A stretch of DNA of 52,500 bases from Cryomorpha ignava (GTDB taxonomy: Bacteria > Bacteroidota > Bacteroidia > Flavobacteriales_D > Cryomorphaceae). The DNA is taken from NCBI RefSeq assembly GCF_010686655.1, contig NZ_JAAGVY010000005.1, forward strand, positions 1 to 52,500, in the 5' to 3' direction. The translations under genes and the position numbers were made by a program. Of the stretch, positions 1 to 52,500 are shown piece by piece. Position 1 is the stretch's first letter. Each line of letters begins with the position of its first letter. The notes beneath the pieces are model-generated. The model was not told the DNA's origin. It saw only the letters and a list, made by a program, of their open reading frames with translations, and did no database searches.

Positions 1-83
1 CGAGCCAGATTAATCGTGCCCTTAAAATGGGTGTGTAGTGTTTCGGTTAATTCTGTACTTTTGAAGTTAGCATTGGTTTTCAT
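1..83 (-). CDS. N-terminal start of a transposase (IS4-like), cut by window edge
   Basis: Reading leftward from an ATG at 83, an open frame of 27 codons runs off the window edge without a stop. Its residues include TETLHTHFKG and end NLAR, which resemble the opening of IS4-family transposases common in Bacteroidota (from memory; not searched). If so, the end of the insertion sequence lies somewhere between 84 and about 186, just in front of the next gene. The inverted repeat could not be identified because only one end is present. Identification is moderate because only 27 residues are visible. Confidence 0.45.
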   Translation of the reverse strand, partial: MKTNANFKSTELTETLHTHFKGTINLA

Positions 84-186
84 GTTCTTGAAAGATGTTT
101 GAGATTATCCTTCTAAGATACTGATTACCAATGCTTTATACTAATTTTTTAACATTTAATTTGCTGATTATCAGCGGGTTATATTT

Positions 187-1833
187 TTGTCATGTACTAA
201 ACTGTTAATTACATGTTTTTTTGCTTCTCTCGTTGTTAATGTCTCGATTGGGTATTCGCAACATTCGCAACAAATAATGTGCGATATTAATTCCGAGATT
301 TATAATGACGAGTTTAGCTGGACATCTGTGGAAGGTGGTTTTGAGACACCTTCTAATCATAATGAACCTCGAGGATCCATGTGGTTAGTGCCTGATGGTA
401 TTCATTGGGATCGGGTAATAGATGGAGGGTTTGATACTCGCTACTTTAGACCATTGCAAAGAATACTGTGTGAATCTTGGTCGGCATCATTTGATATTGA
501 ATTAATTGACGCATCTACGTGGAATGTTGGTGCAATGGGACATAGTATTTTTGCATTGACTGCCGGTACACAACCACCATCTTATTTTTATACTGATCAA
601 TTTCAAAATTATCTTGCTTCAGATCAAGATGGAATTATGGTACAATTATCAGGAACTCAGAATATAAACTCTTTTTCTGTGACTATTAATGATGATGGTG
701 ATTTAACAAATAGTTGCATCATAGACATACCATGGGATCATGGCCAGGCTCCCGAAACTTATCATATTACTTTGGAAAGAATTGGCGGAACAAATGGAAA
801 ACTGACTGTGCGATATGGTACTACCGAAGAGAGTTGTTGTTTTACAATTCCTCCTGCTGTGAACGGACTTTCTCATTTACAGCATGCTAATACTCCGACT
901 GGAGGTTATCGACGGAACTTTACTGGAACATTGACTCGTACTTGTATCATCGATTGCTATCAAGAAGTTGGGTGTTGCGGTAGCCAAGAGATAAGTGGTC
1001 CATCCACCGTTTGTGCAAATCCAATTAATGCAACCTATACTTTAGATGGATGGCCGGCTGAGGCAGAGATTGAGTGGAGTGTTCAAGGATCCATATCAGG
1101 ACTTCAGTATTTAGGAAACTCAATTTTCATTGAGTATGCCACAGGAGCAACGCAATTAATTATTACCGCGAGGGTCACGTGCAATTGCCAAACTTTCATA
1201 TTTACTAAGGTGGTAAATGTTTTCTATACTGAGTCAGCAGATTTCAGTTTAAATGTCGGGGCAGATTTAAATAATTATACCAGCATTTCTGGCTCGCCAG
1301 CAACTACAAATCCGGTCTGGGATCATATTTGGGATATTTATGAAGCCGAAAGTTGTGCACCTCCCAGTGATTTATCGATAGCTTCTGGTAGCAATGCGCT
1401 TCGTCCAACTCAATATGATCAAAACTTCCTTTTTAATGGTACTGATGATCCAGTTTTGTTGACTAGTAACTGTTATATAGTTCGACATATACTCACTTCT
1501 CCAGATGGAGTCTGTAGTTCGGAAAAGAGGAGAAAACTTTTGATTTCGAAACAAAATAATGGAAATGGTAAGGTTACGGAAAACGCAATAAAGCTTTTTC
1601 CTAATCCTGTTTCGAAGACCCTTAACATTGAGATAAATCTGATAGGATATGAAGGTGATTTAGTCTCTTTGGTTATTCAGGATATAAATGGACGAGAATT
1701 GACAAACAGAAAGATTCTCGGTTCATCTTTAGTTCAAGAGGATATTTCATCATTTAGTAATGGCACATATTTTCTGATAGTTACAACTGAAGAAAAGGAC
1801 GTGGTAGAACAAATGATATTCGTCAAAGAATAA
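187..1833 (+). CDS. Secreted T9SS type A cargo protein with lectin-like N-terminal region
   Basis: The 548-residue protein begins with a hydrophobic signal segment (about residues 5-24, ending IGYSQ). Residues about 30-260 look like a concanavalin-A/lectin-like beta-sandwich rich in Trp, Gly and Asp, with paired cysteines (ESCCF, GCCGS). A PKD/Ig-like segment follows at about 265-345. The last 75 residues form a type A T9SS sorting domain, opening LFPNPVSKTLNIEI and ending GTYFLIV plus a short strand, so the product is expected to cross the outer membrane by T9SS and be attached or released. The frame is open from about position 160 but has no ATG; the only usual start is TTG at 187. A putative transposase starts just upstream, so the native 5' end may have been altered. 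Ligand unknown. Confidence 0.8.
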   Translation: MSCTKLLITCFFASLVVNVSIGYSQHSQQIMCDINSEIYNDEFSWTSVEGGFETPSNHNEPRGSMWLVPDGIHWDRVIDGGFDTRYFRPLQRILCESWSASFDIELIDASTWNVGAMGHSIFALTAGTQPPSYFYTDQFQNYLASDQDGIMVQLSGTQNINSFSVTINDDGDLTNSCIIDIPWDHGQAPETYHITLERIGGTNGKLTVRYGTTEESCCFTIPPAVNGLSHLQHANTPTGGYRRNFTGTLTRTCIIDCYQEVGCCGSQEISGPSTVCANPINATYTLDGWPAEAEIEWSVQGSISGLQYLGNSIFIEYATGATQLIITARVTCNCQTFIFTKVVNVFYTESADFSLNVGADLNNYTSISGSPATTNPVWDHIWDIYEAESCAPPSDLSIASGSNALRPTQYDQNFLFNGTDDPVLLTSNCYIVRHILTSPDGVCSSEKRRKLLISKQNNGNGKVTENAIKLFPNPVSKTLNIEINLIGYEGDLVSLVIQDINGRELTNRKILGSSLVQEDISSFSNGTYFLIVTTEEKDVVEQMIFVKE

Positions 1834-2021
1834 CTTTAAGGTTAATTTAATTAATGAAAGGTTGCTCAAGGCGGCAGCTTTTCAATTTATCATGTTGAAA
1901 TTCCCAACATTTTTTGTTATATGGAATGTAGTAAATCGTTCGTTATTGAATAAATCGTAAACCAGTTGTTGACGCTCGCAACAACAAGGTTGATCAAATA
2001 CTATAAATTAATCAAGTTAAA

Positions 2022-2052
2022 AAGCTGATGCAAGAAGCATCAGCTTTTTTTT
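2022..2052 (+). terminator. Intrinsic terminator, probably bidirectional
   Basis: A perfect 10-bp stem, AAGCTGATGC paired with GCATCAGCTT around a 5-nt loop, is followed on the plus strand by a run of T and preceded by a run of A. It lies between the convergent T9SS gene and the LpxD-like operon and could stop transcription from both sides. Confidence 0.85.
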
Positions 2053-2097
2053 GCCTCCTTCTTATTCGAACTATCCTAATATTCCTCAATCAGGCTT

Positions 2098-3090
2098 TCA
2101 ACTGTCTTTATGCTTATTCTTCAACAGCCATTGCTTCTGTTCCTTTCGCAGGCTTACAAAATCAACAAGCGGTATAGCCGGGCTGCCGAGTACCGTTTCA
2201 TTATCGGCAACGCTCTTGGTAACAGTACTCCCAATACCTATCGTAGTATTCTTGCCAATGGTAATGGCGTTCCGTATAGCACTTGATGGAGCTACCCAGC
2301 TATTCTCACCAATTACAACACTACCGGCAATCATGGAACAGGCAATGATTAATGAGTTTTTGCCAATTTGAACATTGTGTGCAATGTGTACAAGGTTGTC
2401 AATTTTTACGCCATGGTTTATTATGGTGTCAGATAATGATCCCCTGTCAATACAAGTGTTACTCCCAATATGTACATTTTCCTTAATTAGAACACGACCA
2501 TAATGTGGGAAAAGCTCGATTTCACCATTTTCAAGTTTGCTGTAACCAAAACCATTTTCACCGATTGTAGTATTAGACCCTATTTTAACATTATCACCAA
2601 CAGTAGCGTTTTTTATCACTGTATTCTGACCAATAGAAATATTTCTCCCTATTTCGGAGTTTTCTGAAATAAAAACATTGGCTCCTATCACATTATTCTT
2701 GCCAATTTTCGCTCCTTCTTCTATAATGGCAGTAGTGTGAATTTTATCGGAACTGTTGGGAGCTTCAAACGCTAAAAATTCTTTGCAGAAATCAATTAGC
2801 AATTGTTTTGGATTATCATGAATTAAAAAAGCCTTGCCTTGGGTAGCACTATTCGACACTAGTAATTCTTCTGGAACGATTATTAATTTGCAGTCGGTTT
2901 GAGCTATAATTTGAGTTGCATTACTTTCATATTTCTTTGTCAAGATCGCAATATTTGATGCATCACAAATATGAATTGCTTTGGGAAATGATATAACATG
3001 ATCTTTTGCTAATCCAAAATTCTTTATTGTCCCATTCCTTTCGCTGTACCAATCAGAAATTTCGGAAAAGTATATTTTCTTTTGACTCAT
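2098..3090 (-). CDS. LpxD-like hexapeptide-repeat N-acyltransferase
   Basis: This 330-residue left-handed beta-helix acyltransferase has hexapeptide repeats from about residue 120 to 300 (IGKNNVIGANVFI, IGENSWVAP) and an N-terminal domain of about 110 residues. It keeps LpxD landmarks: ENGFGY at 178-183, CIDRGS at 213-218, and KIDNLVHIAHNV at 229-240 with His238, near the catalytic histidine of E. coli LpxD (His239). LpxD enzymes move a hydroxyacyl chain from ACP onto the amino group of a UDP-sugar. Here the gene is the last of a four-gene operon with an epimerase and a deacetylase, overlapping the deacetylase by 4 nt. It is therefore more likely a polysaccharide-specific paralog than the lipid A enzyme itself (inference). 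Confidence 0.85.
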   Translation of the reverse strand: MSQKKIYFSEISDWYSERNGTIKNFGLAKDHVISFPKAIHICDASNIAILTKKYESNATQIIAQTDCKLIIVPEELLVSNSATQGKAFLIHDNPKQLLIDFCKEFLAFEAPNSSDKIHTTAIIEEGAKIGKNNVIGANVFISENSEIGRNISIGQNTVIKNATVGDNVKIGSNTTIGENGFGYSKLENGEIELFPHYGRVLIKENVHIGSNTCIDRGSLSDTIINHGVKIDNLVHIAHNVQIGKNSLIIACSMIAGSVVIGENSWVAPSSAIRNAITIGKNTTIGIGSTVTKSVADNETVLGSPAIPLVDFVSLRKEQKQWLLKNKHKDS

Positions 3091-3728
3091 TTTGCTATCA
3101 ATCGTATTAGTTCAAACGATTCGGCATACTTTATTAATATCTGACCTCCACGTAAAGTAGCCAAAGCTGTGATGAATTCTGGTGAACTATAGGTTCTGAA
3201 ATTTTGAGACTTATAGCACGCTATAGCATCAAGCTTACTATTTAAATGACTATCATCCAATGGATTGTATACAAATGATGTAAATCCGAAATTATTCCAG
3301 GGCATTTCATACCCCAGAAGGTTGTAGAATTTAAAAGCACGCTTACCTTCTTCATGTATCACGGCATGATCCTGATGAATATCACTTGAACTTGGGATAA
3401 AAACTAAATCAGGTTTAATCTTATTTCTTACCTCAATCATTTGTTCTAAAATTTCTTGACGTCTGGCAGGAAACTCGCGAACGGAGAAATCAAATACGAT
3501 TATGTTTTCTTTAGGGATTTTTAAAAGTGATAGTGATGCATACATTTCCTGTTCTATTGCGCCAATTTCAAAATTGGCAGGAGTGCTTTTTTCGCAAAGA
3601 CTGAAAACAATTACGAAGACTTCTTTCCCTTTTTCTATTAGTTTGGCTATAGTACCTCCCAATCCAAACTCGGCATCATCGGGATGAGGAGCTAATATCA
3701 GGACTCTATTAATGTTCTCAAAAATCAT
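3087..3728 (-). CDS. PIG-L/LmbE-family N-acetylglucosamine deacetylase
   Basis: This 213-residue protein carries the PIG-L zinc-site motif PHPDDAEFGLGGT at about residues 14-26 and the second metal/catalytic motif HQDHAVI at about 117-123. PIG-L enzymes remove the N-acetyl group from GlcNAc-type substrates in the cytoplasm. It overlaps the epimerase stop upstream and the LpxD-like start downstream by 4 nt each (ATGA junctions), so translation is probably coupled. With an N-acyltransferase next, the natural reading is deacetylation followed by re-acylation of a nucleotide sugar or lipid-linked sugar. Substrate is inferred from context only. Confidence 0.88.
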   Translation of the reverse strand: MIFENINRVLILAPHPDDAEFGLGGTIAKLIEKGKEVFVIVFSLCEKSTPANFEIGAIEQEMYASLSLLKIPKENIIVFDFSVREFPARRQEILEQMIEVRNKIKPDLVFIPSSSDIHQDHAVIHEEGKRAFKFYNLLGYEMPWNNFGFTSFVYNPLDDSHLNSKLDAIACYKSQNFRTYSSPEFITALATLRGGQILIKYAESFELIRLIAK

Positions 3729-4879
3729 TTTTTAATATTTTCAATTATTTTTTCACAGATGAAATGAGCACTTTTTCCATCGCCATAGATGCTTTCAAAA
3801 TGTTGTGGTTTATTTTCTAAAAAATACTTTGCACCTTGACAAAGCAAATCATAATCGCTACCAACTAGTTTAGCGTTTTTGGACTCGACCAGCTCTACCC
3901 ACGGAGTTTCTTCCAACATAATGAGACAGGGTTTTTTCATAAAAAACGCCTCTTTTTGAACGCCACCCGAATCTGTGACAATTAGATCCGCATTTTTTTC
4001 CAATCCAATCATTTCTATAAATGAAATTGGCGGCATACAATGAATGCCCTTTGCGTCAATCATTCCTGAAAGCTCCTGATTTTGATCAATTAATTTTCGG
4101 GTTCTGGGATGAATCGGAAAAATTATTTCCTTGCCTAAACTATCGATTGCATAGTGTAAAAAAGATAGAATCGCCTTAAAATTTTCAAGATTATCCACAT
4201 TAGAAGGACGATGGGCGGTAATTAAGAAAAAATTGCTTTCAGGTAAATGGTATTTATCTATGAGCGCCTTAAAATAACTTTCCGCTTTATCTTTAAAGTA
4301 TAACGTGTTATCATACATGATATCTCCACATCTATATACCTTTGGATGATTAAGTAGTAAATTGTCTTCGGGTTCTGTTTCGGCTGTGGTAAAACCTTCT
4401 TTCTGAAGACTTAAAATTCCGTCATCAGAAGGCACAAATAGCAAAGATGAAACATGATCGCAAATAAGTCGATTTACCTCTTCGGGAAATAATTTATTAA
4501 ATGAGCGCACCCCCGCTTCAACGTGGATGACAGGAATGTGTCGTTTCACACCAACAAGACAAGCCGCAAGAGTTGAGTTTGTATCTCCATAAAGCAAAAT
4601 AGCGTTTGGCATTTCCTTTTCAACGACCTCATCAAGCGCAATCATTATTTTTGCAGTCTGATGGGCATGATTTGAGGATCCTATTTTAAGATTGTATTTT
4701 TCTTTAGGAATATTTAATTCATCAAAAAATATATTTGACATCTCAGGATCGTAGTGCTGTCCGGTATGCACAATCACTTCTTCAATTTTATTGCTAAAAG
4801 ATTTTGAGATAGCTCTACTAATCGCGGCAGATTTTATAAACTGTGGTCGGGCACCAATTACAGTGAGTAACTTAATCAT
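3725..4879 (-). CDS. wecB: UDP-N-acetylglucosamine 2-epimerase (non-hydrolysing)
   Basis: This 384-residue enzyme of the WecB/MnaA family interconverts UDP-GlcNAc and UDP-ManNAc. Family signatures are all present: GARPQFIK at 8-15, HTGQHYD near 38, LYGDTNSTLAA near 96, HVEAGVRSF with PEEVNR near 120-138, TAHRPSNVDN near 221, and the UDP-binding TDSGGVQKEAFF near 305. It overlaps the glycosyltransferase upstream by 8 nt and the deacetylase downstream by 4 nt. In this operon it may supply an amino sugar for surface glycan synthesis. The symbol is by family; the pathway here need not be enterobacterial common antigen. Confidence 0.93.
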   Translation of the reverse strand: MIKLLTVIGARPQFIKSAAISRAISKSFSNKIEEVIVHTGQHYDPEMSNIFFDELNIPKEKYNLKIGSSNHAHQTAKIMIALDEVVEKEMPNAILLYGDTNSTLAACLVGVKRHIPVIHVEAGVRSFNKLFPEEVNRLICDHVSSLLFVPSDDGILSLQKEGFTTAETEPEDNLLLNHPKVYRCGDIMYDNTLYFKDKAESYFKALIDKYHLPESNFFLITAHRPSNVDNLENFKAILSFLHYAIDSLGKEIIFPIHPRTRKLIDQNQELSGMIDAKGIHCMPPISFIEMIGLEKNADLIVTDSGGVQKEAFFMKKPCLIMLEETPWVELVESKNAKLVGSDYDLLCQGAKYFLENKPQHFESIYGDGKSAHFICEKIIENIKK

Positions 4880-6176
4880 GTATCGACTTATTTAACAAAT
4901 CTACAACTTTCTTAGTTAATTCCGAATAGCTATATTGATCAATATCTATCGAATTACATTCATTATTTTGATTACGGAATTTTTCATGTTTTTCAATAAG
5001 AACTTGTTTAATTAAATTGGTGTCGCCGAAGTCAATAATAGACCCGGCTGAACATGACCTTATAATATCCGCGGCATCACCATGTGAAGGCCCTATGCAT
5101 AGAATAGGGCGTTTGGCCTGCAAATATTCAAAAAGCTTTCCTGTTAAAACGAATTCTGCATTTTCTATTCTATCAATCGGTAATAAAAGCAATTGAGCCG
5201 ATCTTTGAATTCTTTTCGCGTTAATGTGATCAACATGCGCTATAAAAGTTGTGAATCTTGTTAGATCATGATTTTCTAATGACTCTTTAACAAACGGAGC
5301 AACATTACCGACAAGTTTTATCTCCAAATCATTCGCAAAATGTTCGCTTTTTTTCACCATTTCGGATAGGCAAAGCCACAGATCGTCACAATTTCTATGA
5401 TGCAAGAAACTTCCTGTGTGAACAATAGAAAATTTAGTGTCAAGTTGAACAGGATCGCGATCTAGATCCGAGCCGTTGTAGCCATTATACACTATACTAC
5501 TATTAATGTCGTACTTTTCTTTAAACTCTTTTTGAATTGTTTTTCCAACAACCATAACATTGGTTGATTCCTTTAACACGGCTTTTTCAAGCTTTTCGTG
5601 TTTTTTTAACGCAAATTTTGTCAAATTCATTTGCTTTAAATAATCCATGCTTGTCCATGGATCCCTGAAATCAGAAATCCATGGAATTTGATATTTCTCA
5701 TGGATTTTTTTTGCTATGAGATGAGCGCTATGAGGCGGGCCTGTTGAAATAATTGCATCTACATTATGTCCAGACAAATAAGTATCGAGATACTTGAATG
5801 ATCTTTTTATCCAAAACATTCTGGCATCAGGAATAAAAAAATTACCTCTTATAGCCCACATCAGCTTTTTCAAAGGCGAAGTATTTACACTAGATTGCTG
5901 TTGAAGTTTATAAAGGCTTTTGGATTTATTTCCTTTTTTGTGCAACAACGATATGATATTGTTAGGCTCCGGGGCTCTTACGCTATGTTTTTCAATGTCA
6001 TCTGGAACCTGGTTTAAGAGCATCTCATCCACAATCGGATAATTCGCATTTTTTGCTGTAAAAATTATAGGTCTCCAATTGTTGTCAGGTAAATTTTTTG
6101 AAAACTGCAGCCAGCGCTGCACGCCAATCCCTCCACTTGGCGGCCAGTAATACGTTATTATTAGTACTTTTTTCAC
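4872..6176 (-). CDS. Glycosyltransferase, GT4-like
   Basis: This 434-residue two-domain GT-B protein begins with a Rossmann strand and Gly-rich donor loop (YYWPPSGGIGVQRW) and has a C-terminal nucleotide-sugar region containing LTGKLFEYLQAKRPIL, the GT4-type Glu-rich loop. A basic, hydrophobic stretch (ISTGPPHSAHLIA, then FRDPW) matches GT4 enzymes of O-antigen and capsule clusters. The start is GTG at 6176, fixed by the strand KKVLIITYYW that opens the fold. A TACCTTTG promoter box ends only 5 nt before it, so the transcript may be leaderless. It heads the four-gene operon. Donor and acceptor sugars cannot be told from sequence. Confidence 0.88.
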   Translation of the reverse strand: MKKVLIITYYWPPSGGIGVQRWLQFSKNLPDNNWRPIIFTAKNANYPIVDEMLLNQVPDDIEKHSVRAPEPNNIISLLHKKGNKSKSLYKLQQQSSVNTSPLKKLMWAIRGNFFIPDARMFWIKRSFKYLDTYLSGHNVDAIISTGPPHSAHLIAKKIHEKYQIPWISDFRDPWTSMDYLKQMNLTKFALKKHEKLEKAVLKESTNVMVVGKTIQKEFKEKYDINSSIVYNGYNGSDLDRDPVQLDTKFSIVHTGSFLHHRNCDDLWLCLSEMVKKSEHFANDLEIKLVGNVAPFVKESLENHDLTRFTTFIAHVDHINAKRIQRSAQLLLLPIDRIENAEFVLTGKLFEYLQAKRPILCIGPSHGDAADIIRSCSAGSIIDFGDTNLIKQVLIEKHEKFRNQNNECNSIDIDQYSYSELTKKVVDLLNKSIHD

Positions 6177-6181
6177 GTTTG

Positions 6182-6189
6182 CAAAGGTA
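6182..6189 (-). promoter_or_regulatory. -7 box TACCTTTG for the glycan operon
   Basis: The minus strand reads TACCTTTG, an exact match to the Bacteroidota -7 element TAnnTTTG. Its last base is 5 nt from the GTG start at 6176, which would place transcription initiation at or next to the start codon. Confidence 0.6.
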
Positions 6190-6791
6190 GGCTATCGCAT
6201 GAATCCTGCACTAATGGAATGAGACAAATTTAAGGGAAGTATCGAAACAGCTTTTAGGTGGTTCCCATCACAAAAACTCCATTTGTATAATACAAAGACT
6301 GTTGGGGAACCTATGGTCAAATAGCTAGTTACGGCATCAGCAATGTAATTGTAAAAGTTGTCTGGCTTGTATTGCTGCACATTTATACCTCTTCATTGAG
6401 CGTAGATGAGTAAGGCATAGTGCTTCATCCTGAAGTTGCCACGCGATTTTTGCCGGAGTGATTCCCATACAAATTCCTAACTCAATGTTCCGACAGAAGA
6501 GCGATAAAGATAGTTGAAACAACAAAAAATTTACTTGACATCGTTGGTGGGCATGTTGAGAATTTTACAATATTCGGCGCTATCATCCTCACTTTTCGCG
6601 ACTTCTTTGGTCCGTTGATTTTTGAGAGTAATAAGTTGATAGGAATGAAATATGGTTTTTTGGTTCGACTAATTGAGAATGGATTTACGAAACGTTATCC
6701 AATTCAGGGAATATGAGTTTCAAAATCGGAATTTTTATGCTATACTCACAATTAGATTTACATTGTGCTGTTATTTCGGGTACTCTAATTC
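6190..6791. other. Intergenic region between divergent glycan operon and flippase
   Basis: About 600 bases hold no gene I can identify. A plus-strand frame is open from about 6460 to 6714 (ending KRYPIQGI then stop) but has no convincing start codon and no family I recognise; it may be a decayed coding remnant or chance. Short overlapping minus-strand frames at 6192-6525 are probably noise. The region should carry the flippase promoter, but no exact TAnnTTTG box is seen directly upstream of 6792. Confidence 0.4.
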
Positions 6792-8288
6792 ATGATTAAA
6801 GATTTACGCAATACATTTAAGCAAACGGCTATTTATGGAGTAGTTTCCTTATTGGTAAAGGTTGCAGGGTTAATTCTGCTGCCCATCTATGCCAATTCGC
6901 TTAGCACAGAGGCTTTTGGTTTGCTCGGTTGGTTCGAGCTTATTACGCTATTTTTCGTGGGAGTAATCTCATTCAGCCTGCCATCTTCTATGCTAAGACT
7001 TGCCAGTGAAAAAGATGATATAGAAAGTCAGAATAAAATTTATGCCACTTCACTCTTGATGATTTTGTTTTTCGGGGGTATTTTCTTGGCGATCTTCCTT
7101 CCGTTAAACTCCATTTTAAGCCGGGTAATTTTTGAGACCGACGAATATGCACCCTATTTCACAATTGCATTTATTTCAATTGTTATAGAAATACTCGGCG
7201 TACTCCCGTTGCAACTACTTCGCTTACGCGAAAAATCGACACAATACCTTGGATTTTTCGGATTGAAACTTCTTTCGCTAATCGGATTTATTTGGTATTT
7301 TGTATCTGTGAAAGATATGGGGGTCTATGGCGCTTTGTGGGGCTTTTTATGTGCGAATATTACCTTCCTGATATCCACATTTTTCTTTCAGTTTAAAAAT
7401 TTGGTACTCAAGTTCGATAAAAAGGCAGCCAGAGAAATGTATTATTTTGGTGCTCCGCTTATCTTTACAACTATTGCAGGAACTTTACTCACAATAGCAG
7501 ATAGAATAATTATTGAAATTTACGGTGAACTTTCTGATTTAGGTATTTATACAATGGCCTATAAAATTGGGAGTTTGTCTAATCTTTTAATAATCGGCAG
7601 CTTTTCATTGGGCTTTTTACCGATTGCTTTCAAAAAGTTTGGTGATGCGAATTTTGATCGGTTTTACAGTAAAATGTTTACCTATTTTATTGGCATCACT
7701 ATTCTGGTCACTTTGGTGGTTTCACTCTTTAGCAAAGAAGGAATTAAATTAATCAGCAGCACCAATCCTGATTATTGGCTCGCTGTAAATCTGGTTCCAT
7801 TTATTGCCTATATGTTTTTATTTAAGGCACTTACAAACTATATTTCATATATTTTTTTGCTAACGAAGCATACCAAGTATCAGGCTTATGTAACCATTGC
7901 AGGGATGGTTATAAACATTGCCCTGAATTTTTTACTCATTCCTAGATACAATATGCAAGGCGCAATTCTCGCCACCGGAATAAGCTATATATGCATGACA
8001 ATCATGACTTATAAAATGGCGCAACAAAACTATCGCATCGATTATGAGTTTAAGCGAATTACGGTTTTAATGGTAAGTTGTGCCGTTTTTATAGCCATAG
8101 GAATATTTTTTAACGACCTGGATTTATTGAGTAGAATTATCATCAAAACAGGCTTGACTGTGGGGTATGTGGTATTTATTTTTTACGCTGTAGCGGATAA
8201 AGTGGAAAGAGAAAAAGTTCAAAAAATAACAGGAATGATCCGAAAAGGTGGAATTAAAGAATTTTTAACCAGTTTTAAAAAGGATTAA
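6792..8288 (+). CDS. Oligosaccharide flippase / polysaccharide transporter (Wzx-like)
   Basis: This 498-residue integral membrane protein has roughly 12-14 hydrophobic helices spread along its length, opening with TAIYGVVSLLVKVAGLILLPIYA and a GLLGWFE segment. This N-terminal pattern is typical of the polysaccharide transporter family of the MOP superfamily (Wzx/RfbX type), which moves lipid-linked oligosaccharide across the inner membrane. It is divergent from the glycosyltransferase-epimerase operon and near two further glycan genes, which fits a role in exporting the glycan made there. No polymerase (Wzy) or chain-length regulator lies in this window. The transported glycan is unknown. Confidence 0.88.
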   Translation: MIKDLRNTFKQTAIYGVVSLLVKVAGLILLPIYANSLSTEAFGLLGWFELITLFFVGVISFSLPSSMLRLASEKDDIESQNKIYATSLLMILFFGGIFLAIFLPLNSILSRVIFETDEYAPYFTIAFISIVIEILGVLPLQLLRLREKSTQYLGFFGLKLLSLIGFIWYFVSVKDMGVYGALWGFLCANITFLISTFFFQFKNLVLKFDKKAAREMYYFGAPLIFTTIAGTLLTIADRIIIEIYGELSDLGIYTMAYKIGSLSNLLIIGSFSLGFLPIAFKKFGDANFDRFYSKMFTYFIGITILVTLVVSLFSKEGIKLISSTNPDYWLAVNLVPFIAYMFLFKALTNYISYIFLLTKHTKYQAYVTIAGMVINIALNFLLIPRYNMQGAILATGISYICMTIMTYKMAQQNYRIDYEFKRITVLMVSCAVFIAIGIFFNDLDLLSRIIIKTGLTVGYVVFIFYAVADKVEREKVQKITGMIRKGGIKEFLTSFKKD

Positions 8289-8428
8289 GAAATAATTACG
8301 AATTTTGTGTTTTTTGTATTTCCAGCAATTTTTCCAAATTTCCGCTTAAATTTCCATGTGTTAAATCGGCTTATGAAGCGAATGAATATTTTTTGCGTTG
8401 ATCACGCTTGAGCAGACAAAATATTTGG

Positions 8429-9184
8429 TTACAATAATTTCCTCTTGTGTATGAAAGATACTTCTTCATAAGTATTTGAACTAGCAAAAACGGCATATCC
8501 CGTATTATTCAACTTTTCCACTATTTGTTTTGATCTATAATTCTCTTGATCAAAAAGTCGGTCATGAAACTCAATAAGCATCTGGTCTATTGTGACCTCA
8601 GAATTCAGTATTTTTTCTAACACGGTATACTCTGAACCTTCAATATCCATTTTTATAACATCGATATGTTTATGCCCCAATTCATTTACGATATCATCGA
8701 ATGATTTCATTTCGACTTCAATTGAATTATCTGCGCTTACAGCATCACTTTCAACCAGGCTGCCAGATACTCCTTTTGGGTTTTCTGGTAAATGGAAGTT
8801 AAAAACACCGGATTCTGACTCAGTAATGCCATAACTAAAGAAAGTAAATGAATCAGGAAGGTTTTGTTTTCCTATAAAATTTATCGATTTCGGAGTTGGA
8901 TCAAAAGCAAAAATTTTGCATTTATGATTTTTCATACAAGTCTTATCAAAAGAGATGTCCTTTCCAATGCCAAATGAGTATATAATTGAATTGGAATTAA
9001 GCAATACTGGATTAATATAAAATCCACCGTAATTATTGCCGTACCATTTATGGTCGCAATCTACTTTCTTAATTAAATGTGCAATCTTTTTTTCGTCTAT
9101 TTGGCGAGCGAGCACTCGTCCCCTTTTCTTTGAAAGGTAATTTAACCTAATTGAGTTTAATTGTTCTCTAATTCTTTCTAGCAT
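8429..9184 (-). CDS. FkbM-family methyltransferase
   Basis: This 251-residue protein has a Rossmann-like core with the FkbM hallmarks FAFDPTPKSINFI (about residues 93-105) and VIKMDIEGSEYTVLEKIL (about 179-196), followed by LIEFHDRL. FkbM-type enzymes are SAM-dependent O-methyltransferases, often acting on sugars in surface glycan clusters. A basic N-terminal stretch (RLNYLSKKRGR) precedes the domain. It stands alone on the minus strand downstream of the flippase, with 112 nt to the next glycosyltransferase. The methyl acceptor is likely a sugar hydroxyl, by context. Confidence 0.87.
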   Translation of the reverse strand: MLERIREQLNSIRLNYLSKKRGRVLARQIDEKKIAHLIKKVDCDHKWYGNNYGGFYINPVLLNSNSIIYSFGIGKDISFDKTCMKNHKCKIFAFDPTPKSINFIGKQNLPDSFTFFSYGITESESGVFNFHLPENPKGVSGSLVESDAVSADNSIEVEMKSFDDIVNELGHKHIDVIKMDIEGSEYTVLEKILNSEVTIDQMLIEFHDRLFDQENYRSKQIVEKLNNTGYAVFASSNTYEEVSFIHKRKLL

Positions 9185-9296
9185 ATTTATATTACTAACT
9201 GGGTTCTAATTTTATATGAATGATATAGCTTAAATCAGTCGTGAAAAAACGTATTGTATTTCTGTGGTTTTCAAATTTAGGGTCGAACTAATTATT

Positions 9297-10208
9297 TCAA
9301 CCAAAAACGTTGTACTTTTTTATAACATATTTTGAACCCCAAAATGAAGTGATATAATAGGCTATGGTCTTTAAATCAATATGAGATCGTAAAAAGTAAA
9401 ATCGTGCTAGTTTCATATTATTTATTAAATAGTAATACCGAGCTCTGCTACCATGTATTTTTTTGTAAGAAATTTTCACTTCTTTAGGGTATAAGGGCAA
9501 GTATTGTTCTATAAACATCAAGGAGAAGTAAAAATCTTTAATTCGATAATTTTCATTTAAGGATAAATTCACTTTACTCACATGTCTATCGTATAAAGAC
9601 TCACAAACTTCTATAGAGTCTTTAAGGTGCAATAATCGCAATAACCAATCATAATCAACCATACCAAAGTTTTCTTCAAAAAGGATATCCTTCAATTCCT
9701 TTTTATATATGATGCCACCTAAATAAGTGATTTGGCCGGTTAATGATTTTGTCAATTTTTGCAAAAAAGTCTCATTTCTTCCAAAGTATTGAAAACCTTC
9801 AATTGATGTATTTACCTTATCGATATTCTTACTTCTTTCTATGTCGTGTATAGTATATCCACAAGTTACAATAGGAACTGTTTCTAAATACGGAAGTTGC
9901 AATAGTATTTTATTTTCTTTCCATTCATCATCGTGGTCGGCAATGCATATATAATCTCCTGAGGCTTTTTTCAGGCCAATATTTCGTCCGGTATTAGGTC
10001 CGCCAGAGTTTTTGTTGGTACTTAAAAGGTTGGCGTTATATTTTCTAACTATCTCAGTGGTTTTATCTGTCGAGCAATCATCCACTACAATTAATTCAAT
10101 ATCAAAGTCATTTCCAATACCACTTTGGTTTAATATGGAGTTTAAAAGTCTTTCAATTGATTTTTCTGAATTGTATGTGGCCACTATTACTGAGATTGTT
10201 TTTTTCAT
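9297..10208 (-). CDS. Glycosyltransferase family 2
   Basis: This 303-residue GT-A protein has the family 2 opening ISVIVATYNSEKSIERLL, the nucleotide-binding ELIVVDDCSTDKTTEIV, and GGPNTGRNIGLKKASGDYI followed by the metal-binding ADHDDEW (about residues 91-97). The C-terminal 100 residues are rich in Tyr, Arg and Lys (for example SRARYYYLINN), perhaps for membrane association. It lies upstream of the FkbM gene on the same strand and is probably part of the same surface-glycan locus. Sugar specificity cannot be read from sequence. Confidence 0.9.
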   Translation of the reverse strand: MKKTISVIVATYNSEKSIERLLNSILNQSGIGNDFDIELIVVDDCSTDKTTEIVRKYNANLLSTNKNSGGPNTGRNIGLKKASGDYICIADHDDEWKENKILLQLPYLETVPIVTCGYTIHDIERSKNIDKVNTSIEGFQYFGRNETFLQKLTKSLTGQITYLGGIIYKKELKDILFEENFGMVDYDWLLRLLHLKDSIEVCESLYDRHVSKVNLSLNENYRIKDFYFSLMFIEQYLPLYPKEVKISYKKIHGSRARYYYLINNMKLARFYFLRSHIDLKTIAYYITSFWGSKYVIKKYNVFG

Positions 10209-10630
10209 TTTATTCTAAATCTGCAACTAAGAAATGATTGAACTTATAAGCAAAGCCGGATTTAAGACCTGATGTGTTTCAGTCACGTTTCCTTTGGCAA
10301 AGGTCTCAATTTTCCTACAATAAATTCCGCCTCTTTTGAAAGGATAGATTTGAAAAATTTTTATATGATTTTAACTTGCCTGAAAATAGTCGGGGCTTCA
10401 GCTATCATAAAAACACTTGTAGCGGGATTTTTGTAATCGGATGCCGACGAGTATGAAATAGAACATTCAATCGCTTCTAATCAAACATTTCTTTGAATTG
10501 CTTAATTATTTGCTATCGTACAAGATATTCACAATCTGTGAATTGTAAACGGTACGAAGTCTTTAAATAGAGAATTAATTAGTCTTTACAGAACATTTTT
10601 GGTGCTGAATTTCAGCAACACACTCTGAGT
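10209..10630. other. Intergenic region with no recognised feature
   Basis: About 420 AT-rich bases contain no supported gene, RNA or exact promoter box. A small symmetric GCTGAATTTCAGC lies near 10600, just past the stop of the next minus-strand gene, and could fold as a weak hairpin without a clear T-run. Confidence 0.4.
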
Positions 10631-13090
10631 CTATCGCAACAAAGTCACATTGCCTTTTAACGTCTTGTAATGCGGCAGGTCATCAACATATTGAGCGTAT
10701 TCAATCAGATAAAAATAAACGCCTTCTGATGATTCATTTTGGTTATCAATTATTTGACCATTCCAACCAATATCTATATCGCTACTTTCAAAAATCAGTT
10801 GTCCCCATCTGTTAAATACGGACATATAAAAAATGGGTGTCTCACAGTTGTAAGATGTCTTAAAAACCTCGTTTTTACCATCTCCATTGGGCGTAAATAT
10901 ATTTGGAACAATAAGAGGGCAAAGACAATTTTCTATAGCTATTTCAATACTTTCCTGATATTCATAACAGCCATCAGAATAATTTACTGTAATAGTTCCT
11001 GGGACTTTTACGTCGTATGAAGTGTCTATACTCCCATCCGGGAAAGTATATGGAAACCCCAGATTATTTGGAGTTAATACGGTATTCCCCTCCATGCAAA
11101 ATTCTATTTCGGGTACATTAAAAATGGAATCTAAAATAAGAGGAGTTTCGGCAACATTAAAAATGTAGTTATTGCTGCAAAACCCTGACGAATCTATTAC
11201 CGTAACAGAATAATTTCCGCCAGAATTCACAGTGATTATGGGAGTATTTTGCCCGGTGTTCCAGCTGTACATATAAGAATTACTGCCAAAACCAATTATA
11301 AGAGTATCTGTAACGGGGCATATTAAAATTTCTTGCGCAAACGGATTAGGTTGAAAGGGAGTCACTTCAATTTCTATTTGCTCACTTACTAACCCACAGG
11401 CATTTTGGGCTGAGAAAACGTAAGTCCCGCTACTATCTGAATTGAAAATTTCTATTTCTGAGCCATTCGAATCAAACACAGGAAAGTTATAGTCGTCAAA
11501 ATTTATCGAAACTACAGCTCCCTGGCAAATATCGTACAATGAATCAAGTTCAAAATCTAAAGGAGCCTCAACGTTTAGCGTTAAGGATTCGTCCACTTCA
11601 CAGTTTGAAATAGTTCCAGATAGTTCAATGAGATAAGTGCCGGCATTTGAGTACAAGTTACTCATTGAAGCATTAGAAACAATTTCTCCATTTCCATTCC
11701 CAAAGTTCAAAAAGAAAGTCACGCTATCCTGAATATCTTCCCATTCATTAATCTCAAAAGCAACCACTGAATTTTCACATATTGGATTTTCTCCAACATA
11801 TGTAAGATACCCGGTTATATTCGTTTGAAATACTTCAACAGAGACCTCCACCGGACCACATGCATGAATAAATTCAAAATTAAAGATACCCGGTTCGTCA
11901 AAAGAGTAAGAAGTTACGGGATTACCATTTGAATCCAATATTTGATCCCAATCAGAGAAATCAGAGAGATCGAGGAAATAGCTATCGCCTTGACATATTG
12001 AAATACTATCTGGTAAGACAGGGTTATCCGGGATTTCGATAATTAAAGTAATCCCTGAGGTTTCAAAAACACATCCATTTTCGGTAGTGACTTGTAATGT
12101 AAACGGATATGACCCAACTGAATCATAGGTTTTATATGACAACCAATTATAAGAGACAGAACCATCTGCGAATGTCCATAATGCTTCATTTATATCACTT
12201 GCTGGCGCGTTTAAACCGAAAGTATATCCTACAACTTGCCCCACACATCTTTGATTATCCAAAACGACAAGCTCTCCCGGGCAATCTTCGCATAATGGAA
12301 CAATTTCTTCGGGAGTTAATTCTCTGTCCCAATACATAAAGTAATCAATATCTCCACTTAGATAATAAGGTGGAGTGGTCGATTCCGGACTACCTCTTTT
12401 TCGGCACAATGATCCGGCTGCATCCGTATAACCAATGGTTTGTGCATTTCCAGTATAAAACCCCTCTTGCAGTTCACAATCAATGTAAATATCAATATCC
12501 TGATACCCTCTAAAAATGGCCACTATTGAATACCATGTATAACTTTGCAGATTAAAATTAGCCTGCTTCCCATGTCGGCTTGAACCATTAAAACCTCCAC
12601 CAGCATTGCCGTAAGAAGCGGTAATTTTATCCTGAGATGAAACCTGAAGCCAGGCACCACTGTGGGTATTGACACCAAAATCAGTCGCAGCAATTATCTG
12701 GGTTCCATCCAAGTAGTCAAAACTGACGCGAACAGCCATTGTGATAGGGAAATCAGGTTTCAATTCCGGAACATTGGGAAACTCAACATAAGTATTATTC
12801 CCGTTTGCAGCAAGTGCACCTTGAGGATTACCCATATTGTCATTGGCAAAAGTTCCATTAAAACCAGTGCCATTATAACCATTAGGAGAAGAATCTAAAA
12901 AGTTGCCATTGAGTTGATAATCCAACAACAACCCATTTGTTAGCTGTGCATACATTTTATTCTGGCTTGCCAAAACAAAAATAAAAAGGGCAGCAAACCA
13001 AAATGAGTTTGAGAAAGCTTCAAAAAAATAAGTCTTTAAAGGTCTAATAATCGCTTTTTTTATGAAAGGAGGCAACCTGTTGAAAATCAA
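10631..13090 (-). CDS. Secreted LamG / PKD protein with T9SS type B (CHU_C) C-terminus
   Basis: The 819-residue protein starts with a basic n-region and a signal segment (FWFAALFIFVLASQ, cleavage likely near MYAQ). Residues about 50-265 form a LamG/concanavalin-like domain (NGLLLDYQLNGNFLDSSPNG; CELQEGFYTGN). A PKD-like domain at about 280-360 contains ALWTFADGSVS, and further Ig-like segments follow. The C-terminal about 95 residues are the gliding-motility-associated CHU_C domain (VPNIFTPNGDGKNEVF, VFNRWGQLIFES, ending GNVTLLR), the type B T9SS signal. It should be exported by T9SS to the cell surface. It is a close paralog of the interrupted gene at 13693-16572 (shared LamG, shared SISICQGDS-type repeat). 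Ligand unknown. Confidence 0.88.
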   Translation of the reverse strand: MIFNRLPPFIKKAIIRPLKTYFFEAFSNSFWFAALFIFVLASQNKMYAQLTNGLLLDYQLNGNFLDSSPNGYNGTGFNGTFANDNMGNPQGALAANGNNTYVEFPNVPELKPDFPITMAVRVSFDYLDGTQIIAATDFGVNTHSGAWLQVSSQDKITASYGNAGGGFNGSSRHGKQANFNLQSYTWYSIVAIFRGYQDIDIYIDCELQEGFYTGNAQTIGYTDAAGSLCRKRGSPESTTPPYYLSGDIDYFMYWDRELTPEEIVPLCEDCPGELVVLDNQRCVGQVVGYTFGLNAPASDINEALWTFADGSVSYNWLSYKTYDSVGSYPFTLQVTTENGCVFETSGITLIIEIPDNPVLPDSISICQGDSYFLDLSDFSDWDQILDSNGNPVTSYSFDEPGIFNFEFIHACGPVEVSVEVFQTNITGYLTYVGENPICENSVVAFEINEWEDIQDSVTFFLNFGNGNGEIVSNASMSNLYSNAGTYLIELSGTISNCEVDESLTLNVEAPLDFELDSLYDICQGAVVSINFDDYNFPVFDSNGSEIEIFNSDSSGTYVFSAQNACGLVSEQIEIEVTPFQPNPFAQEILICPVTDTLIIGFGSNSYMYSWNTGQNTPIITVNSGGNYSVTVIDSSGFCSNNYIFNVAETPLILDSIFNVPEIEFCMEGNTVLTPNNLGFPYTFPDGSIDTSYDVKVPGTITVNYSDGCYEYQESIEIAIENCLCPLIVPNIFTPNGDGKNEVFKTSYNCETPIFYMSVFNRWGQLIFESSDIDIGWNGQIIDNQNESSEGVYFYLIEYAQYVDDLPHYKTLKGNVTLLR

Positions 13091-13287
13091 ATATAAAAAT
13101 TTGAACCCATTTTCAACCCATTACAACCGATATAATTTCAACATCTCGCCGAGCTATTTGAGGAAAATACTGTCAGTACAGGATTTACAAACTCGACTTC
13201 GAATACTTACACCACGATACAGATGTAAAGTGAAACGGGGATTTGTTTCCTTTTTAAGGTGAAAAAGCTGTATCAGCTATCCACTGT

Positions 13288-13476
13288 TCACAGAAGTCCT
13301 TCTTCCTCTCTCCCCTTCCAAAATTCAACTACCAGCAGCAACATTACCGCAACCGAGAAAACAGAATTCACAACATTTGCCATAGCAAAGGAATGAGGCT
13401 CAAATCTAAACATAATAGTAGGCGACCCCTCTGGGTTAATCATTCCTGGCAATAGATAATCAGCACCAACCGAGAA
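13288..13476 (-). pseudogene. C-terminal remnant of a second YfhO-family gene
   Basis: Translated on the minus strand, this stretch gives about 60 residues including GADYLLPGMINPEG, FRFEPHSFAMANVVNS and SVAVMLLLVVEFW, then a stop at 13288-13290. The intact YfhO protein at 16583-19279 ends with the matching segments RANYLLRAMIIPEG, FKFMPQSFATANIVSS and TVAVLLLLVFGFW. The alignment is nearly gap-free, so this is the tail of a duplicated gene whose first ~830 codons are gone. It has no start codon of its own. It sits 197 bp upstream of the minus-strand LamG/CHU_C gene. Confidence 0.85.
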
Positions 13477-13692
13477 AGCGCTAAGACAATGCCTTGTATT
13501 ACTTTTCTTTAAAAAAAAATGCTCTGAAAATGATTAAAATTCAGAATATCTGCAAGCCGGGCATTAAATCTACACGGAAAATAAACGCAATGGGATAAAA
13601 ATTATTTACTGACTAAATTGGGTGTTTAATTAAAATGAGTTAACCGCGAATTGAACACTTAAAAATTTGTATTGAACGCATGAAATGGTATA

Positions 13693-16572
13693 TTGTCGAG
13701 GCTTTTTAAACTTAGAATCCATTCTGTGAAACCTATTTCGATCCTTTTTCTCTTACTATTTACCGCTGGATTTTCGATTGGCCAAGATATAAATGACGGA
13801 CTGTTGCTTGATTATTCTTTTAATGGAACAACCGAAGACCAAAGTGGTAACAATTATGACGGCGATCCATTCGGAATGGGCTATACCGCTGACAGGCTTG
13901 GAAATCCAAATTCAGCGGCATCTTTCGATGGCTCTAATGACTATGTAAACTTCCCCAATATAGCTGCACTCAAGCCAGAATTGCCAGTCTCTTTCTCCTT
14001 TTGGATTAAATATACGAGTGATAGCAATCAGGATCGCGCGGTATTCAATACATCTTTTGAAGAGGATGAAAATTCAGGCGTATTCTTTACTTCCGGTGCG
14101 GCTACAAATCAATATGCTGTAGGCTTCGGAAATGGATCTCCTTTTTACAATTCAAGCTCAATCGAAAATTACGTTTCCTCGGGCACAGTAGAAACAAATG
14201 AATGGACGCATATTTCTATCGTTGTTACATCTACTTCTGATATGCAGATCTATGTCAATTGCGTAGAATTAGGCGGGTATTATGGAGGGTCGGGCGGAAG
14301 TCTTGTTTATTCCGAACTTCCTGGATGTATAGGACGCCATGATCAAAATACAGGCCTACCAGCGTTCTACTTTGAAGGAGCTATCGATGATTTTAAGTAT
14401 TGAAGCCGGGCTCTTACTGCCGAAGAGATTGGAATTCTTTGCGTTGCAGATGAACCAAATTGTGCCGAAACTCTTGAAACACAAGATAATCAGGGGTGTA
14501 TGAACACAGACCTCAGTTATGATTTTGAATTCAGCGGAGAGTCAAACAATATCACAGAAGTACTTTGGACATTCGCAGATGGAAGCACTTCAAATAGCCA
14601 ATCACCAACCAAATCCTATAATTCTAATGGTTTATTTCCGTTTTCACTTGAAATTATAATGGACAGCGGGTGTGTTTATGAATCTGAAGGAAATACCATA
14701 ATAAGTGAAGCTCCAGAGCCCCCTGATTTACCAGACAGCATTTCAATTTGTGAAGGAGAGAGCCAATTTCTGGATTTCTCAGGATTCTCTGGTTGGGATC
14801 AGATACTTGATCAAAATGGTGATCTCGTTACATCGTATTCATTTGATGAGCCTGGCGTTTTTAATTTTACTTTTATTGATGGATGTGGGCAGATTGAATA
14901 TTCAGTAGAAATAATTCAAACAAACCCAGGAGAATTAATCACCGGAACCACTGAATATTCAACATGCTCAAGTACAACTGTCATTCCAGATTTATCAGAA
15001 ACCATTTCAGGAAACACCTATCAATGGACTCCTGCGACTGGTCTTAGTAATCCCAATATTCTAAACCCAACAATTACTGTAAGCGAACCAACAGATTACA
15101 TGTTGGTTGCAACTGGCGATTGCGGTTTTACAGATACGCTATTGGTATCAATAGGCATAAACACTACAGAGGTGCTTGAAATTGAAGGTCAATCGGAATT
15201 AACTGTTTGTCCAAATCAAATGTTTAATCCTGAATTAGATGCCAATCTTTCCGAGAATACTTATTTGTGGGTACCTACAGCTGGTCTTTCTGACCCTACA
15301 GCGTTAAACCCAGAAATTACAATTACAGAACCTACGATTTATACACTTACAGCATCGAATCCTTGCGCTCCAAACATAACTTTTGAATTAGCAGTTGCCA
15401 TCACCGATCCGCTCGATTTTGAGCTTGTTTCGGAGCTGACCATTTGCAATGGGGATACAATCGAAATACCTGGACAATTAAATTCTGAAGCAGATGTTGA
15501 ATGGGCTAATTCGAACACTTTAAGCGCGCTAGATATTCCTAATCCATTAGCGTTTCCGAATTCCAATACTACCTATCAGGTATCTGTTTCGGATCAGTGT
15601 GAGACCATTAGTGAAACTATTGAGGTTATTGTAAACCAAGCACCGCATATCTCCGGAATTTCCAATTTAGATATTTGTGTTGGTGATACAGCTTACGCAA
15701 ATATTAACAATACGGGTAATCATGAAGTAACGTCCTGGAACTGGACTCCAACAGCTGGTTTGGAAAATGCCACCAAAGCGAATTCCGGTATCTTTAATGA
15801 AAATAATATCACCTACCAAGTTGAGGCCACGAACTCATGCGGAAGTGATTTATTTGAAGTTCAGCTTACTACATACATTCTTGATGCCGTTCTTGATTTA
15901 GACAGCATAGTTTGTCCAGGAGCGCCGCTTCTACTTTCAGCCCAAGGTGCAGAAACTTATTCATGGTTTCCGATGGATATAATGAATAATCCGAATGATA
16001 GTGTGACTACTGCACAGATTTATACCAACCAATTGATTCAATTGCAGCTGTCGGGCGGCACTTGCGTGAAAATATTTTCAGATTATGTAGAGGTTTACGA
16101 GGATATAGGATTCACACAACTCGATCCGGTTCATCTTTTCGCAGGAGAATACTACGATCTGTCACCTATAGAATCGCAGTACAAAATTGTTTTATCCGGT
16201 TCCACATTCCTTTCATTTGATGCCGATACAACAATATCATTAAGCTATGTAGATTACAACGGCTGTGAATTTCACCTCTTTCTTCCTATTATAATTGCCC
16301 CAGCCTTGTATATTCCAAATGGGTTTACTCCCGATGGGGATGGAATAAACGACATATTTAAGCCAATAGCAGTGAATATCGAGAATTTTGAAATGCGCAT
16401 TTATAACCGCTTGGGAGAGCTGGTATTTCAATCCAATTCACTTAATAATGGCTGGAACGGGGGAATGGACGGCTATTACTGCCCCGACGATATCTACAAC
16501 TATGTAATAGAATATTCATATCACACTACAGAGGTGAAAGTGCAGCGCGGCTTTGTGACTTTGGTGAGATGA
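13693..16572 (+). pseudogene. LamG / CHU_C secreted protein gene interrupted by one in-frame TGA
   Basis: One reading frame of 960 codons runs from 13693 to 16572 with a single internal stop, TGA at 14401-14403. The frame continues open directly after it (SRALTAEEIGILC), and the paralog at 10631-13090 has YWDRELTPEEI at this place, so the stop replaces Trp (TGG to TGA). The first part holds a signal peptide and LamG domain (DGLLLDYSFNGTTEDQSG); the second part has a PKD-like segment (VLWTFADGSTS), three SprB-like repeats (WTPATGLSNP, WVPTAGLSDP, WTPTAGLENA) and a type B T9SS domain (IPNGFTPDGDGINDIF, ending GFVTLVR). Starts are TTG 13693 or, better for the signal peptide, GTG 13726. As written, the cell would make a secreted LamG stub without a T9SS signal. 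Sequencing error is possible. Confidence 0.85.
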
Positions 16573-16582
16573 TGAGTTTGGG

Positions 16583-19279
16583 TCAGCTTTCCACCGCTTC
16601 GGGCCAAACTTCATCCGACTTCATATTTCTTCGTTCGCTCCAAAAACCAAAGACAAGCAATAATAAAACAGCAACTGTAAAAATGCTGCTGACAATATTT
16701 GCAGTAGCAAAAGATTGTGGCATAAACTTAAACTCTATAGTATGAACTCCTTCGGGAATAATCATAGCCCGCAATAGATAATTTGCTCTGAAATAATCTA
16801 CTTTCTTACCATCCAAATAAGCATTCCAGCCATCGGCGTAGTACATTTCTGAAAAGATTGTGGCCTGCGGAACAGGCGACTCATACAGATACTTTATGTA
16901 GTTTGGCAAATGAGTTTCTACCGCTATCTGTGCATCAGCTGCTTCCTGATAAGAGAAACCGCTTAGCTCATCGGCAAAACGCTCATCTACAACTGCTTCT
17001 GTCCGAATATCTATATCGCCAAGCTCTTGAATTTCCTGATCGGCATCAGACACCTTCACCAAATCTTCTACAAACCAGGCGCTCCCTAGTGCAAATGGAT
17101 TTTCCATTGGAGGTGCATCATTGTTGTAAATGATATACTTGGTGTTGAGCATATTCAAAACCGAATTATTGCGAAGCACCCTATTTACATTATCTACTGT
17201 TGGGTCATTTTGCAAAGCATTTATAATCGCAGACATTTCGGGAGCGATATAAAAATCATATACCTCCTGAATGCGCTTGAGCTTAGCACCGTGATAACCA
17301 CCAATAGACTTATGGAAATAAGCAGTGCGCGCATCTTGAAAAGTACCTTGCAGCGGCAAGACTCTATAATCTGTATTGAATCGCAAGGCCGCAAATTTTA
17401 CGTCGTTGATTTGGTTTAGATCAGACTTGCCTTTGGTTTTCTGCTCGGTTTTGAAAGCACTTACCGCTCCGTTAATTTCATCTGTCAATCGCGGATTATT
17501 CTGTTCCTCCCGTTTTAGAATTTCCAGATCGGCGGGCGTAGCAAGATACGCTGATTTCGCATCTTCTTTTGGCTGCCATTGCACAAACTTGCCCCGTACT
17601 TTCTCGTTGTTCAAATACCGCTTATCAACCGACCAGAGATCAATAATGACCAGCAACGCAAGCGCTCCTATCAAAATAGGCGTTTTCAATTTTCTATTGG
17701 CGAAAGCCCAAATAAGGCTAATGCCCAAAAGAACAAATGCCAGAGATCTAAAAGTATCTCCTCTAAAATTAGCTATGCGCTGAGCTTTCAAGGCTTCGGC
17801 ATAATTGAGTACATCTACACCCGCATTGCCTCCGATAGCAGCATTAAAAGCATTTGATTCATTAGAGCTTAAGAAGCTGAAAAAAGTGTCAGGTATCGCC
17901 AGAAGTAAAAGCAATAATCCCACAAGTGCGCCGGAAACAGCTAGAAATTTCTTTTTCCGGGTGATCAAAAAGTCAGGTTCCTGATACACCTTTTTCAGGA
18001 ATAAAAATCCGAGAAGTGGGAACACCAATTCAGTTATTGAAAGAATAATGGTTACCGCCCTAAACTTGTGATACCCGGGAATGTAATCCAGAAAAAAATC
18101 AGTTAAGCCCATAAAGTTCTTTCCCCATGCAAGCATAATGGTGAGGATAGCGGTTGCCACCAAAGCCCATTTTATAGGACCCTGAATAAAAAAAGCACCG
18201 AGCAAAAAGAGCAAAACGATCAATGCACCAACATACACAGGCCCCGAAGTAAACGGTTGATCGCCCCAATACGTATTTGGAAAGACATTGGTAGCCTGAT
18301 AGCCACGCGCCAAATCGTTGTACAATTGCGGATTCTCCTTCTGCGTATTCTCGTCAATCAATGCACCCGATTCACCGCCGTGGGCATTAGGAATAAGAAG
18401 AGAAAATGTTTCACCAATTCCATAACTCCACTGGGTTACGTAATCGCGATCTAATCCGGCAGTAACATTGCTTTGATTAGACGACCCGTCGGGATTAATT
18501 GTCAATTCAGATGTTCCTCGGGTTGTTGCCTTGCTATAATTATAGGTATTCCATAGAATATTAGAATTTGCCAAAACGCCTATTGCACCGGCAACTATCA
18601 AAAACGCAGAGGCCTTAACAAACTGTGGCACTGCCTTTTGCCGAAAGGCGTTAATTAATCTTGCCAGAGCATAAAATGCCACCAAGATTCCGAAATAGTA
18701 AGTAATTTGAACGTGATTGGCATGTACCTGCAGAGCGACAAAAAAGGCCGTTACTGCAGCTCCCAGCAGAAATTTTCCGCGAAAGGTCCATATAATTCCG
18801 GCCAAAACTGGAGCGAGATAGCCAATGGCGTGCGCCTTGGAATTGTGACCTGCTTCTATGATTATGATAAAATAAGATGAAAAAGCGAATGCCAGTGCAC
18901 CCACTGCTGCCAGTCCGGGTTTTAGCCGAAAGGCAAGCAAAAGCAAATAAAACCCAACCATGTACAAGAACAAATACTTGACCGGAACCGGTAAACCCAG
19001 TGTTATGACTTGATCTACAAACCTTAAAATATCATTGGGATAAAGGACAGAAATTTGATAAGCAGGCATTCCTGCAAACATAGAATTTGTCCACAACGGC
19101 TCTTCACCAAACATTCTACGGTACTCTGAAATCTCCTGCGACATACCACGGAAGTGTGTAATATCTCCTTGCTTGAGTTGATTTCCTGTAAAGGCGGGAT
19201 AAAAATAAATAGCGCTAATGCCCACAAATGCCGCAATGACAATTAAATGTGGAAGAATTTTTCGGAAAATTTGGCTCAT
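16583..19279 (-). CDS. YfhO-family polytopic membrane protein (GT-C-like)
   Basis: The 898-residue protein has an N-terminal helix, an extracytoplasmic loop (YFYPAFTGNQLKQGD), about 12 membrane segments up to residue ~560, a large soluble domain and a last helix near the C-terminus (TVAVLLLLVFGFW). This layout is typical of the Bacteroidota YfhO family, which resembles GT-C glycosyltransferases; Firmicutes relatives glycosylate lipoteichoic acid. The Bacteroidota role is not established. Its start lies 10 nt after the DUF4834 stop, so the two are co-transcribed. It converges with the broken LamG gene (10 nt between stops). A tail fragment of a paralog lies at 13288-13476. Confidence 0.88.
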   Translation of the reverse strand: MSQIFRKILPHLIVIAAFVGISAIYFYPAFTGNQLKQGDITHFRGMSQEISEYRRMFGEEPLWTNSMFAGMPAYQISVLYPNDILRFVDQVITLGLPVPVKYLFLYMVGFYLLLLAFRLKPGLAAVGALAFAFSSYFIIIIEAGHNSKAHAIGYLAPVLAGIIWTFRGKFLLGAAVTAFFVALQVHANHVQITYYFGILVAFYALARLINAFRQKAVPQFVKASAFLIVAGAIGVLANSNILWNTYNYSKATTRGTSELTINPDGSSNQSNVTAGLDRDYVTQWSYGIGETFSLLIPNAHGGESGALIDENTQKENPQLYNDLARGYQATNVFPNTYWGDQPFTSGPVYVGALIVLLFLLGAFFIQGPIKWALVATAILTIMLAWGKNFMGLTDFFLDYIPGYHKFRAVTIILSITELVFPLLGFLFLKKVYQEPDFLITRKKKFLAVSGALVGLLLLLLAIPDTFFSFLSSNESNAFNAAIGGNAGVDVLNYAEALKAQRIANFRGDTFRSLAFVLLGISLIWAFANRKLKTPILIGALALLVIIDLWSVDKRYLNNEKVRGKFVQWQPKEDAKSAYLATPADLEILKREEQNNPRLTDEINGAVSAFKTEQKTKGKSDLNQINDVKFAALRFNTDYRVLPLQGTFQDARTAYFHKSIGGYHGAKLKRIQEVYDFYIAPEMSAIINALQNDPTVDNVNRVLRNNSVLNMLNTKYIIYNNDAPPMENPFALGSAWFVEDLVKVSDADQEIQELGDIDIRTEAVVDERFADELSGFSYQEAADAQIAVETHLPNYIKYLYESPVPQATIFSEMYYADGWNAYLDGKKVDYFRANYLLRAMIIPEGVHTIEFKFMPQSFATANIVSSIFTVAVLLLLVFGFWSERRNMKSDEVWPEAVES

Positions 19280-19288
19280 ATGGGTAGT

Positions 19289-19522
19289 TTAATCCAGTTC
19301 TTCAAAGTCAACGTACTCCCCTTCGCCGCTGTCTTTGCGACGCTTTGCCTTTTCGGGATCGGTGTACTCAATGCGCACTTCGCCGTCCTTACGGTTATCG
19401 GCTGGCTGTGCCTGATTGTATCGACTCTGCTGATTTGCTTTAGACTTAGACGGCATAAATATCCGACTAAGGAATCGTACTGCGAGGTAAAGTAGTATTA
19501 TTATAGCTAATGCACGTATCAC
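19289..19522 (-). CDS. DUF4834-family small membrane protein
   Basis: This 77-residue protein has a single N-terminal helix (IRALAIIILLYLAVRFLSRI), a basic polar linker and the conserved ending GEYVDFEELD. That arrangement matches DUF4834, a Bacteroidota-specific family of unknown function. The start is GTG at 19522. It is directly upstream of the YfhO gene with 9 nt between, so the pair forms an operon; a role together with YfhO is likely but unproven. Confidence 0.8.
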   Translation of the reverse strand: MIRALAIIILLYLAVRFLSRIFMPSKSKANQQSRYNQAQPADNRKDGEVRIEYTDPEKAKRRKDSGEGEYVDFEELD

Positions 19523-19559
19523 AATTGTAAATCTCGATTTGTTAATTTCAAGTAAGCCC

Positions 19560-19567
19560 CAAAGATA
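19560..19567 (-). promoter_or_regulatory. -7 box TATCTTTG for the DUF4834-yfhO operon
   Basis: The minus strand carries TATCTTTG, an exact TAnnTTTG match, 37 nt upstream of the GTG start at 19522. This leaves a 5' leader of about 30 nt. No clear -33 element was found. Confidence 0.55.
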
Positions 19568-19666
19568 GTTTTATTCATATAATTGAAAACGACTTTGGTT
19601 TTAGTATTGTGGTTTTGGGTGCGAAAAATTGGTAAATGTTAATTTGAATAAATTAAATCGCATGCC

Positions 19667-19697
19667 GACCTCAAAGGTCTTGGCGACCTTTGGGGTC
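19667..19697. repeat. REP-like hairpin upstream of the transposase
   Basis: GACCTCAAAGGTC and GACCTTTGGGGTC form an imperfect stem with a 5-nt loop. It is nearly the reverse complement of the hairpin at 20635-20667, so the two flank the RAYT gene in opposite orientation. Degenerate relatives (GACCCCATAGA near 19747 and GACCCCACAGA near 20574) occur in between. Confidence 0.75.
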
Positions 19698-19981
19698 TTT
19701 ATAAGTAAACTGAGATGAGCGTAACGAAAAATCAATATAGAAGGTAGACCCCATAGATTTTTTCAGCAGTGTTTGTTTTTTAAAGGCGTTAAAGATAACG
19801 CTTCGCTACATACGGACTCCCAAAAGATCGTAAGTTTAAAAAGCTTTGGGATCTTTGAAGACGTTTGGCAACGTTTAAAGCCTAATCTTCATACCCCCGT
19901 TCAACACCAGAATAAATTTAATTATTAATCCATAACTTGTAAACATTCATAGATATTGGATTAGCAAAAACCTCAAGCTTC

Positions 19982-20551
19982 ATGAAATACGAACCAATAA
20001 TAAGCGATCAGTTTTATCATATCTATAACCGAGGTAATAACGGAGAAAATATTTTCATTGAAGAAAAAAACTATTCCTACTTCTTAGGTTTGATGAAGAA
20101 ACATGTAACACCGATCGCTGATATCTACGCCTATTGCCTACTAAAAAATCATTTTCATATCGTTCTCATAACTAAGTCGATACAAGACGAAAACAAAATA
20201 TCCCAAGGAATTTCAAATTTGTTCAATTCATTCGCAAAAGCAATTAACAAAACCTATGATAGATCAGGAAGCCTCTTTCAAACTCGCTTTCCAAGAAAAA
20301 GAATCACAAATGAAGATTACTTGAGAGCAATGATTCTTTATGTCCATTTAAATCCAAAACATCACGGTTTTACAACAGATTACCGAGGCTATCCACACTC
20401 ATCTTATAGGGCACTAATTTCAAGTAAGCATTCTGAATTGAAACGTACAGAAATAATAAATCTATTCGAAGATTTAGACAACTTCATTTATTGTCATCAA
20501 TATAGACAAGATTTAATGGATAATTTAGATGAGACATTTTTACTTGAATAA
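19982..20551 (+). CDS. REP-associated tyrosine transposase (Y1, HUH-type)
   Basis: This 189-residue protein of the IS200-like TnpA_REP (RAYT) family has the opening FYHIYNRGNNGENIF, the HUH metal motif in LLKNHFHIVL (His-Phe-His, about residues 57-59) and the later YVHLNPKHHGF and YPHSSYRAL segments. The catalytic Tyr of Y1 enzymes lies in the region after YLRAMILYVHLNP. RAYTs process single-stranded REP hairpins and are usually single-copy domesticated genes rather than self-mobile insertion sequences. Hairpins with the matching core GACC(T/C)CAAAGG flank it on both sides, which supports a local REP-RAYT unit. No TnpB is present. Confidence 0.88.
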   Translation: MKYEPIISDQFYHIYNRGNNGENIFIEEKNYSYFLGLMKKHVTPIADIYAYCLLKNHFHIVLITKSIQDENKISQGISNLFNSFAKAINKTYDRSGSLFQTRFPRKRITNEDYLRAMILYVHLNPKHHGFTTDYRGYPHSSYRALISSKHSELKRTEIINLFEDLDNFIYCHQYRQDLMDNLDETFLLE

Positions 20552-20634
20552 TTCGTAATTTAATTTGAATTAAGACCCCACAGATTTAGATTGCTCTGCG
20601 TTTTGAGATCCCTGCCCCAAGTTAGAAGCAATTA

Positions 20635-20667
20635 AGACCCCAAAGGTTTTAAAAACCTTTGAGGTCT
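20635..20667. repeat. REP-like hairpin downstream of the transposase
   Basis: AGACCCCAAAGGTTTT pairs with AAAACCTTTGAGGTCT across a 1-nt loop, a 16-bp stem with one G-T pair. It lies between the RAYT stop and the carB stop and could also act as a terminator for carB. It is the inverted counterpart of the hairpin at 19667-19697. Confidence 0.8.
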
Positions 20668-20698
20668 GATCGTGTACAAATTTAAAATTATCGTTACC

Positions 20699-23515
20699 CT
20701 ACCTACTCAAATACAAATTCCTCTCACTATAAATTTTTCTAAAAAACGGATCCATCAGGCTGTCTATAAAATAAATAGCCTCGCCGGTAGATTTCATTTC
20801 TGGGCCAAGCTCCTTATTCACATTTGGAAATTTATCAAAAGAGAAAACAGGAATTTTAATGGCGTAGCCCGATTTTTTGGGATTGAAATTAAAATCCTTT
20901 ACCTTCTTCTCGCCTAACATTACTTTGGTGGCGTAGTTTACATAGGGCTCGTCGTACGCTTTCGCGATAAACGGAACGGTGCGAGAAGCGCGTGGATTGG
21001 CTTCTATTACATACACCACATCGTCTTTTATGGCAAACTGCACATTGATTAAACCAACAGTTTTTAACTCTACCGCAACCTTACGAACGATTGTTTCTAT
21101 CTGCTCAATAATCAAATCGCCCAAATTGTATGGAGGTAATACAGCGTACGAGTCTCCAGAGTGAATTCCGGCTGGCTCAATATGTTGCATAATACCGATT
21201 ATGTAAACATCTTCGCCATCGCAAATCGCATCTGCTTCTGCTTCGATAGCTCCGCTTAAGAAATGATCGAGCAGAATTTTGTTGCCCGGCATATCATGGA
21301 GAATATCGATTACATGCGTTTCGAGCTCTTCCTTATTAATAACGATTTTCATTTGCTGACCACCAAGCACGTAAGAAGGACGAACTAAAAGTGGAAAGCC
21401 CAACTCATCTGCAAGTTCAAGCGATTGCTCGGCATTGTCAACTACGCCAAATTTTGGATAAGGAATATTGTGCTCTTTCAACAAGCGAGAAAAACTACCT
21501 CGGTCTTCGGCCAAATCAAGTGCTTCGTAGCTCGTGCCAATAACTTTAATGCCATACCGGCTAAGCTTCTCTGCAAGCTTTAGAGCCGTCTGACCGCCGA
21601 GCTGCACAATTACACCTTCAGGCTTTTCGTGCAAAATTATATCGTAAATATGCTCCCAGAAAACCGGCTCAAAATATAGCTTATCGGCTGTATCAAAGTC
21701 GGTTGAAACTGTTTCGGGGTTGCAATTGATCATTATTGTTTCATACCCGCACTCTTTGGCAGCAAGCACCCCGTGCACACAACAATAATCAAATTCAATG
21801 CCCTGACCAATGCGGTTTGGCCCCGAGCCGAGCACAATTACCTTCTTTTTATCGCTTACTTCCGATTCATTTTCTTCATCAAAAGTGCTGTAGTAATAAG
21901 GAGTTTGGGCTTCAAATTCTGCGGCACAAGTATCTACCAGTTTGTAAACCCGGTTGATTCCCATTTCATTTCGTTTTTTGAAGACCTCGCTTTCCAGGCA
22001 GCGTAGTAAGTGCGCCACTTGTCTATCAGCGTAGCCTTTTTGCTTGGCCTCAAATAGAATATCACGAGGCAGTGTATCGAGGGTATGCACTTCAACTTTT
22101 TTCTCAAAAAGAATAAGATCTTCAATTTGCTTCAAAAACCAATAATCAATTTTGGTTTTTTCGTGGATGGTTTTAAATGGAATACCCAGTTTAATGGCAT
22201 CGTAAATATGGAATAGTCTGTTCCAGCTAGCGTGCTCGAGACTGTGCAATATCTTTTCCTGATCGCGCAATTCTTTCCCATCTGCGCCAAGGCCATTCCG
22301 CTTAATTTCAAGCGATTGACAGGCTTTTTGGATGGCCTCCTGAAACGAGCGACCAATGCCCATTACTTCACCCACCGATTTCATTTGCAAACCCAGTGTG
22401 CGATCAGAATCTTTAAATTTATCAAAGTTCCATCTCGGAATTTTTACAATGACATAATCGAGCGTGGGCTCAAAAAAGGCAGAAGTAGTTTTCGTGATTT
22501 GGTTTTTCAGCTCATCAAGATGGTAACCAATGGCAAGTTTGGCCGCAACTTTTGCAATGGGATATCCCGTGGCTTTTGAAGCCAAAGCCGAAGAGCGTGA
22601 AACCCTTGGATTTATTTCAATGGCGATAATATCTTCTTTCTCATCGGGGCTTACCGCAAACTGCACGTTGCAACCGCCGGCAAAATTTCCAATAGACCGC
22701 ATCATTTTAAATGCCATATCGCGCATTTTTTGATACGTGCGATCGCTTAGCGTCATGGCCGGAGCTACAGTAATACTATCGCCAGTGTGGATTCCCATGG
22801 GGTCCATATTTTCTACAGAACAGATAATCACCACATTATCATTGTGGTCGCGCAGCAGTTCAAGCTCAAATTCTTTCCAGCCCAGCATTGCCTTATCGAT
22901 CATTACCTCGTGAATAGGTGATACATGCAAGCCGCGCGTAAGCAATGCATCAAAATCTTTTTGGTTGTGAACGATTCCGGCTCCTGCCCCACCAAGGGTA
23001 TAGCTTGAGCGAATACACAATGGAAAACCAAATTTTTGTGCTATTTCTTTTCCTTCAAGGAATGAGTTTGCGGTAGCTTGAGGAGCCATCGGGATATCGA
23101 TTTCTTCCATCAGCTTTCTGAAAGCCTCGCGGTTTTCGGTTACATCTATAGCGTGAATATCTACACCGATCATGCGGACGCCAAACTCCTTCCAGATGCC
23201 TAACTCATCGCATTTTATAGCGAGATTTAGAGCCGTTTGACCACCCATTGTAGGCAATACAGCATCAATATCATGCTCTTGAAGAATTTCTTTAATGTAC
23301 TCCGGCTCAAGTGGTTTTAGATAAATATTGTCGGCTATTACCTTATCGGTCATAATCGTAGCCGGGTTTGAATTTATCAGGGTAACCTCAATTCCTTCTT
23401 CGCGAAGAGAGCGGGCGGCTTGCGACCCCGAATAATCAAATTCGCAGGCTTGTCCTATTACAATAGGTCCGCTACCGATTATCAGTACCGATTTGATGCT
23501 AGTATCTCGTGGCAT
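20699..23515 (-). CDS. carB: Carbamoyl-phosphate synthase large subunit
   Basis: The 938-residue enzyme makes carbamoyl phosphate from ammonia, bicarbonate and two ATP for arginine and pyrimidine synthesis, with glutaminase CarA as partner (carA is not in this window). The N-terminal half opens IKSVLIIGSGPIVIGQACEF and has the first ATP-grasp domain (RSSYTLGGAGAGI); the second half repeats with VIVLGSGPNRIGQGIEFDYC near residue 560 and RPSYVLGGQQMKIV. It stops near the end of the second synthetase half (IDSLMDPFFRK), about 130 residues shorter than E. coli CarB, so the C-terminal MGS-like allosteric domain is missing. I believe this short form is usual in related bacteria. It is monocistronic here, with a TACTTTTG promoter box upstream. 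Confidence 0.97.
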   Translation of the reverse strand: MPRDTSIKSVLIIGSGPIVIGQACEFDYSGSQAARSLREEGIEVTLINSNPATIMTDKVIADNIYLKPLEPEYIKEILQEHDIDAVLPTMGGQTALNLAIKCDELGIWKEFGVRMIGVDIHAIDVTENREAFRKLMEEIDIPMAPQATANSFLEGKEIAQKFGFPLCIRSSYTLGGAGAGIVHNQKDFDALLTRGLHVSPIHEVMIDKAMLGWKEFELELLRDHNDNVVIICSVENMDPMGIHTGDSITVAPAMTLSDRTYQKMRDMAFKMMRSIGNFAGGCNVQFAVSPDEKEDIIAIEINPRVSRSSALASKATGYPIAKVAAKLAIGYHLDELKNQITKTTSAFFEPTLDYVIVKIPRWNFDKFKDSDRTLGLQMKSVGEVMGIGRSFQEAIQKACQSLEIKRNGLGADGKELRDQEKILHSLEHASWNRLFHIYDAIKLGIPFKTIHEKTKIDYWFLKQIEDLILFEKKVEVHTLDTLPRDILFEAKQKGYADRQVAHLLRCLESEVFKKRNEMGINRVYKLVDTCAAEFEAQTPYYYSTFDEENESEVSDKKKVIVLGSGPNRIGQGIEFDYCCVHGVLAAKECGYETIMINCNPETVSTDFDTADKLYFEPVFWEHIYDIILHEKPEGVIVQLGGQTALKLAEKLSRYGIKVIGTSYEALDLAEDRGSFSRLLKEHNIPYPKFGVVDNAEQSLELADELGFPLLVRPSYVLGGQQMKIVINKEELETHVIDILHDMPGNKILLDHFLSGAIEAEADAICDGEDVYIIGIMQHIEPAGIHSGDSYAVLPPYNLGDLIIEQIETIVRKVAVELKTVGLINVQFAIKDDVVYVIEANPRASRTVPFIAKAYDEPYVNYATKVMLGEKKVKDFNFNPKKSGYAIKIPVFSFDKFPNVNKELGPEMKSTGEAIYFIDSLMDPFFRKIYSERNLYLSR

Positions 23516-23590
23516 GTAAAATTTTTAGATTTGAAAAAAGGGAGTGAGCAAAAAACCAAGTGGTTATGCAGCGAATGACTAAATGTGCCG

Positions 23591-23598
23591 TAAATTTG
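23591..23598 (+). promoter_or_regulatory. -7 box TAAATTTG for the alpha/beta hydrolase
   Basis: TAAATTTG fits TAnnTTTG and ends 40 nt before the ATG at 23639, overlapping the carB leader in a compact divergent promoter region. Confidence 0.5.
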
Positions 23599-23612
23599 CT
23601 TCATTTAGTCTG

Positions 23613-23646
23613 CAAAAGTAATTGTTTTTTCCAGTAAGATGTCAAA
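23613..23646 (-). promoter_or_regulatory. carB promoter, TTTG-N22-TACTTTTG
   Basis: On the minus strand TTTG (23643-23646) is followed after 22 nt by TACTTTTG (23613-23620), matching both Bacteroidota promoter elements. The predicted leader to carB is about 90 nt. The upstream element lies inside the first codons of the divergent hydrolase gene. Confidence 0.6.
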
Positions 23647-24487
23647 TTCCACCAAGGTAAATCTTCAACTTTTCCACAGCGGTGGAATATCTATGCAATA
23701 CGCCACTTGGGGAACGGGTAAAACTCCCCTGCTTGCATTTCACGGATTTAGCCGTAGCCACCGCGATTACGCATCTTTCACCAAAAATCTACATGAGGAA
23801 TTCACCGTTTACGCTTTTGATGTTTTCTTTCACGAAAGTACCTCCATCGGCGATCGCGAGCCGGATAAAGGGCCATTTCAACCTGAAGAGTTGAAAACTT
23901 GTTTTGAAGAATTTTTGAAATATATCGAAGCCGATAAGGCATGGCTGATGGGATATAGTCTGGGTGGACGCATTGCTTTAAAGCTAGCCGAAATAATGCC
24001 TGAAAAAATTGGTGGGATGTATCTCTTCGCACCAGATGGTTTGATAGTAAACAGCTGGTATGCCTTGCTAAGTTTTTCAGCGCCCGGCAGGGCTCTATTC
24101 AGATACTTTATTAAACATAATACTTTCTTTTTAAAAATGCTCGACTTTGTTTTTCGAATCGGACTTATAAGCGAAAAGCGAAAAATATTTGTGCTTGCCC
24201 ACATCAAATCTTCCGAAATGCAATGGCAGGTTTATAATGTCTGGACTTTTTTGCGAAAAATAGAACCCAAAATGAATATTCTTGGGGTTGTCCTTTCGGG
24301 ACATGGAATTACTGTAGACTTATTTATGGGAAAACATGACCGGATAATTCCTATTAAAAATGCAAAGCGATTGAAAAAGGCTTTTCCAGAACTTAAGGTG
24401 CATATTCTTGACAGTGGGCATGTAATGCTTACACCGCAAATTGCGAAAACGATTGAAGAAAAGAGGTTGATGAGGATGCCGGAGTAA
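23639..24487 (+). CDS. Alpha/beta hydrolase fold protein
   Basis: This 282-residue cytosolic protein has the alpha/beta hydrolase landmarks: the oxyanion segment LAFHGFSRSHRDY, the nucleophile elbow GYSLGGR (Ser near residue 106), an acid in FMGKHDRIIP and the catalytic His in DSGHVML near the C-terminus. A hydrophobic cap region (about 135-190) separates the halves. It has its own promoter box and is divergent from carB. The substrate (ester, amide or lipid) cannot be deduced. It ends convergent to rpmH. Confidence 0.88.
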   Translation: MSNSTKVNLQLFHSGGISMQYATWGTGKTPLLAFHGFSRSHRDYASFTKNLHEEFTVYAFDVFFHESTSIGDREPDKGPFQPEELKTCFEEFLKYIEADKAWLMGYSLGGRIALKLAEIMPEKIGGMYLFAPDGLIVNSWYALLSFSAPGRALFRYFIKHNTFFLKMLDFVFRIGLISEKRKIFVLAHIKSSEMQWQVYNVWTFLRKIEPKMNILGVVLSGHGITVDLFMGKHDRIIPIKNAKRLKKAFPELKVHILDSGHVMLTPQIAKTIEEKRLMRMPE

Positions 24488-24561
24488 CGACTTATGCTCA
24501 TATATCAAGGAAAACCGGATATTTCGGATTTCAAGTTATAAAAACCCATATTTGTATATAA

Positions 24562-24600
24562 ACCGTGAAAATCGGGAATACATTTCCCAATTTTCACAGT
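24562..24600. repeat. Long inverted repeat between convergent hydrolase and rpmH
   Basis: ACCGTGAAAATCGGGAA and TTCCCAATTTTCACAGT form a 17-nt stem with two imperfect pairs and a 5-nt loop. There is no T-run directly after it, so it is not a standard terminator; it may protect the mRNA end or be a small repeat element. Confidence 0.6.
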
Positions 24601-24646
24601 TAACTTATCTGAATATCCTTATTTAACTCTTAAAATTCTCATCCAA

Positions 24647-24684
24647 CAAAAAAAGCCGACCTATCATAAAGACAAGGCGGCTGA
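24647..24684 (-). terminator. rpmH intrinsic terminator
   Basis: On the minus strand, about 25 nt after the rpmH stop, AGCCG and CGGCT close a hairpin with further pairing inside, followed by a run of seven T. Confidence 0.7.
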
Positions 24685-24706
24685 ATGCGTTAAAGCTCTG
24701 AAAATC

Positions 24707-24865
24707 TTAGCGCTTGTGCAGTTTATTATCAGATACCGTAAGTTTCTTACGTCCTTTTTTACGGCGAGATGCCAATACTGCCCGGCCGGTGGCTGATGCC
24801 ATACGTTCGCGGAATCCGTGCTTATTACGTCGCTTTCTGTTTGAAGGCTGGAATGTTCTTTTCAT
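24707..24865 (-). CDS. rpmH: 50S ribosomal protein L34
   Basis: A 52-residue, very basic protein reads on the minus strand from ATG 24865 to TAA 24707. It has the L34 signature [19 protein letters not shown], then [20 protein letters not shown], and ends [11 protein letters not shown], with normal length for the family. It is a component of the large ribosomal subunit. It stands alone between the hydrolase and the ABC exporter, with its own strong promoter and terminator; dnaA and rnpA are not adjacent. Confidence 0.97.
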
Positions 24866-24909
24866 AATACTTATTGTTTCGCGTTATAAAACTCGCTAAA
24901 AACGGAGTG

Positions 24910-24941
24910 CAAAAATAGACTTTTTTATTGTTCTGCAAAAA
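24910..24941 (-). promoter_or_regulatory. rpmH promoter, TTTTTG-N18-TATTTTTG
   Basis: The minus strand has TTTTTG (24936-24941), an 18-nt spacer and TATTTTTG (24910-24917). Both elements and the spacing fit the Bacteroidota primary-sigma consensus, leaving a leader of about 40 nt to the rpmH ATG. It is the best-formed promoter in the window. Confidence 0.7.
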
Positions 24942-24992
24942 CTTTATTCATAATTCTACAAAACTATGACACTGCCTTTAGAAATAGGTGCT

Positions 24993-25000
24993 TACCTTTG
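24993..25000 (+). promoter_or_regulatory. -7 box TACCTTTG for the ABC exporter; decides its start
   Basis: TACCTTTG matches TAnnTTTG 14 nt upstream of ATG 25015. An upstream in-frame GTG at 24988 would lie before this box, so translation most likely starts at 25015. Confidence 0.6.
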
Positions 25001-25014
25001 CCCAAAATTACACC

Positions 25015-26817
25015 ATGGCAAAAGAGAAAGAGAATGATTCTGCGAAAAAAAAGCCATCTCTTAAAGAAGCAACTCGAGTTTTTAAATACATAAAGCCTTA
25101 TAGCGGCATATTCACTGTTGGATTTATCTTTTTAATTCTCAGCAGTCTTACCGCTCTGCTTTTCCCATATTTTCTGGGGCAACTTATTGGTCAGGACACC
25201 GCTACACCCACCGAAACGGCAGAAAGTCTGCTCAAGTTCGATTCACTCGACACAATAATCATAGCCCTTATGATTGTGTTTACCAGCCAGGCAATTTTCT
25301 CCTTTTTTAGAATTCTGCTTTTTACACGCGTTACAGAATACACCCTTCGCGACATTAGAAAAGATGCCTTCTCAAAATTGCTAATGGCGCCCCTTACATT
25401 TTACAATAATAATAAAGTAGGTGAGCTAACCAGCCGCATAGCTACAGATATCAATCAATTGCAAACCACTTTCACAACTACGATAGCTGAATTTGTACGT
25501 CAAATAATCACCATCATTGTTGGTATTGCAGCCTTAATATGGCTTTCGCCGAAACTGGCACTTATCATGCTTAGCGTTATTCCGGTCGTAGCTATTTTAG
25601 CCGTTTTCTTCGGACGATTTATCCGAAAAATTTCCAAAAGAACACAAGACGCCGCAGCCAGATCAAACGGAATTTTGGAAGAAGCACTTCAGGGAATTCA
25701 GAATGTAAAGGCTTTTACGAATGAATTTTTTGAGCTTGCACGATACAAAGTTGTAGTAGATGAAATAAAAAGCCTGGCCATTAAGGGGGCAGTGTGGCGC
25801 GGACTATTCGTATCATTCATTATCCTATGTATGTTCGGCTCTATTGTATTTGTTATTTGGCAAGGAGTTTTGCTTACGCAAGATGGTGGGTTGCCACAAT
25901 CGTCATTCATAGCTTTCATTATGTACACCATATTTTTGGGTGCATCCATTGGTAGCTTACCAGATTTGTACGCTAACATCCAAAAGGCCATTGGGGCAAC
26001 AGAAAATCTAATGGAGATCATTGAGCAAGATGATGAAGGAACCAAAGAGGCGTTAAGTCATTCTAAAAAGCATTTCCGAGGCGATATTGCTTTCAAAAAT
26101 GTAGCCTTTACTTACGAAACGCGTAGCGATGTGCCTGTGCTGAAAGATATTAGCTTCAACATTAATTCCGGAGAGCAGCTCGCCATTGTAGGCCCCTCGG
26201 GAGCCGGGAAATCAACGATCACTTCGCTTTTGCTGCGGTTTTACAATCCGGTAAGTGGAGAAATATTGATTGATGGCAAAGATGCAGCGTCGTATGACTT
26301 AACAGAATACCGATCGCAATTTGCCCTGGTGCCACAAGAAGTATTGCTTTTCAATGGCACTATTAAAGAAAACATCGCTTATGGCCGTCCCGGCGCCAGT
26401 GATGATGAAATAATCGAAGCAGCGAAAAAAGCCAATGCTTTTGTATTCATCACGTCCTTTCCGGAAGAATTTGAAACCCTTGTGGGTGAGCGAGGCGTGC
26501 AGCTTAGCGGCGGACAGCGTCAGCGTATCGCAATAGCCCGAGCCGTGTTGCGCGATCCGGCAATTCTTATTCTCGATGAGGCTACATCATCGCTTGATAG
26601 CGAAAGCGAACAGCTTGTACAGCAAGCGCTCGAAGACCTTATGAAAGGCCGCACAAGCGTAGTTATTGCCCACCGATTCAGCACCATTCGCAATGCCGAT
26701 AAAATTGTAGTACTCGAAGATGGAAAGATTATCGAATCAGGAAATCACGAAGAACTTCTTGCACTTGATGCCGGACTTTATAGAAAATTGCAGCGCATGC
26801 AGAGTGTGGAGGCGTGA
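25015..26817 (+). CDS. ABC transporter, fused permease/ATPase exporter
   Basis: This about 600-residue half-transporter has six membrane helices at about residues 25-320 and a C-terminal ATPase domain. The ATPase shows Walker A GPSGAGKST (about 393-401), signature LSGGQRQRIAIARA (near 497), Walker B AILILDEATSS (near 515) and the H-loop IAHRFSTI. The MsbA-like layout fits export of a lipid or hydrophobic compound as a homodimer; substrate is not determinable. It is monocistronic. The start at 25015 (MAKEKENDSAKKK) is chosen because the promoter box lies just before it. Confidence 0.93.
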   Translation: MAKEKENDSAKKKPSLKEATRVFKYIKPYSGIFTVGFIFLILSSLTALLFPYFLGQLIGQDTATPTETAESLLKFDSLDTIIIALMIVFTSQAIFSFFRILLFTRVTEYTLRDIRKDAFSKLLMAPLTFYNNNKVGELTSRIATDINQLQTTFTTTIAEFVRQIITIIVGIAALIWLSPKLALIMLSVIPVVAILAVFFGRFIRKISKRTQDAAARSNGILEEALQGIQNVKAFTNEFFELARYKVVVDEIKSLAIKGAVWRGLFVSFIILCMFGSIVFVIWQGVLLTQDGGLPQSSFIAFIMYTIFLGASIGSLPDLYANIQKAIGATENLMEIIEQDDEGTKEALSHSKKHFRGDIAFKNVAFTYETRSDVPVLKDISFNINSGEQLAIVGPSGAGKSTITSLLLRFYNPVSGEILIDGKDAASYDLTEYRSQFALVPQEVLLFNGTIKENIAYGRPGASDDEIIEAAKKANAFVFITSFPEEFETLVGERGVQLSGGQRQRIAIARAVLRDPAILILDEATSSLDSESEQLVQQALEDLMKGRTSVVIAHRFSTIRNADKIVVLEDGKIIESGNHEELLALDAGLYRKLQRMQSVEA

Positions 26818-27263
26818 TTTTAGTCTCGAGTCGCTAGTCTCGAGTGAGAATTTGTTGGAGAAAATGCTTGTCTGCTTTGCACAAACGTGATATTGCTTTT
26901 TGCGATAGATTCTATCGCGGTTAATACCTTTCTTTAATTATTAATCAGGCCACTTTATACTCACTGGTATTATACCCATGGGTATAAAATTATCTTTCAA
27001 CCTTTGACCGAATTGAGATCACGCGATAGGGTGTAATCCTAGGTTTACTTCGCTAAGTTTATTAAGAAGATATTCATAATTTCTGGATTCAAAAGCTTAT
27101 TAACCTTTGATGTATTCTATAAATCACCAAAGAAAATAAATAGTTCTATAGCGGATAAAAACATCAAATCGACATACAACCCCTAGCGAACTTTGGCGAG
27201 CTCTGCGGATATCCTTTACATGATGATCATATAAAGAGGGAAACTTAACTCCCATTAGAAACC
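26818..27263. other. Intergenic region between convergent genes, with palindrome and direct repeat
   Basis: About 446 bases without a supported gene lie between the exporter and rsmG stops. TAGTCTCGAGT occurs twice (26821-26831 and 26835-26845). A perfect 18-bp palindrome lies at 26970-26987. The rest is AT-rich with stops in all frames and no RNA gene I can recognise. Confidence 0.5.
26970..26987. repeat. Perfect 18-bp palindrome
   Basis: TTATACCCATGGGTATAA is a perfect palindrome with no loop. It has the form of a dimeric regulator site, yet it lies between two convergent genes and no promoter box is evident next to it. Confidence 0.6.
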
Positions 27264-27875
27264 TCAACCCAGCTGCACAAAAACAACCTGCTTAGTCTCA
27301 AAAAACTCTCCGGGAATTTTCTGGCCAAGCTTATAAACTACTGACGGATACCGATCAATTTCTTCTACTTCTTCACGAAGGTCGCCACCTTTTAAACACC
27401 AAAGTGTTTTAGCTTTCATTTTGCCATTTATGCAATAAGGGATCAAAACGTTCAATCGAGAAACGGCTCTGGTGAGCACGGCATCAAATTTTCCGGGTAT
27501 ATTTTCTGCACGTTCTTGAATGGCGGTTACATTTTTGAGACCCAAAGCAGCAGCAACTTCGTTGACGACTTTTATCTTTTTTCCGATGGAATCGACAAGC
27601 AAAAAGTTTACTTCGGGATAGAGAATGGCCAAAGGTATTCCGGGAAATCCGCCACCGGTGCCAATATCAATTGCCTTCGCTTCCGGTTTTGGCTTCCAGT
27701 AAAGGGCCAATGCAAGCGAATGCAGCACGTGGCGCTCGTAAAAGTGATCCATATCCTTTCGGCTTATCACATTTATTTGAGCATTCCACTCTTCGTACAG
27801 TGGTTTTAAAGCGGCAAATCGCTCTTTTTGCTCCTGATTTAAGTCGGGAAAATAGGTTGAAAGACTATTGTCCAT
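27264..27875 (-). CDS. rsmG: 16S rRNA (guanine-527-N7)-methyltransferase RsmG
   Basis: This about 203-residue SAM-dependent enzyme methylates G527 of 16S rRNA. It has the family segment EEWNAQINVISRKD, then FYERHVLHSLAL, and the SAM-binding AIDIGTGGGFPGIPLAI, followed by VDSIGKKIKVV and the later RAVSRL. The frame extends to a TTG at 27887 that would overlap the sigma gene by 4 nt, but ATG 27875 (MDNSLSTYFP) is the better start, 8 nt after the sigma stop. It is the last gene of the glycosyltransferase-sigma-rsmG operon. Confidence 0.95.
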   Translation of the reverse strand: MDNSLSTYFPDLNQEQKERFAALKPLYEEWNAQINVISRKDMDHFYERHVLHSLALALYWKPKPEAKAIDIGTGGGFPGIPLAILYPEVNFLLVDSIGKKIKVVNEVAAALGLKNVTAIQERAENIPGKFDAVLTRAVSRLNVLIPYCINGKMKAKTLWCLKGGDLREEVEEIDRYPSVVYKLGQKIPGEFFETKQVVFVQLG

Positions 27876-27883
27876 ATTCAGAA

Positions 27884-28495
27884 TCAAATAGATTCTTTGG
27901 TATTCTTCATCATATTAGCCAGAAACTCGCGAGCCCTAAAAAGCTGTGCCTTAACCGTTCCGAGGGGCAGATCAAGCTCTTGAGCAATCTCATCGTAAGA
28001 GTATTCTTTAAAATATCTTAGGATAACCAATTCGCGGTAACGCGGCTTTAGCTTCATAACCACTTCGCGCATAGCTTCCATTTTTTGATCGCGTATAAGC
28101 TCCTCTTCAGGATCGCGGCCATCAGATTCTATATCGAAAGTTACGCTGTCGCCATCGTCGTTGGTAATACCAGTGTCTATTGACATGGTGCGCTTTTTAC
28201 GCTCTCTTCTAATAAAATCGATACAATTATTTGAAGCTATTTTAAACATCCACGTACTAAATGCATAACTGGGATGGTATTGCGAAAGTCGCTTAAAGGC
28301 TTTTCCAAAAGCTTCTATTGTCAAATCGTCTGCATCGTCGGTGTTATTTACCATTTTGAGCAGCATGTAGTAGATACTCTCGCGGTATCGTTCCATCAAT
28401 TCGGCGTAAGCACTTTGTTGGCCTTCGAGTGCGAGAACTACCAGCTTATAATCTTTTTGTGCTTTTGGTGATAATTTGGAAACTAGTTCTTCCAT
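27884..28495 (-). CDS. ECF-type RNA polymerase sigma factor
   Basis: The 203-residue protein has sigma region 2 (ESIYYMLLKMVNN, DADDLTIEAFGKAFKRL, FSTWMFKIASNNCIDFIRR, about residues 40-98) and region 4 (LKPRYRELVILRYFKEYSYDEIAQEL, LGTVKAQLFRAREFL, about 145-195). An acidic linker (DDGDSVTFDIESDGRDPEEE) joins them. No anti-sigma gene is adjacent; the neighbours are a membrane glycosyltransferase (13-nt overlap upstream) and rsmG downstream, so its activity may not be controlled by a cis-encoded anti-sigma factor. Regulon unknown. Confidence 0.92.
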   Translation of the reverse strand: MEELVSKLSPKAQKDYKLVVLALEGQQSAYAELMERYRESIYYMLLKMVNNTDDADDLTIEAFGKAFKRLSQYHPSYAFSTWMFKIASNNCIDFIRRERKKRTMSIDTGITNDDGDSVTFDIESDGRDPEEELIRDQKMEAMREVVMKLKPRYRELVILRYFKEYSYDEIAQELDLPLGTVKAQLFRAREFLANMMKNTKESI

Positions 28496-29613
28496 TTATT
28501 GGGTTTTGCAAATGCGTTGGCAATATGAATAAATCCATTCATCATTACAACAAAGAACTCAAGCAGCGGAATAAAAATCAATAAATCGGTCTGCCCAAGC
28601 CTCTGAGATGATCGCCTAAAAATAAAGAATTGTAACAACACACGAAAGCTTAGTGTCATTATAACAATATACAACCATTTGTGGAAAACAAGCAGCACCA
28701 CAGCCGAAGCTGTAAACATCAGATAACTAATAGGTTGAAGCACCAATAGCAATTTATGAATACGCTTATATCTTCGCCCCGTATATAAATGACGGCGCTT
28801 TTGACGCCAAAAAAACTTCCATTTCGCTTCGGGAAGACTCTCCACAACGCCATTTTTTTCGAGACAAACAACTGTATTTGTCTTATTTGCTACTTCATTC
28901 ACAAACAAATCATCATCGCCCGAAGCAATACTATAATGCTTTTTAAACCCTCCTATTTTAAAAAAACTGGTCTTTGAATACGACAAATTTCGGCCAACAC
29001 CCATATACGGTATTCCCGCAAGGGCAAATCCCATATAGTTCATTGCCGTTAAATAAGCATCAGCCCGAATTATTCGATTTAAAAATCCTTTCGTTTTTGA
29101 ATAAGGACTATACCCCAAAACCAATGTATCGCCTTGTGCCTCTGCAATCATTGATTGTATCCATTGTCTGGAAACAGGGCGGCAATCGGCATCTGTAAAG
29201 AGCAATCTCTCGTGCTTGGCTCCTTTTATTCCCAGAGTAATAGCCAATTTCTTGCCGGCATCGTGGTAATCATTCGCTGGTCTGATAACCACTTTCAAAT
29301 TGCTGTATCGCTTTTGAAATTCTTCAAGTAATATTTCTGTTTCATCCCAGGATCCATCATTTACAACCACAACTTCAAAGTTGGGATAGTCTTGCTCTAA
29401 GATAGATGGCAAATGCGCCGCCAGATTATCGTATTCATTTCTGGCTGCAATTATCACGCTCACGGGCGGTGTGTGGGCCTTCCCCTCTTTTCGACGATAA
29501 GTCGCAACCTGCAAATAAAAGTAGAGGTAAAAAAATAATTGTATTGCAGCAGCTGCTACAAATATTACCTCCATAATGGTTATCAGCATATCCTGATTTA
29601 AAAATACTTCCAT
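28483..29613 (-). CDS. Membrane-bound glycosyltransferase family 2
   Basis: The 376-residue protein has an N-terminal helix (about 10-36), a cytosolic GT-A domain with VSVIIAARNEYDNLAAHL, VVVVNDGSWDETEILL, the metal motif FTDADCRP, GDDDLFVNE and a QKRRH segment, then three C-terminal helices from about residue 285. This arrangement is that of processive or lipid-directed membrane GT2 enzymes. It is the first gene of an operon with the ECF sigma factor and rsmG. TACCTTTA, one base off the -7 consensus, lies just upstream on the minus strand. Acceptor unknown. Confidence 0.88.
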   Translation of the reverse strand: MEVFLNQDMLITIMEVIFVAAAAIQLFFYLYFYLQVATYRRKEGKAHTPPVSVIIAARNEYDNLAAHLPSILEQDYPNFEVVVVNDGSWDETEILLEEFQKRYSNLKVVIRPANDYHDAGKKLAITLGIKGAKHERLLFTDADCRPVSRQWIQSMIAEAQGDTLVLGYSPYSKTKGFLNRIIRADAYLTAMNYMGFALAGIPYMGVGRNLSYSKTSFFKIGGFKKHYSIASGDDDLFVNEVANKTNTVVCLEKNGVVESLPEAKWKFFWRQKRRHLYTGRRYKRIHKLLLVLQPISYLMFTASAVVLLVFHKWLYIVIMTLSFRVLLQFFIFRRSSQRLGQTDLLIFIPLLEFFVVMMNGFIHIANAFAKPNKWKN

Positions 29614-29662
29614 AATTTACCGCCGTAAAGGTAGAACAACCGCCGTCTTATTCAATTACTCT

Positions 29663-29670
29663 TATCTTTG
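29663..29670 (+). promoter_or_regulatory. -7 box TATCTTTG for tgt
   Basis: TATCTTTG is an exact TAnnTTTG match ending 38 nt before the tgt TTG start at 29709. The downstream permease gene, 5 nt after tgt, probably uses the same promoter. Confidence 0.55.
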
Positions 29671-29708
29671 CAGCCGTTTTAATTTTTCAACAAAGTTTAC
29701 AACATCCA

Positions 29709-30839
29709 TTGAAGTTTAAATTAGAAGCCACAGACCCGAAGTCGAATGCCCGTGCAGGCCTTGTTACCACTGATCACGGAACGATTGAAACCCCTATTTT
29801 TATGCCGGTGGGAACGGCGGCAGCCGTAAAAGCCGTTCACAAACACGAACTTATAGAGGACATTAAGGCGCAGATCATTCTGGGCAATACCTACCATTTA
29901 TATCTGCGCCCCGGTTTAGACATTCTCGAAAAAGCCGGAGGATTGCACTCCTTCAATGGATTTACGCGTCCGCAGCTAACAGATAGCGGCGGATATCAGG
30001 TGTATTCGCTTGCCGATAGCAGAAAAATCTCTGAAAGCGGAGTGAGTTTTAAGTCGCATATTGACGGAATGAAGCTCTTTTTCACCCCAGAGCGTGTTAT
30101 GGATATTCAGCGAACGATCGGTGCCGATATTATCATGGCATTTGACGAATGTACTCCCTACCCCTGCGATTACGAATATGCTAAAAATAGCATGGAGCGC
30201 ACCCATCGATGGCTTAAGCGCTGCTGCGAAAGATTTGATGGAACTGATGCGAAATATGGATATGACCAAACGCTATTTCCAATTGTACAAGGGAGCACCT
30301 ACACTGATTTGCGAAAGCAATCTGCCGAGTTCATCGCTTCTCAAAACCGCGAAGGAAATGCCATTGGTGGTTTATCTGTAGGCGAACCTGCCGAAGAAAT
30401 GTACGCTATGACCGATGTGGTAACAGCGATATTACCAAAAGACAAGCCACGCTACCTTATGGGTGTGGGCACTCCGGTAAATATTCTGGAAAATATTGCC
30501 TTAGGTATTGACATGTTTGACTGCGTAATGCCCACGCGAAATGCCAGAAACGGGATGCTTTTTACTAGCGAAGGAATTATTAACATCAGAAATGCCAAAT
30601 GGCAGGATGATTTTAGCCCTATTGACCCTAATGGCACAAGTTATGTAGATAGCGGGTACTCTAAAGCATATTTACGACATTTGATCATTAGCAAAGAAAT
30701 TTTAGGAGCGCAAATTGCGAGTATTCACAATCTTGCCTTTTATTTATGGCTCGTTGGCGAAGCGCGCAAGCACATCATTGCAGGCGACTTTGCGAGCTGG
30801 AAAAATACAATGGTAAAAAAACTCGATTACCGCCTTTAG
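29709..30839 (+). CDS. tgt: tRNA-guanine transglycosylase (queuine)
   Basis: This 376-residue TIM-barrel enzyme exchanges guanine-34 in tRNAs with GU(N) anticodons for preQ1 on the way to queuosine. It shows IETPIFMPVGTAAAVKAV, LTDSGGYQVYSL (substrate Asp), FDECTPYPCDY, IVQGSTYTDLR, GGLSVGEP and FDCVMPTRNARNG (catalytic Asp). The usual zinc-site segment CxCxxC is not present: the stretch before KAYLRHL reads DPNGTSYVDSGYS (about residues 305-318), though His in ASIHNLAFY remains. The start is TTG, set by MKFKLEATDPKSNARAGL, the normal N-terminus. It is co-transcribed with the LptG/F-like gene. Confidence 0.94.
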   Translation: MKFKLEATDPKSNARAGLVTTDHGTIETPIFMPVGTAAAVKAVHKHELIEDIKAQIILGNTYHLYLRPGLDILEKAGGLHSFNGFTRPQLTDSGGYQVYSLADSRKISESGVSFKSHIDGMKLFFTPERVMDIQRTIGADIIMAFDECTPYPCDYEYAKNSMERTHRWLKRCCERFDGTDAKYGYDQTLFPIVQGSTYTDLRKQSAEFIASQNREGNAIGGLSVGEPAEEMYAMTDVVTAILPKDKPRYLMGVGTPVNILENIALGIDMFDCVMPTRNARNGMLFTSEGIINIRNAKWQDDFSPIDPNGTSYVDSGYSKAYLRHLIISKEILGAQIASIHNLAFYLWLVGEARKHIIAGDFASWKNTMVKKLDYRL

Positions 30840-30844
30840 GGTAA

Positions 30845-31924
30845 ATGAAAAAGCTCGACCTATATATCGTAAAGAAGTTTCTTGGAACTTTCTTTTTTAT
30901 GCTGGCAGTACTTATGTCTATTGCTGTTGTATTTGATATTTCAGAAAAGCTCGAGAAATTCATTAAAAGTGATGCTCCTTTTTTAAAAATCGTTTTTAAC
31001 TATTACGTCAATTTCGTTTTTTATTACGGAAACCTTTTTAGTTCGCTAGTTATCTTTTTAAGTGTGCTTCTCTTTACCAGCCAATTGGCGCAGCGCACAG
31101 AGATTGTAGCCATTTTTGCCAGTGGCGTATCTTTCAAACGCTTTCTTTATCCATATTTCCTTGGTGCAACCATCTTATTCGGAGTATCACTTTACTTTAC
31201 GCATTATCAGCTACCTATTTCCAACAAAACCAGACTCCAGTTTGAAGAAGAATACCTGAATAAGCAATTTAGAATAAACGACAAAAACCTGCATCGACAG
31301 TATGCGCCAAATACCATCGCATATTTTGAATCGTTTAGTACAATTAATAATATTGGATACAAGTTCTCTATTGAGAAATGGGATACCGATGGAAAACTAA
31401 AATCTAAATTGCTCGCAGATCGGGCGCGTTTTGATTCCGTTTCCGGGAAATGGGAAATTGAAAATTACTATATCCGTCATTTTGATGATAGCTTAGAAAC
31501 GATAGAACAAGGGCGCAAGATGGATACTTTGCTTACTTTAAAACCCAGAGATTTTGGGCAGCGCATAAGTGTGGCATCTACAATGGGTTACAAAGAGCTT
31601 ACCGATTTTATTGACGCAGAACGAAAAAAAGGCTCGGATAAAACGGTCCATTATGAAATTGAAAAGCATCAAAGAACATCGTATCCTTTTGCCACTTATA
31701 TTCTCACAATCATCGGGGTATCTATTGCCAGTCGGAAAAAGCGTGGTGGAATAGGAATCAATCTGGCGATAGGAGTTCTGATAGCTATAACCTATATATT
31801 TGCGATGAAAGTAACCACTGTGGCAGCTACAAATGCGGGACTCAACCCTCTTCTGGCTGTCTGGCTCCCAAATATCATTTACTTCATTATCAGTATTTTC
31901 GTCATTAGAAATGCACAGAAATAG
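30845..31924 (+). CDS. LptF/LptG-family lipopolysaccharide export permease
   Basis: The 359-residue protein of the YjgP/YjgQ family has one helix at about 15-35, two more at about 52-115, a periplasmic beta-jellyroll domain (about 130-265) and three C-terminal helices (about 275-355). It opens KKLDLYIVKKFLGTFFFML, the family start. LptF and LptG with the LptB ATPase pull LPS out of the inner membrane. It is 5 nt after tgt. Which of the two permeases it is cannot be settled by eye. Confidence 0.9.
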   Translation: MKKLDLYIVKKFLGTFFFMLAVLMSIAVVFDISEKLEKFIKSDAPFLKIVFNYYVNFVFYYGNLFSSLVIFLSVLLFTSQLAQRTEIVAIFASGVSFKRFLYPYFLGATILFGVSLYFTHYQLPISNKTRLQFEEEYLNKQFRINDKNLHRQYAPNTIAYFESFSTINNIGYKFSIEKWDTDGKLKSKLLADRARFDSVSGKWEIENYYIRHFDDSLETIEQGRKMDTLLTLKPRDFGQRISVASTMGYKELTDFIDAERKKGSDKTVHYEIEKHQRTSYPFATYILTIIGVSIASRKKRGGIGINLAIGVLIAITYIFAMKVTTVAATNAGLNPLLAVWLPNIIYFIISIFVIRNAQK

Positions 31925-31931
31925 GATTGGG

Positions 31932-32348
31932 CTAAGTTTCGAGAAAAATATTTCGAATATAGTGATTGCGTATATCTCTATAAACGTAAAAATCACCGTC
32001 GATACTGGCAATTTCCCTTATACCCGTCATTTCTGCCGCAACTATTAAAGTGGCATCTGCTAAATCCATTGGAACATCATTATATTTCTTGGTCAACTCA
32101 ATAATCCGAAAAACATAACCACTTTCAATATCAATAATCTCAAGCCCTCCTCGATTAATCCATTCTAGAAAGTTCATTTGAGCTTTCAAGTTGAAGCTAA
32201 GCATATATGAAACTTCTGTAACCACCGGCCAGGTGGTAATAAGCGGTCGTTTTAAATCTTTTAAGAAGGCAATTGATTTATCATGCCAGGCATCCGTTTT
32301 ATCAAAAAGTGCAATGAGCGGCCCGGCATCAATGAGAATGCTTCGCAT
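31932..32348 (-). CDS. PIN-domain toxin (VapC-like)
   Basis: The 138-residue protein is a PIN-domain endoribonuclease with the acidic metal-binding set: Asp7 (ILIDAGPL), Glu45 (VVTEVSYML), Asp95/Asp98 (MDLADATL) and Asp117/Asp119 (SIDGDF). Its start overlaps the upstream ribbon-helix-helix gene by 20 nt, a typical antitoxin-toxin order. Target RNA is unknown. The key residues are intact, so the toxin looks functional. Confidence 0.88.
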   Translation of the reverse strand: MRSILIDAGPLIALFDKTDAWHDKSIAFLKDLKRPLITTWPVVTEVSYMLSFNLKAQMNFLEWINRGGLEIIDIESGYVFRIIELTKKYNDVPMDLADATLIVAAEMTGIREIASIDGDFYVYRDIRNHYIRNIFLET

Positions 32349-32577
32349 TTATTTTTGACTTTACAATCGACTTATAGTTTTTGGAATTCTTTTCTTCTCC
32401 ACTTCCTTCCTGCCCAAAAAGATCTTTACCGGCCTCATAGGGGTCGAGGCTGTTTTTCTTTTGAATAAGATATTGAGCTAAAGCTTCTTTAACAACTTGC
32501 GATTTTGGCGTACCTGTTTTCTCGCAGTACTCTGAAAGCTCCTTTTCGGTTTTGGGTGAAATTCTAAAACTAAGCAT
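32329..32577 (-). CDS. Ribbon-helix-helix antitoxin
   Basis: The 82-residue protein opens with an RHH DNA-binding fold (LSFRISPKTEKELSEYCEKT, SQVVKEALAQYLI). Its charged C-terminal tail (EAGKDLFGQEGSGEE and a Lys-rich end) would wrap the PIN toxin. It precedes and overlaps the toxin gene, and a TATGT-ATG-ACATA inverted repeat lies between its promoter elements, fitting autoregulation. Confidence 0.87.
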   Translation of the reverse strand: MLSFRISPKTEKELSEYCEKTGTPKSQVVKEALAQYLIQKKNSLDPYEAGKDLFGQEGSGEEKNSKNYKSIVKSKINAKHSH

Positions 32578-32602
32578 GGTTTCTAAATAAAACTTTTGAA
32601 AT

Positions 32603-32634
32603 CAAATGTAATACTTATGTATGACATATGCAAA
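32603..32634 (-). promoter_or_regulatory. Toxin-antitoxin promoter with embedded operator
   Basis: On the minus strand TTTG (32631-32634), a 20-nt spacer and TACATTTG (32603-32610) form a full Bacteroidota promoter. TATGT-ATG-ACATA (32616-32628) lies in the spacer and is a candidate binding site for the RHH antitoxin. Confidence 0.6.
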
Positions 32635-32764
32635 TTCCTTTTTAAATTTAGTCTTATTCATTCGTTTAGTGCTCAGAACTAAAGAAAAAAGAAGGTTTCC
32701 CTCTGCGCGCTCTTCGTATAACCTTGACGTCTTTATTCACTTCGCTTAGTTGGGGTTAAAAACA

Positions 32765-33583
32765 CTACAACTGCCCAGTCCAAAAATTAAATTTACCCGA
32801 TCCGGGAAAATCACTTGGGCGCGTTTCAAAAATCCCAAACACTGCCGATCCGCTTCCGGTCATAGCCGCAAACTCCGCTCCAGCGTTATACAATATTTCT
32901 TTGTGATCATTTAAACTGGGGAAAACCCGAAAGGCATACGGCTCAAAATCATTGGTTAAATATTTTCTCCATTTCGATATTTCCTTTCCTTCTACAATTT
33001 CTCTCGGAGTGATCTCCGGATCGCTTACGACGATATTTTGATACGCCTTTGTTGTTGAAATATGCGCATCTGAAAAAAAGACCACAATAAACTTCCCTTT
33101 CAGGTTTACATCAACATTTTTCATCACGTCCCCCCTTCCGGAAACAGCAACCGGCTTATTATCAATAAAAAAGGGGCAATCGCTGCCCAATTCCAAAGCA
33201 AGCTCTTTGAGAAAATTGGAACTTAAGCCAATTTTAAAATGTGTATTGAGGGCAGTTAGAAAAAAGCTACCATCGGCAGAGCCACCGCCCAAACCAGCAC
33301 CCATGGGTATTATTTTGTGTAAATGAACACGCAAAGGAGGGACTGGATAGACCTCTCTAATTACTTTTAAAGCCTTTATGCAAAGGTTTTGATCGGCACT
33401 TCCATGTATGGGCAATCCGGAGGTTGTAAGGACATCATCCAGATTATTTTCTGCTTCTACAAATTCAAGCACATCGCATAAAGCAATCGGATAAAAAACG
33501 CTTAAAAGGTTGTGATAGCCGTCTTTACGGCGTTCAGTAATATTGAGTCCGAGATTAATTTTAGCATTGGGAAATACCACCAT
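32765..33583 (-). CDS. ispE: 4-diphosphocytidyl-2-C-methyl-D-erythritol kinase
   Basis: This GHMP kinase of about 272 residues acts in the MEP pathway for isoprenoid precursors. Motifs are FPNAKINLGLNI at the start, the ATP loop IPMGAGLGGGSAD near residue 97 and MTGSGSAVFGIF near the C-terminus; GSDCPFF marks the catalytic Asp. The frame extends upstream to an ATG at 33598, but the family N-terminus fits MVVFPNAKIN at 33583. A near-consensus CATATTTG sits 4 nt before that ATG. Confidence 0.93.
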   Translation of the reverse strand: MVVFPNAKINLGLNITERRKDGYHNLLSVFYPIALCDVLEFVEAENNLDDVLTTSGLPIHGSADQNLCIKALKVIREVYPVPPLRVHLHKIIPMGAGLGGGSADGSFFLTALNTHFKIGLSSNFLKELALELGSDCPFFIDNKPVAVSGRGDVMKNVDVNLKGKFIVVFFSDAHISTTKAYQNIVVSDPEITPREIVEGKEISKWRKYLTNDFEPYAFRVFPSLNDHKEILYNAGAEFAAMTGSGSAVFGIFETRPSDFPGSGKFNFWTGQL

Positions 33584-33638
33584 ATGGCAAATATGCACTC
33601 AAAACCATCATTAAAAAAGCCTGTTGCAAAATAAATCT

Positions 33639-33646
33639 TAATTTTG
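33639..33646 (+). promoter_or_regulatory. -7 box TAATTTTG for accA
   Basis: TAATTTTG matches TAnnTTTG, ending 22 nt before the accA ATG at 33669. No well-spaced -33 element is visible. Confidence 0.5.
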
Positions 33647-33668
33647 TCGTCCTAATTCACAAAACTCT

Positions 33669-34622
33669 ATGCCAGTACTATTAGAATTTGAAGAGCCAAT
33701 CGGCGAGCTATTAGAACAGCTTGAAAAAGCGAAAGAAATATCAGAAAAAGGCGATGTAGATACCACCAAAACGGTGCGCGATATAGAGCAAAAGATTAAG
33801 CAAAAGCGCGAAGAAATTTACAAAAACCTCACGCCCTGGCAGCGAGTGCAGGTATCGCGCCATCCCGAGAGACCTTATACCTTAAGCTATATAAAGTACC
33901 TTACCAACGAAACATTTGTTGAGCTTCATGGCGATAGAACCGTGGGCGATGATAAGGCGATGGTAGGCGGTTTTGGTAAAATTGATGGTCAGTCATTTAT
34001 GATCATTGGTCAGCAAAAAGGAATAAACACCAAAATGCGTCAGTATCGCAACTTTGGAATGCCAAATCCTGAAGGGTATCGCAAGGCTTTGCGCCTGATG
34101 AAAATGGCTGAAAAATTTAACAAGCCGGTAATTACGTTAATCGATACTCCCGGAGCTTTTCCTGGGCTTGAGGCCGAAGAGCGCGGACAGGGTGAAGCCA
34201 TTGCCCGCAACTTGTTTGAAATGGCCAAACTCAAAGTTCCTATTATTTGTATCGTTATTGGCGAAGGAGCATCTGGAGGTGCGCTAGGTATTGGAGTTGG
34301 CGACAAAGTGCTTATGCTCGAAAACTCATGGTATTCTGTAATATCTCCCGAAAATTGTTCTACCATTCTTTGGAGAAATTGGGATCACAAGATTGAGGCT
34401 GCAGATGCTTTAAAACTTACTTCTTCAGACATGCTTAAAAACAAGTTGATAGATGGAATTATTAAAGAGCCGGTTGGTGGTGCGCACATTGATCCGGAAG
34501 CAACTTTTGAGAATGTAAAAGAGGCCATACTAACGAATGTTGAAAAGCTCAAAAAATTAACACCGGCGAAAAGAGTAGAAAAGCGAATTGAGAAATTTGC
34601 TGCCATGGGTTCAATCAGCTAA
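33669..34622 (+). CDS. accA: Acetyl-CoA carboxylase carboxyltransferase subunit alpha
   Basis: The 317-residue subunit carries carboxyl from carboxybiotin to acetyl-CoA with AccD in the first step of fatty acid synthesis. It shows the N-terminal helix pair ([18 protein letters not shown]), [55 protein letters not shown] and the crotonase-type [15 protein letters not shown]. It has full family length. It is followed convergently by a lipoprotein gene; accD is not in this window. Confidence 0.96.
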
Positions 34623-34631
34623 TCTTCTGCA

Positions 34632-35957
34632 CTACCTATTGTAGTTCACTGCAAAATAGGCAATTGAATCAGCAAAAGTATAGGTGTTGATTACCACTCC
34701 TGTGGTAGAAATTTGATAAAGCTTATTTTCCGCAGTACCGTATATTATTCCGTTAAGGTCGTCGTAATACAATGCCGTCAGACTTTCTATCAAAGTATTG
34801 AGCACCGTTGTTCCTCCGCTATAATCATATCGGTACAATCCAGTTGATGTAGAGATTATAAATGAGCCATTTCCAATTTCTTTTGCCGCATGAAGTGTTT
34901 CACCCTGCCTAAGATATGCGCTTTCCATAAGGTTATTTCCACTGTTTAAAATCAGCATTGAAGCTCCGTTTGCACCATCTTCCCATACATAAGTTTCAGA
35001 TTGCGACTTTTTGGCCACTTCTTTAACCGGCCCCGACATGGTATAACTATTCAACAGCAATCCCGACGAAGCGTATCTGCCCATCAGTAGCGTGGGCGAT
35101 GTAATACTTTTTTGAAGAACAAAAATATCGTCATCAATTGAAAATACCTTTTCAGGCAAAAAATTGGGAATGAGTTGAGCAGCTGAAACAGGTGTGGCAT
35201 ATTTGTCCAATATTCGTAATTGCGGGTCGCGTTGCATTAAGTAGAATCGTTCCGCTTTTGCGGAGAATTCCAACCCGAAAAAATAAGGCAGTGAATTGCC
35301 ACCAAAGCCCGGAATTGTCGCAACAACATCAAATTCTTCAATTTCGTAAAATACAGCATCGCCAATTACTCCGCCTGCAAGTCCCAGAATATTTTGCCGG
35401 TAATTAAGTGCTGCCCCGCTCAAATCAATACTATAAACCCCCTTTTCCTGCCAGTCATTTATTTCACTTCCAAGATACACTCCTGCCTCGGTTGAATTTT
35501 TGGTTACAACCAAATAATTCTCAATAACACGTTCAACTGCCGTAAGGTGAATTTGAACATAACCCGATCCGGTATTTTCACCGTCATTGGCGCGAACAGC
35601 CAAATTATACACTCCCGAATTCAAGAATGGCTCATCGAGAATGAAATCCGTCAAAAAATTCAATGGACTGCCAGATGTCTGATATGATCGGGCTATTCCG
35701 AGGCCATTGTAATCGGTATCAAGTAGACTTATCTCAATTGATTTAATTTTCTCATTGTCTGTAATATTCGCAAAAATAGTAAGTGTATCAACAGTAGAAA
35801 AATTTTGGTTTTCATAAGGCGATTCAATAATAACACGAGGCGATTCTTCGTCTTTATTTTCATTACACCCCTGAAGCGAAAAAACTACCAAGATCACCAT
35901 TAGACAGTTAAGTCTGGTATGAACAAATGTTGAGAACTTCAAATGAAAACTTTTCAT
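34632..35957 (-). CDS. Lipoprotein with Ig-like domain and beta-propeller-like region
   Basis: About 441 residues from ATG 35957 (an ATG at 35972 is also in frame). The lipobox FSLQGC follows a hydrophobic run, so the mature protein is a lipoprotein with an acidic start (NENKDEES) that may signal outer-membrane or surface location. Residues about 40-130 look Ig-like (IEISLLDTDYNG, YNLAVRANDGENTGSG). The rest has repeated short beta-strand units (GIIYGTAENKLYQIST) suggesting a propeller. Function unknown. Confidence 0.82.
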   Translation of the reverse strand: MKSFHLKFSTFVHTRLNCLMVILVVFSLQGCNENKDEESPRVIIESPYENQNFSTVDTLTIFANITDNEKIKSIEISLLDTDYNGLGIARSYQTSGSPLNFLTDFILDEPFLNSGVYNLAVRANDGENTGSGYVQIHLTAVERVIENYLVVTKNSTEAGVYLGSEINDWQEKGVYSIDLSGAALNYRQNILGLAGGVIGDAVFYEIEEFDVVATIPGFGGNSLPYFFGLEFSAKAERFYLMQRDPQLRILDKYATPVSAAQLIPNFLPEKVFSIDDDIFVLQKSITSPTLLMGRYASSGLLLNSYTMSGPVKEVAKKSQSETYVWEDGANGASMLILNSGNNLMESAYLRQGETLHAAKEIGNGSFIISTSTGLYRYDYSGGTTVLNTLIESLTALYYDDLNGIIYGTAENKLYQISTTGVVINTYTFADSIAYFAVNYNR

Positions 35958-36000
35958 ATCACAATATACCATATTATCGTAAAGCCCCGTTTCATAATAC

Positions 36001-36008
36001 TATCTTTG
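36001..36008 (+). promoter_or_regulatory. -7 box TATCTTTG directly before dnaB
   Basis: TATCTTTG ends 4 nt before the first ATG (36013). Either the transcript is leaderless or translation starts at a later ATG such as codon 26 (MGKIPPQAGDLE). Confidence 0.55.
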
Positions 36009-36012
36009 GCCT

Positions 36013-37557
36013 ATGGACGAGAATTCGCAATCACAAACCGATACACGCAGAGCTAAACGCAACAATTTACCCATTCAAAACAATGAGATGGGCAAAATCC
36101 CCCCTCAGGCAGGCGATTTAGAAGAAGCAGTGCTAGGGGCTTTAATGCTAGAACGCGATGCCATAAATGATATTATTGACATTCTTAAACCGCCATCGTT
36201 TTACCGCGAAAATCATCAAAAGATTTATGCGGCCATACAGGAATTGTTTCAAAATTCACAACCCATCGACATTCTGACGGTGACAGCTGAATTGCGAAAA
36301 CGCGGCGAACTGGAGCTTGTTGGTGGTGCTTATTACATCAGCTTTTTAACAAATAGGGTGGCAAGTTCGGCAAATATTCAATTTCATGCCCGCATCATAT
36401 CGCAGAAGCATATTCTCCGCGAGCTTATTCGCATTTCGTCTACCACCATCCGCGAAGCTTACGAAGAAAGTACCGATGTATTTAATCTCTTAGACAAAGC
36501 AGAAGCTGATCTTTTTACAGTTGCGCAAGGCAATATCCGAAAGGATTTTAGCCCCTTGAGCGATGTAATTAAAGATTCTATTGAGGCCATTGAGGCCGCT
36601 CGAAAAAATAAAGACGGAGTAAGTGGTGTTCCCACAGGGTTTACATCGCTCGACCGCGTAACCTCGGGCTGGCAAAAGTCTGATATGGTGGTAATTGCCG
36701 CCCGCCCGGGTATGGGTAAAACGGCTTTTGTACTCTCTATGGCTCGAAATATGGCTGTAGATTTTAATGTGCCTGTGGCGATTTTCTCGCTCGAGATGGC
36801 TTCTGTGCAGCTGGTAAACAGGCTTATTTCTGGAGAAACAGGAATAAAAGGTGAAAAGCTGCGAAAAGGAAATCTGGAAGATCACGAATTTACCCAGTTG
36901 CACACACGAATTAAAAAATTAAGTACTGCACCTATTTATATTGATGATACACCGTCGCTTTCAGTATTTGAACTGCGGGCAAAGGCGCGTCGCCTGAAGC
37001 AAAAACACGGCATTCAGTGTATTATTATTGATTACTTGCAGCTTATGACGGCTGGTGGCGATAACCGTACCGGAAACCGCGAGCAGGAAATAAGCATGAT
37101 TTCTCGTACAATAAAAACCATTGCCAAGGAGTTAGAGATTCCCATACTTGCACTATCTCAGCTTAGTAGAGCTGTAGAAACACGTGGTGGCGATAAGAAA
37201 CCAATGCTTAGCGACTTGCGTGAATCTGGAGCGATAGAGCAGGATGCAGACATCGTGTCTTTTATTTATCGACCTGAATATTACGACATTACACAAGACG
37301 AAGATGGTAATTCTACCCAAGGGGTTGGACAAATCATAATCGCTAAACACCGTAATGGAGCTTTAGATACAGTTTCCTTGAAATTTGTGAAAGAATTTGC
37401 GAAATTTGAGAATCTGGAAATGGCGTACGGCGAGCCGGGCAGTTTAGACAGTGGAGGTGGGTTTGATCAGTTTCAAACCATCACTATGCAATCGCGAATG
37501 AATGACAATGACAATGATTTTTTCAATAAAGAAAAAGATGACGACGCTCCTTTCTAA
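36013..37557 (+). CDS. dnaB: Replicative DNA helicase DnaB
   Basis: The 514-residue hexameric helicase unwinds DNA at the replication fork. The N-terminal domain shows PPQAGDLEEAVLGALMLE, typical of DnaB (about residues 30-47). The RecA-like C-terminal domain has GFTSLDRVTSGWQKSDMVVI, Walker A ARPGMGKTAF (about 232-241), Walker B CIIIDYLQLM (near 335), and SQLSRAVETR followed by DLRESGAIEQDADIV. No intein is present. The C-terminus is acidic (NDNDNDFFNKEKDDDAPF). Its end overlaps the next gene by 20 nt. Confidence 0.96.
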   Translation: MDENSQSQTDTRRAKRNNLPIQNNEMGKIPPQAGDLEEAVLGALMLERDAINDIIDILKPPSFYRENHQKIYAAIQELFQNSQPIDILTVTAELRKRGELELVGGAYYISFLTNRVASSANIQFHARIISQKHILRELIRISSTTIREAYEESTDVFNLLDKAEADLFTVAQGNIRKDFSPLSDVIKDSIEAIEAARKNKDGVSGVPTGFTSLDRVTSGWQKSDMVVIAARPGMGKTAFVLSMARNMAVDFNVPVAIFSLEMASVQLVNRLISGETGIKGEKLRKGNLEDHEFTQLHTRIKKLSTAPIYIDDTPSLSVFELRAKARRLKQKHGIQCIIIDYLQLMTAGGDNRTGNREQEISMISRTIKTIAKELEIPILALSQLSRAVETRGGDKKPMLSDLRESGAIEQDADIVSFIYRPEYYDITQDEDGNSTQGVGQIIIAKHRNGALDTVSLKFVKEFAKFENLEMAYGEPGSLDSGGGFDQFQTITMQSRMNDNDNDFFNKEKDDDAPF

Positions 37558-38821
37558 GATTGGAGTCCATGCATTTTTAGTAATCTGTTTGCTTGGTTTA
37601 TCGGGTTCTGCCTTTTCGGCAAAAATTCTAATACCTATGGACGACACTCAGTCAAACCATCTAAAGGCTTATGGAATAACCTATTGGGTATTAGAAAATA
37701 ATATTGAGGTGCAATGGCTGCTCAACTATCGCGGCGGTAGCTTTATGATGGACGAATATAAGACCATTGTAGAAGAATGTGTTATCCGCGGAGTTACCTA
37801 TCAGGTGATTGCAGATGTGCAGGCGGCGGGAATAATTCGCGATATTGCTGATCCCGAAGTAAATATGGAAACGGTGAAATTAGAAAAAGCGCCTAAAATC
37901 GCGGTTTATTCACCAAAATCTCAAATGCCCTGGGATGATGCAGTAACGCTAGTAATGGAATATGCCGAAATACCTTATGAAGTTATTTACGACCGAGAAA
38001 TAATCAATATGGAATTGCCAAAATATGACTGGCTTCACCTCCACCACGAAGATTTTACGGGACAATACGGCAAATTTTACCGCAGTTATAAAAATGCAGC
38101 CTGGTATCAGCAACAAGTGCGCGATGCCGAAACCGAAGCAGCAGAAATGGGTTTTGCAAAAGTATCGCAGTTAAAACTGGCAGTTGCTCAAAAAATAAAA
38201 GAATACACTGCCGGAGGCGGCTTTCTTTTTACAATGTGCTCTGGCACCGATACATATGACATAGCCCTTTCGGCACAGAATACAGATATTTGTGAAAGCA
38301 TGTATGACGGTGATCCGGCAGATGGAGCAGCACAATCAAAACTTGACTTTGATCAAACATTTGCTTTTCAGAATTTCGTTCTCGAAATGGATCCGCTGGT
38401 TTATGAGTTTTCTTCTATCGATGCTACAGACATTCACACCAAAACACAGCAAACGCAAGACTTTTTTACCCTATTTGATTTCTCTGCCAAGTGGGACGTT
38501 GTTCCAACTATGCTTACCCAGAGCCACCTATCTGTAATTAAAGGCTTTATGGGTCAAACAACAGCATTCAAAAAGCAGTACATTAAAAGTGATGTACTTG
38601 TAATGGGTGAAAGCAAAGCACAGGGCAGCGTTAAATATATTCATGGATCATTCGGAAAAGGACAATGGACTTTTTATGCAGGCCACGATCCGGAAGATTA
38701 CCAACACCGCGTAGGCGATCCGCCAACAGATCTCAATTTGCACCCAAATAGTGCAGGTTATAGATTGATATTGAATAATATTCTATTTCCTGCGGCTAAG
38801 AAAAAGAAGCAGAAGACATAA
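37538..38821 (+). CDS. Secreted protein of the family often labelled 'asparagine synthetase B'
   Basis: About 427 residues from ATG 37538 (MTTLLSKIGVHAFLV), giving a clean signal peptide ending SGSAFSA; longer in-frame starts lie deeper in dnaB. The mature protein begins KILIPMDDTQSNHLKAYG. I recall this family sitting after dnaB in flavobacteria under the name asparagine synthetase B. I see no Cys2 glutaminase start and no PP-loop SGGxDS motif, so that name is probably wrong. Motifs include WLHLHHEDFTGQYG and HGSFGKGQWTFYAGHDPEDYQH, which resemble glutamine-amidotransferase-like or ThuA-like folds. Function unknown; periplasmic location likely. Confidence 0.75.
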   Translation: MTTLLSKIGVHAFLVICLLGLSGSAFSAKILIPMDDTQSNHLKAYGITYWVLENNIEVQWLLNYRGGSFMMDEYKTIVEECVIRGVTYQVIADVQAAGIIRDIADPEVNMETVKLEKAPKIAVYSPKSQMPWDDAVTLVMEYAEIPYEVIYDREIINMELPKYDWLHLHHEDFTGQYGKFYRSYKNAAWYQQQVRDAETEAAEMGFAKVSQLKLAVAQKIKEYTAGGGFLFTMCSGTDTYDIALSAQNTDICESMYDGDPADGAAQSKLDFDQTFAFQNFVLEMDPLVYEFSSIDATDIHTKTQQTQDFFTLFDFSAKWDVVPTMLTQSHLSVIKGFMGQTTAFKKQYIKSDVLVMGESKAQGSVKYIHGSFGKGQWTFYAGHDPEDYQHRVGDPPTDLNLHPNSAGYRLILNNILFPAAKKKKQKT

Positions 38822-38923
38822 TGAAGCTGCTTTAGTAAAATAGGTTTTCAAGATTGTTTGATTTACGAAATATTTGATTAAAATAATATTTTTATATTGA
38901 AGGCAAATCTAAATTGAACCGCC

Positions 38924-39826
38924 ATGAAAACAATTTTTACTTTCCTTTTCCTTGCACCATTCTGCCTTTTCGCCCAGCAAAATTCATGGTTTGAAACAGG
39001 TAGCTTATGGGTTTATAATTACGGCATAATGTCAGAACCTGAACATTATCAGGCAACTTTCGGAATTACCCAAACCATATTTGCCGATAAGCTTTGTTTC
39101 GAAATGGATATTGACAACTTTCCTTTTCTCTGCTCACCTGTATCGCCACCGTACTACTTTTACGAATCAAACGACTCTATCTATTTCGCCACAGAGGTAG
39201 ATAGCACCTTTCGAATGGTTTATAATTTTAATGCCGTGCCGGGAGACACATGGATACATACCATCCCAATAGAATTCAATAATAGTTATCAACCACTTCT
39301 GGTGGAAGTAGTGGCTGTAAACGAAGTTAGTATTGATGGGATGATTGTAAACGAATTGATTCTTTCTTACTCAAACCCTTTTATGCCCCCGCCGCAGCTG
39401 GATTTTTACACACAAGAAATTTCGGTATTAGAATATATTGGAGCAACTTCTGGGTTTTTCATTCCCCTGGGATCGATACCAGCTTGCGATAACGAAACTG
39501 ATATCAAATTGCAATGCTTTGGAAGCCCCTCACTCATCTACACAAATCCTGAATTTGGGAGTTGTTTTCTGTCGGCTTCTGCAGCTCCTGATCCCATCGA
39601 ACTAAAATTTTACCCCAATCCGGCGAGAGAATATCTCACCATCGACATAGATTTCGCGGGTGCCAGTACTCTCAAAATAACGCAGCTTGATGGGAAAACG
39701 GTTTTTATAGAAAACATTAATTCAGGATTGGCAAACATCGAACTTCCAGCGTTAAGTGCAGGCATGTATGTAGTGGAAGTTTCAAATGCTGAAGTTCGGC
39801 ATTTTGGGAAATTACAAATCGAGTAG
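38924..39826 (+). CDS. Small secreted T9SS type A protein
   Basis: The 300-residue protein has a signal peptide (KTIFTFLFLAPFCLFAQQ), an N-terminal domain of about 200 residues rich in aromatic and acidic residues (SWFETGSLWVYNYG), and a type A T9SS sorting domain at about 225-300 (LKFYPNPAREYLTIDIDF, SAGMYVVEVSNAE). It should be exported through the T9SS. It stands alone; I found no exact -7 box upstream. Function unknown. Confidence 0.85.
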   Translation: MKTIFTFLFLAPFCLFAQQNSWFETGSLWVYNYGIMSEPEHYQATFGITQTIFADKLCFEMDIDNFPFLCSPVSPPYYFYESNDSIYFATEVDSTFRMVYNFNAVPGDTWIHTIPIEFNNSYQPLLVEVVAVNEVSIDGMIVNELILSYSNPFMPPPQLDFYTQEISVLEYIGATSGFFIPLGSIPACDNETDIKLQCFGSPSLIYTNPEFGSCFLSASAAPDPIELKFYPNPAREYLTIDIDFAGASTLKITQLDGKTVFIENINSGLANIELPALSAGMYVVEVSNAEVRHFGKLQIE

Positions 39827-39876
39827 TCACAGATGGATAATAAAGTAAAATACAATCTCATTTCAATTTAACTTTG

Positions 39877-40476
39877 TCAGAACGAATAACAAAAATTAGA
39901 ATCCTTGATTCTATAATCAAAACGACCTGAATAGACAGTATGGTTAAGACCATTGGATTTAATATCGAAACCAAAAGTACCTGAAACGATTAGCGACTCT
40001 AGACCAGGTTTAGAGATCACATCGCGTATATATAACTTGCCTACCCCATATCTTAGCGTGTCTGGAGACTCACTATCAAGTATAAGCATGCCATAATTCG
40101 ATACTCCGTCTAGATTAATCACTGTATCTCTTAATTCTAAAAGTTGATTTTTATATCGAATGGATAAATCTCCCAGAAAAAAACCGACATCACGCTTCTG
40201 TAAATCATCTTCAATAATCTGAAAACCGTTTGATACTAGTATTCGGGTTCCGACAGAATCCGGATTGGTACAAATCGTAAAATGGGGTTCATAACTTACC
40301 GTCGAACGGCTGGCTAGCCAGGAGTATCCGTCAATATATGCTCCCGCAGTATTCGTACCATCGGCAGAAAATGCTGGCAACCGCGGATCAAGCGGACTGG
40401 CTTCGTAAGGAATATCTCTACAAGCCATTAAAGTGGAAAGCCCAATTAAAACGAATATCCAGCGCATTATTTCCAT
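39877..40476 (-). CDS. Lipoprotein B of a duplicated barrel-lipoprotein pair
   Basis: The 199-residue lipoprotein has lipobox STLMAC at about residues 14-19. The likelier start is the internal ATG at 40467 (MRWIFVLIGL), which overlaps the preceding stop as TAATG. Its mature part carries DPRLPAFSADGTNTAGAYI, then DGYSW, and near the end GTFGF and YSGRFDYRI. The same marks appear in the lipoprotein at 41122-41733, so the two are paralogs. The G(A/T)NTAG-x-x-I-plus-W motif is common in small Bacteroidota lipoproteins of unknown role. It follows a beta-barrel gene and ends the four-gene operon. Confidence 0.8.
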   Translation of the reverse strand: MEIMRWIFVLIGLSTLMACRDIPYEASPLDPRLPAFSADGTNTAGAYIDGYSWLASRSTVSYEPHFTICTNPDSVGTRILVSNGFQIIEDDLQKRDVGFFLGDLSIRYKNQLLELRDTVINLDGVSNYGMLILDSESPDTLRYGVGKLYIRDVISKPGLESLIVSGTFGFDIKSNGLNHTVYSGRFDYRIKDSNFCYSF

Positions 40477-41102
40477 CGGTTAAAAAATTGATATCGTAAA
40501 AAAACCTCGGCTGTATTAGCTCGAATGTCTTTTACCTTTGGTTGTAAATCACCATAATCACCGATTAACTGGTATTCGAGCATATTTACAAACCAAAAGT
40601 CAAATCGGGCTCCCAGAACCCAAGATTTGGTAAGATAATAATGACAACCAATAAAAACTCCATAATCGGATTCTCGAAAACCTTCGCCTTCAACAATATA
40701 TTCACCATTCATTCTAATTTCCGGAAAATAAGTTGCGGCTACAACTCCGGTTGTTAGATTCCACTTTTCCGAAATTGAGTAATTTGTTAGCAATCTCAAA
40801 TCTAAACCCCGAAATATGTACTTGTAATCTGCTTCGTCATATTTTTGATAAAAATTGCGATGAAAAGAGTTCAGCTCTGCGCCAATCTCAAATTTACTTT
40901 TTTGATTGGCAAAAATCATAACACCAAGTCCAAAAGTTAAATCGGGGTTTACATCTACCAGGTCTAAAGGTTTATGATGGTTATAAATGCTATACTGCAG
41001 ATTTCCCTGGAAATACATTTGGCCGAACAAAACATTTGAAAAGAAAACGGATTCAAAGACCATTAAAAATACAATTCCACAATATTTAAAGCATTTACTC
41101 AT
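40467..41102 (-). CDS. Outer-membrane beta-barrel protein B of the duplicated pair
   Basis: The 211-residue protein has a signal peptide (YCGIVFLMVFESVFFSNVLFGQ) and then alternating amphipathic beta-strands (FEIGAELNSFHRNFY, LRLLTNYSISEKWNL, VFLRYQFFNRW), as in eight- to ten-strand outer-membrane barrels. It matches the barrel at 41730-42392 strand for strand: PDLTFGLGVMIFANQ here, PEMGVGLSFYINDKQ there. It lies 19 nt after lipoprotein A and overlaps lipoprotein B. Function unknown. Confidence 0.78.
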   Translation of the reverse strand: MSKCFKYCGIVFLMVFESVFFSNVLFGQMYFQGNLQYSIYNHHKPLDLVDVNPDLTFGLGVMIFANQKSKFEIGAELNSFHRNFYQKYDEADYKYIFRGLDLRLLTNYSISEKWNLTTGVVAATYFPEIRMNGEYIVEGEGFRESDYGVFIGCHYYLTKSWVLGARFDFWFVNMLEYQLIGDYGDLQPKVKDIRANTAEVFLRYQFFNRWK

Positions 41103-41121
41103 ACCGTCATTCTGTATAAAG

Positions 41122-41733
41122 TCAATTTAATGAAATAAAATTCACTTGGGTCACATCGTAGTCGAATCGGCCGTAAAATACATCATACCTACCGCAATCG
41201 TTGCTGGCCGAAAACCCGAATGTGCCAGCAAATGCTTTATGATCAGAACCATCAGACCTGAAAAAAACTTTACCGGTTTGAACGGTTTCTGCTTCGCTGC
41301 AGGCTAAAAGACTCACTCCATCGGTAATTAAATCGGCCGAAACTGAGGTGCCATCAATGGGGAGTTCCGAACCAATCAACGCTCTAAGACTCCCTAAATT
41401 TCTAATCTGCTTGGAAGGAAGTCGTAGAACAACGCTCAATGATTCGAGATCTTCAAAACCCGGTGAATAATATCCCCCGCTGAAACGCAATTCTGAATAG
41501 TTTAGCAAGCTATCGCAGGCTACAGTGAGCCCATCACAACTTGTCCATGAAGGAAATAAGCCAAAATAACACGGATCAAACCAGACTTTTTCGTTGATAA
41601 CGCACCCAGCAGTATTAGCGCCTTGCTCGGTATAGCGAGGAAGCCGGGGATCTGCAATATCCCTTTCAGAATAATCGCAAGAAACCAATATGCAAACTAT
41701 AAATGCTAATAATGTTGCGAATATATTCCTCAT
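41122..41733 (-). CDS. Lipoprotein A of the duplicated barrel-lipoprotein pair
   Basis: The 203-residue lipoprotein has signal FATLLAFIVCILVSC with the lipidated Cys at about residue 19. The mature start DYSERDIADPRLPRYTEQG, followed by ANTAGCVINEKVW, parallels DPRLP...NTAG...W in lipoprotein B, as does the closing GTFGF...FYGRFDYDV. It has extra cysteines (CYFG, SCDG, ACDS, ACSE) absent from B. Its ATG overlaps the barrel A stop by 4 nt, implying coupled translation. Function unknown. Confidence 0.8.
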   Translation of the reverse strand: MRNIFATLLAFIVCILVSCDYSERDIADPRLPRYTEQGANTAGCVINEKVWFDPCYFGLFPSWTSCDGLTVACDSLLNYSELRFSGGYYSPGFEDLESLSVVLRLPSKQIRNLGSLRALIGSELPIDGTSVSADLITDGVSLLACSEAETVQTGKVFFRSDGSDHKAFAGTFGFSASNDCGRYDVFYGRFDYDVTQVNFISLN

Positions 41734-42392
41734 ACCTTATTCCTTCTATAAAGTTTAACTCTCAAAAACAATTCTGGCGTGAATGCATTGAGCAAATGTT
41801 GCTTTCCATCCATTTCGCCAAATTTGCCAACAGCCTTAACCTTTACCATAGGAATTAGACCCAAACTGGTTCTAAAACCTATAAATAATGACTCATAAAT
41901 CTGATAATTAACGCCGGCAATCAAGTTTAAATCCACCGACTTGCTCTGATCTCCTAAAAGCTTGATTACCCCATTTTCAAAAAGAAAGGTTTGGTAGAAG
42001 TACACTCCAATACCGGCTTCGCCACTACATTTTTGAGAAAACGGATACTCAGCAAGGCCGTTAAGCTGTAATCCCCACGCGCGAAATTGAAATTCAGTCT
42101 GTGGAAAGGTAGTATTGTAATTTCGGCCCGAATACTTAAATTCAGACTTGATCTTCCAATTTTGCTTGTCATTAATATAAAAACTAAGCCCTACACCCAT
42201 TTCCGGAGAAAGTATACTCTTGCCAACCTGAATGTCACCCTTTCGAAGAAATACAGTGTATGAACCACCTACATTGAGATATACATCGGCCAATTGTGCG
42301 TTCGTAAATTTAGGAATAAAAAAAACGCTTGTGGCGAGCAGAATCCAACAAACCACATACGCAGCTTTAATTCGAAGAAAAAATGAAGGCAT
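41730..42392 (-). CDS. Outer-membrane beta-barrel protein A of the duplicated pair
   Basis: The 220-residue protein has a signal peptide (VCWILLATSVFFIPKFTNAQ) and about eight amphipathic strands (YLNVGGSYTVFLRKG, WKIKSEFKYSGRNYN, WGLQLNGLAEYPF, LFIGFRTSLG, LFLRVKLYR). It is the first gene of the operon. No exact -7 box was found upstream; TACGAATTT-like sequence lies near 42430. It is a paralog of barrel B, and likely works with lipoprotein A, whose start overlaps its stop (inference). Confidence 0.78.
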   Translation of the reverse strand: MPSFFLRIKAAYVVCWILLATSVFFIPKFTNAQLADVYLNVGGSYTVFLRKGDIQVGKSILSPEMGVGLSFYINDKQNWKIKSEFKYSGRNYNTTFPQTEFQFRAWGLQLNGLAEYPFSQKCSGEAGIGVYFYQTFLFENGVIKLLGDQSKSVDLNLIAGVNYQIYESLFIGFRTSLGLIPMVKVKAVGKFGEMDGKQHLLNAFTPELFLRVKLYRRNKV

Positions 42393-42743
42393 CGCTCAAG
42401 AAATTTTGGTTGAAATTCTACAAATTTCGTATGGAAATTCGTAAAACAAACTCGTCTATCGAAAACAAGATAAGAATAAATGTTCTAACTCACTTCAATA
42501 AGTTATTTTGAATGCTTCGATTCCTAATCCACGTCTATGTTTATTTTTTCGTTTGGTTCTTAATTTGATGATCCAGATTAGTGTCACTAAAACGAACGTC
42601 GAAATACAACTAAACAATATAAGTCATTAAGCTAAATCACAAAGAAGAAATTAGGTATTTCAAACTCTAAATTCAGTATTGACGCAACTTTGCATTATAT
42701 TTGCCGCTTTTATAGGCGGTTCAAAATCATTGAATAGATACCC
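42393..42743. other. Divergent intergenic region
   Basis: About 350 bases between barrel A (leftward) and the sulfotransferase-like gene (rightward). TATATTTG at 42696-42703 is a rightward -7 box. Directly after it, CCGC-ttttata-GGCGG (near 42704-42719) can form a small hairpin at the start of the transcript. No gene or RNA is seen in the rest. Confidence 0.5.
42696..42703 (+). promoter_or_regulatory. -7 box TATATTTG for the sulfotransferase-like gene
   Basis: TATATTTG matches TAnnTTTG, 40 nt before the ATG at 42744. The hairpin following it would form the 5' end of the mRNA. Confidence 0.55.
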
Positions 42744-43394
42744 ATGTTATATTCCAAAGAGAAATCTTTTTTGTTTATCCACATACCTAAAACAGCCGGA
42801 ACGAGCATTCGATCTGTTCTCGCCCCATATTCAGGCAAGAGCGGGGTATTAAACTATATAGGAAGAAGACTCGAAAAATATCCTGTTTTCTGTTTCAAAA
42901 CGGGATTATCTATCAAGCGAACCTATGATTCGCATACAACTTATGAGCGTTTAGAAAACATTTTACCGCAAGCAGAACTGAATAGAATATTTAAATTTTG
43001 CGTTGTGCGAAATCCATACGATCGCGCATACTCATTTTATCTGCATGTATTGAGCCATCCAACGCACAATTTGTATAAACTGATTGAATCTTATGGGAGC
43101 TTTGGAGGTATGTTGCAAAATCTTGAGGTGGTAGGAGAGCCCACTCAAAAATCGTACATCATTAATTTACAGGCTGATATTTCCGTAGACTTTATTGGCA
43201 AGTTTGAAAGTTTAAATGACGACTTTAATGCGGTTTGCAAGAAATTGGGTATACCGTATGAGCTCCCTAAGAAGAATACTCGAAAACACAAGGATTACAG
43301 AGATGCATACGATGAGCAGAACTGGAAATATATCGCTGAATATTATTCAGAAGATTTTGATGCTTTTGGGTATGATAAAGACCTACTGAAGTAA
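42744..43394 (+). CDS. Sulfotransferase family 2-like protein
   Basis: The 216-residue protein has the PAPS 5'-phosphosulfate loop FLFIHIPKTAGTSIR (His13 to Ser21 around the loop) and the 3'-phosphate motif CVVRNPYDRAYSFYLHV near residue 90, typical of the Sulfotransfer_2 family. Such enzymes transfer sulfate to sugars, lipids or proteins. The family is often found in polysaccharide loci, but here the neighbours are an outer-membrane operon and a giant secreted protein. No PAPS synthesis genes are visible in the window. Confidence 0.88.
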   Translation: MLYSKEKSFLFIHIPKTAGTSIRSVLAPYSGKSGVLNYIGRRLEKYPVFCFKTGLSIKRTYDSHTTYERLENILPQAELNRIFKFCVVRNPYDRAYSFYLHVLSHPTHNLYKLIESYGSFGGMLQNLEVVGEPTQKSYIINLQADISVDFIGKFESLNDDFNAVCKKLGIPYELPKKNTRKHKDYRDAYDEQNWKYIAEYYSEDFDAFGYDKDLLK

Positions 43395-43515
43395 AAAAAC
43401 CAATAGCTCGAATAAAGAAACAGCACAAGTCAAGCTGTGAATCGCTCACTTAAATTTACTACGCTGATACAAAAATAGATGTTTGCCCCCACTATGGAGG
43501 CAAACATCATAGTAA

Positions 43516-46500
43516 TTATTGCTTGCTTATCTTTTCTACCCAATGATTTTCACTGGTAATGAAATGAACAAAATACAATCCGGATGATAGGTCAGCTATA
43601 TCTATTTCAATTCTAGAATCGGTGTTTACATTTGTGACATCTTTTCTGAATACCGGTCTATTGTTAATATCCCTAATTTCAACGATCATACCTTCCACGA
43701 TCTCAATCTGCGAAACGATATTAAAAATCCGGCGTGTCGGATTAGGATATATCGATAGAGGCGATTCTGAAATGAGCGGAAACGTTTTACACACCAGTTC
43801 ATAACAATACATTCCATTGTCATCAAATCTGTGAACTGTAGCGCAAACTAGAGATGACCAAGTATGTATGATCGGTGCACCACCATTTGAATATTGAGGA
43901 GGTCCACTTGCAAAATTCCATTCCACAAAATCGCAACCCTGAAAATACTCATGATCTGTTAATTGGAAAGTGTATAGATTTGGAATGGAGTTATCCTGAG
44001 TGCTTGTTATTCCATTATTCAAATGGTCAAAGAATTCCGACTCACATAAACATTCTAAATCTACTTCACATTCTGGAAGCACAATGCAATAGTGGAAACT
44101 ACAGCAGGTCAAATGATTTCCTTGTTCAGATTCATCATGCAGGGTAACAGTAAAGCATATAGTGTCACCAGGCAGAGCGAGAGTGTTATCAATTGTGAAA
44201 TTGAAAAATGGATAAACACCTAAGGAGGGAATTCCACCAGTCAAAAGAAATTGCCCAGAACTGCCATTTACTATTTCGTCATCGAAGGTTATTGCAACTA
44301 AATCGACTGGATGACCAGACATGTTCTTTAAAGATGCCGAAAATCCCCACATATCACCCGGAAGGCAGGAAACATTGGTATCAAATAGGTATCCACAATC
44401 AGGCTCACAAAATAGTGATATGGTGTCTCTACAATAAACTGTATCATCTTTCATCCATTTTACTTCCACCAAATGATCGGGTCCGAATTCGCTTGATACG
44501 CAAATTTTAGGTAATTGAAATAAACCAATATCAAGACTGCCATCAGTTGGTATGAAACTAACAGAAGTATTTGTTAGATTTTGAGTAAACCAGCCAGAAT
44601 TTGGTGGGTTGTCAACATTCAATGTTGTATTTGGAGATACCGTACAAACCGATATTTCATCAAAAAAGTCATCATCAAAGTCATTGTAAATATGAACATT
44701 ATAACAACAATCTTCTCCCGGGACTGGGCATAAACTCTCGATTCCAACTAAAGCGCAAGGATCACAGATTGGTATTTCTACACAGTAGATTGTGTCTAGT
44801 GAACAGCACAAAGTGGTTGGAATAGAGTCGGGATTAAACTCATGTGTGAGTATGTTGTAACAAAAGGTTCCACCCGCAATGTTATCACCGGACAGAGCAA
44901 TCGTAAATGTTTGACAAGAACCTGGGAGGATCGGTGTTCCAGAACTGTTTAAGTCTATGTTCGGAGGTGTCAAATTTACGCCTGTTGGAGTGAGCACCTC
45001 AAAAATGATATAACCTACGGCAAACTCACCGTTGTGAGGATTGCATATTGTAATATCGTACAATACCTCTTGGTCATGATTACAATAGATACTGTCGCTT
45101 TGCAGATAAGTACAATCTGGTTCCACCGGACAGTCGAAAATCAACGTATCTGAGCAGACTATCTCTCCGGCAAAGTCATACCAATCGATTATTACATTTT
45201 GTGGACTAGCATTCACCTCTCCAAAGCAGAATTCAATGAAATCTGGAATGGCACTTGGAATGAGGTCTCCATTATTAATACTCGCTAGGCTTATAAAATT
45301 GGCATTCGATCCAGTAGCTTGCAATTGAGGATTAATTGAGCTGAGATCAAAAATCATTTCGGCATCAGAACTATGGATTTTCATACTTATAATGTCAAAT
45401 AAATTTCCAGTATAGCTTAAAGAAGCGCAACAACTATTTACCAATCCATCTGTGCTATTTAAGAGATCGGATGACACAATGAGTTTTTCACATGTCGCTG
45501 AATCACAATTCAGGATATCTAGAATAAGTGCACCGGAAGTATCAGCGCATCCAAAATCTGTTGAACCAACTAAATTGTATGTTCCAGAAACTAAGGCTTC
45601 AACACAATGTTCCATGCCTGTTATTCCTGCAATAGGTGCACCATTAAACAACCACTGATATGAGGCCAATCCTATAGGGCCACAGATAGTGTCAGGACAC
45701 AACTCATAACAACCCACCGGAACCAGACATAAATTTGGTAATGGATGAATAGTAACGGAGGCGGCGTGGGAGCAACCTGAAGAGGTATTCGTTCCAATAG
45801 CAGTATATGTTCCGGCCTGAAACACAATAATGGATTCACCGGATTGTCCGGTAGACCAATTGTAATGAACGCCTTGTTGAGGTGGGTTTACTGATAATGT
45901 GATTGGTTTTCCTTCGCATGCATCCGGAGAAATATCAACTACAAAATTGGGTGAAGGTTCGACCACAACATCTATTGGATCTGAGGTGTCGCTGCATCCA
46001 TCTACATCGGTAATTGTGAGCGTATATGGGTTGTTAATATTACCTTGACAAACCTGAAAGGTAGAAGATGTTCCTATTGTCGTATTTGAACCATCCTTCC
46101 AGGAATAACTAGGCGCAAACTGCGAAATAAGAGTTGTACAGCCTCCATCACATATAATAGGATTTCCAGTTATGATAGCAACCGGGGCAGGATAAACAGA
46201 TATTGTAACTTCATCCAGTTCCCTGGAACAATCATTAGCGTCAGTAATTATTACAGAATACGTTCCTGCTTGTGATACATCAATTGTCTGCGAATCATCC
46301 AAGGTATTCCACAGATAACTGTATCCGGCAGGGGCGGTGAGTGTTAGTGTGTCTCCTTCACATATTACAGTATCGCCCGGAACAATGGCAAGTCCATCTG
46401 GGATGCCCGGATTTACAATAATGCTTATTGTACCTGAGTCGGTGCATCCGTTTGCATCTGTAACAGTCAGAATAACGGAATAAGTTCCATCTAAAATATA

Positions 46501-49500
46501 TGAGTGAATAGGACTGGTGCCAGAAAATGTCGCTCCATCACCAAAATCCCATAACCATTCCACTGCTCCGGGAGCATCTGTTGAAAAGGTTATCGCATCA
46601 CCTACGCATGGCGGATCAGGTATCGAACTTGCGGTGATTGAATTAATGTTTATTGATCCGATTTCAATAATTTTGGTGATTGTTGCCTTGCAGCCATCAG
46701 CGTTTGTAACTTCTAAGGTCACACTATGCGATCCTGGAACAAATTTTACTTTGGGATTCTGATCTGATGAAAAGAAAGTTTGTGGGGGATTCTGATTCAG
46801 TGAGTACGTCCAATTCCATGACACAATTGGGTCATCGATATAAGTAGAAAAATCTGTGAACTGAACAGAGTCACATCCTATATATTCGAATGCGAAGTCA
46901 GCCGCTACCGGAACGCAAATTGAAGTATCACGCCCGACTGAACAGAATCCACCTATACTGTCGTTTCTCGGCACCAAGGCATTGAGAACGACATAATAAC
47001 ATCCCGCTTTATTATAATGATGCGTTGGATTTTGAATATTGGAATTAGTTTGGTCTCCAAATGACCAGGAACCCATGCTAGCATTGAATAAGTGAACATC
47101 AAATATGTAGTCATTACAGTATGGAGAATCAGGATAGCTTGAAGTTATGACTACTGAATTTGAATCCACTGGACATGGAGCTGTAGTTCCAATACAAGAA
47201 TCTTGAACTACATAAATGGTGTTAGATGTGTTTATACATCCAGTCTGGGTATCTAATACATCAACCTTGTAAGCGAAAGTGTGTTCAACATTTGTATTTG
47301 GGTGCAGTAAATTAGCGGTGGTACTAAAGGGTCCTTGATCACTTCCATCACAAAACCATTGAAATTCATAACTATCGTTTTGAGCAACAATATTTACAGA
47401 ACCACCCCCATCTATGCATAAGTGGGGATTATCGCCAGTAGAAATATTTGCAACTGGACCAGGCACTTCGCTTGCTTTGAAATAAGCCGTGGCGCTGCAA
47501 CCATTGTTATCAATAGTTGTAACCGAATAATTTCCGGCTGTGCTTATTGACGCTGTATTACTAGTACTTGGTGGAATTGGAGTATTCCACAAATAGGTGT
47601 CAAATCCTGTCGCGGTTTCTAAAACTGCCGTCACACCCGGACATAAATTTCCATTTTGGGTGATCACGGGTTTAATCGGACTAAAGAGGGTTTGAGCTAC
47701 AGAATCAGTTACAATATTTCCACAAACTTCCACTTCAACTTTCACATATTTTATACCTGGGCTATTGTTCCATTGCACTTGAACCTCATCCGTTCCCTGA
47801 CCAGATATGATACTTCCGTCAGTGATTCCATTAATGGACCAGGTTATATTGGCATCATCAATTTGAGCGGGAGTCAGCGTATAGGTAGCAATGGTATTGG
47901 TACAATTCGCATTGCCGGTAATAACCAAAGGCCCATTGACAGATTTTTCAACAATGTTCAAACTTATGGGATCAGAAGAACACCCAGGTTCTTCAAGAAG
48001 ATATTGGTACACGGACACACTACCCGCCCCGGCCCATGTTACAAGGATTGAATTTGAATTTGAGAATGTGGGGGTACCCCCGGTCACGTTCCAAATATAC
48101 CCAACTCCCGTTTCCGATGAAGTCACCGTATATAACACTTGGTCATTAGCACAGATGCTATCAGGGCCTTCAATGGTGAGCGGGGGTGGTAATTCGATCA
48201 CCTTAAATATTTTGGTCTGCACATTGTTACAGTATACGGACGGATCATTAGGCGTGGCTGTTAAGGTATAAGTGCCAGTCCCACCGTCCCAAGTAATAGA
48301 CATATTATTCACATCTAACGTGGCGGTTGCGGGGGTAATTGTCCACGAATAGTCTGACGAAGGTGAACTCGTTGCGCTAAATAAAGAAGTTGAGCCAACG
48401 CAGACTACAGTTTCTTGCGTAAACAATTCAAAATAGGGTTTCACCTGAACCATCAGATCAGCAACTCCAGAGCACTCTGTGCCAGAGTGGTTCGCTGTTC
48501 CATTTAGAAACTCACTGGTGTATTCAACATGAATGGAAGAAATAACAGCTACCGTCCAGTTGATATTAATTTGATGCATTCCTTGACCGGTAAATGGTAC
48601 AGGATCACCAAAGATATCAAGCACAGTCCACGTATATTCGGCCGATATCCATTTTGGTACAGAATAGACATGCGTGGAATTAAGACATACCTCTGAAGGT
48701 CCGTCGATATTAGAAACGGATGGAATAATTGGTACAGTAACTTCAGTCGGATCAGTACAATATGTATCATCACATCCTGTAACAGCCAGTGATACTATGC
48801 CATCGAAGCCGCCACTCCAAAACACACATATAGTATCGTTATAACTGTCCTGTCCATAAAAGTTAAATGGTATTACATCACCATTGGTATTTGTAACCGA
48901 CCAAGTATAGGAAGAGCAGTGACTGGCATCCGTCCAATATTTAGAGCTATCTCCCTGGCAGAGGGTTGAGATCCAGTAGATATTTGGCCCAGGCAAAGAA
49001 TCGACTATCACATCCATACTTATAGAATCCGTACAGCAGCAGAGTTGATTTCCGTCTAAGTCGTAATTTAACTTAGTTGCGTACAGGGTAACCGTATGCG
49101 TGCCGGGAGATGTAAATTCATGCGTTGGATTCATATCAGATGACAATGGAGTATTATCGCCAAAGTCCCAAACATATTGGTCAGAATTGGATGAGAAGTT
49201 TGTGAAACTCATTGGATTGCCTAAGCATACATAACCGTCAGACGAAAAATTGGCTGTTGGTCCCAACATAATGGTTACGCAGAGAGAAATGGTTTCCATT
49301 CCGTTGATTGTAAGTTCTACATTTCCCGTTCCTGCTGAACCCCATAGTACATTAATTTCCGCTGCATTAGCGCCTAATGACAATGTTCCACCATCAACGT
49401 CCCAATTATAAGAATTGTTGGAATTATAGGGTACATAGAAGGTGGTATTGGAAGAATCACAGACACTTACACATGATGGAATTGGATCGCTAGGATTTCC

Positions 49501-49995
49501 TTCGTCACCTTGAAAGTCTTCTAAATTAATCAGGGAGCAATCGGGTTTTGGGCATTTTACAACTATTGTAACCGTAGCCATAGAAATTTCGCCAAATTGG
49601 GAGTAGGCCTCGTAGTTGAAAATATGAGTGCCGCAACATGGAGGAGCGTCAGGGTCAGTATAATATACATTACCTATTTCATCAATGTAAAAACACGCAT
49701 CTCCCGGGGATTGAACGAAAATAAAGTCATCTCCAAAAAACTCATCATTATCTAATACATTCAGCATTAATGGATCACCTCCAATAACACAGAAATAATC
49801 ATCAATAGCACCATAATTAATTCCAAGGCACATGCAATCTTCAGTAACAATATCATTCACTGTTGTTGGATTACCGTCATCACAGCTTGCGCCAAAGTTG
49901 GCTAAGAGGTCTGGGCAATCATAAACTTGTGAAAATAATTGGGTTGCGAAAAAAATACCTACTATCAAGAATAGGCCAGGTGAGAACTTTTTCAT
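43516..49995 (-). CDS. Giant PKD-repeat secreted protein, T9SS type A
   Basis: The 2159-residue protein starts with a signal peptide (KFSPGLFLIVGIFFATQLFSQ). It contains many Ig/PKD-like units: clear PKD motifs are YVWDFGDNTPLSS (near residue 275), WSFGDQTNSN (near 985) and EWLWDFGDGATFSG (near 1150), with repeats of the form GSYLWNT or ISTAGNYSVT between. Cysteines are abundant. The last 80 residues are a type A T9SS sorting domain (LSIYPNPTRRIFNIV, LSSGLYFVHFI). It is likely a surface adhesin or matrix protein; no enzymatic domain was recognised. No transposon or frame break interrupts its 6.5 kb. Confidence 0.88.
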   Translation of the reverse strand: MKKFSPGLFLIVGIFFATQLFSQVYDCPDLLANFGASCDDGNPTTVNDIVTEDCMCLGINYGAIDDYFCVIGGDPLMLNVLDNDEFFGDDFIFVQSPGDACFYIDEIGNVYYTDPDAPPCCGTHIFNYEAYSQFGEISMATVTIVVKCPKPDCSLINLEDFQGDEGNPSDPIPSCVSVCDSSNTTFYVPYNSNNSYNWDVDGGTLSLGANAAEINVLWGSAGTGNVELTINGMETISLCVTIMLGPTANFSSDGYVCLGNPMSFTNFSSNSDQYVWDFGDNTPLSSDMNPTHEFTSPGTHTVTLYATKLNYDLDGNQLCCCTDSISMDVIVDSLPGPNIYWISTLCQGDSSKYWTDASHCSSYTWSVTNTNGDVIPFNFYGQDSYNDTICVFWSGGFDGIVSLAVTGCDDTYCTDPTEVTVPIIPSVSNIDGPSEVCLNSTHVYSVPKWISAEYTWTVLDIFGDPVPFTGQGMHQININWTVAVISSIHVEYTSEFLNGTANHSGTECSGVADLMVQVKPYFELFTQETVVCVGSTSLFSATSSPSSDYSWTITPATATLDVNNMSITWDGGTGTYTLTATPNDPSVYCNNVQTKIFKVIELPPPLTIEGPDSICANDQVLYTVTSSETGVGYIWNVTGGTPTFSNSNSILVTWAGAGSVSVYQYLLEEPGCSSDPISLNIVEKSVNGPLVITGNANCTNTIATYTLTPAQIDDANITWSINGITDGSIISGQGTDEVQVQWNNSPGIKYVKVEVEVCGNIVTDSVAQTLFSPIKPVITQNGNLCPGVTAVLETATGFDTYLWNTPIPPSTSNTASISTAGNYSVTTIDNNGCSATAYFKASEVPGPVANISTGDNPHLCIDGGGSVNIVAQNDSYEFQWFCDGSDQGPFSTTANLLHPNTNVEHTFAYKVDVLDTQTGCINTSNTIYVVQDSCIGTTAPCPVDSNSVVITSSYPDSPYCNDYIFDVHLFNASMGSWSFGDQTNSNIQNPTHHYNKAGCYYVVLNALVPRNDSIGGFCSVGRDTSICVPVAADFAFEYIGCDSVQFTDFSTYIDDPIVSWNWTYSLNQNPPQTFFSSDQNPKVKFVPGSHSVTLEVTNADGCKATITKIIEIGSININSITASSIPDPPCVGDAITFSTDAPGAVEWLWDFGDGATFSGTSPIHSYILDGTYSVILTVTDANGCTDSGTISIIVNPGIPDGLAIVPGDTVICEGDTLTLTAPAGYSYLWNTLDDSQTIDVSQAGTYSVIITDANDCSRELDEVTISVYPAPVAIITGNPIICDGGCTTLISQFAPSYSWKDGSNTTIGTSSTFQVCQGNINNPYTLTITDVDGCSDTSDPIDVVVEPSPNFVVDISPDACEGKPITLSVNPPQQGVHYNWSTGQSGESIIVFQAGTYTAIGTNTSSGCSHAASVTIHPLPNLCLVPVGCYELCPDTICGPIGLASYQWLFNGAPIAGITGMEHCVEALVSGTYNLVGSTDFGCADTSGALILDILNCDSATCEKLIVSSDLLNSTDGLVNSCCASLSYTGNLFDIISMKIHSSDAEMIFDLSSINPQLQATGSNANFISLASINNGDLIPSAIPDFIEFCFGEVNASPQNVIIDWYDFAGEIVCSDTLIFDCPVEPDCTYLQSDSIYCNHDQEVLYDITICNPHNGEFAVGYIIFEVLTPTGVNLTPPNIDLNSSGTPILPGSCQTFTIALSGDNIAGGTFCYNILTHEFNPDSIPTTLCCSLDTIYCVEIPICDPCALVGIESLCPVPGEDCCYNVHIYNDFDDDFFDEISVCTVSPNTTLNVDNPPNSGWFTQNLTNTSVSFIPTDGSLDIGLFQLPKICVSSEFGPDHLVEVKWMKDDTVYCRDTISLFCEPDCGYLFDTNVSCLPGDMWGFSASLKNMSGHPVDLVAITFDDEIVNGSSGQFLLTGGIPSLGVYPFFNFTIDNTLALPGDTICFTVTLHDESEQGNHLTCCSFHYCIVLPECEVDLECLCESEFFDHLNNGITSTQDNSIPNLYTFQLTDHEYFQGCDFVEWNFASGPPQYSNGGAPIIHTWSSLVCATVHRFDDNGMYCYELVCKTFPLISESPLSIYPNPTRRIFNIVSQIEIVEGMIVEIRDINNRPVFRKDVTNVNTDSRIEIDIADLSSGLYFVHFITSENHWVEKISKQ

Positions 49996-50310
49996 TGGTT
50001 GAGTTTTGGTTAAAAAATTAGATTAAGAACTTGAAAACGTGCACTTTGTGGTTTGTTTTCATTGTTTGAAGGTGAGAAATACTTAATGCTATACCAAGAG
50101 CCATTTGCTGAAATGGCGCTTTGGTGGAATTAAGTACAGGGTTGATTCAATGAACAGAGTTTTTTTAAAAAAACTTAAGTTCGCAATGCAATAAGCCATA
50201 TTGACTGATTCAAGATGCAGATGGGCGCAGATTGAGAAAGAGAGAGAGTTTGGTTGAAAATAATTACAGCTTCATGCAGCACATTATTAAACTACCAAAC
50301 TATCGCGCAT
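49996..50310. other. Intergenic region upstream of the giant T9SS gene
   Basis: About 315 bases with no gene. It should contain the promoter of the minus-strand giant gene, but I find no exact TAnnTTTG. A T-run followed by an A-run near 50160-50180 could form a weak A/T hairpin. Confidence 0.4.
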
Positions 50311-50343
50311 AAAAAAACCCTTATAGATTTCTCTACAAGGGTT
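50311..50343 (-). terminator. Terminator attached to the 5S fragment
   Basis: On the minus strand AACCCTTGTAGA pairs with TCTATAAGGGTT and is followed by a T-run. It occupies the same place relative to the 5S sequence as the terminator of the true 5S gene, but with a different loop. Confidence 0.8.
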
Positions 50344-50352
50344 CTAAAAATT

Positions 50353-50413
50353 GGCGACGACATACTCTCCCGGAATACCAGTACCATCTGCGCTAATGAG
50401 CTTAACTTCTCTG
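50353..50413 (-). pseudogene. 3' fragment of 5S rRNA (duplicate)
   Basis: These 61 bases are identical to the 3' end of the 5S gene at the right edge of the window; identity continues 12 bases further, toward the terminator, giving 73 identical bases in all (50341-50413). After 50413 the match breaks off, with only a weak echo (GAATGG) a few bases later. No 23S or 5S 5' half follows, so this cannot be a working 5S gene. Confidence 0.9.
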
Positions 50414-50495
50414 CTCAATATAGAATGGAAAAAAAGATTATTTCCGAAAACCTTCAGAAGTTCAAACTATTTTCTTACCAGCCAAAAAAAGGTAT

Positions 50496-51056
50496 CTAAA
50501 AGTTAATCAAAACGTTACCGAATGGATACCAGTCTATCAAAAATTTAGCTATCAATGAATGTTCATATAAAACAGCCCCAAGCACTAAGTAGGTAGTAAC
50601 AAATATGGCAAAATTTAAGGATATTTCTCGGAATATTCTTCTTTTTGAGAAATTACTCAACAGTTTAAAACAACCAAACATACACACAATTCCAAACCAA
50701 TAGCTTCCCAATACCTGAAGAACACTCAATGTTTCAGAATAATATTTTTTAACAACCACCATCAATAATACTGAAGCTGCAACTGAAAAAATAATGTGTT
50801 TAGAAATTTGTTTTTTTAAATCAAATGAGTGAATTGAGTCTGCTGATGAGTCATCTTTGTCATTATTCCTATAAAAAATTGTCAATGCCCAAGCATGAAA
50901 TATACTTAAGAAACCTATTAGGATCAATATCTCGACCAAATTCGTAAAAATAAGTGACTCAAAATAGAAACCACGATTCAAAAGGAAAGCCAAAAACAAT
51001 AATGAAAACGAACTCAATGCCATTACCCTAATCTCCCAATTTCTAACCAACACCAT
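50496..51056 (-). CDS. Five-helix membrane protein, possible immunity partner
   Basis: The 186-residue protein has hydrophobic segments at about 11-29, 34-61, 88-103, 113-133 and 147-167, and one polar loop (YRNNDKDDSSADSIHSFDLKKQ). I recognise no family. It lies 46 nt after the lipoprotein gene on the same strand and within the region bounded by the two 5S copies. Small polytopic proteins in this position often give immunity to hydrophobic peptide toxins; that role is inference from context only. Confidence 0.7.
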   Translation of the reverse strand: MVLVRNWEIRVMALSSFSLLFLAFLLNRGFYFESLIFTNLVEILILIGFLSIFHAWALTIFYRNNDKDDSSADSIHSFDLKKQISKHIIFSVAASVLLMVVVKKYYSETLSVLQVLGSYWFGIVCMFGCFKLLSNFSKRRIFREISLNFAIFVTTYLVLGAVLYEHSLIAKFLIDWYPFGNVLINF

Positions 51057-51102
51057 AATATATTTTCTTTAGATTAATTACTTCAACGCAGAAAGCAAAT
51101 TT

Positions 51103-51909
51103 TTAACATCCTTCAATTACTCCAGCAATACTTCCGGCAAAACTAACTACAGCCGCAGCACCACCTATTCCGCCTGTTGCTGCACATAGCCCAATAAAAG
51201 ATGCTGCATAAAAAGCTAAATAAAAACCGCAATGCAATCCTGGTAAATCATCCTCAAGATCTCCAACTAATATCGCACCGTTATTTTGTCCTTCTGAAAC
51301 CAATGATATAGCAATATCGTAATTAAAATTAAGACGTAAAATTGAAGCAGCTGAAAGTGAATTATCATTTTCAAAGTCCGTTTTCAATCTATTCAGCTCA
51401 TTCTCAAAGTCGCGGAGAGAAAGAGCACTACTATCGAAAAGAGCTGTCATTTCACCATTATAGTTAATCTCTTCAATTTGCATACCCGCTGCGAGAAGAT
51501 CTGACTCTGTCAAATTTTGAGAATTAGTAACAGCGTCATTTAGAGCAATTCTATCAACCGAATAGCCAAGTGAATCATAAAAGTGACATATTCTATTTGC
51601 TAATTTTGTTTGGGTATCAAACTCTTTAGTTCCAGTTTCTGTATAGATGAACGGATCATATTTAGAAATATCATTTATATAATCAAATTCTTCTACGTAT
51701 TTTATTGATTCTATATGGATCCTTCCGGTAGTATTCATAGATTTAGCAGCTTGCATTTTACCATCACTATTTGACTTTCGTGGTGCATCAATCTCATATT
51801 GGGAACAAGACGTTGTGAAGAATACGACGGCAACAAATAAGGCTAGAATCTTTCTCCCAGTTAAAATAATTGGATTTTCGTTTGTAAATAATCTCGTTGA
51901 ATTTTTCAT
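51103..51909 (-). CDS. Lipoprotein with SDP-toxin-like hydrophobic C-terminal tail
   Basis: The 268-residue protein has a signal segment (ILALFVAVVFFTTSC) with lipidated Cys35, a polar middle domain (about 50-215) rich in Asp, Asn and Glu, then an acidic hinge (DLEDDLPGLH) and a 42-residue hydrophobic tail from Cys227 to Cys268. The tail begins CGFYLAFYAASF, has a second Cys at 242, and continues Gly/Ala-rich (ATGGIGGAAAVVSFAG). The SDP toxin released from Bacillus SdpC is also 42 residues and begins CGLYAVC. This suggests a toxin precursor (inference from memory of that peptide). A glycine-zipper membrane anchor is the alternative. Confidence 0.7.
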   Translation of the reverse strand: MKNSTRLFTNENPIILTGRKILALFVAVVFFTTSCSQYEIDAPRKSNSDGKMQAAKSMNTTGRIHIESIKYVEEFDYINDISKYDPFIYTETGTKEFDTQTKLANRICHFYDSLGYSVDRIALNDAVTNSQNLTESDLLAAGMQIEEINYNGEMTALFDSSALSLRDFENELNRLKTDFENDNSLSAASILRLNFNYDIAISLVSEGQNNGAILVGDLEDDLPGLHCGFYLAFYAASFIGLCAATGGIGGAAAVVSFAGSIAGVIEGC

Positions 51910-51927
51910 AATACTCTAATTTTTAAT

Positions 51928-51956
51928 TTAATATATTGAATTTTCAATGAGACAAA
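51928..51956 (-). promoter_or_regulatory. Possible promoter using the TTTG repeat as -33 element
   Basis: On the minus strand the last TTTG of the repeat (51953-51956) is followed after 17 nt by TATATTAA (51928-51935), which keeps the TAnnTT part of the -7 consensus but not the final TG. The start codon at 51909 follows 18 nt later. Confidence 0.35.
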
Positions 51957-51980
51957 CAAACAAACAAACAAACAAACAAA
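51953..51980. repeat. Tetranucleotide repeat (CAAA)7
   Basis: Seven perfect copies of CAAA, read as TTTG on the coding strand of the lipoprotein gene, lie 44-71 nt upstream of its ATG. Such tracts change length by slippage. Confidence 0.95.
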
Positions 51981-52370
51981 CTAAAAAGCGAATATTAACG
52001 AAATGTTGTATTCTTACATAGCTGTGAGAAATGCAGCTTAGTTAGTACCAGGTAATAGAGCAATTAGATCCTGCCATTCCTGCAAATAAAATCGGATACA
52101 ACTATTAACTCTTCCACACCAAGGTATCATGACAAGTCAAACATGAATATCCTAGGTTCTAAATATATTTATCATAAAGGATCATACAAATTAATTCAAA
52201 ACTCATAAATCCGAATCAATCACCCTCATGCGGTTTCAGTTACAAAAAGTTCTAAAACTTGGAAATTATCTGTCTTCTGTTTTACAGGGACATTTAAGCC
52301 GAACTGAAAATCCCAAAAGCTAGAAATAGCACCACAAGCAGCACGAGCTTAAAACAGGACATCAACCCAT
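51981..52370. other. Intergenic region between cassette and rRNA operon
   Basis: About 390 AT-rich bases with no supported gene, tRNA or integrase fragment. The last ~35 bases before the 5S terminator (GCAGCAC, TTAAAAC, CATAAAAAAACCC) weakly resemble the bases beyond the 5S fragment near 50275-50320, so the duplication may extend past the terminator. Confidence 0.4.
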
Positions 52371-52404
52371 AAAAAAACCCCTTGCAACAAAGTTACAAGG
52401 GGTT
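52371..52404 (-). terminator. rRNA operon terminator after 5S
   Basis: On the minus strand AACCCCTTGTAAC pairs with GTTGCAAGGGGTT and is followed by T residues, 10-40 nt after the 5S 3' end. Confidence 0.9.
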
Positions 52405-52413
52405 CTAAAAATT

Positions 52414-52500
<87 letters not shown>

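Follow-up and report, generated by a model that had tools for sequence, protein, structure and literature searches.

A 52,500-nt stretch of Cryomorpha ignava DNA (contig NZ_JAAGVY010000005.1, positions 1 to 52,500; hereafter the window) carries two tandem cassettes of what is probably a conserved outer-membrane module, in which a small beta-barrel and a lipoprotein are predicted to form a dedicated complex. Several distant bacteria inherit barrel and lipoprotein together, and the two therefore very probably work as a pair. Since one particular subclade of lipoproteins and one of barrels are found together and not apart, we infer that they associate 1:1 in the outer membrane.

Locus organization

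The four genes lie on the minus strand at positions 39877-42392 and, according to the open reading frame (ORF) calls, follow one another in the order barrel-A (BAR-A), lipoprotein-A (LIP-A), barrel-B (BAR-B) and lipoprotein-B (LIP-B) (Table 1). The original prediction described this alternation, with ends that overlap or nearly touch, and the sequence confirms it: genes overlap inside each pair, and 19 nt lie between the pairs. If LIP-B starts at its second methionine, the BAR-B/LIP-B junction becomes a TAATG stop-start. All four genes could share a single transcript. A regular-expression search of positions 42393-42743, upstream of BAR-A, returns no Bacteroidota promoter consensus.

The barrels match each other as had been proposed (22% identity, E = 1e-17), and so do the lipoproteins (28% identity, E = 3e-13), which both contain the DPRLP..NTAG..W and GTFGF..GRFDY motifs noted at the outset. 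A phage origin of the locus is rejected, as PHROGs give no match at E <= 0.1, and so is plasmid carriage, for which a search with LIP-B only finds no plasmid match.

Table 1. Features of the two cassettes (positions in the window)
Feature	Position	Strand	Basis
Barrel-A (BAR-A), 220 aa, apparent signal peptide and predicted 8-stranded outer-membrane beta-barrel	41730..42392	-	ORF, PF13505, AlphaFold2, fold matches
Lipoprotein-A (LIP-A), 203 aa, lipobox LVSC	41122..41733	-	ORF, NF052634, predicted mostly-beta body
Barrel-B (BAR-B), 211 aa	40467..41102	-	ORF, homologous to BAR-A, PF13505 below cut-off
Lipoprotein-B (LIP-B), 199 aa, lipobox LMAC	39877..40476	-	ORF, homologous to LIP-A, NF052634 below cut-off
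ATGA stop-start overlap, 4 nt, BAR-A/LIP-A	41730..41733	-	sequence
10-nt overlap, BAR-B/LIP-B	40467..40476	-	sequence
19-nt spacer separating the two cassettes	41103..41121	-	sequence
LIP-A tether, lipidated Cys19 to Gly43	41605..41679	-	fixed-length segment of pair clade
LIP-B tether, lipidated Cys19 to Gly45	40342..40422	-	fixed-length segment of pair clade
BAR-A strand 7 - loop 4 - strand 8, residues 169-216	41745..41888	-	model and pair-specific columns

Pairing across genomes

The pair profile (A6) retrieves 29 lipoproteins at E < 1e-26, and in 28 of them the gene directly upstream, on the same strand, encodes a pair-type barrel; the remaining one sits behind another lipoprotein in a barrel-lipoprotein-lipoprotein array. 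None of the 12 weaker matches to this profile has a pair-type barrel upstream. The gap from the barrel to the next gene is at most 1 nt in all 28 cases, a spacing seen at 59 of the 294 other junctions between same-strand genes (Fisher 3e-18), and both adjacency and gene order are kept in two classes of Bacteroidota. A barrel profile whose training set is restricted to the host family matches 18 of 21 upstream genes in a Cytophagales family at E < 1e-4, five of the 21 (L167-L171) being near copies, and matches no other ORF in those 30 Cytophagales loci at E <= 10.

Strong matches to the two genes also share their genomes. With profiles built from the window's two copies alone, barrel and lipoprotein top the list in the same five relatives among 150 genomes. 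Wider profiles place the barrel (E <= 5.4e-64) and the lipoprotein (E <= 6.0e-26) in the same 6 of 299 genomes of the order. In the Cytophagales family, 18 of 245 genomes contain both genes, and these are the only ones with strong matches to either; the lipoprotein is found at 22 places (E <= 1e-23) and the barrel at 21 (E <= 2.4e-47, next match 7.2e-27). Some of the barrels counted with these wider profiles, and in the count of 28 upstream barrels, had also served to train the barrel profiles, so that the E-values are flattering. A generic barrel is present at E <= 1e-5 in 226 of the 245 Cytophagales-family genomes, and at the 12 next-best barrel loci 0 of 48 ORFs match the pair lipoprotein profile. 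Each barrel is accompanied by a single lipoprotein in 20 of the 21 cassettes of the Cytophagales family and in all seven of the host family, two genomes of which (G003 and G006) are without the pair. Doubled cassettes also occur in G841 and G762.

Most sampled members of the wide lipoprotein family have no adjoining barrel. Among the unpaired-class lipoproteins, 1 of 59 has a neighbour that matches the barrel profile; L185_2 is a further case, in which this profile missed a Pfam barrel encoded on the opposite strand. The proposal is upheld for the pair subclade as far as each barrel comes with its own lipoprotein, by adjacency and order, shared genomes and the like grouping of several cassettes in both gene trees, but is not supported for the broad family. 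Homologues that mostly lack a barrel, named beforehand as counter-evidence, are what the wide family contains, whereas in the pair subclade all but one of the 29 have the barrel directly upstream.

The barrel

BAR-A scores 29.1 bits against PF13505 (OMP_b-brl), above the gathering cut-off of 28.7, and BAR-B scores 17.5 bits, below it. The AlphaFold2 model of BAR-A (pLDDT 77.5) has eight long strands and aligns with OmpA, NspA and OmpW at Z 16.4-17.8, the best values being 17.8 over 170 residues (OmpA model) and 17.7 over 154 (NspA). At the level of the model, BAR-A is thus confirmed as an 8-stranded OmpA/OmpW-like barrel. Its Pfam matches are to small-barrel families only, plus a sub-threshold DUF6850. 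At E <= 0.01, PF13568 matches 15 of 23 pair barrels, PF13505 matches 10 and NF049866 (TDE1717 family) matches 8; BAR-A reaches 14.2 bits for NF049866, short of the curated cut-off of 135, and BAR-B has no match. Kinship with PorG of the T9SS is set aside on an E-value of only 0.037. Sequence searches return no credible solved relative of either the barrels or the lipoproteins.

In the barrel tree, a 99/98 branch separates the 23 pair barrels from 10 generic barrels (10 ORFs from the 12 loci). Four of the top five pair-specific columns fall on strand 7 - loop 4 - strand 8, where BAR-A has Val185 and Leu200 at positions that are Tyr and Asp/Glu in most pair barrels; BAR-B keeps Tyr and Asp there. 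The outer and inner halves of the strands are equally conserved (no difference, p = 0.88).

The lipoprotein and its tether

The pair had no name in the original prediction, and the accessible text of the literature matches listed gives none; the lipoprotein, however, falls in a named NCBI family, NF052634 (NCBIfam, Riean_0653 family). LIP-A scores 57.6 bits, above the curated cut-off of 57, and LIP-B 49.9 bits, below it (E = 7e-13). All 24 pair lipoproteins scanned match this family at E <= 0.01, and their alignment contains its lipobox and GTF.F....G.FD core. DUF6252 (PF19765) matches 9 of the 24 at E <= 0.1 (best 1e-4), LIP-A not among them. The NCBIfam description of the Riean_0653 family supplies the name and lists the function as unknown. 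The type gene, Riean_0653, comes from a transposon screen in which haemolysis by Riemerella anatipestifer was lowered, according to the accessible part of PMC7881567. The literature search finds Riean_0653 in that article alone and does not find DUF6252. Relatives in R. columbina form a four-lipoprotein array without a barrel.

The weak LIP-A model (pLDDT 72.0) predicts a mostly-beta body, for which Foldseek gives no match at E <= 0.001. Its best comparison, with LpqH (Z 6.3), and those with other beta-meanders are set aside as below the meaningful level for the tool.

In the lipoprotein tree, all 24 pair lipoproteins and two near relatives lie across a 99/98 branch from 57 others, and 57 of the 59 unpaired-class lipoproteins are on its far side; these 59 rows, which include L185_2 and L186_2, are restricted to 150-235 aa and E < 1e-10. 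L171 stands for its near copies L167-L170 in the alignments A8 and A9. Neither these alignments nor their trees include the G007 lipoprotein, which is truncated (151 aa, L082/L116), or the barrel that belongs to it. The second G762 lipoprotein (L175extra) was left out of the tree for the paired comparison.

The tether between the lipidated Cys and the Gly measures 25.4 +/- 1.0 residues on the pair side (n = 26, the 24 pair lipoproteins together with L185_2 and L186_2, whose branches fall within the pair clade or next to it) and 21.7 +/- 3.8 residues in the others (n = 57), a difference in spread with a Levene value of 2.6e-5. After the lipidated Cys, pair lipoproteins follow a fixed [FY]..DP.DPRLP.Y.E.G pattern, which also contains residues common to the whole family (P32 and G38). 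At column 22 of the alignment, an aromatic position, LIP-A has Ser, with Tyr at 21, and LIP-B has Ser at column 25, which is Asp in 25 of 26 sequences.

Proposed model

In the proposed model, the most probable of the readings considered, the 8-stranded barrel would be translated first and its own lipoprotein next by coupled translation, and the two would then associate 1:1, as dedicated partners, in the outer membrane. More tentatively, the aromatic and proline-rich tether that follows the lipid anchor may dock around strands 7-8 and loop 4 of the barrel, and the docked tether may hold the beta-rich lipoprotein body at the membrane. An 8-stranded barrel has no transport-sized lumen, and for this reason the pair might be a small non-pore unit that binds or serves as a scaffold, and not a transporter. 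Points against the model are the clade-specific residues missing from BAR-A (two), LIP-A (one) and LIP-B (one), the family-wide residues within the tether, the even conservation of the barrel strands, the weak lipoprotein model, the places where the two gene trees conflict and the absence of the pair from G003 and G006.

Co-variation and co-expression

Besides co-occurrence, the original prediction looked to co-variation between the partners; the first is borne out for the pair subclade by the shared genomes, and the second is modest. Barrel and lipoprotein distances correlate at r = 0.38 (Spearman 0.21), with 1 of 10,000 permutations as high, which fits shared ancestry. Swapping partners within a genome lowers r in only one of four genomes. 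Across seven pairs, r is 0.78 (80 of 5040 permutations as high), or 0.81 without Cognataquiflexum (36 of 720), and this co-divergence seems to depend on a single close pair, which is 55% identical.

Regulation by itself can keep genes adjacent, and the two outer-membrane proteins might serve one process without ever touching. Adjacency and overlap speak for co-expression and not for contact, the distance co-variation is not partner-specific in three of the four within-genome swaps, and NF052634 lipoproteins elsewhere manage without a barrel. However, it is two specific subclades of common families that are found together, and no third constant gene is seen by eye around the pair across its hosts, so that the two genes would have to be the whole process themselves. 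We consider co-expression without contact rather unlikely.

Export signal and possible surface display

The accessible part of PMC5080379 describes the Bacteroidetes lipoprotein export signal as acidic (K-(D/E)2, SDDDD). LIP-A (C-DYSER) and LIP-B (C-RDIPY) fall outside this published consensus, and the G004 lipoprotein has C-IVDDE. An unlikely reading is that the barrel carries or displays the lipoprotein at the cell surface, with the tether running along or through the barrel and replacing the normal export signal, as with OmpA and RcsF. Three features of the pair agree with it: the fixed tether length, the clade-specific barrel residues near loop 4, and fewer acidic residues at +2 to +6 in host-family pair lipoproteins than in unpaired paralogues (1.71, n = 7, versus 3.08, n = 25; p = 0.005). 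The available portions of PMC4942254 and PMC7553776 add the precedent of RcsF and outer-membrane barrels. The acidic difference was looked for after the fact, however, and is lost once all members of the family are compared (1.63, n = 8, versus 2.09, n = 65; p = 0.35). Nor is an acidic pair at +3/+4 or +4/+5 significantly rarer, either in the host family (2 of 7 pair versus 18 of 25 unpaired, p = 0.07) or over all members (2 of 8 versus 28 of 65, p = 0.46). A cruder lipobox rule, which misses 15 of 78 lipoboxes, gives p = 0.78 for the acidic count and p = 0.16 for the strict motif. It is distinctly doubtful that the pair is a private surface-display device in which a minimal barrel takes across or fixes its cognate lipoprotein via the tether, with the acidic signal unneeded. 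Should surface display be true, Bacteroidota would have in this pair a counterpart of RcsF-OmpA that is dedicated and whose genes are linked.

A possible assembly factor or plug

LptE acts as an assembly factor or plug of LptD, and the pair lipoprotein might do the same for its barrel from the periplasmic leaflet. The ratio of one lipoprotein per barrel and the barrel being translated first are compatible with such a role, as is the lack of an acidic pair at the export-signal position in five of seven host-family pair lipoproteins. To our knowledge, however, OmpA and other 8-stranded barrels rely for their folding on the general BAM machine and have no helpers of their own, and the lipoprotein family is widespread without barrels. 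This role is quite improbable.

Age of the two copies

The predicted tandem duplication holds in that the copies stand side by side, but they have diverged about as far as copies taken from separate genera, and each of the two lipoproteins has its closest grouping in another genome. LIP-A joins G001 (98/87) and LIP-B joins G004 (99/98) in the lipoprotein tree; among barrels, G001 groups with G004 (91/77) and the relationship of BAR-A to BAR-B is left unresolved. The window's cassettes thus look like old paralogues as judged by sequence, and a recent local duplication of no lasting meaning, suggested by the adjoining copies and the doublings elsewhere, is disfavoured as highly improbable by the 22-34% identity between copies and by the lipoprotein tree. 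Both trees group the second G841 cassette with the G754 cassettes (99/96 and 100/100) and one G762 cassette with the G816 cassette (98/94 and 92/86). They conflict over the first G841 cassette, whose barrel groups with G811 (98/96) and whose lipoprotein does not.

Significance and comparison with known systems

Barrel-lipoprotein partnerships are central to outer-membrane biology, and the dedicated ones known to us involve large barrels (transporters, LptD and BamA). A dedicated barrel-lipoprotein complex, the preferred reading, would be a strict two-gene unit based on a barrel of 8 strands; several genomes contain paralogous cassettes of it, and its lipoprotein superfamily also occurs without barrels. 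It would offer a small natural system for how a lipoprotein gains a barrel partner and how its orientation gets set, and would open a way to the function of lipoproteins that so far have no other name than 'Riean_0653 family'.

Pair lipoproteins have the lipobox and the G..N..G, GTF.F and G.FD core of NF052634, but differ in forming their own clade with a fixed tether and an upstream barrel gene. Pair barrels match PF13505, PF13568 and NF049866 in part, and the BAR-A model has the OmpA/NspA/OmpW fold, yet they form a clade apart from the 10 generic small barrels compared.

SusCD unites a barrel and a surface lipoprotein in a stable complex, and BtuB and SusC-type barrels are large TonB-dependent transporters. 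The accessible part of PMC10404256 describes a stable complex of this kind for BtuB-BtuG of Bacteroidetes. The barrel here differs from both in having 220 aa and 8 strands, and no large TonB-dependent barrel with a plug is involved.

RcsF and its barrels are encoded by separate genes, and the one lipoprotein uses several barrels. The available text of PMC4942254 describes the N-terminal part of RcsF as held by the barrel. The RcsF-OmpA and RcsF-porin complexes of Escherichia coli resemble the present putative complex in joining a lipoprotein to a barrel that in OmpA is also 8-stranded; they differ from it in that each barrel here adjoins its own lipoprotein gene.

Gene pair in the window

The ORF check recovered the four minus-strand genes of the original prediction, arranged as two cassettes (pairs A and B), each consisting of a barrel gene and the lipoprotein gene directly behind it. 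The reported likeness of the copies also held, with 22% identity between BAR-A and BAR-B (E 1e-17) and 28% between LIP-A and LIP-B (E 3e-13). Barrel stop and lipoprotein start overlap as ATGA in pair A and by 10 nt in pair B, and 19 nt separate the cassettes. Against the small outer-membrane barrel family PF13505 (Pfam cut-off 28.7 bits), BAR-A scores 29.1 bits and BAR-B 17.5, under the cut-off; against the NCBIfam Riean_0653 lipoprotein family NF052634 (cut-off 57), LIP-A scores 57.6 bits, just above, and LIP-B 49.9, under it.

The BAR-A model is an 8-stranded barrel (pLDDT 77.5) that matches OmpA, NspA and OmpW with Z-scores of 16.4-17.8. The LIP-A model, of modest confidence (pLDDT 72.0, pTM 0.65), has a signal-peptide helix followed by a mostly-beta body; its fold cannot be named, the top structural matches being weak: Z 6.3 for mycobacterial LpqH, and 5.7 and 5.2 for two structural-genomics proteins of Bacteroides.

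Coordinates of the pair genes, their neighbours and further loci
Locus	Positions	Strand	Feature
Window	41730-42392	minus	BAR-A
Window	41122-41733	minus	LIP-A
Window	40467-41102	minus	BAR-B
Window	39877-40476	minus	LIP-B
Window	36013-38821		DnaB-type helicase gene (by eye), then 439-aa secreted protein ('ILIPMDD...')
Window	42744-43394		sulfotransferase-family gene (PF03567)
Window	43516-49995		2159-aa secreted protein, PKD-like repeats and T9SS-like C-terminus (by eye); adjoins sulfotransferase-family gene
L180	518-820; 2118-2891		flanking genes of pair
L182	714-1463; 2794-3096		flanking genes of pair
L176	2775-3077		flanking gene of pair, with L195
L195	615-1388		flanking gene of pair, with L176
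L011 (contig C24)	5065-7303		unpaired NF052634 lipoprotein locus
L012 (contig C47)	2657-7477		unpaired NF052634 lipoprotein locus
L013 (contig C63)	57-2243		unpaired NF052634 lipoprotein locus
L014 (contig C43)	363-5462		unpaired NF052634 lipoprotein locus
L063	1029-4946		protein with shared N-terminus
L120	6581-9634		protein with shared N-terminus
L119	2879-3217		protein with shared N-terminus
L190	1-1485		protein with shared N-terminus
L192	1-1266		protein with shared N-terminus
L115 (Riemerella columbina)	3825-6171		four tandem NF052634-type lipoproteins, no barrel

Distribution of the pair

Profiles built from the window's two copies alone ranked the same five relatives at the top for both genes among 150 genomes, with E-values of 1.1e-31 to 1.4e-14 for the barrel (following match 1.3e-5) and 6.1e-33 to 6.4e-7 for the lipoprotein (following match 7.4e-5). 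With wider profiles, six of the order's 299 genomes have a strong barrel match (E<=5.4e-64), and it is these six, all from the window's own family, that also have the strong lipoprotein matches (E<=6.0e-26). The first matches beyond them fall to 4.0e-10 and 2.8e-7, respectively. Two genomes of the family (G003, G006) carry neither strong match. In a phylum sample of 395 genomes, strong lipoprotein matches were restricted to the window's own genome (next 8.3e-11); the pair is therefore rare overall.

A gene of 437-438 aa adjoins the pair in genomes G001, G004 and G007, and is separated from it by one T9SS-tailed-type gene in the window and in G002, where the copy is interrupted by the contig end; the G005 contig stops directly behind the pair. 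A helicase gene, read as dnaB by eye, lies behind the 437-438 aa gene in G000, G001, G004 and G007. The window's own helicase and 439-aa genes are both pair neighbours in the family; the listed start of the latter overlaps the helicase gene by 56 nt, and the true start may be later.

A single related-locus scan added another pair, that of Cognataquiflexum rubidum (Cytophagales), whose barrel aligned to the barrel alignment at an hhalign probability of 91.7 (E 7.7e-7). The 245 genomes of its family were searched with a lipoprotein profile made from six rows of the window's family plus one from Cytophagales, which matched 27 genomes at E<=1e-4 and 18 genomes (22 places) at E<=1e-23. A gene of ~200 aa lies upstream at 21 of these 22 places, although not all are independent, L167-L171 being near copies. 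With a barrel profile trained on the window's family alone, 18 of these 21 genes score E<1e-4; one gene each in L176, L182 and L196 is missed, and none of the other ORFs of the 30 loci is hit at E<=10. After retraining, the profile found a barrel directly upstream of 28 of the 29 lipoproteins scoring E<1e-26, those of the window's family counted in; the remaining one comes second of the two lipoproteins in a barrel-lipoprotein-lipoprotein array. None of 12 weaker lipoprotein matches has such a barrel.

In the converse search, the same 18 genomes have 21 barrel places at E<=2.4e-47, after which the E-values drop to 7.2e-27. This drop is partly built in because the profile contains 17 of the 21 and the remaining four are near copies of one of these. 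Some barrel occurs at E<=1e-5 in 226 of the 245 genomes; around the 12 barrels ranked next, the pair lipoprotein profile has no match at E<=0.01 among 48 ORFs, and a single ORF (L223_2, opposite strand) matches the wide family (E 1.5e-5). Co-occurrence, a check proposed with the original prediction, holds for one lipoprotein subclade, found with pair barrels in the same 6/299 order genomes and the same 18/245 Cytophagales-family genomes.

Junctions from the barrel to the next gene measure <=1 nt in 28/28 cases versus 59/294 other same-strand junctions of the same loci (Fisher 3e-18); ORF starts were set mechanically, and longer overlaps (-17 to -44) may really be shorter, the comparison set being handled alike. 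By eye, no third gene is constant around the pair across its hosts, so the pair looks self-contained.

Doubled or extended arrays occur at L176 and L195 (both G841), L175 (G762) and L186 (G768), in the forms barrel-lipoprotein-barrel-lipoprotein, barrel-lipoprotein-lipoprotein and several lipoproteins. A second conserved neighbourhood seems to exist in G811, G754 and G841, where genes of 100 aa and 249-257 aa that by eye look the same from genome to genome flank the pair.

Descent and clade-specific features

In the lipoprotein tree, a 99/98 branch parts all 24 pair rows, together with L185_2 and L186_2, from 57 others. These two may be borderline members: a generic barrel (PF13568, 35.5 bits) lies convergent to L185_2, and the 210-aa gene upstream of L186_2 matches no Pfam family. 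The barrel tree likewise parts 23 pair barrels from 10 generic barrels (99/98). Both trees join the second G841 cassette with both G754 cassettes, one G762 cassette with that of G816, G755 with G764 and G692, and G005 with G002; they conflict over the first G841 cassette, whose barrel joins G811 and whose lipoprotein does not. LIP-A groups with G001 (98/87) and LIP-B with G004 (99/98); judged by the lipoproteins, which thus group with different genomes, the two copies of the window appear to be old paralogues. Among the barrels, G001 instead pairs with G004 (91/77), and the tree does not resolve where BAR-A and BAR-B belong.

Co-variation of the partners, also proposed as a check, was recovered as a distance correlation (r 0.38 over 23 pairs, reached in 1 of 10,000 permutations), but swapping partners within genomes lowered r in just one of four genomes. 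The correlation is for that reason read as shared descent; co-adaptation is not proven.

Pair-clade lipoproteins have a nearly constant segment after the lipidated Cys, with F/Y at column 22 (25/26), D25 (25/26), P29 (24/26) and Y/F34 (25/26). Its length to Gly43 (the tether) is 25.4 +/- 1.0 residues versus 21.7 +/- 3.8 in the 57 others (Levene 2.6e-5). Strands 7 and 8, which an extracellular loop joins in the usual 8-stranded topology, hold four of the five top clade-specific barrel columns, led by Tyr 185 (21/23, strand 7) and Asp/Glu 200 (21/23, strand 8); overall, the strands are as conserved in their outer as in their inner halves. The window's proteins partly deviate, with Ser at column 22 in LIP-A, Ser at column 25 in LIP-B, and Val185 and Leu200 in BAR-A; BAR-B conforms (Tyr, Asp). 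Tether and strand 7-8 features are leads for a candidate interface, not proof.

The wide lipoprotein family

The original prediction was to fail if lipoprotein homologues mostly lacked a barrel neighbour. This is the case for the family at large, where the barrel profile matched a neighbour of one of 59 unpaired lipoproteins, on the opposite strand, and missed a second, the Pfam barrel beside L185_2, also on the opposite strand; one subclade is instead tied to one barrel clade. At E<=1e-4, NF052634 matches occur in 30 of 150 genomes searched, including the window's own, which has 10 at E<1e-4, two of them inside the window. Elsewhere in that genome, the C24 and C47 lipoproteins adjoin secreted proteins similar to alpha/beta-hydrolase (above the Pfam cut-off for C47, below for C24), and those of C43 and C63 adjoin shorter secreted proteins, some with a similar N-terminus; the barrel profile matched none of the neighbours.

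These four loci (L011-L014) lie near contig ends. On either side of the lipoproteins are large secreted proteins, two of them with the hydrolase similarity, present as copies or as N-terminal fragments of ~100 aa. The arrangement looks like a repeatedly duplicated locus, perhaps pairing a hydrolase with its cognate lipoprotein. In other Bacteroidota, proteins adjoining NF052634 lipoproteins share a 'TGLLYDR / TTGFLLDYG'-like N-terminus (by eye) and may represent a second conserved partnership of the family; Pfam matches of hydrolase type occur in L063 and L120, the latter also carrying a T9SS sorting domain.

The sole experimental hint found for the wide family is a haemolysis phenotype: PMC7881567 reports that transposon insertions in Riean_0653 reduce Riemerella anatipestifer haemolysis, which complementation brings back, and that the recombinant protein is non-haemolytic. 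This phenotype should not be transferred to the pair, because the R. columbina relatives are not barrel-paired.

Proposed unit and known systems

The pair is best read as an obligate outer-membrane unit of two proteins, given its linked, overlapping and co-distributed genes, one clade per partner and clade-specific features in both. Barrel and lipoprotein would form a putative 1:1 complex, in which the lipoprotein tether may dock on the barrel. No description of this pair was found among the open-licence papers covered, which for some of the searches were a portion of the matches, and it is apparently an undescribed instance of a kind, the barrel-lipoprotein complex, that is already known.
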